Source: Apus apus
Taxonomy: Eukaryota; Chordata; Aves; Apodiformes; Apodidae
Reading direction: 5' to 3'
DNA length: 64,000 nt
Assembly: GCF_020740795.1 (NCBI RefSeq)
Contig: NC_067312.1
Coordinates: forward strand, 9,504,748 to 9,568,747
The position numbers were made by a program, and so were the translations under genes. Below, piece after piece: positions 1 to 64,000 of the stretch. Positions within the stretch are counted from its first letter, which is position 1. The number at the start of each line of letters is the position of its first letter. The notes below the pieces were generated by a model. The model was not told where the DNA came from, did no database searches, and was given only the letters and a program-made list of their open reading frames with translations.

Positions 1-546
1 TTCCTCAGAGATGACTCGAAAAAGATATCACTGCTGAGGCTTAACTGACTATTACTTTATTTAGAGATTTCAAACCATGGTGATTTTCTGGTATACCAAG
101 TACTTGTCCTAATTTCCATTCTGGATGGAGTTCCTGTAGGAGCTTATGTCCACCCAAACGAGTTTGGAGCTGAGGTGCTAGTACTGAGGGTGAAGGCAGC
201 ATCACCTGCAGATGCTTGCTCCAGTTCAGTCACTGGGTTGCCAGGTAAAGGGACTCATGGAGTGGGTGAGGAGACACTGTAATGTCAAGCATAACAAGTG
301 GGAAATCACCAGGATGTTCAGATTTTGGAGAGTGGCAAGAGGCAAAGCCCCACTGCCACAGCAGGAGGGACAGCCAGAGGTTGTCTGAGTAGGTAAAGAC
401 AGGGACTCCACAATGTTTGGCATAAGAACTTCCGGCCATAAGAAGCTCTCTCTCAAGCTATGGATGTTCAGCTATTAAATTGTTGCAGTCTAAGGAAAAT
501 GGCTTGAGCTCTTATCTCAACCATAGGTCCTTTTCTTACTTATTTC
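1..546. other. KIF24 intron, no exon recognised
   Basis: AT-rich single-copy-looking DNA left of the CR1 at 547. None of the expected next KIF24 motor sequence is present in any frame, so the next exon is outside the window. Confidence 0.7.
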
Positions 547-832
547 ACAGAATTACAGAATTATTGAGGCTGGAAAAGACCTCTGAGATCATCAAATCCA
601 ACCTATTACCTAACACCACCACATTGGCTAGACCATGGCTCTAAGTGCCATATCCAGTCTTTCCTTTAAAGATCTCCAGGGATGGTTGACTCCACCACTT
701 CCCTGGGCAGTCCATTCCAATGTCTGATCACCCTTTCCATGAGGAAGTGCTTCCTGATATCCAACCTAAACCTCCCCTGGAGCAGCTTCAGGACATGTCC
801 TCTCATCCTGTCATTAGTTTCCCCCCCCCCCC
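547..832 (-). mobile_element. CR1 LINE 3' fragment
   Basis: It begins with the reverse complement of the CR1 terminus (ACAGAATTACAGAATTATTGAGG) and continues through the 3' UTR and the C-terminal ORF2 tail (reads NLTLNT-type remnants no longer). It ends at a C12 run. It lies in KIF24 intron sequence. Confidence 0.85.
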
Positions 833-1058
833 AAAAGGCAGTAAAAACCAGCAGTCCTACCAATGTCACAGTATTTAGTGTCAGATTCTGCCTTCCTCTA
901 TAAGTAGCTCCTAGGAACAACCCTAAATAAATACATACAATTTACTAGAAATGGTAATATGTTGAATGTAACTGCATGAAACAGTGACTGATTTATATCC
1001 AGGAACCAACAGATTAATAACCATAGATTTATAGTAAAACATATTTTTATTTAAATAC

Positions 1059-1274
1059 CTCTTCCTTCCATTTAGCAGGTCATAAAGCTGTCCACAGTAG
1101 ATCTCATAAAAGCTGATCAAAACAAGGAGATCTTTTCTTGACTGTGATGTTTCCAGGTGTCTAAAGATGTCCTTGGCAGCCAAGGCGTAGAGTCCTGGGT
1201 TCCGGTGAGTACCCAGCATAGTGTAAGTCTTGCCAGCTCCAGTCTGCCCATATGCAAAGCAGGTTGCATTGCCT
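1059..1274 (-). CDS. KIF24: KIF24 coding exon with motor P-loop
   Basis: The exon follows an acceptor ending in TTCACAG and stops at a GTATTT donor (216 nt, entry and exit phase 2). It encodes [20 protein letters not shown] and continues to DLLNGRKR. The Walker A motif GQTGAGKT is intact, and the segment [16 protein letters not shown] is the conserved kinesin beta-strand and loop that follows it. Confidence 0.95.
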
Positions 1275-4200
1275 CTGTGAAGATAACCTGTATTTTTAGT
1301 GTCACACACGATTTATTCACATCTATTTAAAATATTCTGCAACGTCAGTATCAATCTATAGCAAACTCTTAGCCATGAGGTTTGGTTTGCCATCCTATCA
1401 GGGAAACAGCAAAACACTTAACAGTAGTTCCCAAGCATGTCCTATGGAGAACTGGCATGTGACAGGGTGCTGGCTCTCTTCCTTTCTTCCAGGTGCCAAA
1501 AATCCATTTAAGGGAACCAAGAATTCATCATTATTCTTCCAGCTGTTTAGTTACTGCAGATGTATCATGGGATTATGAATGGGAATCCTACTGACTATGA
1601 ATCACAGAGAAAACTGACTGTGACATGAGACACAAAACATTCACAACTCAAGCTCTGTATAAACACACGTTGTACTTGATGAAAATTAACACCCCAGCAG
1701 TATAATTTACTGAGCAAGGTTACTTTGTCTCAGGCTGCAATCCTGCACACAGTCCATCTAAAGAGCTGCTGTTGCCTGGGGGAAGGTCTTGCTCTTCCTT
1801 TCCTCTGCTTCCAGCTGTGTGACCTGCCCACCAACCCACCCCCACCTCTGCTGGCTCTGATGTTTGACTTTACGGCACGGAAAAGCTTTCCACTTTTTTT
1901 GCCAGCTAATTTTCTGCTGTTTCAGTGAATTAGAGTACCTCACAGAGGATCACAAAATATGTCCAAATTGGCTTCATGTAACCTATGAAAATGTGTCTTG
2001 TGAGTGGCAAGGAAGAAGACCATCCCCGTTCAGTGGCAGAGTGGTGTGCAGTTCACTTACTCCAGCTACTGAAAGCACAGCCTTGGCTTATTCCAGGCTG
2101 TTCCATCTTATAATGCTGGAACATGCAATGGCAATGCACATAAAATGCCAAGGAGGTCTCAGAGTATAGCTCCACGGCCCTTCAAGCCCATCTAGGTTGA
2201 TGTTACTGTGTGCTTACATCTTCCCAATCCTTGCTCTTTGTTTAGTGAATCCACAAGCATAATGTCAGAGATTCAGGAAACCGAATCAACCAAAAAACTA
2301 CTACAGAACAAATTATTTATTCCCCTCTATCTTAAAAACCAATACTTCTTAACTGGCTCAGTATCTCCTGGACACAGAAATACAAATAAAAACCTAGGGC
2401 TGTGGTAAGCATACTGAAAAATGTCTTGCCAGCAAGATTAGCTCACTATGGTGTCAGATAAGAGCAATGCCAGTGAAGGGGATGCAGCAGGAGGGACAGA
2501 AAAGTTAGGGAAAGCTGAGAAAAAAAACAGTGGCATCTCCTCTGGTGGTATTACTGGATTAGCTGTAATGTGAATTGTGCCTTTAGTGATTATTACACAG
2601 AAAGCTTGTAAGTCTCATTCTCTCGAGAGCATGATACTCTCTGTCTCTGCTGGTAATATTTCAGTAAGAGAATGTTCCATTTTGTTAATTTTCAGAATGG
2701 ATATGTAATCCTTTCCTTCAAAGGCTCAAAAATATAATTTTGAGCTTTCACTTTACATGAAAATAAATGAACTAATGTAAAGCCTCCATCAATTTGCCAT
2801 TAACCAGGAACTATGTAATTATGATTAAACCTCTAAGCAAATATAAATAATTAAAATAAATCACATTCTATTGTCCTGTGATCTGTACAAATACATGCAA
2901 AAATATCCCCCAGCACTCTCATGAAAGATGTCATATTATTCCTTACAGATGAGTGTGCTATACCACACAGAAACCTTTAAAGTGGTGAGTAGACTTCAGA
3001 AATCCTGTCACATGTTATTTCATTCTAGGCTGGCCATGGTGTCCATTGTACCTGAGGTCCCACTTTCACTTCTTCTGTGATTTAGATTTATCACCAAACA
3101 TGAAGAAAGTTTTCCCTGATTTATTTTCTTAGAATCGCAATCCAAGACATTCTAAAAGAGGGAAGGTATGTGGCAAAGGTGAAATGAAGGTATTTTTTTT
3201 AAAAGATGGAAAGCGTAAAGGAATATTAAAGCAGCATATTAAATTGGAAAACAACAAAGCAAAAAATAACAAATGTAAGCACTGATGCCCTACCCGTTAA
3301 AAATATGCTGAATGAGAGGATGAGCTGTCTTCATATACACATCCTGATTGGTACATGACTCCCCAAAGACTTCATCAAAATAAAACACATGCTGAAAAAT
3401 AAATATGATCTTTACATGACAGTGAAAAGTTTCAGTGACTTCATATGGCTTTGGATCAGGTACAAAGTGATCTAGCACATTTAACATGCAGGATGCAAAT
3501 GCAGGAACACCTCATTACAAGTAATCAAGGGACTGAAGGTAGTAAAAAGAAAAAAAAGAGGGAAGCAACTGCTCGATATTTCATCATTCTGAAGCAGAAC
3601 ATGCCACAGCCTTCTGACAATTAAAAAACCTAAAAACGCTCATAAAGAAAACCCTCTTCTATTCCTGAAATTAATTACCCTACAGATTTACAGTAAGACT
3701 GTAGCAATAAAAAGAACTCAAAATCAACTCTTGACTCTCTCACAAGCAGTCCTCAGTTGTGATTAATTTTTTTGCAGCCTTAAAATTTTTTTGTGCCACA
3801 GAAGACAAAAGCTCTTCTGAAGCAAAGCTGGATTGTAGTATCCCAGAAGGTGGCAAGAACACCCAGAACTTCCCACACTCCAGATCTGACCAAGAGCAGC
3901 AGGATCTCTGCAGCATGTAAACATAGTTCATGATGGGTTCCATCTTGGTTAAGAATAACGTTTGTAGGGACAGTCACAACAATCATATTTTCAAAAGACT
4001 GGTGTCTAACACTGCACTCTAATAACACACCACAGTGCAAATTAAGGTGATAGATCCCTAGGACTGAGAATAATTTCAGTGATGCACAAACCAACCACAC
4101 TTGGAAATTTCTCAGGAAATTAAGCCAAGGGGTCTCAGCAGCCTCACTCAGCTCAGAAGGCAGATGTGTTCTGTGCTGGGCCTGCAGTTTGGGTCCCCAG

Positions 4201-7200
4201 CCATGGAGCTGGAGTACACCCCACAACCTCCCATTTGCTCTGTACCCCTTGCTGTCCCTTCCATAGGAACCAGAGATGGAGACATGGTGAGCAGCCAGAT
4301 TCGGAAGCAGAGAAGTTCTCCTGGGTCCTATAGAAAAGACACAGCCTTTGCCATGGCATACTTTTTTTTGGATTATATTGATTGATACAAAGATTTAATT
4401 TGTCTGTACAATGTACCAAAATTAATTAGCAGTAATTTCAGCACCGAGACACTAAGGTGATAAGAGCTGCATAAATGCCAAATACAGGTAGTCAGATGGA
4501 GGGAGTAGGGTGGAGTTGCTGCAGGTGTCACACCATAAAAAGTGGTCCATGAACTCAGCTCGAGAGCTGCAAACTGAATTCTTACTGGATGCTCTGAAGA
4601 GTTGTTCCTAGGACCCAGACTGTAAAAATAACACCCAGTAGAGGGAGAATGGCTTGCTGCTCTCTAGAAATCAGTTCTGTTCCTGGTGCTGCCAGTCAAA
4701 ACTGAGAATTTGAACTATGACTGCACAAGGAGTTCAGGATTAAGAAACAAAGACCAAAAGGGAACTTAATTTTCAAAAGCATTTGAGAACAAAGGGAGGG
4801 AGGGAATGAGGGTGTATGTGATTCACTGGAACAGACCTACAAAACTTAAGTAGTGAAAAGGGATCTCCTCATTGAAGTACCCTATAAAGCTATCAGGAGA
4901 CTGCAGCAGGCAATTCTCCTGCAGCCATGGCATACAGCAGAGGCTTCTATTTTGTCAGGTGCAAAGAAAGCTGCAAGAGACATGCTTTTGAGGCTTAAAA
5001 CTCTGGGCTCAGGTTTTCTGCCAGAGGCTGGCATAAGCCAGTGTAATTTCAAATATAATTATGCTGAGCTCACAGAAAAGTCCACCACCTCTTTCAATGC
5101 AAGAAGGAGACAGCCCTTTCCTTATGGAAACTCCAAGTACAACTTGCTTTATCCCACCACGTGAATGACTGACCCATAAACACAACATTCAAGTGGAGCA
5201 CATTACCTGTAAAATATATTGGGTAAGATCAACTGCCTCCTTCTTTTCATGGAGAAGCAGGGTTTCTTTGTCTTTCACTGTGATGATATTAACCTCTCCA
5301 CGTCGCTCCTCTCTTGGGCCTAGAGGACGTTTTCGGACACACACCCTGATTTTTTCACTCTCTGTCCACGGAGACTCTTGCTCGGAAGTACTGGATCTAC
5401 AACAGTCGTGTAGGGTTACATTTCAAAAATCAGGTTACTACAGAATCTAGACTATGCATAAATCTGTTAGTTTTATCAGATAAACACTTCTGTCTTTGAT
5501 GGCTTACAAAAAGACCCCACCAAAACATATCTCATTGTTACACAGTGAAGTTTCTGATGCTTTTCCTTAATAAGACTAATGCCTTTTGTGCACTTTTGTT
5601 AGAAGAATAGCTGTGTTTATACAGCTACATTCCTGAACTTGTTGCTGAACTGGCATATTTTCATTTGTCCACAAACATGTGATTGAAGCTGGCGTCATAT
5701 GCAATGAAATTTAATCTTGCTGAAATTATTCAGCCATGATTAGTCATTTAATTGTGTACAGATAAAAGTATGAAGAGATCTTGAAAAGAAGAAGGTATAA
5801 TATTTAGTTGCTTTTCTTCTTACACTATCATTCTTCCTATTATAGGCAGTTAAACAGGTTACCAGTAAATTACTCAAACTGGGAAACAAGACAGTATCAC
5901 CATGTTCCTATTCAGCTCAAAGAAAATTTCAAATATTGATCTTATAATTGTGTCCCCTTTGGTCTTTTATAATAAAGAATTATGCTATTTCAGACCACAG
6001 GCAAAGCTGTGTTCTTCTGTTTTGGCAAGTCTACTGTAGTTCCCTTCCAGACACCTCAGAAACATGAGGTCATTTCATGTTTCATTAATCAACATGCTGT
6101 TACACTGTGTGATGCATCATACAGAACATGCTTGAATTCAACCAAAATGTGTACATTCCATCTTTCCATTTTTCAAGCTGTCTTCTGCCAAATAAGTGAT
6201 GTTTTTCAGCCTGAATTTGAATTTCAATTTGTGAGAAAAAAAAAATTTTAATTGAAGATCAACTTGTGCAGAGTAAGTGTTTCTGCCATGCTGTCCAAAT
6301 ACCCTTCCAAAATCTCTTAATGTAGTGACTGAAAATTAACATATACTAGTTATCTAGTAAATTAAAAGGAAACCTACAAGTTAATGAATATCTCACTATT
6401 ACCACAAGCTTGTATCAACATTGCTATTGTGCTGTGTGATGCCCCAGAAGCATATGACATACAGATATGAATCTCAAGACATGGTCTTTGAAGACCACAC
6501 ACAAATAATCTTTACTTGTGAATGGAGTCCCCTTAAATTTAGTCCAGCTTTCTCATACAGACCAGGATCAGGCCCTGTGTTTAGATGGAAAATTCTGTCC
6601 CCTGAAAAGAAAGGCAATGATACTTGAAATAAGATGCTTCAGAAGCTAGTGAGAGCCTACGGATGCCACTAGGCACCAAATGTTGTCCAGCCAACAATCA
6701 GAGACTCTGAAATTTAATTCTCATGTCAGAGGCTGAATTTGGTGACCTAAAAAAAGAGCCTGTTGTGCTCTGAGAGCTTGAAGGAGGAAGGACTGATTTC
6801 AAGATCTGAAGAATGGAAAAACTGAAGACTTGGAGGCTCCGTTTAGGTGATAAAAGGCGTATTTTTTTTGTCGTACAGAGGCACATTTAATTAATACATT
6901 TTGTATGGGAACAGAATGCATTTTAACTCTAAATGCTGAATCTGAAGGTTTATTTTCTATTAATTTTCTTAAATAGAAATTGCATTTTATAACAATTATT
7001 ATCTTTTTATTACTAGAAAAAAACAAAAATCTTGACACAGATCATTAGACACCTGCTTAAACAATAGGTCAGACAACTCACTACTGCCTGTCTGCTTCTC
7101 ACAAAAATGAGCTATTTGCTATGGGCTAGTGCAAAATATATTTAAGCATATTAAAAGAACTCTTCATCTTCCTGCCACCTGAAGTTGTGCCAGTGTTTTC

Positions 7201-9275
7201 CAATGTTTCTCACAGACAAGACTAGATGAGACTTCACAGTGGCCAAATCTTAAGGTGACAAGAGAATGGATGGGTTCAGTGAAGGCATTAGGCACTTGCA
7301 AAACAGGAATCACAAACCCAAGTGCCAGTAGACTGGCCCAATCCTGGAATGCACAACATGTATTCTGTGGTCAAAACAGGAGAAAGAGAAACCCAGACAT
7401 GTCAAGGAGGAGGATGCAGGCAGCCCACAAGATGAACCATAAGGCCAGGCACAAAAGAATGTGCTTAGGAAAAAAAAGAAAACAAGGAAAGAAAATTAGA
7501 ATAATGGAGAACATGGCCCCATTGCAGGATTAAAAAACCTGAACTCATCTAGCTAAGCCTCTAGGTTATATTTTATCATTTGTTAATTTATCATTTATTA
7601 TAATCCTGCCCTTTTAGTTACATCTTGTTGAAAAGACAGAGAATGCACTAAGGTGCCAATGTATGTAGGAGGCTAGGGCACTTCTCTGAAAGGTGGGAAT
7701 TTTTTTTTTTTCCCAGGAAAGGGAGTTACAAACCTGTGTCTTACATTTCACACATAAGTGCTTAACTACTGTATCACCATAGTCCTTTTCCAGAGTGGCA
7801 ACAGCAACCATTCCGCAGGGCACATGCACACTCAATAGGAGTTGCCACTGCATGCTCCAGCTCCATGGATCCTCCCACACACCAAATCTCACAGCAGCCT
7901 TTCCAGAACAAGCCCCAGCCTCATTCAGGTCCTTCTTCACTGCATTTTAAAACAAAACTGCCACGATTGCATTGCAATGAGATAGATGTTGGCAGTATGT
8001 GTGAGAGGGGTATGTGCTTTTGTTGCTGCATCAGGGAAAAATATTCTGTGCTTTAAAAATGTTGCCAGGGTAGGTTTACCAGCTGTTCAAGATAGCCCAC
8101 TGCTACCAAACACTGGAAAAAACCATAGAAGTTATAGATCATTTGCTTGGGGAACAGCTGCAAGCATCCTTCTTACCACCACGTCTATATCCCACACCAA
8201 GTGTATTAATTCTGTTTCTTTTTAAAAGTCCAGTTTGGAAATTTCTTTAAAAAAAATAAAAAATACAGCCATCACAGCATGTATCCTTTTTACTGGGCGA
8301 ACCTTGACTGACCTACCAACATATTTTGGAAAAATAATATTTTGCGAGATAGTCTTTTGGAAAGAAAAAGAAAGATTGGCCACAACACTAAGAAAACAAA
8401 GCCTTAAATCCTGAAAGACAATGAAGACTATTCTTAGACAACCTTGGTGAGTAGCAGCTGGTGAAATTCAGCCGATTCCCTCTACCAGAATTGGAGAGTT
8501 TCAAGTGCTTATTAATATCTCTCTTCTCAGTAAGATTTTGCATTGCTCTGTAGTATTAGGATTGCATATTTGGGGGTGATAAAGAGAGATTCTCCTCCAC
8601 AATGAAGAGAGAATTAATTATTACTAACTTCAAATACAGCAAAATAAAGGCAATTGATTTTTACCTGATACAGGAATGAGGTAGTCCATAATTATACCCT
8701 GAAATATGAGTTATTCTTTGTATGATAGGAGCTTCAGAATCCCCCAGGAGAGAAGCAACGTCATCAGAAACTGCTGGACTGCTCACATCATTTTTTGTGC
8801 ATATTCCAGGAGTATTTAGGTCTCTTCTATTTAGTTTGCTCAGCTCTGAATCATGTGGTTGAATTTGTCCCAACATTTCCCCTACACCGTTCTTCTCATT
8901 GGCACCGAAATTAGATGAACTATATGATTCAGATTTAGAGTCTTTAACTGTTTCATCATTTTCTGCAAAGAAGGACTCAAAATGCAGCTGTCTACGGGGA
9001 CCTGGTCTGGTCACTTGAGGATGAATGAAAAGGCCACTTGGTTGAAAATCTTGCTTTTTTATGTCTGCAATGTCTTCCTGTTGCATAATTTTGATTATTT
9101 TAATGAGCCGAAAGAGTCGTTTGCGGTCATTCGTGTCATGGACCCCCAGTTTGGTATAATCTTTCATGGACACTTTGGCAAGCTCATCAATCTTCTGAAG
9201 ACCAAAGGCAGCAAAATGGGGATAGTATTTTTCAAGTTCTGCCTCGCAAAGGCATTCATAGAGACATGATGCCAT
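1059..9275 (-). CDS. KIF24: KIF24, kinesin family member 24, 5' (N-terminal) part of the gene
   Basis: Four spliced coding exons on the minus strand give about 371 N-terminal residues that match vertebrate KIF24 throughout. The protein starts [18 protein letters not shown] (a SAM domain, roughly residues 1-64), continues through a poorly conserved linker, and enters the kinesin motor with [23 protein letters not shown] and the nucleotide-binding P-loop [11 protein letters not shown]24 is known as a centriolar kinesin that depolymerises microtubules and works with CP110 to restrain cilium assembly. Exon phases agree at every junction. The remaining motor and the C-terminal half lie beyond the left edge; bases 1-1058 carry no further exon that I can recognise. 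The gene is head-to-head with NUDT2, as in human. No frameshift or stop was seen in the exons. Confidence 0.95.
3294..3391 (-). CDS. KIF24: KIF24 coding exon, early motor domain
   Basis: This 98-nt exon lies between a TTTTTCAG acceptor and a GTAGGG donor. It encodes [20 protein letters not shown] and ends in HIFNG, with the last codon completed by the next exon. It is almost identical to the human KIF24 motor segment as I recall it. Confidence 0.95.
5207..5396 (-). CDS. KIF24: KIF24 coding exon, start of kinesin motor
   Basis: The 190-nt exon completes the split Arg codon of the upstream exon and ends at CAG before GTAATG. It encodes a Ser/Glu-rich linker, then [19 protein letters not shown] and DLTQYILQ. 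The [11 protein letters not shown] stretch is the first beta-strand of the motor domain. Confidence 0.95.
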
Positions 9276-9289
9276 CTTCAAACTAAAGT
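8665..9289 (-). CDS. KIF24: KIF24 first coding exon (SAM domain and linker)
   Basis: The acceptor is TTTCTTGTAG with exon start at 9289. The first ATG is at 9275, giving [20 protein letters not shown], which matches the known KIF24 N-terminus and so fixes the start. The exon ends in [12 protein letters not shown] plus a split codon before GTAAAA. The SAM part ([20 protein letters not shown]) is highly conserved; the middle of the exon is Ser/Asp/Glu-rich and diverged. Confidence 0.95.
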
Positions 9290-11835
9290 CTACAAGAAAT
9301 AAAACAAAATAAATATTAGAATCTCAAGACATATCCCATCTAACAAAGTCAGTAATGAAGAAACTAGGTTTTCTGATGCCATCACCTGCAGTTAGGCTAG
9401 AAGCTTGTTTAACTTCAAGTTTACAATACACTTGACTGCCAAACACTGCAGAACATAGCAATAACAACAATAAACTAAGTGTGAAACAAACATTTAATCT
9501 ATGAAACTATATTTAAAAACTAGAGACAACACAAAATAACGTGTAAGAAATGCACAACACTGTTACTTACTGCTGCAGAGTCCCTACATGCCTGATGTCT
9601 ACTTGATAAATGCCACAGCTACTGAAACCCTGTTCTCAAGCTACAGAATGTAAAATGCCTAATTTTAGACACTCAGTTTAGTATCAGGGCATGTGGTCTA
9701 CTGTGGTTCAGCTATCCCTCACTAACTAACCAAAGGAGAAGAAATTGCATTTGTCCTCAACTTAAGCTGAATATTTAAGACCGTTCATCCTAGAGATGAA
9801 CTCCAGCAAAGCTGCAGTTTTGTTGAATAACTTCCCTTTGTATGTCATGAATCCTGTCAGTATTTCTAAGCGTCCTTCTCAGAATAACTAAAACATTCTG
9901 CAAAATCTGAAACACAGAATTTCTCTAATCTGTCTATGCTACTGGAACACCACACTTGCATTCTTGGGAAACCCAGAAAAGCAACATGCATCACTGAAAG
10001 GTATGCCCCAAAAGCCTCAACTTCTTCATGCAGGGCTCCCTAGCAATGCACTGTGCAGCTGTCTGTATTCACATGGATTGATATCTGCAGATATTTTTAC
10101 TTGTTCCATAAAACTGAAAATGATAGCACTTCAAGTGTCTTTTGCCCACTGCCTTCTTATGTCTTTGTTTAGTCTAGGACATGACCAAATGCAGCTTCTA
10201 CTCTTTCTTGAAGGTTACAGTAACATTCAGCAAAACCAAGTTATTTTAAGGTTTTACGCCAAAATTCAGGCTAAGTTCTTTGCCAGAATTTTCAAGCATC
10301 TCTAAAATAACTTCATATAAGAAGAGAAGGTCACTCCCAAATTTTATCCCATATAATTAAATTAACACATTATGTTGAAGTAACAATGACAAAACAATAA
10401 AGATTATATTAAAGTCTTGATTGTTTAAGATATTACAGAGGTCAAAAGTAACTTCAGGAACTTCAGGACTTTGTTAAGACAGAGTTATGTTTTTTAAAAA
10501 ATGCCTATCCTACATAAGGTAGCTTAAAATATAAAACCAGTACAGGTCCTGAGCAACTGTCTGTAAGCACTGCCATGGGAAACTTCTTTTGTTTGATGAT
10601 AGGAGCAGCTACAACACAAAGCCAAGACACCAGACTCAAAGTACTGAGAGTCTGTTAGAGAAGAAAACAATCCAGCGAAATTATTTTGTCTACTCTTACT
10701 CTGTATTCTAGATTACACCTACCTCTTTATACATGCTTAAGTTAAATACTAGAATGGCCAAAGACCAGTGTAAGAACTTACTCACTGTTAACCCCTGTTT
10801 GAATTATAACATTGAACACAAGAGGGGACAAAAAGGGGAAAAAAAATGCAGGCAATTCCCAAAACAAGAGCAGCAAACAAGGGGAGAGAACTAAGAATTT
10901 TTAAGTCAAGGTTCTAATTAAAAATGGAACAAAATATATTCAAATTGTCAGAAATTGCTGTACAGACAGGTTTCCATGATCTGGAGTAACAAGGGACAAG
11001 GATTCTCAAAATACAGAAAAACAAAGTAATATAGGTTCTGCAGAACACACAAGAGGATTGGTGCTGATACATGTAAGCAGCTCTGCATGGCTTATGGGAT
11101 AAGGCTCTGTGACATGTGGAAGCAACTTAAATGGCTTCTTAATGAGAGATGGTCTGGGAAGTAACAGAACTGCTTCTGCTTCCCCAGATATAATAAATCT
11201 TACTGGATCTACATGGTTTCAGGAGATAACTCCGGTGTCTCTTCCTCCATGGAACAGTAATTTCACAACCTAGGAAAATCTAACATTGACTAATAAAGGA
11301 GTAACAAATGAATGAACCATGGAAAAAAAAAAAATAAGCAGTCATCATGGTGATGGGTTCTAGCACTGCTGATAACTTTAGAACTCAAGACCAGAAAACT
11401 TACTAAAATATTTGGTCTGGTTCATACATGAGAGAATTCAGGCGAAACTGCAGCTGTCAGTGAAACCCCCTCTGGCCTTTTAACCGGCAATGCTCGGGAA
11501 GAAAGGAATGCCTTTCTCCTCATTAAAAGAGTACTTCATTTCATCCAACACTGCAGAGTTCACTGTGTCTGAAGGCACTGTCTCTATAACAGACACATAA
11601 TTCTTCAAAATAAATCGGCTTTGTAAAGATAACAACTCCTCCAATAAGAGGAGTACTGGTAGGTTTTCAAGAATCCTAATTTGTTAATGATGACGCCATC
11701 TTCTGGCAAAAAAAGACAAGTTTTACTTTTTTTTTTTTTCCACAATAAATAATAGCCAGCATTCCCACAGTTATTGTCAAGATCCAAGTTTGCTTGTTCA
11801 CCTGAGAGAGCATTGTGTGTTGGGGCAGAAAAACG

Positions 11836-12965
11836 AATCATAGAATCATAGAACTATTCAGGTTGGAAAAGCCCCTTGGGATCACCGAGTCCAACCATCA
11901 TCTCTACAAAGTTCTCCCCTAAACCACATCCACCAACACCACATCCAAGCGACCCTTAAACACATCCAGGGATGGTGACTCAACCACCTCCCCTGGGCAG
12001 ACTATTCCAGTGTGTAACCACTCTCTCTGTGAACATTTTTTCCCTAATGTCCAGTCTAAACCTCTCCTGTTGCAGCTTGAAGCCATTCCCTCTGGTGCTG
12101 TAGCTAATGACCTGTGAAAAGAGACCAGCACCAACCTCTCTACAGTGACTTTTCAGGCAGTTGTAGAGACTGATGAGGTCTCCCTTCAGCCTCCTCTTCC
12201 TCAGACTAAACATTCCCAGCTCCTTCAAGTGTTCTTCACAAGATTTATTCTCTAGGCCCTTCACCAGCTTCGTTGCCCTCCTCTGTACTCGCCTCCAGCA
12301 CCTCGATATCTCTCTTGAATTGAGGGGCCCAAAACTGGACACAATTCCAGGTGTGGCCTCACCAGTGCTGAGTACAGGGGGACAATCACCTCTCTACTTC
12401 TGCTGGTCACACTATTCCTGATACAAGCCAGGATGCCATTGGCTTTCTTGGCCACCTGGGCACACTGCTGGCTCATATTCAGCCACTTGTCAATTAGAAC
12501 CCCCTGGTCCTTTTCTGCCAGACACTTTCCAGCCACACTTCCCCAAGCCTGGAGTCTTGCCTGGGGTTGTTGTGGCCCAAGTGCAGGACCCAGCACTTGG
12601 CCTTGTTGAAGCCCAGACCATTAACATGAGCACAATGATCCAATCTATCCAAGTCTCTCTGTAGAGCCTCCCTATCCTCACGCAGATCAACACTCCTGCC
12701 TAGCTTGGTGTCATCTGCAAACTCACTGATGATGCACTCTATGTCCTTATCAAGATCATCAATAAAGACGTTAAACAGAAATGGTCCCAACACTGAGCCC
12801 TGAGGAACACCACTTGTGACTGGCCCCAGCTGGATTTGACTCCACTGACCACCACTCTTTGGGCCCAAATGTCCAGCAATTGCATGATCCAACAGCTCGT
12901 GTGCTCATGCAGGCCATGAGCAGCCAGGTTTTTCATGAGAGTTCTATGGGGACTCCTTCCTCTTT
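11836..12965 (-). mobile_element. CR1 LINE, 5'-truncated, about 1.1 kb with reverse-transcriptase remnants
   Basis: The 3' terminus (tandem AATCATAG units) is at 11836. Minus-strand reading frames show [14 protein letters not shown] and FADDTKLG, the palm motifs of CR1 reverse transcriptase, followed by [12 protein letters not shown]-type C-terminal sequence. Frames are broken. It lies in KIF24 intron 1. Confidence 0.92.
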
Positions 12966-13398
12966 CATATCAAAGCCCAGGTCTTATTACCTGCAAAGCT
13001 GTGGGTAGTTTCACTGAAAAAGATTGAGACAAAAGCCTAAGACTTCTTAAAATAATTGTATACAATATATTTTGAGAAAGAAGTGAGTCAGATTGAGAGT
13101 ATAATTCTCCATGAGCACTGAGTTACAAAGTCAGATAGTTTCAGGCCTGTGAAAAACTTCACTTAATCTCTGTTACAACATCACTTGTAATTCTTCTGCT
13201 GTTCTGTGGTTGCTCTTCTCATTTTAGCTATCAGAAAGACTCAGCTTCACTTCAAAATTTTCACTATCCACTCACACAAGGAACCTGCTTTGCTATTGAC
13301 AAAAAAATGCTGAAGCTGCTCAGTGGAACAGTGAAATCAACAAAGTCCAGAGCATCTTTACTAACACACAGGCAAGAAGAGAGGGAGAAACAGCTACT

Positions 13399-13960
13399 CA
13401 TAGGATCACAGAATAATTTGGGTTGGAAAGGACATTAAATATCATCTAGTTCCACCCCCTCCTGCATGGGCAGGGACACCTCACACTAGACCAGGTTGCT
13501 CTGAGCCCTATCCAGCCTGGCCTGGGCAACCTGTGCCAGTGTCTCATCACCCACAGAGAAAAGAATTTCTTCCTAATGCCTAATCTAAATCTCCACACTT
13601 CCAGGTTTAATCCATTCCTGCTCACCCTATCACTCCCTGCCCTTGTAAAAAGCCCCTCCCCAGCTTTCCTGCAGCCCCTTCAGGCACTGGAAGGTGCTAT
13701 GAGGTCTCCCTGGAGCCTTCTCTTCTCCAGGCTGAACAGCCCCAAGTCTCTCAGCCTGTTCCCATAGCAGAGCTGCTCCAGCCCTCTCATCATCTTCGTG
13801 GCCCTTCTCTGGACTTGATCCAGAAGCTCCATGTACTCCTTCTGTTGGGGGCTCCAGAACTGGACACAGCACTGCAGAGGGTGTCTCACAAGAGCAGAGC
13901 AAAGGGGAAGAATCCCCTCCCTCAACCTTCCCTTAATGGTGGCACACCTCACTGCTGGAG
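13399..13960 (-). mobile_element. CR1 LINE 3' fragment
   Basis: It starts with GGATCACAGAATAATTTGGG and runs through the 3' UTR to the end of ORF2 (minus frames with [18 protein letters not shown]). It is 5'-truncated and lies in KIF24 intron 1. Confidence 0.9.
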
Positions 13961-15564
13961 CATGTCTGACACCTGAACAAGGCACCAGTCAGCCTGTCAT
14001 CTTTAGGTGGCAAACCTTAATGCTCTACAACATATTTCTTGTGCAAATGAGTTTCATCTTAAAAGATCTTAAAAGTCTGCCAGACGCTGGTAATGGGTAA
14101 GCACTTACTGTAAAAAAGAGTTAAAATTTTAAATGAAGGAACCAGCTCAAAACACAGAGTAAGATCACAGCTTGTCATCAAAGAACTCCTCCTGTTTCAG
14201 TAATAGAGCATTTTTAAAGGACATAAAGCTGGAGGAAAAAAAGGAAAGTCATCATAAATAGCAGAAACAAGTGGTTATATTTTACATATTCTGAAGGAAA
14301 TTAACTTACCACAAAATCATGCTCTAGGAGCTGATCCTCCATTTTAAAATGCTTTTAATTAGCTCTCACACCGATCTGTTCACTCTCAATGTACTTTCAA
14401 AGTGGAGAAAAGGCTGACCTTCAGAAATGCTCACTGTCAGTCACTGTGTGTAAAATAAATCACATAAAATCCCTACACAGACTATTTTAAGAACATAGCA
14501 GCCTTAGACCACCATATCTTGATCCTCATTAACCTCTGATACACTAAAGATCTTAGTGCACCATTTACTTGAAGAACACTCACATGCCCTGTTGTCCCAC
14601 TGTTGCTCACTCAGATTTACCTGACAATTTTAGATGACTCCCACTATCAAGACATGACACAAGCATCACCACATCCATATTTTAAACTACAGAAATCAAA
14701 AGTGAAGAAATCTTTTGTGACACTCCTATAAATGCAAGCTAACAAAACTACACATTTAATCGTGCAAATAATCTTAAAGTAGTAACTCTAAATCACAAAC
14801 TCTGGTCTGATACATAATTTTATTAGGCAGAATTTCAAGGGCATCAGGTAAGTGTAGTAATTGTTAACCAGTGTACAAAACCTAAACAGCACCTTGTTTT
14901 CCTGCCTATGGCTTGGTATTATGCAAGCCATTTTACTTTACAAGTTTTAAAAAGCAAAAGTTAAGAACTTACAAATCTTGTAAGCACATGTAGCAGGTAG
15001 GTGTGTTTACTCTTCTGAACAGAACTGTAACAGTGTCCTGTGCTCATTACGTGTAACCACCTTACCCCAAATGAGGCTTTAGCACAGGCTCTGTCCATGC
15101 CGAAGTATTTGCTGCTTTTTGAGATACAGAAGCAGAGGACCAGAAAGAAACCTACCTGGCAATCATATGGTAGAGAAAAGGGAGACTAACTAACTCATGT
15201 TACCAGTCATCCGTCTTTATTTCCTACTTAACGGAACATTAAGCCCTCTTTAAACTGTGATACAAAGCCAAACCTGATTTAGCCCTCCAGAAGTACATGG
15301 CTGATTTGCTTTTCCAGAGCACCACACAACATGCTTTAATCACTCTGACCTCATTCCTTGGAAACCAGGGTATTCCTGGGAAGAAAGGGGGTCAGGGCGC
15401 AGTTGCACTTTATAATAGACACAAGTTCCATAATGAGAGGTAATCTGTGCTATGACACGAGTTCATCATGTTAGTTTAACGCAGTAGGCAGGGACCTAAG
15501 AAACAGTGTTTGATGCTGCAGCAGATCCCTCTGTAAGATCATGGGATTACACCACACAAATCCC

Positions 15565-15652
15565 TGCACGCACACAGACACAGACACACACAGACACACA
15601 CACACACAGAGACACACACAGACACAGACACACAGACACACACACACACACT
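15565..15652. repeat. CA-rich microsatellite, (CA)n mixed with CACAGA
   Basis: About 85 bp of alternating CA and CAGACA units within KIF24 intron 1, about 1 kb from the promoter. The impure structure (CAGACA interruptions) indicates an old tract. Confidence 0.9.
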
Positions 15653-16256
15653 GTGGCACCAAACATTCAGCTGCCCATTAGAAGGGGTGCCGAAGCACCC
15701 CCTTTTAAAGCTACAAGGAGCACAGCCGAATACGAGCAACAGATAAAACCCTATCGTTCCAGCTTTGAAAAAGTAGTGAGAGAGGAGGAAATACTTCCAC
15801 TGCGAACTGGCAACGGTTTTGCAGCTGGAGCATCACGCAGGTCTTCTGGCAGCAACGCTCCCACGTCCTTTGCTACTGGACATAACTGATCAACGCAGCA
15901 AAACGCTGGGATTTCCCCCCCCCAAGACAAGACCGCTTTGTCTTTCAACAGAGTATTCTTCAACCGGCAAGAGGCTGCTATTTTTTTATAATCACGGCTA
16001 CACGCTAAGTATAGCCTGGTGACCTCAGCAGAAGAGACCCCATCCCACAGCTGGTCCCCGACAACTGCTGTGAAACAACAGCTGCGTGGAAACGGGAAGT
16101 GTCTCATATTCGACCGCAAGCCAGGAAAACAACCCGCGAGTTATCCTGGGATGCTGGTTATTTGAAAATTGTGCCTGAGCTTGTCCTGCCCGTAAGCCCT
16201 GCCAAATGGCTCTCGGCATTTATTTTATAGCTGTATCAAAAAAAAAAAACAGACCA

Positions 16257-16282
16257 CCCCCCCCCCCCCCCCCCCCCCCCCC
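16257..16282. repeat. Poly(C) run of 26 bases next to an A run
   Basis: An uninterrupted C tract directly follows a 12-base A run (16238-16249) at the edge of the CpG island. The complementary strand would be a G26 tract. Length in such runs is error-prone. Confidence 0.9.
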
Positions 16283-17290
16283 GGGGATGACACGCGCCCA
16301 CCGGACTTCGCCACGCGGGGATGTCCAGCTCCCCTCGCTGCGTTTAGCCCCCCAGGCTGAGGAACTTTACAGCTTCAACCCTCGGAAGAAGGGGAGCAGG
16401 GCTGAGGGGCACCCCCCCACCCCCACCCCGCCGCGCGCGGGCTCCCCTCTCACTCTTCCCTGCGCTCTCCCACCTCCTCCTTCTTCTTCCCGAAAGAGGG
16501 GGCAGCCCAGCAGCCCGCAGGCAGAGGGAAGCCGCGGCACCCCCCCGGGGCGGGGGATACCCACGAAGTCCCCCGGGAGACCCCCCCCCCCCGTCCCCCC
16601 GCCCGGGGCCGGCACTCACCGGCGCGGCGCCGCCCGGCAGCAGCCGCTAGGCCGCGTCTCCATGGCGACCGCGCCTCTCCCGCTTCAAACGCCCGCGCGC
16701 GGCCGCGCGCCGCGCCGCCCCACCAATCCGGGCGAGGGGAGGGGGCGTGTCCCGGCAGGTGAGGAACCAATCCCAGCTCTGCTCGGGCCCGGAAGGGGGC
16801 GGAGCCGAGAGCGCGGCGGAAAATGGGAGGGGGGGGGGGGAGACGGGACGGGGAGGGGCGGAGCTACCGGCAGGGGCCGTTCCCCGCTGTGATTGGCTGG
16901 CGGTGCCGTCAGTCAGGCGCCGGGCCCCGCCCACCCCGGCCGGAAGCGGTGGAGCGGGGCCTGGGCCGGGCCTGGCGGGGCTTGGCGCCGGGAGCCGGGT
17001 GAGCCGGGAGCCGGACGGCGCCGCGGGGCTCGGGAGGTGTGTGTGGGGCTCGGTGCTGGGCGCTGGCAGCGCGGGACGGGGCGCGGCGCCCGTCCCGGGC
17101 CGTCCCGGCGGGAAGCGGGAGCTGTGCCGGGCGCTGCCGGGCTCCGCAGCGCGGGCTTCTCGTGTCTCCGGCCTCTTCCCGGGAAGGGCCCGTCGCGCTG
17201 CCCGCGCGGCCTGCGGGCTGCAGCTCTCGTCCCGTGAGAGGCGTGTGCCTTCCCCTTCGCGTGCGGCTCGTTGTCAGCGTGTGCGCCAGA
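16270..17290. promoter_or_regulatory. CpG island, bidirectional promoter KIF24/NUDT2
   Basis: About 1 kb of very GC- and CpG-rich DNA separates the divergent KIF24 (-) and NUDT2 (+) genes. It holds a CCAAT at 16723-16727, another at 16767-16771, an inverted one (ATTGG) at 16892-16896, and GC boxes such as those at 16741-16745 and 16853-16860. On the minus strand the sequence TTTGAA lies at 16684-16689, just upstream of the likely KIF24 start; this is the CHR core of late cell-cycle promoters. A plausible donor for a NUDT2 non-coding exon (GG followed by GTGAGC) is at 16999. Confidence 0.75.
16620..16685 (-). other. KIF24: Probable KIF24 non-coding first exon with a short upstream ORF
   Basis: On the minus strand a strong donor (CCG followed by GTGAGTGCC) lies at 16618-16619 inside the CpG island, in the right place and orientation to splice to the acceptor at 9289. 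The exon contains an ATG at 16663; spliced to 9289 it would read 16 codons and stop at 9283-9285, before the KIF24 ATG at 9275. The 5' end of the exon is not defined by the sequence, so the upper coordinate is approximate. Confidence 0.6.
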
Positions 17291-17304
17291 GCGCTTCGTT
17301 TTGT

Positions 17305-17535
17305 ATCACAGAGTGATGTCAAGCCTGGACAGCGGAGAGCCTGCCCTTTGGCAGGGGCACCTCCCGCCGGACCGGGTCGCTCCGAGCCCCATCCAACCTG
17401 GCAATGAACACTTCCAGCCACAGCTCTTTCATCTTGAAACTGTTCCCCCTCGTCCTTACGCCCGTGTAAAAATTCCCTCCCTAGCTTTCCTGTGGCCCCT
17501 TCAGACTGCTGAAAGGCTGCTGTATATTCTCAGCT
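17305..17535 (-). mobile_element. Old CR1 LINE fragment at the edge of the CpG island
   Basis: Diverged CR1 3' sequence (GGCAGGGGCACCTCCCGCCG, then CATCCAACCTGGC, CCCTTCAGACTGCTGAAAGG). It is inserted in the NUDT2 5' intron immediately beside the promoter island. Confidence 0.75.
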
Positions 17536-18048
17536 CGGCCACTGGCATCTTGAGGACTTCCTGCTGCAGATCTGGCTTGGGCAGTTATTTCTCTGTCCCT
17601 CTTCCAGTAACACTGAGGTACTGTCTCTGTACAGAGCCTTTAGATGTTTGCAGTGGAAAAGCTTCAGTGTTAGCCACTGGATCTCCTTTTGCTCCATCAG
17701 TTGTTGTTTTTTTTTTCTCCCTGCAGTGTGGTTTGTAATATATCAGCAGCAAAGAAGTATCAGGCAGGTCATATTTCTTGCTGCTTGATAACTTTTTTTC
17801 TTTAAAGGTTTTATACAGGTTCCAGTTTTCTTGTTTTAATAGGAAGGGATGCATTTTTTTTAACAATTCAGAAATAGTTAATAGGGTGCAGTTTAATTGT
17901 GTGGTAACTGCAAAGGAATGGAGGACTTTAGCCCACACTGAAGTGTGTTTCCTATCTGAATATCACTCGTTTGTTTTACCTCCTTGTTCTTGTTCCTGCT
18001 TGATCCTCTCTGCTCTTCCACAGTTCTCCGTGCAGTTAACAGAGGGAC

Positions 18049-23692
<5,644 letters not shown>

Positions 23693-23960
23693 ATGATTTT
23701 GTGAAGGATAGGGGGAATTTTTGAAGAAGCAATTCAAATCATGAAGTAGTAGTTCTGTTCCCAGCTTCTCCGCTGATTATTGCTGTGATTATTTGTCAAA
23801 TCATTTCAGATATTGTTTGTTTGTATTGTGAATTTATGTGCATCACTGATGTACTGCAATGAAAACATTTTCCATCCAGAGAGTCTTAGTGAACAGTTGA
23901 GGTAGGGTATTTAAATGGTAAACTTGAAGTTCTTCTTTTGCCTCTTTCTTCTCACTCTTT

Positions 23961-23966
23961 AATAAA
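23961..23966 (+). terminator. NUDT2: Candidate NUDT2 poly(A) signal
   Basis: AATAAA lies 269 bp after the NUDT2 stop in AT-rich sequence. It is the first canonical hexamer after the one that overlaps the stop codon, and a more usual position for 3' end formation. Confidence 0.5.
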
Positions 23967-23969
23967 CAC

Positions 23970-26950
23970 CTTGGCCATCCATTGTCTGGGGGCCTTGGAA
24001 AGGGAAATCTCTCTGCCTAATACAGCATTTTCTGCAGGTAATGTGCAATCTTGTGTCCCTTTGAGAGCAGCTGTGTTTCTGTGGCTGCAGCCTGCCCCTG
24101 TGCATGAGCAGCGGGGCCGTGTGCACTGTTGGTGCTGTGCTATAGATACTCAGGCTGGATGGTTGCAGCATCCTGTGGTGGTACCAGAGAGGTTGCCCTG
24201 CCTCACCTTTCCTTTGGACCTCTCTTTTGTCGTTGACGGTGGTGGGAGCAGAGATTGTCAGCACTCTCATGTTCCGTTGCTCATAATGGTTCATAAGCTT
24301 TTGGATGTTTCAGTACATAAATACCAGAAAAGCATGATGGCATTGTTAACATTTTTAGGTGAGGAATGAGGTTTTCTGAATCCCAGGGAGCTCTGGGGGG
24401 GAGAAAGTGTCTCTTCTTCCCTGTGTCTTCTGTAGCCTTTGCTGCTTAGGCACTTGGACTTTGCAGAGCAAAGACATATATGAGAAAGTGGATTGTTCTT
24501 CCACTTTGTCTTACTCCTTGCTGCAGGAGTGAAACAAGGGTGATCAGCACCACATCAGACCTGGAGGAGACCTGCCATCCCAGAGATGCAGCGTAACTGG
24601 GCTGAGAAATACGGGCTGCAGTTTAGTATTAGTTACTTATCCTTTGGTGCAGCAGACATTAATAATGTTTGTACAACTGTGTCTTGCTCACCACTCTCTT
24701 ATCTTCCTGCTTTATAGAAGCCTGTTTTGTGTATGTATATATACACACACAGACAAAAAGGAATGCACTAAAAAGGGGCTTTTAATATGTGTATGTATGC
24801 ACACAAACAATTTCAGGGCACCGCTTTGCAGTCAGGTTTTATTTGGATTATGAGCCCTGTTTAAAAGCATTGCATTCAGCTGATGGCAGATCACTTTCAG
24901 TGTTTCTCAGCAGAGGGAAAGTGTCTCCCACTGTCCCCTGGTCCAGACCCAAGGCAGAATTGGCTATTTTGGAGTCTTTCTGGTGGAGATTTGGCTGATG
25001 TGCTTCTTAAGACCTCTAATGATGAACACTCACACCTTCAGCTCCTCTGTCCACACCTTGGAAAATTTGGTGTCTAGTATCTAATGTAGGTAAACCGGTT
25101 AGAAATAACTAAAAGATAACAAGCAGTGGAAGAAAGGGAGAGAAAACAGCTAAAAGCCTGTGCAGCTTCACAGTCTTATTTTTTCATTATTGTTTGAGCT
25201 ACCATTTAATCAGTGCTATGTGTGTAAACAACAGTGTTACTCCCTTTGTGTTTATGAGCAAGATTAGTATATTAAGTAGGAGTTACAGAGAGTCATTAAC
25301 AAGTCATCTCTGCCCGTTCAGCGATAATGAACACGAGCACTTGCTGCTTCGGAAAGCACAACATTGGCTGAACTCCAAGTAAGTGTTTGTGTTTTAATGG
25401 CACTGCACACATTGTGGTCCTAAAGTGTGTCAAGGTTTTGGAGGGTAGCAAGTGCTGTGCTCTGTAAGGGGATGTGCTCCTTGGACAACATCTCAAAGGC
25501 AGGCCTATTCATTGTGGTAAGAAAAGGTAGAAGGGATGTTAACTGTGGTAATTGGTGAGGCACTCTGAGTGCATTTATGTACAGAATGTATTCCCACGGA
25601 TTTTTTTGTGTAAAGTGATGCATACGCGTTTGGAAACTTGGCCCAAAAGTCCACGGACTTGTTTTAAATTGGAAACATTGGAAGTCAGAATTTAATTCGG
25701 GCTGTGTTGTTAGTGTTCACTGTTGATTGGTGAGGAAAGAGTTCTTCCCTGGCCCATCTCAAGTAGTAAAATATTTTCCCAAAGAGCATGTGGGAAACTC
25801 TCCAGTAAATAATTATAGAATAATCTGTCTGGGGAAGACTTTTTTTTCCAGACTCTATGATTTTTATGCCCCTAACCAATAAGATTTGTATTTTGTTTTT
25901 GAGACCAGCTAAGTTCTTGGTTGTAGTAGTATCTCAAGGAGTTAACTTTTTACCAGGTTGTAGATCTATGTTTGAAAATAAAAATCAGAGAATTAAAATT
26001 CCCTAGAGACCCTTGTTTCTGCCTTAGGTTAAAAAAATTAAGCTAGAGAAGTCCAAGCACCACTGAAATAGCACAACAACTTAGTTTAAGTAAAGCAAAA
26101 CATGTTGTTTTAAGTGTGAGTAAGAGACACACTCGGATATGGTTTCCCCTCCTCTACTGAACAAACACAGCAGTGCAGCTCAGTCTTGTAATTTCCTGGA
26201 TCATACAGAAGGAAAGCATAAACATGAATATTAGGAAAGCACTAGGACGTTGCAAGTTTCACTGAGTAAAAATCAGGATTGAGAGCGATGGGTCACAGGT
26301 AATTACACTCATACAGAAAATGTAAAGGCTGAAAACAGTGCCTAACTCCTTTCTAGAAAAAACAACCCATATTGTTGCTCTGGATGAGAGCACTGTATCT
26401 GTTCATTCACTGTTCCACATGCAATCAGAGACTGAAGCTGGTGTAAAAAGGTAAGGTAATGTGATATCCCCAACAATGACATTACTTGTCATTCTACATA
26501 AACAAAGACAATGTATGATCTAATAAGGTCTAATATGTTCTAAATACAGAAATATTTTTAGAGGTACATGCTCTCTAAGCAGGACTCTTGCAGTGGTGCA
26601 GAGAGGATGATGGAATACTGGCTTTTAGGTTAGAAAAATGACTTGCTGTTACTTAATTGATAACTTAGTGGGAGGAATAATTTGGCAGGTATCTGGAGGA
26701 GACTCTTTAGAGTCCTGAAGACTGTGCTTATTAGTTATGTTCTCACATTGACAAAGCAACTGAGGGCCTTCTGTGCTGGTGGCACCTAGTTTTGTCTTTA
26801 AAAGGATTTAGGAATCATCAGGACATCTGTTTTTTCACCTTTCACCTTGTCTCCAAGGATTTACTTTCTCAGTAACTGCTCAGTAGCTCCAGAATTTCAG
26901 GGCAATGGACAGTTGCAGCTGGCAAGAATCTTGGCTTCATGTAGCTAAAT
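23970..26950. other. Intergenic, NUDT2 to lectin-receptor gene
   Basis: The region between converging 3' ends contains only a short TA/CA-rich patch near 24735-24760. No gene or repeat family was recognised. Confidence 0.6.
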
Positions 26951-26956
26951 TGGGGG

Positions 26957-26962
26957 TTTATT
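26957..26962 (-). terminator. Candidate poly(A) signal of the lectin-receptor gene
   Basis: TTTATT on the plus strand is AATAAA on the minus strand, about 250 bp past the stop codon at 27211. Position and orientation fit. Confidence 0.4.
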
Positions 26963-27210
26963 AGGGTTAAATCAGCTCTGGAAGAGCTAAGCAGCAGTGT
27001 GCCTATACAAACCAAACAGTCTGCTCTGCTTGCTTCAACCTCATGCTGTGCAAGGAGATTGTTTTGAAGTGTTAAAAACAAACCAAAGCCAAGCAGTGCT
27101 TCTACAACTCCCTGTCGGAACAGCAAGCCAGGGAGGAGATGGGGTATGGTGGCCCTCTTCCTGCTGGGAAGAGTGACACAGCATGGAACAACAGCTCCAT
27201 TATTTCAGTG

Positions 27211-27418
27211 CTAGTCCATTTGATAGTTTGCATTATCAAAAAGATGAGTGACAGTCCCATCTTTCCACTCAATGAGGATCTCCCCGTGCCTCAAGGAAGG
27301 GGAGCGAGATGGTGGAAGGTACGTCTGGGGACCTCTTCGTAAGGGAGGTGGCTCCCGTAAGTCAGCTCTGCTGTTGCTGGCTGGGGAGCTCTTCAGAGCA
27401 GAGAGGATTTTCTTCTTC
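27211..27418 (-). CDS. Lectin-receptor gene exon 5: cytoplasmic tail
   Basis: A long pyrimidine tract and CTCCTAG acceptor begin this 208-nt last exon; its first base completes the Lys codon of exon 4. The tail starts KKKILSALK (stop-transfer), passes through a Pro/Arg-rich region, and ends GEILIEWKDGTVTHLF then DNANYQMD and TAG. The FDNANYQ string closely resembles the FDNPVYQ endocytosis signal of the LDL receptor and the FENTLY signal of MRC1. Confidence 0.75.
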
Positions 27419-30400
27419 CTAGGAGGAGGGAGAAGAGGGTATGTGACTCTATCTGCCTGTCTCTTGGTTGCTTGGTTGCTTCTCCATGGATCAGCAACTG
27501 TAGTACCCAAATTCCCTAAACCTTCAGGAATGGTGGCGAAGTATGAGGGGGAGAAAGCTGTGTTTGGTTGGGACACTGAGTGGGAGGGAGAAACAGGGTG
27601 ACAGAGAGGAGAAATCAGTAAGGGTGACATAGATGAGCAGAGCCATCTGCCCAGAGACAGATGCTTCAGGTGTGGGATTGGGAAGGGTGCCAAGATAAAG
27701 ACTTTTGTTTTGAGATGCCAGATGGGGAAGTGGCAAACGGAATGGACTTTAATCTCACTTACTTGTTGTAATGAACGTTGAGTGTCAGTATTATTAATCC
27801 CAGTATGAAGGCCAGGGGGCTGAGGACCAGCATGGCTGTCTTCCAGTTGGTACCTGAAAGGACATTATAGAAAACATTAACGTATTTGCTCTACCTACTC
27901 CTCTTCTTGTGCAACAGCCATGAGAGCCACAAAAATCCCCATCTGTTATGTCACTGAAGACTAGCAGATAAAAGGAAAAGGGTTTTTTTCCCATGAGATC
28001 AACACCTTACAGCTGCTTTACACTGCACAGCATCCCTCTATCAAAAACTGCTAAAAAAAGGTTTTCTTTCTTGCTAGGAAGACAATAACTATTCATGCCT
28101 CCCTGTTCTGCAGCTCTCTGGTATGAAGTTAGGGGGAAGGCACCAGTGCTAGTGGGTATCCATTTCTCGTGGTGAGCTGGGATAAAGCCTTTGCATGTTT
28201 TTACTCACTTTTATACTCCAGGCCCAGGGAAATTTGTTTAATCATTAAAAGGAATTTTTCTGATAGATACTTTGGTGCCCTTGTTCCCTACTGAGCATCC
28301 TCAGTGGGGCCCAGGGGAGTATAGCTGCACTGATGGGAAGATTAGGGGCACTGATGAACCTTCATCCACCTGGTCTCTTCCACTTCTGATCCCAGGACCT
28401 ACCTGCAAGCCTGGCCCCAGCATTTTTCCCTCGATTTCCATGGTGCTTTTTAGAGTGATTCTGGGACACATCTGAGGGGAGAAGCAGAGAGACTCAGATT
28501 AGCATCTTCCGCTGTTGGACTGGAGGAAGCTCCAGCTTCCTCCTGGGGCTGCACCTTCGTTTGTGCTGTCAAGGAAAAGAGAACTTTCTTCTTTCTCAGC
28601 ATTCCCTAGCCATAGGTATTTTTTGCTCCTGGAACATCTGATGGATGTGCTTCCAGGTTAAAACTATGGACTTATCACTGAACTACTTACCAAGGTTGTG
28701 TGAGAACAAAGCCTTGAACAACTCAGTGATAGACATGGAAGTTCTTCAGAAGTACTTGGGTACTTATCACCACTGAAAATACTTGAGTGATCTTTAGATG
28801 CTGACTACACTTTCCTTCCTGTTATTCTCACATACACATTCAGAAAAGAAAAGTGCTCACCCTTGTTTGCTGGGAGATATGCCTGTCTGGTCTTCGCTGG
28901 AGACACCGTGCTGTTAAATTTGTGAGCCAGAGGTGGGTCAGTCAAGCCCACAGAAGATTCTCTGTCCATAGCACCAATCTTTGATGTATCAGTGGTTTTA
29001 GCTTGGAAGGAAATAAAGCAAAGATGTGTGTGATTATAACTTACTTTTTGAGAAGGAACCTGGATATACTCAGTGCTTGCCCAGGGAAGGGAACCCAGCT
29101 TTGCCATGTTAGTCCTCTAGCCTGCACAGAAAGGAGGACATGGTGCAACAGTGATCACCTCCTCCTCTGTACCAGAGGCCTTCACTCCTCATAGATTTTA
29201 AAGATGAAAGGAATCCACTGCCAAAGCAGAGCTGATTTTCTGATCGTAAATAAGGTCATAGTTCTAAAAAGTATGAGTGCAACACCAGCTGTTAAAGGAT
29301 GAGTTGTGAGGAAATGGCAAGCAGAGCTGTAGTTAATCATCACAGCTATTAACAACACAGCAGATGAAGAAATGGTGGTAAATGTCTCAAGGCTCAACAG
29401 CATCCTTTGCTTTGCTAGTTTTACTACAGAAGTAGGGTATGTGGGGTAGCAATTACTGCAAGAGGTTAAGTTGTGGAAAATCTTGTGGCAGCAATAGTCA
29501 CCCCTCCCCTGCACTGATGTATGTGGCAAGACCAAGATACATCTGCCAGGTTCCTTGCTGCTTATCCTGACCTCATCCCTTCCTGTGGCATGAACATTCA
29601 CAGATATTGAGCAAACAACCTGCTTCTGAAGCAAAATTTGTCTGTCTATGGTCAGCTGAAACTTGGATAAGAAAGACCTTAACAAACACATAGGGCTTTG
29701 ATGTTATTAATGGGTCATCAGAGGTTCCCTCCAGTAGATGCTGGTCCATGGAGTTGATAGGAAGATTATCAGTGTGCAGAAGACACAGTAACTGACTGGC
29801 ACAATCTGGTTCAAAGCCTGCTCTGTGATTATCCTTGCAGCCTTATTTGGGGAGCCTAGCTTCGAGGTAGCCATGAGCTGCCAGGAACATTGCCTTGGGG
29901 AATGCAAATGCCCTTTTCACATGCCTTTTTCCCATATCTTACATGTTCCACGAATTTCCTAGCCTATATTTAACTAGCTTATTATTGTATCTAATTTGCA
30001 TTGGTGGTATTTACCTTCACATTAAATGAACACTTAACATCTGTGACTACTGCTATGTGATAATTACGTGTTAACCATCTAGCTGGCTTCTTAAAAACAC
30101 AGGTAAAAATGCTATCTTATCTGCACATGACAGCCAAAAAAGCTACTGTGTCTCCTCTTATTGCAAATTAGATATAGCCCCTTTGTGTCAGAAGGTTATA
30201 CTCATAATCCATTTGTTTATGCCAATCAGATTAATCACGTTTTCTCTTTATTTGTTTATGCAAAGCTGAAAATCTCATTGAGGCTGTCAAGCCTTAAGGT
30301 AGGGAATAGCTTCACCTAAGGGAAATAATTTCCCCTGAGGAAACTTGGGAACCTCATCACCTGCAGAGGGGACAAGCACTGAAAAGTCATTATGAGCACC

Positions 30401-33400
30401 AGCTCTTTTCTGGTCCCTGGAGTGGAAGAAGGGAGAGGAGGAGAGGATGGAGGAAGGAATTTAGTGTGATTTTCAGGTTTCAGTTCTGTGAAGAAGCTTC
30501 ACAAATGAAATCCTGAAACCACCTTCCTTCTCTTAAGGGAGTAAATGAAAGAGAGAAGCAGACCTGACCATGAATTGTCAGTGGTCAGTCAGCAATGAGC
30601 TTCACTGGCCATCTGACAAATGATGACAGTCACATCTTGGCATGATGACCAGGCCTTTGTCATTAGCCTGGTGTCCAACACCTAAAACTATGACAGGACC
30701 AGGGTTTCTGCCATTTTTGTGTCCGGTCTCGGCAGAGGGCAGTGAACACTCAGGGAGTCAGAGATTCAATTATTTCTAGCAGAGGCCAGGGCCTTAAAGC
30801 TGGTAATATAAAACTGAATTTTTATGATCCTTTGATGTAATCTTTTGGCTGTTCATGCATTGGGAGGGCAGCACTTTAACTGCCTCCCAGCACTTGCTGT
30901 GTTCATGAGTCTCTTTAAGGTTACATCAGGCACCAGGAGCAAGGTTCGCTTTTGAGGATCATGAAAACATGAGATGAAGGTTAGAACCATGGTTTCATTA
31001 GTGGCAGGAGCACTGTTGGGGTCTGACAGGAGGTAACTGTGACATGTTGCTTAGAAACTGAAGCAACGATTTCTCATTTCAAATATAGCAGCTCCTTAAA
31101 AATTAATGAAAGTATGAAAGAGGCTTTCAGCTGCCTCCAGTTTTCTTGTTACCAAAAAAAAAAAGTGACATCACAAAGTACCAAAAGCACCTTCAAAAAT
31201 TCAAACATCTGATTTTATGAGACTTCTTTAGTTGCTTTGTACTTGGGATGCTCAAGCAATTCCAACCATTCTTAGCTCTGGGCACTGATTCAGATGAACT
31301 TTCCAAAATACTTGACTTTTGCCTTTCATGAGAAAGGCAGCTGCAGTTTAGAGACCTGATCCTGTAAGTTGGTAGGTCCTTTCTGGAAAAGACTGAACAG
31401 CAACTACTGGAAGCCAGATGGGGCCAAAGTGACCATGAATTAGAATGATGGATGCAAGCCTGACGTTAGGTGGCTTGGATGACACCTAAGGTTAGATGTT
31501 ATCTGGTGCTAAATCTACCTCATCTTACTTTCATAGATCCACACACTTGTGTCTGCAGCTCCTTGCGTTGGTCCACTAGGCCTTGGAGCTGCTGTCCAGC
31601 CAGCAGCACAGACAGTTTCATCCGCTAAAGTCTTCCACCTGCTTAATTTGTCCTTCTCCCTTGAGACAAAGACCTTATGGTCTCCTTCCTTGGTGCTGAG
31701 GTGGAAACCCAAGCTCTGCAGGGTCAAGTGTCCCTTCTTGCTGCACGTCCATGCTTGGCGTTCCCAGTCCCCACAGGGCTCTAGCTTGACCAGAGCGAAC
31801 TCCCGTGTCTTGTGGGCTGTCAAGCACTGCTTTGTTTGAAGGCTGATGATGGTCCTGGTGGTGGGCTCCCAGCTCCACTGCTGTGTCGGGGAGCGTGCCT
31901 TGCAGTTGCTCAGGCTGATGCTGTTGGTCTCGTGGTGGGAAATACGGATGCACTTTTCCAGCCGGCTGTTCCTTATGAGGAAGCCTTGTCCCTCTGCTAC
32001 TGCAGTACAATTAGAGCACGGTTTAGTACTGTGCATGTCTGAAGCAAACCTGTCTTCTGAGCTCCAGACATTGTAAATGCCCCAGGGAAGGGGAGATGCA
32101 ACCCACCAGTCCTTTCCTGGATGGGCATGCCTAGAGAAACCATTCTCCAGCTTTCTAATCCCCCAGAATGACATTACTTTGGGTATGCAAATAGCCAGGA
32201 ACAATACCAGAGAAAAACAACAAAGACATAAGAAACTCGTGTAACTAGTGGGGAAAAACTCACCATCCTCAAAATGTTGTACTGTTATGAAATATCAACT
32301 TATATATATTTAATTCAATATTTCAGCTGCTTTAAATAGGTACCCGTCCTTCCCTTCCTCCAAAATAACTGGATGGTTTGGGGTTTTTTTGTCCATCTCT
32401 ATGTGGATCAAATCTTATGGAAAAGCAACTGAAACCCCTAAATTCCCCAGGTCCTATTCATCTGGGGCCAATTAGGCCACCTTGGGCTACTGTTTCCATC
32501 AAGTGGCTTCTGGTGATACTATGGCAATACTGGATTAAACCATGCGCCATCAAAAGTCTGGGAGTACTTGACTGACCCAGCTCATCTAAGTATTGAATCA
32601 AACTTGGATTTACCTCACCTGACACTGGTCTGTGCTCCCCAGACATGAAGGTGTCATCTTTAAGGATCTCTTTGTGAGAGAGAGACATTACAGCTGGCCC
32701 ACAACAGACACACAGTTTTAAGCAACTTCCATGATTGTTTGTTGCTTTTAATAGCAATGGGTCCCAACGTAGCTGGATGGATATCATCCTGTTAGCTGGA
32801 CAGTTGCTCCCATTTTCAGTACAAAATCACCAGGTGTGGCCTGAGAACATTCTGAGCAAAATGTTAAATGCTAAACCATCTGTCACTGACGTGGATGTAC
32901 CTCCTGCTGTGTATTTTATGTCTGAGGGATAGAAATAAAAGTTTCAAGTTTCTGCACATCCTGGGAAATATTTAAATTACAATTAACATGTAGTAACTCC
33001 CAGCTTTTGCAGTGGCTTTTCTTTTGCCTCTTTTCCCCAAGAATCAGTTATAAAAGCCCCATCAACTTACAGTATTGAGCACAGAGAGTAAGAGGAGAAT
33101 GAAGAGTGATGTTAGACAAGAACACTGATGTTTATCTAAACAGCAGTTTCTGCAGCTTCCCCTCCCAAAGCAAAGAACAATACTTTTCCCTGGCAGTGAG
33201 TATTTGGCTCAGTACCTGTAAAAACTAATGACAGTGTAAACAGAAGCTGATACACAATACCAAGTGTATGGACAATAGCTTAAAAGAGCTCTTACGTCTT
33301 CTCTCAGGAAATTCTAGGGGTCTGCTAGATTAATAGTGCCTGGGGGTTGTTACATCAGAAACAGCTCAGGGCTTTCTGCTCAGCCTGCATGGGGAGAGGC

Positions 33401-36400
33401 AGCCAGAAACCACAGCGCAGCTCCTGCCCTGGCTCTGAGATGAGGATGGATGTGTCCACACTGGGATATTAAGTTTCATGGACCTATGATAGCCACTGAT
33501 CCAGGCAATTCCTGCCAAGCCCATGTGCCTAAATGGAGATGAAATTTTGGGGAGATCTGTGGACAGCCTGTAAGTCCTGTCCTCTTTACCCTTTATTGTG
33601 GGCTGGATGGAGGAAAGGTCTTTGATGAACCTTGGGCGTGAGTTTCTGCCAGCTTCCAAAGGCAGGAGAAATGTCTCATATATAATCTTCTATAAGATGT
33701 AGCAAATGCAAAGGGATTAATACAATATCCCCATCATGTTTTTTATAGGATCTGGAATCACAGAATCACAGAATGGTTAAGGTTGAAAGGGACCTTAAAG
33801 ATCATCAGGTTCCAACCTCCCTGCTATGAGAGCAGGGACACATCACGCCAGACCAGGCTGCACAAGCCTCATCCAACCTGGCCTTAAACAATGCCAGGGA
33901 GGGGGCTTCCACAGCCTCCCTGGGCATCCTATTCCAGCCCCTTACTACCCTTGTGGTGAAGAATGTCTAACCTAAATCTTCCCCCTTAGTTTAAAATCAT
34001 TACCCCTAATTCTATCACTATCTTCTCTGATTAAAAGCCCCTCCTCAAGGCCTCTTTCAAGTACTGGAAGGCCACTATAAGGTCTCCCCGGAGCCTTCTC
34101 TAGGCTGAACAGCCCCAACTCTCTCAGCCTGTCTTCATAGCAAAAGTGCTCCAGCCTTCTGATCATCTTCATGGCCCTTCTCTGGATCCTATCCAACAGA
34201 AAGATACACTTACATGCCCACTGCAAACAAGGATCAACAGCCAGTGACCTCGGCCAGGCCATCACATTTTCCAGGATTGTCACCTGTTTACTTCATCTTA
34301 ACTGGGAGAAACCCATTTCCAAAGTAATGATCTGAGCACTGCACCGAAGTGTAACAGGGGAACACGAGGGTTGTACTGGGGGTCAGAGAACGTAGCTCCT
34401 GACCCCTGTATCCTGTTTTCAGCAGTGGGCTGGACCCTCCTAGCATCTGCTAATAGGACAGGAGTGAAACGAGTAAAGAGCTCACTCAAGACAGCAAGGA
34501 CACCAGTGCTTACTTCCTAAAAATGTGTCAGCCAGTTAAGAGAGCATCACTGAGTATAGTTAAAATGTGGGTTTTTTTCCCATATACACTACATTGTGTG
34601 TACTCTGAAGTTCAAAAACTGTTTTATTGCTCAATCAGTATAACGGATTCCTTCTGCAGCTCCACTGTGGCCAACTTCAGTTTTGATTATTGTGAAAAAT
34701 TCTGTCCCATCAGCATACTTTATTACTTTATTATTCACCCATTTTACCAAGGTCACTGTGCCAAACAGTACTGATGTTTATTGGTACCTGCTGACACCTT
34801 CACCCTCTGCTCTGATCACTGTCAACTCATTCCACCTCTTTGTTCCAGCCAGTGGGTGAAATCTCTCCTCCGTGATAATGGAGTTTAAGCACCTTGGTCA
34901 AGTATCTTACCAAAACCTTTTGCAAACACAAGCACAAGGTCCAGATGAGCTTACCACGTTTATGTGCTCACTGATGCTATCATGGAAGTCAGGCATTCCC
35001 TCTTCAAAACCTGTACTGACATTTCTGGTCTTTAGCCCCCTGTCTGCAGGTTCTGTTACTTGTTTCTACTGCCTTGCCTGATGCTGAAAAGAAACCCCTG
35101 TAATGCAGCACACTGGTGCTGAGACTACTTTAAGACATAGTTTACATACTCCTTAGAAGTTTAAAAAACTGTCCTCTTTACTTTCCTGTAACTCTGTGTG
35201 AATGCCATCTGGGCTGGACATTTGTCACAGATTTTTTAACTTCTTTTTCCCCCCACCCACCCTAAACTTCCTCTGTTTACAATTGTGTTTGATAACACTC
35301 TTCAGGCTGCAGAGAGTGGCTGCTGTGTGAGGACCTCCCCAACCATGTCTGAAGTGACATCCATCCATCCATACCAGCACCAATAACCTGTTCAAGCCTT
35401 CTAACCCTGCCCTGCCATGCCTGCCCTTCTTACATTTTCATCAGTTAGCTACTGGCCTCCTTACCCCCATCACGTTTCTATTTCAGATACATGTAAAAAA
35501 TTCTATTTTAATGTTTTTATGCTTTTTCTTATCATAATTTTTATTATGTGTTTTGTTATTAAACGTGCCAAGATACCTGTTTTTTTTGTTTTTTGTTCTT
35601 GTTTGGTTTGTTTTTTTCCCTTTTCCTGACTTGGCAATGACTGTCCACCTGAAAGTTACATTTAAAAAATTCTTTTGAAGAATATTGCTGTTTTACTCAG
35701 CCAGCAGATTTAGTTTTTGTTCTCTGTGTGCAGTCCCTGGTGATACACACTCCCTTCTAAAGAACTGCTGTGTTACCTGCATGTTATCATCAAGCATCGT
35801 GTTCCCCTATGTTACCTACCAGCCTTTTGCCCTTTTAAGCTGCCCCTTTCTACCAGCTTTGCTGGGTTTATGCAGATCTCAGTTTGCAGACTCACCCTAC
35901 CAAAGGTTCATGGCAGCCTTTCTGCAACAGGAATACGTATGAGCTGAGGATATTAGTTTAGCTCCTTAGTTGCATATGACATCAGGTTTTTAATATTTTT
36001 TTTATTTTCACACCACATTTCAGGTCTGAAAGTATAGTTACCATTTTACAGCTTGGGAAGAGAGTTCTACCTCAACTTTGCTTGGCTCAACATAACACGA
36101 GAGGGTGACAGCAAAGCTGGGGCCATAATCCTTCTCTGAACTGTGGTCTGAGTGTCTTCCCTGCTGACAGCACTGCCTCCATGAGGCTGAGCTCTCTGTA
36201 CAGTCAGGTGGCAACAGCAGAGTGTTCCTTGTGATGTTTTTTGTCATCCGTGCCAAGATGTGAGCCCAGGTCCATCCACTACCTATATGTTATTGCTTTC
36301 CTCAAATTGAATTGTTGCTATCTAATTGAGCAGCTTACAATTAGATGCAGGTAACTGTCAGTAACAACTGCACTGCCCCACACAGTCATAAGGGGCAGAC

Positions 36401-39400
36401 CCACAAATAAAGCTGGAGCATATTTACCTTGGGATATCCATCAGGCACTGGGAATCCTTACTCAGGAGGCAATTTTTTTTTTTTCTTTTTTTTTTTTTTC
36501 TTTTTAAACCAACACTGCCAAGACCCATTCTTCAGCAGCCCTGCAAATAAGGCCATCAGTCCTAACATCTTGGGAAATTTAACCTGGAGCAAGCAGAGCA
36601 TCCAGTGTATTCCCTGGGGTACTCAGCATCTCTGGAAAATGCCAGCCTTACCCACAGAGCCTGGGTAGATGTCTGCTTTGACCAGCTCATGCTTGAACAT
36701 TTTGGCCTCTTCTTATTTTTAGGAACAAAATAAACAATTTCTAGCTAAGGAGCTTGATGCCAGCTTGTTTGTCCTGTGATACTGCCACTGTGTCAGGTTA
36801 CAAGACAGAAAATACACTCCCTTGCCTCTCTGCATCATGGCCACCCTTGGGACATGTCATTCCTTGTAGGACTAGGAGCAAAAACCATGCAATGTTCCTA
36901 ATTATGGTAATGCCACCAGGAAAGCCTTGGTGACCAGTAACCCCAGTCTGGGTGGGAAAGTTTTTGCTGTTTCTAAGCAGTGCTTGTGATGGCTTGATCA
37001 AAGCTGTTCTGCAGATGGTTTGGGGGTGGGTTGCTCCTTTTAAAGGCTTTGTGGAGGGAAAGGGTAGGTCAGAGCTGAGCAAGCACAGGTTCCCAAAACA
37101 CTCCAGGTCACCTGGGAAGCTTTGGTTTTGGCCTCTTTTGTCCTCCCCAGAGGGATTCCTAACGCTTTGAAAAATCCTTTCATTAGCTCAGTTTCTCTTG
37201 CCAAGTAGGTGTTTTCCGTATGGAGAAGATGACCCCTGAGTCACAGTCAGGAACCTTTTCCTGCCCCTGACTGTCCTTGAAGGCACACATCCATCTGTGG
37301 CAGGCAGCCATGGTACTTCTTGCAGGGACTGCTTCCTGGGGACATCCCACAGCCCGGGAGAGCTCCCAAACCTGGCTCTTCTTCGATACCCCCACACGAC
37401 AGCGACCTATCCCGAGTCACCCAGGCGGTGGCAACAGTGGCTTGGAGAAATGTCTCCAAGCTGTCTCTGCTGCTTCCTCCCAAAGTGAGGTCAGCACTAG
37501 GGGTACATGCACTGTGCCTGAGAAACCTTGGAGCCACCATTGCCATAGCCTGGGTTATGGTGAAACAATCCAGAGTGTTTCCTGCCCAGGTTAATCTGCC
37601 TCCACTGTCGGCAGCTGCAGGGGGTCATATCCTCTCTACAGAGCATGCACCAATGCACAGTATCCCACACTGTTCTCCTATACATTGTGTATGTTTTTCT
37701 CCTTGCATAACTCTCCCAGAGTATCAGCTCTCACAGGATTTAGGGTCTTCTTGTCAGTCTGTTGCTCCAGTTCAAGAGGCATAGGTGGGAAGATGGTTTG
37801 GAAGACTCCCATCCTCTGAAAGGTGTCTTGCCAGCAATTTGGTCTCTGACTTAGCTCTAAAAAAATGTTGTGAGGGATTCCAGCTCCTACCAGAAATGGT
37901 CCCAGCCCAAGAGAAGAAAAAACTAACCAGAGAAAGTGGGGAAAGCCACCTTTAGCTGCTCAGTTCCTGTGGTGATGGCCACAATGCTGCTCCCTACCCT
38001 AGTACTGATTATAGGACCCTTCAGGCAAGCACGAGGTCTAACCTCCCCTGCCCTCAGTGCTGGGCCTCATGCTGATAATGCAAAGCTATCACATTTTCCA
38101 TCTAGATCCCTTGCTGGGATTCAAATTCAGGACTAACTGTAGAGTGGAGAGGATGGGCAAGGGCTGACTAGTCAAGGACTGATCCCAGCTGGAACACAGT
38201 GTTCCAAGGGAAGACTCACAGGGTGCAGGTGCTGGCTGTGCACACAGCAGGTGTGCATCCTTGCTGACAAGGAGAGCCTGCACAAGCTGGGTAGGTGCTC
38301 TGGTAGCCACGGAAGAGTTAAACACACCAGGGTCAGGAAATCCCCTGAGCAGAAAATAGTTGAGGCTGTAAAAGTAGAGCCAAGCAGAGGCTCAGTGCAT
38401 GAGAATTGAGAGTCTGTGTTAAATGCAGTATTATTTCATCAGTTTTCTGCCTGTACATGCACAGATCTTGCTGGTGACCCTCTTCCCACCACCCATCATA
38501 CCTTACTGGGTTACCATTAGGCTTGTCTTAAGAAAACACTCCAGCTCTCTCCTTGCTTTCAGGGACTTTCCAAAGAAACCACTCGCAGAACCAGCTTAGG
38601 CAATTCCAGGGTTTCCAGTAGGAAAATAAACCCTCTAAGATCTGTCGAGAGCAAGTACCTCTGTCCTGCTGGTGGCCTTTAGAACTGCTGGCATCCCACC
38701 ATGGTGTCACCTCCAGGTCCTAGCCAGATCTCCTGTAACTTTGAAAAGATGAGCATGTATCCTCACCCCTCACCGGCACAGTGATATACCCTTACCCTGG
38801 GGCTTTAAAAAAAGAGATTAAATTAATTGGATTTACTATAATTGGCAAGATTTGGGGTGCAAAAATCAGCAGTGGATGGATCAAAAGTCAAATCTGTAGG
38901 AGCACAAACCTCTCCTTTGAACTGGCTGCAGAGCAAACGGAGGGCTATCTGCTCAAAGCTGCCCAGGGAACACATGCTTAGAGGTTGTGAAGCAGGGAAT
39001 GGAAAGTAGCAGGTCAGAGCTGTCTGTCTGAGCTTTGTCTCTAAGGGTGAACATCACAGCCGTGCAGCTCAAGGAGTTGTAGTCCTCTGGTCTAGGGAGC
39101 TTGAAAAGCTCTGAGCAGGTAACCTGTAAAACTGCAGAACTTTCAGTCCTTGCAGCTTCGCGGATTCAGCAAACCTTGAAGCACTTTAGGAATTTATTTC
39201 AATGAGTATCTTTCTGGCATCTCAGACATAATGACAAAATAAAAAAGGTATTGCTTATTAGCTCAGCGGCCTTGCCCATTTTTAAAGAAAAAGAGATGCT
39301 GCCCACTGCCCATGATGGGATGGGGAGACCTTGGGTAGCAGCATGCTGGGTAGCTGCTCCTGGGTGCCACCACTGACTCTGCAGGATGATGCCCAGCAGG

Positions 39401-40094
39401 GCTTCTGCTTTCCTCATCTACCCATGCATGTCAAAAAAAGAGGCTGCTTTGATTCAAAACAGTCCTGTGTGCAGGAAGGACACAGGATTTGGGCAACCTC
39501 AGTGAGAAGCTAAATGTTAGTATGAGCCGCTACTAAGTGTGCTCCACACATCCCACTCCAAGCTGACTGCCAGAGGAGCAGGACTAATGCAACAAAGTCC
39601 TGCTCCCCTTCCTACTGTTGTCTCCCAGGCTGCCAGCACGCCTTGAGCCCACTCACCTCTGCTGGGAAGGAGCAGCTGGAGCAGGAAACAAAAGAGAGGG
39701 CTCGGGAGGTGACTTAGTGCCTGCCTCACCCCAGAGCAGGTTTAGCGATCTGCTACTCTCAGCGGTTTAAAAGCACTTTGTAAAAGCAGACGGTGTGATG
39801 CCATGATGTCCTTGGCCAGAACATCTCAGCACTTTGCCAGCTTGCCCCTCACACTCCCATACCTCTGCATTTAATCCCATTTTAAATGCTGCCCTGAAAT
39901 GTGACCGGAGGAACTTGTTTTACAGCTGGTGGGTTCACAGCTTTGCAGTCCCAAGCAACTCTTACCAGGAAAGCAGGTTAAAGCCTGGAAAACAGTTAAC
40001 TTGCCACTTCCCAGTTACCCCGAAGGAGGAGAAACTTACCCTCAAGCCAAGGAAGGAGGCAAATACAGCCCAGGCTCAGCCTGAAAAGCTCCAT
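27211..40094 (-). CDS. Unnamed single-pass membrane protein with one mannose-receptor-type cysteine-rich (ricin-B-like) lectin domain
   Basis: Five exons join in phase to a predicted 321-aa protein. Order: signal peptide (residues 1-18); a beta-trefoil domain of about 125 residues with six cysteines in the same order as the CysR domain of MRC1 and PLA2R1 (KCI, SNC, QCL, EPC, WTC, TVC) and the typical tryptophans (QQWSW, RQAW, SRWK); a Ser/Thr/Pro stalk with an NST sequon; a transmembrane helix; and a basic-to-proline-rich cytoplasmic tail ending in FDNANYQMD. Known CysR domains bind sulfated sugars or glycoprotein hormones; the tail fits FxNxxY clathrin sorting signals. I infer an endocytic lectin receptor. 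No C-type lectin or fibronectin II exon was seen nearby, so it is not a full mannose receptor. I cannot name the gene. The model rests on splice logic without transcript evidence. Confidence 0.8.
27763..27853 (-). CDS. Lectin-receptor gene exon 4: transmembrane segment
   Basis: Acceptor CTTTCAG, donor GTAAGTG. The 91-nt exon encodes TNWKTAMLVLSPLAFILGLI and on to LNVHYN: a hydrophobic span of about 20 residues with a Lys before it and a Lys run after it, as for a type I membrane protein. Confidence 0.75.
28861..29001 (-). CDS. Lectin-receptor gene exon 3: extracellular stalk
   Basis: The acceptor CTTCCAAG and donor GTGAGC bound a 141-nt exon, phase 1-1. It encodes a 46-residue Ser/Thr-rich stretch with one N-glycosylation sequon (FNSTVS). 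No domain is recognisable, which fits a membrane-proximal stalk. Confidence 0.7.
31529..31999 (-). CDS. Lectin-receptor gene exon 2: cysteine-rich/ricin-B-like domain
   Basis: The 471-nt exon runs from acceptor TACTGCAG to donor GTAAGA, phase 1 on both sides, as for the CysR exon of mannose-receptor genes. It encodes GFLIRNSRLEKCI, QQWSWEP, KQCLTAHK, AWTCSKKGHL and DKLSRWKTL. About 27 residues after the last Cys are Ala/Pro/Gly-rich and begin the stalk. Confidence 0.85.
33757..34200 (-). mobile_element. CR1 LINE 3' fragment
   Basis: It starts AATCACAGAATCACAGAATG and ends near CTGGATCCTATCCAACAG with 5' truncation. Remnants of the ORF2 C-terminus ([14 protein letters not shown]) are readable on the minus strand. 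It lies in the lectin-receptor intron 1. Confidence 0.9.
36473..36506. repeat. T-rich run, 34 bp
   Basis: Near-pure T tract with two C interruptions inside the lectin-receptor intron 1. Confidence 0.9.
40040..40094 (-). CDS. Lectin-receptor gene exon 1: signal peptide
   Basis: ATG at 40094 opens MELFRLSLGCICLLPWLE, a clear signal peptide (hydrophobic core after one Arg), and the exon ends one base into the next codon at a strong donor GTAAGT. A signal-peptide exon ending in phase 1 is usual for secreted and receptor genes and matches the phase of the lectin exon. Confidence 0.7.
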
Positions 40095-40329
40095 GGTCTG
40101 CCAGCACCGCAGGCTGTAAGGAGACCCTGAAGCCTCTCGCCCACCAGGCGTGCAAGGCAGCTCACTTTTCCCCCTTCCTCTGTCATTCACGGCAGAAAAA
40201 CCTGCTGGGAAGAGAAGAACTTCTGTCTCAGCGCTGGAGACTTGGCAGCTGACTTATCAGCACAGGATCAGCTTGGAGACACGGTCCTGCTCAGTGGTTC
40301 TCCCTTAGGAGAAATCATGCGACGAGCCA

Positions 40330-40347
40330 GGGCGGGGGCGGGGGGGA
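40330..40347 (-). promoter_or_regulatory. GC boxes upstream of the lectin-receptor signal-peptide exon
   Basis: Tandem GGGCGGGG-type Sp1 sites lie about 240 bp upstream of the ATG at 40094, inside a locally GC-richer stretch (about 40.1-40.5 kb). No TATA box was noticed. The transcription start is not determined. Confidence 0.35.
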
Positions 40348-43300
40348 GACACTGGACAGAGATGCTCTCAGCCGCCAAGCTCGGCTCCTTAGCAGCCAGG
40401 GCTGCTGGCAGCAATCAGAGCTGAATGCTAAGCAGGCTGGAGGGCTGCCTTCGCCAGGGATGGGAGCGGAGCAGGATGCAGGGCTGGCTGGGCAAGAAAA
40501 GGCGAAGTTCGGCGGGAGTGACCAGAGAGGGGCGTGGGATGTGCCTGCTGAAAGCCTGTGCTTGGCCGTGCTGCCACGCTGTCGTCTTCTCTTCAGGGAG
40601 TGTTGTCCCCGCTGAGAGGAGTTTTTAAGCACCGTTATAGGCCACACGGAGATAAAGCCTCACAAACTGGTTGCAGGGGTCCAGGAGCTGGAGGGCAATG
40701 GGGTGGAAGCCAAGGTCCTGGCCAAGGGAGCTGAGTCCTGCTGCAGGTCTGCCCTGTTGCTTGCCCTGGGGGTCACTCAAGTCGAGTTTGGCTTCTCATG
40801 CCTCTGTTTGGGCTCTGCACAGGGAGAAAACCACACGACCCTCCCCCAGGCAGCAGCAAAAGGCTGAAACAGCAGCAGAGGAAGCCAGAGATAAAATTTG
40901 GCTTAGCAAGATATAAATTTGCTCTCTCCTGTTCAGCCACATCCACTCCATGCTTGTCTGTCCCACCTGCTTGCTGAGATCCTTCTCACCCAGGTAGGTC
41001 ATTAACCCTTTTGCATAAAAACACATAAAAGTGATGGCTTCACTTTAATTTTGGGGTCCAGTCCTGGATGGCACCAATGTCACATCTCCCAGCTCTGCCC
41101 ATGAGACCAGGAGTCACTTGGGGAGCTGGGAGCTGCTTTGTTTCGTGGTCAAGCTGTCACATTAAAACAGCACAGCACTGGCACCTGTGCAAGGTCAGAG
41201 CCTTGCAAAGGTGCAGTTCCTTCTGTGCACAGCCCTAGCCTGAGGGCTCCCAGCTTTTCCCCTTTTGAGGGGTTAGACCTGACTTCAAACCAGGCTGGCT
41301 TCTTCTCAGGTGGGTGCAGATAGGGTGAGGGATATCTTACGGCCAAATAAAAGGGAAAGCTGGGCTAAGTTCTTGCCCTGGCAAGGTTGCTCCTGCCTGT
41401 CTGTAGCACTGTCCTCAAAAAAATAACACAGAAATGGTTTATTTGGGATTACTGTTTTCTGTTCCCCATGGGAATGTGTCCAGTTGCACAAAATACCAGG
41501 CATTTTTAATTAAAAACCAACAAATGTTAAATTTTCTTCTCCATGTCTGGAGTAGAAAAAGCTAATTCTCTCCACCATGTTCACTGCATGAGCATGTCTC
41601 TCCCACAGGAGGAAGAGGAGAGGGAAGAGTTCTGTTGTGAGGGTGTCTTCCTGTCAGATGGAGAGCATCACCAGCAAATACCCAGGTGAAAAGTTCACTG
41701 TGGTGTTCTACCACAGATCCTGCTACTGCTTCAATCCTGAGTGTGGTGCATCTCCCAGCTTTATCCTCTTGGCCCTTCCATCCATTTCATACAAAAGAAA
41801 CTAGGCATGGGGAAACTGTGATCTGCCTAAAGCCATTAATTCTGCCTCTGAGCTCCTGAATCCCAGATTTCTCCCAATCCACTGGATCACAGTTCTTTTT
41901 AACACCCAGAAAGCCAATCCCTGTATGCTGCCAAGGTCAGATGGCAGGGATCTTTGATACAGTTTTGGCATGAACAGTACCATGAAGGTTCAGGTTACAG
42001 GTCTACACCCAGGTCTGAATCTAGCAGGGACCCACAGAGGATGCTGTGGGAAAACCAAGAAAATAGTAAATGTGTCCTCTACTGTTTTCCTGCCATTTGC
42101 AGCTCAGGATTTCCTACTGCCAGTGTCTTTAGCAGTTCTCCTGCTTCTGTGTGATGGGCAGCTCAGATTTTGCTGTGGGCAACCCCCTGTCACTTCCATG
42201 AGGGAGATTGTCATGTCCTCATTCCCATTGCTTCCCTTCTTCCCATGGATATTTAACCTCGCTAGAACCTTCCCTCTTACTTTGACTCTCCTCTGCTCCT
42301 GTTGGGGCTTCTAAATCTCTGTGCAAAGCCTTTAGGAAATCCATGCATTGTCTTCTCTGCATTGTGATTCCAGCTTTTTGAAGGGTATCTTCTTACTTCA
42401 AATGATGTCTCCCACCTGCTGCTAAGCCATGTTCACTTCCTTGCCTTAAGGAAAGAAAGAAAGGAAAAGTACCCAACTTTTCTTCTACAGGGCATGTGCT
42501 GGTGTTCCTCTTCCTGTGTGATGTCCTGAAGCATCTCGGCTTAGCTGTCCCTTGGAATGGTGACATCACCTCCATCTGGCATCAAGGGTGACATGGGATG
42601 CCACAGCACAGAACCTGGCTTCTCTCCTTGCTAACCATTGCCTTGCTCAGGGGCACTGGACTAGAGGTCTGTTCCATCTGGAGGTCTACTCCATCCAGGT
42701 ATCTGCTCTATTCAGAGATGCAACTTAACACCATATCCAAAGGGTTTTTCTGTTTGTTTGTTTGCTTTTGTCTTTTTTTCCTTTTCTCCTGGCTTCCATA
42801 ATCCCTTGAGGAGATACAGGATGTTCAGGCTGCCACTGAATCCCCACTGGCACTGAACTGAGGAGACCCTAACCAAGAAAATGATGCAATTTTTTATTCC
42901 TGAAGAAAGGTGAAGAAAGGTTCAAAATCAATGCAGCACCAGCCACAACAAAAATGGATCAATTGAACATGGGCCACTTAGATTTTTAGGATTTCAGAAC
43001 ATCACTTTGGCCTTATTTCTTACATATCGAAGAAAGTACTTGCATATAAAATTGCATTAGCTTGCTTAAGACATGGCACAGCCTTGTGTGTAGAGATGAT
43101 TTCTTAAAATCTCTTCCACAGCTTTTTCTGGGCTGCCCCTGGAAGTTAACAACCTACCTTCCAGCTGTGGTCTCTCCCACACAGAGCAGGATAGTCCCAT
43201 AATTTCTGGCTCTTGGTCCTGCCTTTTCCACATCTAATCAGTTCTTGCTGACCTGAGTCCTGTGGAGCAGCCTTGTTCTTGGCTCCATCATCAGTTTGAT

Positions 43301-43530
43301 GCATTGCTTTTTTTTTTGCATTGCTTTTTCCTCTTAGTTTTTCAGTTCATTTTGAATTTAACCAGAGTGAAGTGGTGAGCAAGTGAAACTTCATCTCCTG
43401 AAAGGGACATGGCATTACCCACTACATCTTCAAACACTCACCAGCTGCCCAAATACAGCCCTGTTTGGTGTGGGATTGGTGCTGCTTTCTGGCATGCAGC
43501 AGCTGGGAGAGCAAGTGGTGCCAAATATTT

Positions 43531-43703
43531 CATAGAATTTCAGAATTCTTCTGGTTGGAAAAGACCTTTAAGATCATCGAGTCCAACCATTAACATAACT
43601 CTACTGAGTCCAGCATTAAGCCATATTCCTAAGTACCACATCTAGACATCATTTAAACACCTCCAGGGATGGTGATTCAACCACCTACCTGGGCAGCCTA
43701 TAA
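43531..43703 (-). mobile_element. Short CR1 LINE 3' fragment
   Basis: CATAGAATTTCAGAATTCTT and the GACCTTTAAGATCATCGAG block identify the CR1 3' UTR. It ends after CTGGGCAGCC. Confidence 0.85.
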
Positions 43704-46700
43704 ACCAGAGGGGTGCTCAGGAACAGCACAGCTGCCCATTAGGCTTTCACCCCAGCCTTGTTGGAGCCAGCAAGACTCTTTACTGAGGTTAAAATCTGAG
43801 CTCAGTCCTGTACCCTCCATGTTGTCTCAGGACAGTGACAGCAAAACCTGCACCAGGTCCCTGGGGTGAGGAGGGCTGAAGCTCTGGGAGAGCTGTCCAT
43901 TTGTTCAGTACGTTAGAGATGAAATCTTCCTCTGTCCTTGGGTAACCTCCTTTGGGCAGAGATACAAATGCTCATTAGCTTTCTTTTCATCTGTCTGGCC
44001 TTTTGCAGATTTTTTCTATCTGGATGACTGGTTCAAATTGCCAGTGAAATGATCAGCTTCAGCCATGCTGGGCAATTTCTGAAAAACCCAGGGAAAGTTC
44101 TCTTGCTTATGACCAGGCTGAGTTGTGTTGGTAAAACCCTAACATCCCTCTGGCTGCTGGCTCTCAGTAACCACAAGTCATTTCTCCATCCACAGTCACT
44201 TCAAAGATGGGTTTTGATTGCCCTGGTTGAAGCTGGATAACTGCTCAGGCAAGTTGAGGGGTCTGGTCATTGTGGAGCTATCTCTGCAGTGAAACTTTTG
44301 ATCACAGAGAAGCACTTGGCATCAAACACATAGGAAAATAACCACAGTAAAGATCCTGTATCTCCAAGAAGTGATGCAGAAGGAAAAAGAGATTTTTACA
44401 TGCCAGAACTCCCCCAAGTCCCAGAAGGAGTGCTGGTTTGGAATAAAGCATTGTCTCCAGAGGTGCCTGGGCTAGATGTGGTCCTTGCAGCCCTGCTCCC
44501 ATGTGAGCAGCATGTGGGGACCTCAGAGCAGATGCCCTCAGTCAGCCCAAGAGCCTCATCTCTCCCTGTGGGTGGATCAATGCTGCAGAGGCAAGTATGA
44601 GATAAACTGCCCAGCACCCCTTACCCTGGCAGGCAGTTGGACTAACCCATCCAGAGCCTGGAGCATCCCATGAGCAAGGATGCTCAGGGTAGGTGTCTGG
44701 CTCATTCTCACAAGAAAGTAGTAACCAAGAGTGGTTCCCCTCCTGGGTCAAAGCCTTCAAGCTATTGAGCCTCTTTACTTGCTGCTGTTGCAGGCAGCTC
44801 CCAAGGGCTCCTTCTCCAACTTTCAACTGAGCCTAGATCTAAGTGGGAGAAAGCCCAGCTCAGATCCAGATGCCTTCCTGGCTTACTCCCTTACCTTCCA
44901 CAAGCCCAGCTCACTGACTTAATTTAGAGTATCCTGAGATGAGAGCACTCTTTTTCCCCCCCTTTCACTGTATTTCCACTGCTCACCAGCCAGCTCACAG
45001 GATTGTAGCTGTGACACACAATGAGCTTTTTCCCCCTTGCTTGCGTTTTGCTTATTCCACTCTGCTTGATTTGCTCCTTCCTCAGGGGAAGGCACCTCAA
45101 AAGCTACCTGCAGCTTCTCACAAGCACTAGCCCCGAGGCAACAGGGGCTGATGGGTTCAGCATTGCTCAGGGGATTCCCAAGGACAGGTCACCCTGGAAC
45201 AGTGGAACAAGCCTGACAGCACTCCCTGAGCTTCAGCCTGGGCCATTGGCTCAGCAGATGGAGCTCCTTCCTAAGGATGCAGGAGGCTGCGGGTGCTACT
45301 TGTAGCTTGGAGCAGCACATGAACACTGTGTGCAGGCTCAGAAGTCAGAAAGAGCCCTGAAACGGGAAAAAAGTTGATTTTCAGGGTTTTTTTCTGCTGG
45401 CTTGGGAAGGTGGAGTTCGTTCATATTAAAGGACAGGAATGGGATATCTCATGTTCTTTAGCAATTAGGACTGAGAGAATTGTGCAGTAAACTCCACTTC
45501 ATTCTTGGTAGTGAGGGACTGGGGTCCTCTGGGTAAGCAAAAACCCCAGGTAATATTTCTGCTTCAGCCATGAGCTGGATTTGCATGGCTCCAGAGGGGC
45601 TCATAGCCCCCTCAAGCAAACGCAGGTTCACCAGGTTTGCAGCTCTTTGAAAGGCACAAGCCAGCAGAGTCTGCAGCCACCTTCACAATGAGATCAGCTA
45701 AAAACCTTCCAGGCATCAGGAGCCATGGGGAGCTGTAAGGAGACCCCCAAATCAACATGGCTGCCAGAAATTATCCTGCTCAAGGCTGTTCAGCGGGTGT
45801 GAGCTGGTGCTGGTCTCTCCATGCTGTTGGTGCATCCCTACAGGGAACAGCCTCAAATCTCCCAGCAGATTGGATTGTGCTGCTGATAGAGGGTTAATAT
45901 GAACTAAACCGCTGTTTAAGCCCAAGGACTCACTATAATGGGATGCTCAGGGGCCAAGGGTCAAGGCAGCAAGGCCAGACATCACTGTTGTCCTGTCTGG
46001 AGCTATCAAGAATTGCCCAAAGCCCAGAGCTAGGGTGAGGAGTGCACATAGTGCTGTGTCTAATATGCTTCTTACTTTGAGGCAGAAGCAAGCTTTGAGT
46101 TTTTCCCAACTCTCAGAAGGAGCAGGATCATGCACCTCTCCATGAGAGGGACTCTGGCCACATTCAGGGATGTCGGTGCCCCTACCTGCACCACATGGAC
46201 TGCAGAGCATTCCGTGGCAATGTCACCTCACCCTCTGCATCCATCCCCCAGCCACTTCTCTCTTGTGTTAAGCTGTGTTGGCTTTGTAGCTAATCTGTGG
46301 CAGCTCATGAGATAACCTTGGCTCTCCCTCACTCCCCCTCCTTGGCTGCAGTGATAGCAGATACCTCTTTCCTCACGTCATCTGTACATACAGAAAAAAT
46401 GGTGAGCAAACCTCCCCTGGGCCCCTTTTAGCAATAAATCCCCCACAGAATGCCTGCATGTGCCAGGCTCACATGGGAGATGGGAGCTGATGGGAACGGT
46501 TTTCTTCTTCGGGTGTATTTTCTGTTAAAAAGGTCCCATTTGAAACAGTTTAAAAGGGCTTGGTCAGATTAATCAGTTCTTGCAGAGTTTGACAGGGCAA
46601 TAGTTTGTTTATGACCATGACTTACAGCTACCTATGGTGCCTTCTGCTAGAACATGTTGTACACTCTCCCTATAAGCACCTGATAGTGACTCCGAAGTGT

Positions 46701-47653
46701 CTAATAACCTCTTATAAAAGGAGTCTAAATCTAGAAAACGGCCTCATTATTTAAAGACAGAACTGTTTCCAGATGGGTTGTTTGATGAGTGATGCTCCCC
46801 CTGCACCAGCTGGCAGGTAAACAAGTTGGAAAGGGAAAAATCTGAGGATTCGAGTGTCACCCAGCTGAGATCTGGACTGAGGCCTGACAGACTCGTGCCA
46901 CGTGTGCCAAGAGATCAGGGGGGTTTCTGGGGACAGATGTAGTGTGAAGAAGGCTCTGAGGGTAGGTGCACAAAGGGGTTTGAGTGTGTGACTGTCCTTC
47001 ATGCTGGCTGACATGTGCTTCATCACTCGAAACGGTTGCTTAGCTCCCGTTTAACTCTAAGAGGGTCTAAAGTCCTGGCTCGTTTTCTGAGGTGCTGGGT
47101 ATGTCAATGTTTAATCTGTGCATCCTAAGGCCCACTCTGAAACTTGGGATATTTTGGAGGACAGCCCGGAGGACTGATAGAGCCAGACTCTTACTAGATC
47201 AGCATCTGATAAACCAGCCCAAATAGAACTCAACAGTGTCTGTCCCCCTGGTGTATCTTGCTCTTGGGACACTCTGGGAGCACCCAGCCCATCCTTGCTG
47301 GGAAGTGGCTGCACTTTGCCTGTGTTCATTAAGTATTCGCTGGAGCAGAGAGGCTTTGCAAGGACTTGTTAAATATTCATGGGAAGGGACACTGTCATGC
47401 CATAACCCCATGGACGGAGCAAGAAAAAGGCTGCATCCAGGCTCAGTGTGACTAATGTGTGCCCCTTGGCAGTGCTGAGGCTGCTGGCTTGGTCTGCAGA
47501 TGTTTAACACTTTCATGAGACATAAGCATTGAAGGGCAGGAGTTTGCAGCTTCAGAGACTCCCTTTCCCTGGCACGATCTCTCTGGCAAACCCAAGTTCA
47601 TCCTGGTCTGCCTCCAGCACACCAGTGCCTACTCTGGTGGATATGGTTTAGGG

Positions 47654-47742
47654 GAAAGCTTTGTAGAGTAGGGATGATGGTTGGACTCGGTGATCCCAAG
47701 GGTCTTTCCCAACCTGAATAGTTCTGTGTTTCTATGATTCTC
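47654..47742 (+). mobile_element. Short CR1 LINE 3' end, plus orientation
   Basis: GGTTGGACTCGGTGATCCCA followed by CCCAACCTGAATAGTTCTG and CTATGATTCT is the sense CR1 terminus. Confidence 0.85.
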
Positions 47743-49094
47743 TTTCCACCTATAGACCACATTTCCCAGGCAGTTCCTCTTCTCTGTGAAGGGTGGGGCT
47801 GGAGGACCAATGCAGCATCCCACCACATCATAGGAGGCAGGGAAACCCAAAAGGCCTCAGGAATATAACAGCTTAGTCCAGGAGCTCTGATTCTCTTGCA
47901 TACTGTCTTTCTGCCACTGGTGTTCTGCACCTGGGGAAACTGAGGGATCTGAAGCAATTGTCTGGGAGAAAAATCACTGCACAGAAAACGGGGAAACTAC
48001 CCACACATTCTTTATTCTTGTAGGGATTTTTGAATTCTGATGTGCCTGTGTTGTTTGTTTGTAAATATGATGTTTAATATTTTAAAAAGGCAAAAAAAGA
48101 AAAAAAGTGGAAGTCCTGAAAATGTTATTTTTCTCTCCCTTTCCCTTTCTTGTTTTTTCAACATGGAGGATAGTGGGGCTAATCTTAAAGGAGAGTCCTG
48201 TCTCCAGTCTGGGTGGGTGGGCTAAAGGAGGAAGGATGAAGAGGAGGGAAGATCCAAGGGCAGCAACTGAGAACTAGCCCAGCACATAAAAATGTCTTCA
48301 AAGCAAAGAGGTTGTTTTGTAAAAACACCAGGGTTTCACTGGAAACCACCCGAGCTGGAGCTGCAAAGCTGTGACAAGGAGCTGGGCCAGCACCAGGGAC
48401 ACTGCCAGGTCTGAGCGTTTTGGGGCTGGCAAAGAGCCCCAAGCGTCTGTGTAACCCAACCTGCTCCCCAACACTGTCCCTGTCCTGGATCACCATCTCT
48501 TTGGGGCAGCAGTGACCTTCCTTTTCTCACTGCCCACCCTGGCCACGGCTTGCCTGGGAACACTTATCCACTCTGCCTCTTTTTCACAGCAAAGCCTTGC
48601 TCACCCTGAGAACACGTTACAAAAAAAATAGTTGAGTGGCTCATTTGAGTGTTTGGGAGGCTGCTGCAACTGATCCCAAACACGGTGACCTCTGGCATTT
48701 TTAATGGCTCCCTGGGCAGCTTATCACCTCTGTGTACTCAGACACTGATACCACAGCCATGAGGGTGAATACACCCAGCGTGTATTGCCTGGCATGGCTC
48801 AGGTGAGCAAAATGGCTTTCTCTCTTCCTCTCCACTCAGGCTGTTCCTGCAAATTTTCATCCCATCAGATGACACAGATCCCAAGATGGGGCCAGGGAAG
48901 CCAGGAACCCAGTTGCATGGACCATGTTCCCTCATGCAGTCTGCCTCAGTTTCCCCTGCCTGTCGTTTGTGTTGGCAGTGGATGGATGCTCTTTCAGATG
49001 CTGCAAGATGCACTGCCCTGGCTAGCTTGGTGATGCTTGATGCAGCTAGGATGTGTGTCATCTTCTTGTGTATTTCTCAGCAAAACAGGGTTTT

Positions 49095-49700
49095 AAGGAG
49101 GCACATAAGCTGAGAAAGTTGGGGTTGTTCATCCTGCAGAAGAGAAAGCTCCAGGGAGACCTTCTAGCAGCATTCCAGTACCTAAAGGGGCTACAGGAAA
49201 GCATGGGAGGGACTTTTACATGGAGACATTTACGTTAGAAGTAGAAATTCTTCACCATGAGGGTAGTAAGGTGCTGGAATAGGTTGCCTAGGGAGGTTGT
49301 GGCCTTAAACACTTCCAGGGAGGGAGATGCTGGATGAGGCTTTGTGCAGCCTGGTCTAGTGTGGGGTGTCCCTGCTTATGGCAGGGAGTTTGGAACCTGA
49401 TGATGGGGTCAGGTTGTGACAGGGGAGGTTCAGATTGGATATTAGGAAAAATTTCCTCACAGAAAAGAGTGGTGAGACATTGGAACAGGCTGCCTGAGCA
49501 GGTGGTGGAGGCAATGTCCCTGGAGGTGTTAAAAAAATGGGTAGACGTGGTGTTTCAGGAGATGGTTTAGTGTTTAGGGGTTGTAGGGCAGACGGTTGGA
49601 CTTGATGATATTGAAGGTCTTTTCCAACCTTGACGATTCTGTGATTCTGTGATCTTTAAGGTCCCTTCCAACCTTAACCATTCTATGATTCCATGATCTT
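49095..49700 (+). mobile_element. CR1 LINE, plus orientation, split by a second CR1
   Basis: The outer element runs from the ORF2 tail (KLRKLGLFILQKRKLQGDLL) to the 3' end. Its sequence breaks after GGAACCTGATGAT at 49404 and resumes with CTTTAAGGTCCCTTCCAACC at 49654, which is contiguous in an intact CR1. Confidence 0.85.
49405..49653 (+). mobile_element. CR1 LINE inserted inside another CR1
   Basis: The inner, 5'-truncated copy has its own 3' end (GACGATTCTGTGATTCTGT). TGAT at 49401-49404 recurs at 49650-49653, consistent with a short target-site duplication, although the CR1 terminus itself resembles it. Confidence 0.8.
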
Positions 49701-49956
49701 GCAACAGCTTCAGTTCAACAGCCTCATCCTCAAACTCTGTTCTTTAATATCTTCTAGCCACTCTGCACTATAGCATCTTGCCTGGCATGAGCCTGGGAGT
49801 TACCGAAACTGAATTACGATTAAAAATGGAGAAGTGGATGCAAGGAAACATCTTCTTTTTCCCATGCCCAGGGAAGAGTAGCTGTCCTGAGGTGACATCT
49901 CCAGGCCTGGCAGCAGGGCAGGCAGCTGAAGGACTCTGCCCAGCTACACTGGAGCA

Positions 49957-49977
49957 GGGCGGCTCTGGCTATAAAAA
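49957..49977 (+). promoter_or_regulatory. GC box and TATA-like element upstream of MYORG copy 1
   Basis: A GGGCGG motif is followed within about 10 bp by TATAAAAAG at 49970, about 660 bp upstream of the first copy 1 ATG. Arrangement and orientation suit a promoter, and GC-rich sequence at 50280-50450 could be a 5' UTR exon. No start site can be proven. Confidence 0.3.
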
Positions 49978-50628
49978 GAATGTGTCCCCATGCAGCTCAG
50001 GGGAGGAGCAAAGTACAGGGAGATAAAGCAACACTTTCCAGCTGCACCTCCAGGGGGTGGTGGGAAATACCAGGTAGAGGCTGAATTGCTTCAACGCAGC
50101 ATTTCTCCTCCTGCCTTTGATGCTGAGACATTGTGGACAGGTGGTAAAATCCTGCAGGGTGTGTTATTAATATAAAAACAGATCAGCTTGTGATGTCCAG
50201 CTCCTGTGCTCAGGTACCAGCCCCTTTCCCCGGCCCCATTCTCCTCCAAGCTCTGGCCTGACTTTTATCCCCTCGCCCTTGCTCCGCAGGACGCTGAGAG
50301 GCTGCAGCCAAGAGAGGGTCACGGGAATCCTGGCACAGCCCTGCTCCAAAAAAGCTCAGCCCAGCTGCCAGAGAGCAGGCGGCTGCCGCACGGAGCAGAG
50401 CCAGGCAGAGCCGCAGAGACGTTGGAGCAGCCAGGCTGCGAAAGGGAGGAGGGGAGCAAGATTTAATTTTTATTGTTTTGGTGTTTATAAACCTCTATTT
50501 CATGAAATAACACTTCAGGTGTGAGTAGCCAGGCTTTGGGAAGCAGTCTCTGACCACCCTCATGCAGCACCTTGGATTTTTTGCCCACCAGCTGGAAAAA
50601 AATCAGCAGTGAAAAAAACCAAGGAGTC

Positions 50629-52725
50629 ATGGAGAGTCTGGTGACCCACCGAACAGGAAAACATGGAAAAGCTCAGAAGAGGGATACTGAAAAAATGCAT
50701 TTGCTCAAAAATGCCACGCCAGTGAAGCAGAAGCCCTCCAAGGAGCTGAGGCCCATGCTCGGGGCCATCTTGCTGGGCCTCATCCTCTTCATTGCTGCCG
50801 TGGTGGCCTGGTGCTACTACACGGTGTCCCTGCGGAAGGCGGAGCGGCTCAAGACGGAGCTGATGGACCTGCGGACAGACGGCTTCGTCATCAGGAACCA
50901 GCACGGGGAGGTGGTCTTCCGCCTGGCCTTCCGCTCGGGCCGCCTCGACCTGGAGTCGTGCTCCAAGGAGGGCGAGATCCTGAGCTGCACGCGGTCGGGC
51001 AGGGGGCCGCTCAACTTCTTCATCCAGACGGTGAAGCCCAAGGACACGGTGATGTGCTACCGCGTGCGCTGGGAGGAGCTGGAGGCCGGCCCGGCAGTGG
51101 AGCACACCATGTTCTGGGAGGACGCCCACTGGTACGGGGGCTCGGAGATGAGCACCCAGCACTGGCCCATCCGCCTGGCCGGCTACCAGGAGCCCGTGCC
51201 CTACGTGACGAGCGACGTCTACTCCTTCCGCGACAGCTTTGGAGGCATCCTGGAGCGCTACTGGCTCTCCTCCAAGGCGGCGGCCATCAAGATCAACGAC
51301 TCCGTGCCCTTCCACCTGGGCTTCAACGCCACCCAGCGCGCCCTCTTCTTCCAGGCCCGCTACAAGGACTCTCCCTACAAGCCCCCGCCGGGGCAGCAGC
51401 CCTTCCCCGAGCTCAGCTACCGCGTCTGCGTGGGCTCCGACATCACCTCCATCCACAAGTACATGGTGCGCAGGTACTTCAACAAGCCCTCCAAGATCCC
51501 TGCTGAGAACGCCTTCCGGTACCCCATCTGGTCCACCTGGGCACTCTACAAAAAAGATATTGACCAGGATAAAGTTCTGGATTTTGCAAGAAACATTAAG
51601 AGGCATGGTTTTAACTGCAGCCACATTGAAATTGATGACATGTACACACAAGCCTATGGGGATTTTGACTTTGATCCTGTCAAGTTCCCCAACGTGACAG
51701 AGATGTTTGCAAAACTAAGGGAGGATGGGTTTAAAATAACTTTGTGGATTCATCCTTTTATACACACAGATTCCTCCAATTTTGGTGTGGGTATCGAGCG
51801 CCAGCTGTTCATCAAGGAGCCATCTGGGCGGCTGCCAGCCATGGTGGAGTGGTGGAACGGCATCGGGGCCATCCTGGACTTCACCAACCCTGCAGCCCGT
51901 GACTGGTTCCAGAGCCACCTGCGCCAGCTCCGACACAAATACGGCATCTCCTCCTTCAAGTTCGATGCGGGTGAGACCAGCTACCTGCCCAAGCAGTTCA
52001 GCACCTTCCGCCCGCTCTCGGACCCCAGCATCTGGTCACGGCGCTACACGGAGATGGCCATTCCCTTCTATGAGCTGGCCGAGGTGCGGGTGGGCTACCA
52101 GTCCCAGAACATCTCCTGCTTCTTCCGCATCATTGACCGCGACTCCGTCTGGGGCTACGAGCTCGGCCTCAAGTCCCTCATTCCCACTGTGCTCACCATC
52201 AGCATGCTAGGGTACCCTTTTGTACTTCCAGATATGATTGCAGGAAACTTTCTTCCCAACAAGACAGATGGGGCAGTGGAGATCCCTGACCGGGAGCTGT
52301 ACGTGCGGTGGTTGGAGCTGTCTGCCTTCATGCCCTCCATGCAGTTCTCCATCCCACCCTGGCTCTATGACAAGGAGGTGGTGGAGATTGCACAGAAGTT
52401 CACAGAGCTTCACGAGTCGCTGGTGGCCCCACTCCTGCTGGAGCTGGCCGGGGAGGTCACCGACACGGGTGACCCCATCATCCGTCCCATCTGGTGGATC
52501 TCACCCCGTGACGAGGCTGCTCACAGGATCGACTCCCAGTTCCTCATTGGAGACACCCTCATGGTGGCCCCTGTCCTGGAGATGGGCAAGCAGGAGCGTG
52601 ATGTCTACCTGCCAGCGGGCAAGTGGCGCAGCTACAAGGGGGAGTTGTTTGAGAAGACGCCAGTGCTGCTCACGGACTATCCTGTCGACCTGGACGAAGT
52701 TGCCTATTTCCTCTGGGTTTCCTAG
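50629..52725 (+). CDS. MYORG: MYORG paralogue, copy 1 (inverted orientation): GH31 myogenesis-regulating glycosidase
   Basis: An uninterrupted reading frame gives 698 aa from the ATG at 50629, or 676 aa from the in-frame ATG at 50695; the choice is open. MYORG is a type II ER membrane glycosidase of family GH31 (reported activity: alpha-galactosidase), linked in human to brain calcification. A short cytosolic N-terminus is followed by the anchor ([18 protein letters not shown]) and the lumenal barrel. The nucleophile Asp (SFKFDAGE, codon 51964) and acid/base Asp (RIIDRDS, codon 52135) are 57 residues apart, as in human. It differs from copy 2 mainly at three active-site loops: here WIHPFIHTD and [11 protein letters not shown]. 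It lacks the MYTFLP start and one NSS sequon. Orientation is opposite to human MYORG relative to KIF24, so this is probably the derived copy. Confidence 0.93.
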
Positions 52726-52741
52726 CAGGGGCCTCCACCAG
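50717..52741 (+). repeat. Inverted duplicate, left arm (MYORG copy 1)
   Basis: This arm pairs with 60533-62558 in inverted orientation. Positions add to 113275 over the whole reading frame, so no indel separates the coding parts. Similarity begins at ACGCCAGTGAAG and ends about 16 bp after the stop codon; outside it I see no match between the flanks. Confidence 0.9.
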
Positions 52742-53065
52742 CTGTGCAATGGTCTCATGGATTAATGAACCAATGACTTCAATGACCTAGTAATTGTAAT
52801 AGTTTCTAAAGTAGATATAGTTCAGTGTGAAATCTGAGGAAAAGACTGCCCCCTGTTTTGTTTGGCAGGTGCTGTAGAATATCTTAGGTATTAAAATATT
52901 TTGGATGCTGTGTTTGTTATTGCACTATGATATATAGAAACAGTCTCTGCTTGTAATCTTTCCACAGTCAGAAATGCCATGTGTGGTCCTGGTTTGTAAA
53001 GGAGGTTAAATGGTCTCCTTTGTTGCCCGCTTTCACATCTGATCCCTTGAGATATTTATAATTTC

Positions 53066-54007
53066 ATAGAACATAGAATCACAGAATGCTTTAGGTTGAA
53101 AGCGACCATGACATTCCAACCCCACTGCCATGGGCAGGGACACCTCTCACTAGACCAGGTTGCTCCAAGCCCCATCCAACCTGGCCTTGAGCACTTCTGG
53201 TGATGGGGCAGCCACATCTACTCTGGGCAGCCTGGGCCACTGTCTCACCACCCTCACAGGAAATAATTTCTTCCTAATATCCAGCCTGAATGTAACTTCT
53301 TTCAGGTCAAAACTGTTCCCCCTCATCCCACAACTACATGCCCTTGTAAAAAGTCCCTTTCCAGCTTTCATATAGCCCATGCAGATACTGGAAGGCCACT
53401 GTAAGGTCTTCCCAGAGCCTCTTCATCTCCAGGCTGAATATCCCCAACTCTCTCAGCCTGTCCTCATAGCAGAGGTGTTCCAGCCCTCTGATCATCTTCA
53501 TGGACCTCCTCTGGACTTGCTCCAGGAGTTCCGTGTCCTTCTTATGTTGGGGGCTCCAGACTGGACACAGCACAGCAGGGGTGGTCTCACAAGAGCAGAG
53601 CAGAGGGGGAGAATCCCCTCCCTCAACCTGCTGGCCACACTTCTTTTGATGCAGCCCAGGACACGGTGGCCTCCTGGGATACAGGTGCACCTTGCCAGCT
53701 CATGGGGAGCTTCTCATCAACCAACACCCACAAGTCCTTTTCCTCAGGGCTGTTCTCAATCCATTTTCCCCCCAGCCTGTACTTGTGCTTGGGATTGCCC
53801 TGACTCAGGTGCAGGACCTTGCACTTGGCCTTGTTGAACTTGATGAAATTGCCCTAGGCCCACCTCTGAGATCTGCCAAGGTCCCTCTGGATGGCCTCCC
53901 TTCCTTCCAGCGTGTCATCCACACCACATGGCTTGGTGTCTTCTGCAAAGTGGCTGAGGGTGCACTCGATCCCACTGACCATGTCACTGATAAAGATGTT
54001 TAACAGT
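53066..54007 (-). mobile_element. CR1 LINE, about 0.94 kb, 5'-truncated
   Basis: It starts CATAGAATCACAGAATGC, continues through the 3' UTR and reads CR1 ORF2 remnants on minus (TLQKTPSHVVWMTRWKEGRP). It lies about 340 bp past the MYORG copy 1 stop, probably in or after its 3' UTR. Confidence 0.9.
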
Positions 54008-54124
54008 AAATTTCACTTACTTGGTGAAGCAGGCAGCTGCATCAGAGTACTTTTTGTACAAAGAGCAGTCTGATTATTCTGAAGAGGAAGGCACCCAATT
54101 TTCAGCCTGCATATCAGATGGGTG

Positions 54125-54235
54125 CTGGTGCAGGTGCAAGGGGAGTTTGCATCTTCCATGACAGGGCAGAGGGGTTGGAACCAGATGATCTCTAAGGTTT
54201 CTCCCAACCCAGAGCACTCTGTGATTCTGTAATGC
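54125..54235 (+). mobile_element. CR1 LINE 3' end fragment, plus orientation
   Basis: GGGGTTGGAACCAGATGATC through GCACTCTGTGATTCTGTAAT is the sense CR1 end. With the minus copy just before it, it forms an inverted CR1 pair. Confidence 0.8.
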
Positions 54236-55402
54236 CATTACTGGTGTGGCAACGGGCATGGAAACCCCTCTTTAGTGTAAGGAAGTGAAAGGGAAAGCAA
54301 TGCTCAGTCTGGCAGCGTTCAGGGCTAACAGACCATCTCTGAGTCCTTACCATGTACTTTTTCCCACGCCAGAACAGTGTTTTCCACTGATGTACCTCCC
54401 CCAAGGATGAGAAAGAGTTTCTGAATATTTTTATTTCAATTGCTGCTTTGAAGCCCCAAGGGGTCCTTGACAGCTGGGATCAGGGCAACTGGAAGGTCCC
54501 AGGGGGGCCTCAGCAAAACTTTGGCAATTGTGGCAGTAAGAAACTGAGTCTTTCTAAAAAGCTGGTGGCCTTGGTTCTGGGGAGAGGTGGGAGAGCTGTG
54601 TTCCAGCCACCTCACACCCTCCTCTGCCCCTGTCATCAGTGTGCTCTGCATGGGCTCTGCTGCCTGCCTGCATCCCTCTTGGGATGCTTCTTCTTAGAAG
54701 CACCACTGAGGCTCCCCGCAAACTCCGGGGATGATAGGAGCTGCCTGGTCACATTTGGCTGTAGAAATCTTTTCCCCAAATTCCCACCCCTTTCCAGTCT
54801 TTTCCCCCCGTGTCTTTCCCTGCTGCCACAGCAATCCTGCAAGAAGGTGGCACTGGGGCTGCCTCTTGCACCCTCCTGCCGTGCCAAGGCCACACGCTGC
54901 CAGAGGGACATTGTTCTTGTCTCGCTAAGCTTCAGTCAGGTCTGGTTTTTGTGCTCACAGTGTTGAGCAAGATGTGTTTGCTGGATGTGCTGGTGACCTG
55001 GGACTCTACCCCAGCCCATTGCCCACACCATTCTGCCTTTTTTTTCTGGGGTAGGGGAGGAATTTTGTTGCCCTTGATCCCTGATGATTACTAAGTTAAA
55101 ACCACCAAGCCCTACTGGCAAAAATTAGTAAGTAAAAATACCTGCCTTTCTCTACTTGTTTTCTGGGATTTTGCATCAGCCCAGGCCATCTTTATGGCTC
55201 TCTTGCAGCAAGGAACCTGCAGGCTGGCAGCTCCTGCTTGACTTGGGATGAACTGCCATTGAAGTTGTTTTTCTCCTGGCCATGTGCCCAAAGTGCCTCT
55301 GCTGCTGTCAGTCTGTCCTTTCACTTCAGTCCTTCCCAGCCTTGTGCTCTGCCTGTCTGCCTGTTGTGTTTGTTTTATTTGTTTGTTTTTCTTCTTACTT
55401 TT

Positions 55403-55408
55403 AATAAA
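55403..55408 (+). terminator. Candidate distal poly(A) signal, plus strand
   Basis: AATAAA in TTTTAATAAAAGCTG, 2.7 kb past the copy 1 stop. An ATTAAA nearer the stop (about 52892) is an alternative. MYORG mRNAs are known to have long 3' UTRs, so either is possible. Confidence 0.25.
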
Positions 55409-55923
55409 AGCTGTGATTTTGACCAGGGATGGACACACTCCTGACAAAGACCATGTGGGTCAGCAGCCCTGCTGCTGTGAGCCATAGGTACCTTCTTGAA
55501 ATCTTGTTTGAAATTAATTGGGCTTTTGCTGTAGGGCCACTGAGGTCTGCACTTTGCCATTTACACTTCTCCCTGCACGGAACCAGCTGTGGACGTGTGT
55601 TCAAGCACTGCCACTTAGCTGGGACCCAGCACAGAGCAGCCCCTGCTCACTCTCCCCACATCCCTGGTAAGCTTCGTGCACCCTCGCTGTGCCAGCTTTT
55701 TGGAAGGATGCAAACCAAACCCAAAACACAAATTCAAATATTCCAAGGAGGATTCCTGCTTTACTGAGGATTTGCTGTGAGGCTGCAGGTGCTGTAAGCC
55801 ACCAACCTGCCTCCACATCTCTAGCCAGCACCAGCTTCACCCCCTGCTCCAAGGTGAGCATCAGCCAAGTGTATGGATGCCGCCCGCAGCCAAGGGAAAA
55901 GTCAAAACGCTGGGAAAATGCCT

Positions 55924-55929
55924 TTTATT
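55924..55929 (-). terminator. Candidate distal poly(A) signal, minus strand
   Basis: TTTATT on plus equals AATAAA on minus, 4.6 kb past the copy 2 stop and about 500 bp from the plus-strand signal at 55403. It would mark the end of a long 3' UTR converging on copy 1. Confidence 0.2.
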
Positions 55930-56000
55930 GAAAGAGCAGAAAATCAATGTCCCTCTTGTCCCCCAGGCTGGGCTGTGTGTGCAGGCCAGGGTTAGTGACC

Positions 56001-56066
56001 ACAGAATCACAGAATTATTGAGGCTGGAAAAGACCTCTGAGATCATCACATCCAGCCTAGATGGCA
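56001..56066 (-). mobile_element. Very short CR1 3' fragment
   Basis: CAGAATCACAGAATTATTGA and GAAAAGACCTCTGAGATCAT identify the terminal part of a CR1 3' UTR; it is truncated after about 65 bp. Confidence 0.85.
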
Positions 56067-59000
56067 CAAGGCAGGCAGTGGTTTGTACAGCAAGGAAAGG
56101 GCTAGAAAAACACTGAGTGGGGGAAAGGGGGTGGCATGGGGCAGGGCAGGCTCCTAAATGAGTTTCACATGCTCCATTTTGGACTCCCATAGCCATAAAC
56201 ATCCACCTCATCCCCTCCCAGTCACCGGCATCATCTGGAAAGGGGGACACCTGGGTCTGTGGGTACAGCCAAGGCCCAGATGAACCTTCTGGAGTTCCCA
56301 AGGGAAGCCAAGAGCAGGCTCTTCTTCAGTGCTTACAAACAGTCCCAAAGCATGTGACTTCTGAGAGTAGTGTGGACTGGCAAACCCCCCCAGAGTCAAT
56401 GCTGATAGGCCCATTTGGGTGGATATCAGCAGAAGGAGGGGTGTGATGGTCTGGTCCCCACCCGTGGGGGTGAATGCAGCATTGGGATTCACCTCAGCTT
56501 GGTCTTTTAAAGGCCAGCCCTAGGACACAGCTATTCCCTTTGTTGGGAACAAGGGAGGGCAATATACGACCCTCCACCAGTGGGTCTCCTCCATATCCTC
56601 ATCTCCTGCCACCACTGCAAACAGAAGAGCACAGGGGCTGCCAGCTCCTCTCTTCAGAACATGTATCAAAGCTGCAGGCTGCAAGCTTTAAATAAACCCA
56701 AGTGTAAATGAAAAAAGCTGCAAATATGCCCGAACTACCAGCCCCACATACTTGGTACAGATGGACTTGGTTACACTTCCTTTTGTTTTCCAAAGTTTTA
56801 TAACAATCAAGGCAATTCATGATACAGTTATTTTCATAACAATTTTCATAACAATTAAGAATTAGAAAAGTGGTTAAAAACAAATCCACCAGCATTACAG
56901 TCCGACATAGGAGGAGAAGTGCAAACACAAGCATCCAGAAAACCTGACACAAGACAGTGCAAGCTTCAAAATTCAATTGCACAGGCAACATGTTTACTTG
57001 CTGTTCAGACACAATCCACCACTGACTGGGGTGGAAAAGGCAGAACCCAACCTAGAAACTTCTTTCAGGGCTTCTTCTTGGATAAGTCAAACTAAACCCT
57101 GTTGTGGCCAGTGACCCATGGTGTAAATTGGAGAAGTTTCCCCAGTTAGCAGTTACGAAGGTGTTGGTGTACAGGGTGCTTGTGGTCTGCGAGGTAACAG
57201 AGGTCTTTGAGACCTGAAGGGCTATAACATAGTGTTACAAAATAGTGGTTCTGTTAAAAGGTTGGATGGAAGTGGCACCTAGAAGCCTTTGAAATAGCTT
57301 GAGGCAGCACTGCCGAGCCTGTTCCTGACATGGAAGAAAGGCTTGGTGCCATGGACCCACAGAAAGCTGAACATATGGAACTGCTCTTCAGCATCATCCT
57401 TCACACCCTCCCAACAGCTTTATCCTTCTCCTTCCTGGAGCACTGAATAGACCTGGCTCCGTACACCCTAACTACAGCATTTATAAAAATAAGGGGACTC
57501 AATAATCTCATCCATTTATTCCCATGGTTAAATAAAAAGAAAATTAAAACTTTGATAATAACATTATTTTCTTACAAGGGGAGGGGAAGGAGGATCGTGT
57601 GTCTAACAGGGAATTTCCTCTATGACCTTTCTGAAACCACCCAAAACCACTGCAAAGGGATTGAAGGCACTGATCTGGCTCTTCCCACCATTTTCATAGT
57701 AAAAGGATACTAAAGGGACCACCGTGTTCCTCTGCATGTAGCCTCACCCTTCCTAGTGAGGGATGCGACAAGTGGCTCAGCAGAGACAGGGAGGAGAAGA
57801 CATGCAACATCCCCCCGTTGCGATGGGATCCTTCCCATGAAGTCCTGTGCCCAAGGTCCCTCATCTTCGCTGGCAGCTGAGCTGTGCAGCAATGTCTCCT
57901 CCATGCAATGAATCCTATACCAAGAGAGGACAAGTATTTCACAGGCAAAGGCTGAAAGAGCTGGAGCCCTCAGAGGGGGCTGGAGAAGCCCACTTCACAC
58001 CCAATCCTCTTTGCAGGCGGTGGTCAGACTTGTGTCCAGGAGCTCCTCCATCTTAACTCCCACCCTCTAGTCAAAAGGCCAAATCCTGCCAGTGCCCTGG
58101 TGACTGACACTGGGGCTCCAGGATTAACTCCTTGCCAGAAGGTGCCTGTAACTTGTAACACAACCACTATTCACACTGGTGGCAGGAACCAAACCACCCT
58201 TTGTATCTAAAAGCCACAAGAAACTGGCTTTGGGACATACTTGTCCTCCTGCTGGGCAGGGACCTATAGGTCTCACTTTAAGCACAAAACACCAATTTAT
58301 GCAAGGCAGATTCAGACCACAAGGGATGCTCCAAAGAACCCCTCAAACTGGACTTCCTCACTTCCTGACTATAAAGGCACTTCTGATTTTCTCCCAAACA
58401 TCTACATTTCTACTCATGGACCCAATCATAACCCCCAGGTCTAGCACATCTTTTCTGCCTCCTGCAATACCCAGAGCAGGAGGTGGGCTGTGAGAAAGAT
58501 CTTCACTGATAGCCAACCCTACCCAAAACAGCTCCATCTCCACAGCTGGCAGACTCGTGCCAGACCGTTACTCAGCCCAGACACAATCCTATGGGAAGCC
58601 CTACAGATGTTGAGGTCCCTTGGGCTGGCCTGGGCAGGGTGTCCCAAACCTTCCTAGCCAATGCAGTTCAGCTCTGCAGGTGCTCATTAAAAATTCAGGG
58701 CTGAAACATGCTCCCAACCAGGGCACAGCCAGGAATGTCCCCCCCTGGGAAGGGGGGCTGCCAGACTTCAGTCCTGTTTGCTCTGTCCCAGAGTGAGAGA
58801 TTGTCCATGGCTCTCTGTGAATGCATCTTTCCATACAAAACCAAATGGGAAAGCTGGGAAAGGGGCATCCCTGCAGCTCTACCCTGGCTGCTGGGGACTT
58901 GGGGTGCAGGCCCATGTCATGCAGTGTCCCCTCCAGAAGCCTTCCACAGCAACCCCACCTCCAGCACCACAAGCGCTGCCTGAAGAAGGCCCCTAATTCT

Positions 59001-59696
59001 CCTGAGGAGAGAGGAGGGCTGCTTCAGAGGAACCCTCAACAAAATCATCACCTCTAACCGCGACGTGACATGGGGATGGATATTATCTTATTTCATGGTA
59101 GATGAGAACATTTCTGCGGCTGCAATGAGAACAGCCTCTGGCACAGACCCCTCCATGCAACAGCTGGTGGTGTCCACCCACTGGCAAGCTGGCCAGCAGC
59201 AAACGTCACGGTCAATCCCAGACACGTGCTGCTTGCTGGGTACTGGCTGTTCCCGGGGAAGCTCTGCACGTACTTCTTGAGAAGGGCTTTGCTCTAGGCA
59301 GTCTCTCGGCCAGCAACAAGCCTGAAAGCTCATCTGTCCTTAGAAACCAAAAGGGATGATACCAGCAAGAAAATAATGTAATTAAGCTGCACCATAAAGG
59401 CATTAAAAAGACTAAGGGGACATGCTGGTATGAACGGGGCCACTCTAGGAAAGGCAATGTTGACACCCAGGATAAAACACACAGGGAAGTGCCTTGCAGG
59501 GGACATTAAACCAGGGAGGAGGTGGGATGCAGCTGCCTCAGCAAGAGCTGCACAGCCCATACAGATAAAACACCTGGACGCCTCTGTAGTAACATGGCCT
59601 GCCTGATACCTGGGGAAGTGAGAACATGGGGCAAGTGTTAGCCCAGTACCACACTAGACTAAAGAGAGAAGGTAATATGTATGTGTATAAAGAAGC

Positions 59697-60075
59697 ACAG
59701 AATGTTAGGGGTTGGAAGGGACCTCTGAGATCATCTAGTCCAACCCCCCTGCTAGAGCAGGTTGCATAGGATGGCATCCAGGCAGGTTTTTAATATCTCC
59801 AAAGAAGGTGACTCCACAACCTCTCTGGACACCCTGTTCCAGTGCTCTGTCATTCTCTCAAAGTAAAGGAATTTTTCCTTATGCTCAGATGGAACCTCCT
59901 GTGTTCAACTTCATGCCTGTTGCCCTTGTACTCTTGATAGGTACCACTGAATAGAGTTTGGTCTCATCCTCTTGACATTCAAACTTTAGATATTGATAAG
60001 ATCCCCTCTCAGTCTTCTCCAGGCTAAACAGACCCAGGCCCTTCCTCGTATATCTATATACCTCACTAGTTTCTT
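59697..60075 (-). mobile_element. CR1 LINE 3' fragment
   Basis: CACAGAATGTTAGGGGTTGG, GGATGGCATCCAGGCAGG and GATCCCCTCTCAGTCTTCTC match a CR1 subfamily different from most others in this window. It lies within 500 bp of the MYORG copy 2 stop codon. Confidence 0.85.
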
Positions 60076-60532
60076 TTCTGCTCTTAACTAAGTCCTTTTA
60101 AATATATCTGCCATACTGAAAAATGTAAGGCAGACTGTGCAGCAGCAACCCTCCCACATCACCACACCCAGGCCCAGTGCTGGGTGCTCCCATAAGATCA
60201 GCAACGTTTCCACTGCCAATAAGCAACCTCAGCCTCTTGAAATCCATGGGAACTGAACCAGTACTGAGCTTATTATGTGTCTGCAAACAGACTGGCAATT
60301 CCTTCCTGACTTTAACAGAGAAAATTCTGCATACCCTAACACAACTGGAGTCTTCCACCTGCCCCAAATTTAAAAAAAAGGGTACCCTTCCTCCAAATAA
60401 TAATAATAAAAAAATTACCCCAAGGACAGTGAAGTCTATTTAACTCCCTTCCTTATCCCCAATCTCAAATGAAATGTGCAATTAGAATTATTATTGTTAC
60501 AAAGTCCTAGGTAAGGCATGGTTATCCCCAAG

Positions 60533-62558
60533 TTGGTGGAGGCCCCCTGTTAGGAAACCCAGAGGAAATAGGCAACTTCATCCAGGTCGACGGGATAGTC
60601 CGTGAGCAGCACTGGGGTCTTCTCAAACAACTCCCCCTTGTAGCTGCGCCACTTGCCCGCTGGCAGGTAGACATCACGCTCCTGCTTGCCCATCTCCAGG
60701 ACAGGGGCCACCATGAGGGTGTCTCCAATGAGGAACTGGGAGTCGATCCTGTGAGCAGCCTCGTCACGGGGCGAGATCCACCAGATGGGACGGATGATGG
60801 GGTCACCCGTGTCGGTGACCTCCCCGGCCAGCTCCAGCAGGAGTGGGGCCACCAGCGACTCGTGAAGCTCTGTGAACTTCTGTGCAATCTCCACCACCTC
60901 CTTGTCATAGAGCCAGGGTGGGATGGAGAACTGCATGGAGGGCATGAAGGCAGACAGCTCCAACCACCGCACGTACAGCTCCCGGTCAGGGATCTCCACT
61001 GCCCCATCTGTCTTGTTGGGGAAAAAATTCCCCCCAATCATGTCAGCAGAAATGAAGGGGTACCCCAGCATGCTGATGGTGAGCACAGTGGGAATGAGGG
61101 ACTTAAGGCCGAGCTCGTAGCCCCAGACAGAGTCGCGGTCAATGATGCGGAAGAAGCAGGAGATGTTCTGGGACTGGTAGCCCACCCGCACCTCGGCCAG
61201 CTCATAGAAGGGAATGGCCATCTCCGTGTAGCGCCGTGACCAGATGCTGGGGTCCGAGAGCGGGCGGAAGGTGCTGAACTGCTTGGGCAGGTAGCTGGTC
61301 TCACCCGCATCGAACTTGAAGGAGGAGATGCCGTATTTGTGTCGGAGCTGGCGCAGGTGGCTCTGGAACCAGTCGCGGGCTGCAGGGTTGGTGAAGTCCA
61401 GGATGGCCCCGATGCCGTTCCACCACTCCACCATGGCTGGCAGCCGCCCAGATGGCTCCTTGATGAACAGCTGGCGCTCAATACCCACACCAAAATTGGA
61501 GGAATTGTAGTTTATGAAAGGGTGAGTCCATAGTGTGACTTTAAACCCATCTTCCCTTAGTTTTGCAAACATCTCTGTCACGTTGGGGAACTTGACAGGA
61601 TCAAAGTCAAAATCCCCATAGGCCTGTGTGTACATGTCATCAATTTCAATGTGGCTGCAGTTAAAATGGTACTTCTTGATCTTTTCTGCGAATCGCAAGA
61701 GTTTATCCTGGTCAATATCATTCTTGTAGAGTGCCCAGGTGGACCAGATGGGGTACCGGAAGGCGTTCTCAGCAGGGATCTTGGAGGGCTTGTTGAAGTA
61801 CCTGCGCACCATGTACTTGTGGATGGAGGTGATGTCGGAGCCCACGCAGACGCGGTAGCTGAGCTCGGGGAAGGGCTGCTGCCCCGGCGGGGGCTTGTAG
61901 GGAGAGTCCTTGTAGCGGGCCTGGAAGAAGAGGGCGCGCTGGGTGGCGTTGAAGCCCAGGTGGAAGGGCACGGAGTCGTTGATCTTGATGGCCGCCGCCT
62001 TGGAGGAGAGCCAGTAGCGCTCCAGGATGCCTCCAAAGCTGTCGCGGAAGGAGTAGACGTCGCTCGTCACGTAGGGCACGGGCTCCTGGTAGCCGGCCAG
62101 GCGGATGGGCCAGTGCTGGGTGCTCATCTCCGAGCCCCCGTACCAGTGGGCGTCCTCCCAGAACATGGTGTGCTCCACTGCCGGGCCGGCCTCCAGCTCC
62201 TCCCAGCGCACGCGGTAGCACATCACCGTGTCCTTGGGCTTCACCGTCTGGATGAAGAAGTTGAGCGGCCCCCTGCCCGACCGCGTGCAGCTCAGGATCT
62301 CGCCCTCCTTGGAGCACGACTCCAGGTCGAGGCGGCCCGAGCGGAAGGCCAGGCGGAAGACCACCTCCCCGTGCTGGTTCCTGATGACGAAGCCGTCTGC
62401 CCGCAGGTCCATCAGCTCCGTCTTGAGCCGCTCCGCCTTCCGCAGGGACACCGTGTAGTAGCACCAGGCCACCACGGCAGCAATGAAGAGGATGAGGCCC
62501 AGCAAGATGGCCCCGAGCATGGGCCTCAGCTCCTTGGACGGCTTCTGCTTCACTGGCG
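60533..62558 (-). repeat. Inverted duplicate, right arm (MYORG copy 2)
   Basis: This is the partner of the left arm. About 60 substitutions separate the arms over about 2 kb; about 48 of them fall within 61667-61723, 61506-61552 and 61021-61066. The 7.8-kb spacer is ordinary intergenic DNA with CR1 fragments. Confidence 0.9.
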
Positions 62559-62586
62559 TGAAGTTCTCGGGAAGGAAGGTGTACAT
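60550..62586 (-). CDS. MYORG: MYORG copy 2 (ancestral orientation): GH31 myogenesis-regulating glycosidase
   Basis: An intact 678-aa frame on the minus strand starts [20 protein letters not shown], matching the human MYTFLPDNFSPAK region, so the ATG at 62586 is well supported. The anchor ([18 protein letters not shown], about residues 24-43) and GH31 domain follow; catalytic Asp residues are at about 426 (KFDAGE) and 483 (IDRDS). The coding part is a single exon, as in human. Orientation relative to KIF24 and NUDT2 equals that in human, so this is the likely true orthologue. Loops read WTHPFINYN, human-like, but [11 protein letters not shown], where human and copy 1 have LPDM. The stop is TAA (TAG in copy 1). 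Coding sequence is about 97% identical overall to copy 1, and over 99% outside three islands. Confidence 0.95.
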
Positions 62587-63051
62587 GGTGCTCTGCTTTC
62601 ACCAGCAATTTTGCAGATGAATGGGAAGGAAGATCCTATTGGAGCAAGTCTGGGACTCTCAGCAGAAGACAACAGACTGTTAGGAAAGTTCCCAGCTCCA
62701 GCCAGTCCCGCAGCACACGTTTCTGAAAAAGGAGAGGATATAAATAGCCTCAGAAGAATGTTTGAATCAAGGGACCACTTGTTACCCCTTCATCGGCTTC
62801 ATTTCAGCAGCTCCCTCTGCCCCCCCTGCTGCTGGGCTGCGACGTGCCAGGTGCTGTACACCAAGTTCCAGGAACCATCTCCAGCTACCCTGTGTCTCCT
62901 TTTAGTGGATGGGGTGAACCCAAACCCATTGCTCTCTTTTAACACCCCCTTCCTTCCAGGAGCAGACAAACGGGAATGAGAAAAAGAGACATCAATGTTG
63001 GAAGTTAAAACTAGAACTGGTTGAAAAGAACAGGGAAGTGAATTAATAATC
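62587..63051 (-). other. Upstream flank of MYORG copy 2
   Basis: It contains the immediate 5' side of the start codon, with a possible weak acceptor (AAAGCAG at about 62592) a few bases before the ATG, so part of the 5' UTR probably lies on an upstream exon beyond the window. It is unrelated to the flank of copy 1. Confidence 0.5.
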
Positions 63052-64000
63052 AGAATCACAGAATCTTAGGGGTTGGAAGGGACCTTGAAAGATCATCTAG
63101 TCCAGCCCCCCTGCCAGAGCAGGGTCACCCAGAGCACATCAGGAAAGAAGTTTTTTCTGATGTTTACATGGAACCTCCTATGCTCCAGTTTGCACCCATT
63201 GCCCCTTGTCCTATCACTGGACACCACTGAAAAAAGCCTGGCTCTGTCCTCCTGACACTTACCCTTAACATATTTGTAAACATTGATGAGGTCACCCCTC
63301 AGTCTCCTCTTCTCCAAGCTAAAGAGACCCAGCTCCATCAGCCTCTCCTCATAAGGGAGATGTTCCACTCCCTTAATAATTTCTGGTTGTGGTCCTGCTA
63401 GGTGTTCTGTTCTTCCCACACAGGATCCTGAACTCCACCATCTCATGATCACTGCAGCCAAGGCAGCCATTGACTGTCACTGCTTCAACCAGACCGTCCT
63501 TGTTGGTGAGCACAAGATCCAGCAGCGCTCCTCTCCTAGTTGGTTTGTCCACCATTTGTATCAAGAACTTATCATTGATGCATTGGAGGAACCTCCTGGA
63601 CTGTGAATGGCTGACTGTGTGGGCCTTCCAGCAAATACCTGGCTAGTTAAAATCCCCCATGAGGAATAAGGCCTGTAGTTGCAAGGCTGCTTTCAGTTGC
63701 CTGTAGAAAGGCTCATCAACTCCCTTGTCCTGATCAGGATGCAATAGATCTCCACAGTTCCATCACCCATGCCAGCCTGCCCCTTAATTCGTACACAGAC
63801 TTTCCACTTGCTCCTTATCAGCCCCGAGACAGAACTCAGTACATTCTAGTTGCTCTCTCACATAAAGAGCAACTCCACTGCCTGGCTTTGCTGACCTGTC
63901 TTTCCAAAAAAGGACATAGCCACCCATGACCACATTCCAGTCATGTGAGCTGTCCCACTATGTCTCTGTAATTGCCACCGGCTCATAACCCTTACAGCAC
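63052..64000 (-). mobile_element. CR1 LINE with endonuclease remnants, reverse transcriptase missing
   Basis: From the left: CR1 3' end (CAGAATCACAGAATCTTAGG) and 3' UTR to about 63390. From about 63400 to the window edge, minus frames read the APE-type endonuclease: HDWN, SGVALYVRE, LMGDFN, LLDLVLTNKDGLVE and [10 protein letters not shown] (catalytic SDH). The reverse-transcriptase part that should lie between is absent. Stops and frameshifts show it is long dead. The element runs off the right edge. Confidence 0.85.

Follow-up and report, generated by a model that had tools for sequence, protein, structure and literature searches.

Several gene pairs are known in which conversion homogenises much of two copies while divergence survives in parts of them. 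The primate red and green opsin genes are linked, conversion-homogenised duplicates 30-40 My old whose divergence peaks at functionally different residues; there is one peak, in exon 5, the introns are homogenised and the function is known (PMC3924837). GOT1p1 and GOT1p2 of Tigriopus californicus keep exonic islands of divergence despite conversion, and that study describes the islands as rarely converted (PMC3728101). Mammalian BMP8A/B, DDX19A/B and TUBG1/2 are pairs more than 100 My old with a mosaic of concerted and divergent parts, one pair being inverted, and GC3 is higher in the concerted parts, although not significantly for BMP8A/B (PMC2720389).

Here we describe a pair of MYORG-type genes in a window of 64,000 nucleotides from Apus apus (contig NC_067312.1, positions 9,504,748 to 9,568,747). 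Like the opsins, the two genes are linked and appear conversion-homogenised with peaks of divergence; unlike them, they are inverted, carry three peaks in one uninterrupted coding sequence and would descend from an older duplication. With GOT1p1 and GOT1p2 they share islands that persist under conversion and are themselves rarely converted, but the copepod case concerns populations of a single species, whereas the MYORG pattern recurs across bird orders. The old mosaic and the raised GC3 of the concerted parts recall the mammalian pairs, whose mosaics are described exon by exon, whereas the MYORG islands measure 46-57 bp within one coding sequence. The process is already known, and the MYORG pair is a clear new case of it. 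A search of the open-licence literature gave no match for KIAA1161 in birds or for a duplication of MYORG there, and MYORG was absent among the matches listed for open-licence literature on chicken and gene conversion.

Results

Copy A, a MYORG-like paralogue, occupies positions 50629..52725 of the window on the + strand as an open frame of 698 aa, in which residues 1-29 form a copy-specific N-terminus. Copy B, the canonical MYORG, lies at 60550..62586 on the - strand, also as an open frame (678 aa), and begins MYTFLPENF. Both contain the GH31 barrel and C-terminal domains (PF01055 and PF21365, Pfam); copy A is similar to bird proteins of 698 aa labelled MYORG or MYORG-like, and its best PDB matches are the MYORG entries 7qqf and 7qqh. 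As in MYORG of these structures, the catalytic and substrate-binding residues are intact, with ten positions (D213, W321, D353, D354, W426, K461, D463, R504, R517 and D520), whose roles are taken from PMC9491548, identical in both window copies. Both copies are accordingly classed, on sequence, as MYORG-type GH31 proteins; activity on Gal-alpha1,4-Glc would be a further mark of that class.

The two genes lie in 2.0-kb arms, at 50715..52731 (+) for copy A and 60544..62560 (-) for copy B, that form an inverted repeat of 97% identity. Their alignment is gapless, and paired coordinates add up to 113275, the sum that the first-pass annotation had stated. The arms differ at 60 sites: 48 fall within three islands totalling 150 bp, the remaining 12 within 1867 bp of background. 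Island 1 (51552..51608, + strand, in A; mirror coordinates 61667..61723, - strand, in B) spans residues 308-327 and holds 18 differences and 8 amino-acid changes; island 2 (51723..51769, +; 61506..61552, -; residues 365-381) holds 14 and 5, and island 3 (52209..52254, +; 61021..61066, -; residues 527-542) holds 16 and 5. The clustering is beyond chance: one 57-bp window holds 18 differences, whereas none held more than 12 when the sites were placed at random 100,000 times. The longest run identical between A and B is 676 bp (50876-51551). The annotation had placed about 48 differences in the islands, divided in this same way, and about 12 outside; these figures stand, and only its background of about 1857 bp needed correction. 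The silent island differences it pointed to are likewise present (CTG/TTG at 51577, TTG/CTA at 51742 and GGA/GGG at 52243). The resemblance stops at the arm ends: in the ~1.2-1.5 kb to either side, A and B have only short matches, of at most 57 bp (81% identity), and these we take to be dispersed repeats.

Island and background trees were built from proteins, the former with 38 rows; A genes with B, mixed or partial islands (pigeon, Turdus, Cyanoderma, emperor penguin, Glareola, Vireo, Tyto and Heliornis) were left out of both. On the islands, nine bird A and 13 lepidosaur A proteins (lizards, snakes and tuatara) group at 99/95.9, mixed rows being omitted, and the bird A rows are unresolved from lepidosaur A. 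This grouping bears out the earlier suggestion that the islands preserve an old divergence. Window B groups with B of cobra, Vidua, Molothrus and Zapornia at 96/90; Anas B, whose gene model combines the two forms of island 3, does not join this group. A tree that keeps all birds together was not rejected by the island data at 0.05 (p-AU 0.053). Among 13 A and 6 B bird rows selected for comparison, the copies are separated past the N-terminus by 10 positions, all 10 in islands and 0 among 616 background positions. A and B are separated at largely the same island positions in passerines, a parrot, a shorebird and a heron, and passerine A-B differences near island 2 reach 383-386. Ten island positions are diagnostic for lepidosaur A; window A agrees with A at 5 of them and with B at 3, and has a different state at the remaining 2.

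The N-termini divide along similar lines. That of copy B is the same or very similar in cobra, Xenopus, coelacanth and mammals, and this MYTF-type start, with B-type islands as in cobra, identifies copy B on sequence grounds as the MYORG orthologue proper. The N-terminus of copy A is common to birds and lepidosaurs (11 and 12 rows; 1 of 2000 shuffles was as good) and matches that of lizard and snake A. With its A-type N-terminus and islands, and with Y397 and N398 replaced, copy A is best classed as a paralogue and not as the MYORG orthologue proper.

On the background, a grouping of bird A with lepidosaur A is rejected (p-AU 2.6e-6) and the body of copy A groups with B. Window A and B pair at 94 and passerine A and B at 87, values of moderate support, neither starred; a grouping of bird A alone was not rejected at 0.05 (p-AU 0.066). 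Lepidosaur A and B are told apart by 22 background positions. Window A is B-like at 22/22, partly by construction, since window B entered the definition of the B state; in the ten remaining A rows whose A-type N-terminus is complete, 19-22 of these positions are B-like. Derived states are common to both loci, 121S in passerines, and 554N and 593Q in Geothlypis and Calcarius (A) and in Vidua and Molothrus (B). In the homogenised part, therefore, paralogues appear closer within a lineage than orthologues, with moderate support. The first-pass annotation had expected separate trees to show copy-wise islands and a species-wise background, which holds in the main for these proteins, the two tests that narrowly miss 0.05 being the exceptions.

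Silent sites show the same contrast. Codons for the same amino acid differ between A and B at 15/35 in the islands and 10/615 outside them (Fisher 8e-15), and outside the islands 7/301 fourfold sites differ. GC3, compared between the islands and the rest within the window genes, is 535/616 (0.87) outside and 15/53 (0.28, A) or 28/53 (0.53, B) inside, a conversion-like signature. Between islands 1 and 2 (51609..51722 in copy A, + strand) the arms show 1 difference, and GC3 is 0.51 in A. Low GC3 in this stretch and at the gene's 3' end, despite their homogenisation, counts against our main account.

In the published MYORG numbering, checked for islands 1 and 2, the islands correspond to residues 325-344, 382-398 and 544-559. 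All three belong to the catalytic barrel, island 1 at helix alpha1, behind the galactose-selecting loop, island 2 at the beta3 exit, ending on Y397/N398 at the dimer interface, and island 3 after the acid/base. Y397 is the dimer-contact tyrosine of MYORG and N398 a nearby glycan site (PMC9491548); copy A, unlike MYORG of the structures, is without Y397 and the N398 sequon. N398 is lost in 15/18 bird A, and its sequon is absent in 3/11 B-type outgroup rows too. Sequons at 346, 372 and 511 occur in 0, 0 and 2 of 15 lepidosaur A and in 16, 18 and 17 of 18 bird A. The predicted structure of copy A had low confidence (mean pLDDT 60.8, with island 3 in a stretch below 50), and we drew on it for helix 313-325 and strand 369-374 only.

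Some A-locus genes carry B islands, namely island 2 in pigeon, island 3 in Turdus and Cyanoderma and all three in emperor penguin, and those of Glareola, Vireo, Tyto and Heliornis have mixed or partial islands. The B islands are either true conversions or assembly chimeras; if they are not chimeras, island loss is tolerated. An A-like protein of Dasyornis has 91 states unlike other aligned birds, 19 of which are common to at least three lepidosaur A rows (permuted mean 7.9, maximum 18 in 5000 permutations), which is no more than suggestive of an unconverted A. As a query, this protein gave no other match more than 81% identical among the 120 matches listed. Crocodile and turtle rows were absent among the 120 matches listed per protein search, in a database of one representative per 90% cluster.

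Discussion

We read A and B as an old MYORG paralogue pair whose bodies have been homogenised by gene conversion while the islands were protected, most likely by selection, and put the probability of this reading at about 85%. The pair is a mosaic in which A is of old origin, homogenisation is clade-wise and the islands are copy-wise in most rows; that it is ancient and homogenised by conversion follows from the island and background trees, the N-terminus, the recurring island positions and GC3. An old duplication with gene conversion had been the first proposal for this locus, and the protein trees, GC3 and the derived states common to both copies of a clade support it; the duplication is older than could then be told, because A-type genes exist in lepidosaurs. 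The two ER alpha-galactosidase paralogues would have arisen by a duplication at or before the sauropsid base. In birds, recurrent interlocus conversion in uninterrupted coding sequence would keep the bodies near-identical in each lineage, probably mainly by transfer of B sequence into A, with the N-terminus and the three short islands escaping homogenisation. Selection would most likely purge conversion tracts that enter the islands, because these may carry a functional, and perhaps enzymatic, difference between A and B.

The strongest competing explanation accepts that conversion is real and proposes that clustered mismatches block heteroduplex at the islands, without a functional difference being selected there. 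Clustered mismatches lower conversion, according to PMC3728101, and the extension of passerine differences to 383-386 would suit such a barrier; yet the same three islands, mostly with the same residues, are found in the window species, passerines, a parrot, a shorebird and a heron, two of them coincide with or adjoin named structural sites, and several genes seem converted across an island. We regard a passive barrier as unlikely, though it is the rival to be taken most seriously. The annotation had named selection or tract ends as protecting the islands; selection would be the better candidate, since finding these islands again in distantly related bird orders makes tract ends less likely.

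Far less probable is that B was duplicated recently and that a third, diverged paralogue then donated short conversion tracts to A at three sites. The near-identical body and the existence of a diverged A-like bird protein, that of Dasyornis, speak for it, but the N-terminus and islands of copy A both point to the lepidosaur A lineage as their single source, the flanks are unalignable, unlike those of a recent duplication, and passerine clade-specific states occur in both copies. Recent duplication alone was set aside on the unalignable flanks and the lepidosaur-A-like N-terminus and islands. We give as little credence to an assembly artefact, in which collapse or polishing of one locus gave two diverged copies a false resemblance: the public bird proteins do include at least one that looks chimeric (Anas P0016), but the flanks are unique, the N-termini distinct, the 12 differences outside the islands scattered and the pattern the same in proteins of several other species. 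Purifying selection alone, to which the conserved catalytic residues might point, is hardly credible as the reason two old copies stayed alike, because selection on protein does not freeze silent sites to the extent seen outside the islands.

A more speculative extension of the conversion reading, which we offer tentatively, is that A could be a second galactosidase of the sauropsid ER that assembles in its own way and acts on a substrate of its own. Island 2 would uncouple it from the MYORG homodimer and islands 1 and 3 would retune the sugar-binding site, with the rest interchangeable through conversion. If so, the three islands would amount to a natural map of the fewest residues needed to determine partner and substrate choice in MYORG.

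The MYORG pair is unusually clean, with open genes, one uninterrupted coding sequence, islands of ~50 bp and recurrence across bird orders. Sequence identity used as a clock would widely misjudge the age of this duplication; GC3 may serve as a long-term record of conversion and identity as a short-term one. MYORG is a human brain-calcification gene whose natural substrate is given as unknown in PMC9491548, and the residues that resist homogenisation in birds point to what may matter for its choice of substrate or partner.

Two convergent MYORG-type genes

The window holds two MYORG-type genes with open frames in convergent orientation: copy A, a MYORG-like paralogue (50629-52725, + strand, 698 aa), and copy B, the canonical form (62586-60550, - strand, 678 aa). 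Both contain the GH31 barrel and C-terminal domains. The top solved-structure matches for copy A are the MYORG entries 7qqf and 7qqh, which we take to be the human protein, and its top protein matches are birds, at 95-97% identity among the matches listed. Upstream of the pair lie coding pieces for a kinesin motor (926-1312, - strand), a SAM domain (8664-9323, - strand) and a NUDIX domain (23354-23689, + strand), presumably KIF24 and NUDT2, the human MYORG neighbours; we assume that the region is syntenic to 9p13 in human and linked to the Z chromosome in birds. Elsewhere in the window, a 259-aa open frame (31518-32294, - strand) matches the ricin-type beta-trefoil lectin family PF00652 (3.9e-10), and mutually related dispersed repeats, at most 84% alike and presumably CR1-type, occur at 12175-12781, 13398-13928, 19485-20410, 33758-34199 and 53072-54009. 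Long open frames rich in G+C-coded residues overlap on both strands at 16179-17313, perhaps a CpG-island promoter.

Near-identical arms interrupted by three islands

For the inverted arms carrying the two genes (50715-52731 and 60544-62560), the alignment is gap-free and shows 60 differences. Alignment confirms the mosaic described in the first-pass annotation: 18, 14 and 16 differences fall in three islands (51552-51608, 51723-51769 and 52209-52254 in copy A, with mirror positions in copy B) and 12 in the remaining 1867 bp, the background. Random placement of the differences gave a maximum of 12 per 57-bp window in 100,000 trials, against the 18 observed. A single amino-acid difference, T/A at residue 83, lies in the background, against 18 in the 53 island codons. 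Silent sites split like the amino acids, with 15/35 same-residue codons differing in the islands and 10/615 in the background, so protein-level constraint cannot explain the identity of the copies. Within ~1.2-1.5 kb past the arms, the flanks share short repeat-like matches only, which fits decayed non-coding parts of an old duplication.

GC3 is 535/616 in the background of either copy, compared with 15/53 in the A islands and 28/53 in the B islands (Fisher, 1e-19 and 2e-8, respectively), a contrast that we take as an imprint of conversion on base composition. In 15-codon steps it runs at 0.87-1.0 ahead of island 1 and at 0.73-1.0 from island 2 to island 3, copy A dipping to 0.33 at each island; at the homogenised 3' end of the gene it goes down to 0.56. 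The 37 codons separating islands 1 and 2 are near-identical between the copies and have a GC3 of 0.51. We read this low-GC3 stretch as one that would have been converted more rarely in the long term, since a conversion tract spanning it would be prone to run into an island.

Separate histories of islands and background

Protein searches (best 120 matches listed for each) brought up sequences from birds, lepidosaurs, amphibians, mammals and fish, and 55 of these were aligned with the two window copies. Two forms of N-terminus are present. MYTFLPENF and near forms mark B and occur in coelacanth, Xenopus, cobra and bird, and internally in mammal; lizard, snake and gecko proteins have the second form, as does bird A. 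The bird and lepidosaur A N-termini are recognisably common, with 1/2000 shuffles as good (11 bird, 12 lepidosaur rows). Copy A is therefore the sauropsid paralogue and copy B MYORG proper. We place the duplication, by assumption, at the lepidosaur-archosaur split, roughly 280 My.

In a tree of the 53 island residues, nine bird A and 13 lepidosaur A sequences formed one clade (99/95.9), in which bird A did not separate from lepidosaur A. A second group (96/90) comprised window B and the B proteins of cobra, Vidua, Molothrus and Zapornia; it excluded Anas B, a gene model in which both island 3 forms occur. On 600 background residues the grouping of bird A with lepidosaur A was rejected (p-AU 2.6e-6), and the tree united birds (96), window A and B (94) and passerine A and B (87); a larger background tree (51 rows) paired Heliornis with Zapornia (92) and the window copies with each other (88). 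The copy-wise island clade and this rejection bear out separate histories for islands and background. Two further comparisons fell short of significance: all birds as a single clade on island data (p-AU 0.053), and bird A alone as a clade on background data (p-AU 0.066).

Of the 22 background positions that tell lepidosaur A apart from B, window A matches B at 22, a count partly built in because window B belonged to the set defining the B state; in ten other A rows whose A-type N-terminus is complete, 19-22 of the 22 match B. Ten island positions likewise tell lepidosaur A apart from B, and there window A shows the A state at five, the B state at three and another residue at two. For 13 A and 6 B bird rows, selected for this comparison, the copies are told apart past the N-terminus by 10 positions, all 10 in islands and 0/616 in the background. 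Geothlypis A and Molothrus B differ at 6/20, 4/17 and 4/16 island positions and at 11/543 in the background, and mostly the same island sites distinguish Numenius, Pezoporus and Egretta A (the last called A by its islands) from window B.

Five derived states common to passerine A and B and absent in other aligned birds all lie in the background. Of these, 121S occurs in each of the eight A and B rows tested, and 547N, 554N, 593Q and 679M in some of them (554N and 593Q in Geothlypis A, Calcarius A and both passerine B rows). Because these states are common to both copies, conversion continued inside passerines. Between squamate A and B (Rhineura vs cobra), 152/614 background positions differ, only 8 of them in the last 140; to judge from these sequences, squamate conversion seems confined to the 3' end and separate from the bird homogenisation. 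Squamate A proteins such as P0057 and P0134 show 8 and 10 differences from cobra B (P0019) in the last 140 residues, the rest being strongly diverged.

Mixed genes

Ten other aligned birds show the A-type N-terminus in full (Pezoporus, Columba, Melopsittacus, Cinclus, Catharus, Aptenodytes, Numenius, Turdus, Geothlypis and Cyanoderma); among them, island 1 is A-type in 9/10, island 2 in 8/10 and island 3 in 7/10. Six other birds have a B start (Anas, Vidua, Pterocles, Molothrus, Campylorhamphus and Zapornia), and those with data have B-type islands in 5/5, 5/5 and 4/5, the fifth for island 3 being Anas with both forms in its gene model. Penguin (Aptenodytes) A carries B islands at all three sites, pigeon (Columba) A a B island 2, and Turdus and Cyanoderma A a B island 3; in Vireo, Glareola, Tyto and Heliornis the islands are mixed or partial. 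These B-type and mixed islands count against the proposed account, and may be true conversions or short-read assembly chimeras. The A-like MYORG of Dasyornis broadbenti (P0031), ~80% identical to other birds among the matches listed, has some lepidosaur-A states and may be an unconverted A copy.

Location of the islands in the protein

Published MYORG numbers equal the copy A residue + 17, as verified on ten catalytic/binding residues and six sequons. Island 1 (MYORG 325-344) spans helix alpha1, which PMC9491548 places at 330-342, and adjoins the galactose-selecting loop with W321 (PMC9491548). The last two residues of island 2 (382-398) are Y397, the partner of E407 in a bond across the dimer, and the glycosylation site N398 close to the dimer interface (PMC9491548); the island ends in H-T-D in copy A and N-Y-N in copy B. 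Island 3 (544-559) lies past the acid/base D520. The ten catalytic/binding residues are identical in the two copies. Sequons 346, 372 and 511 are present in 0, 0 and 2 of 15 lepidosaur A rows, and in 16, 18 and 17 of 18 bird A rows, like B. The N398 sequon is absent from 15/18 bird A rows, four of which (Egretta, Calcarius, Dasyornis and Nothoprocta) were called A by their islands and are non-independent for this loss, from 15/15 lepidosaur A rows and also from 3/11 B-type outgroup rows; Y397 is retained in 11/11 of the latter.

Persistence of the islands

No prior description of the MYORG pair was found in the open-licence literature covered (for one search, 20 of 1,340 matches). The same kind of system is already known in opsins (PMC3924837), GOT1 (PMC3728101) and mammalian gene pairs (PMC2720389). 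The first-pass proposal of an old duplication with gene conversion holds, and the ancient duplication, the converted body and the long-lived islands are all well supported. The islands might be preserved by a passive mismatch barrier, an explanation that we place below selection. Our best reading, with a probability near 0.7, is that selection guards the islands.
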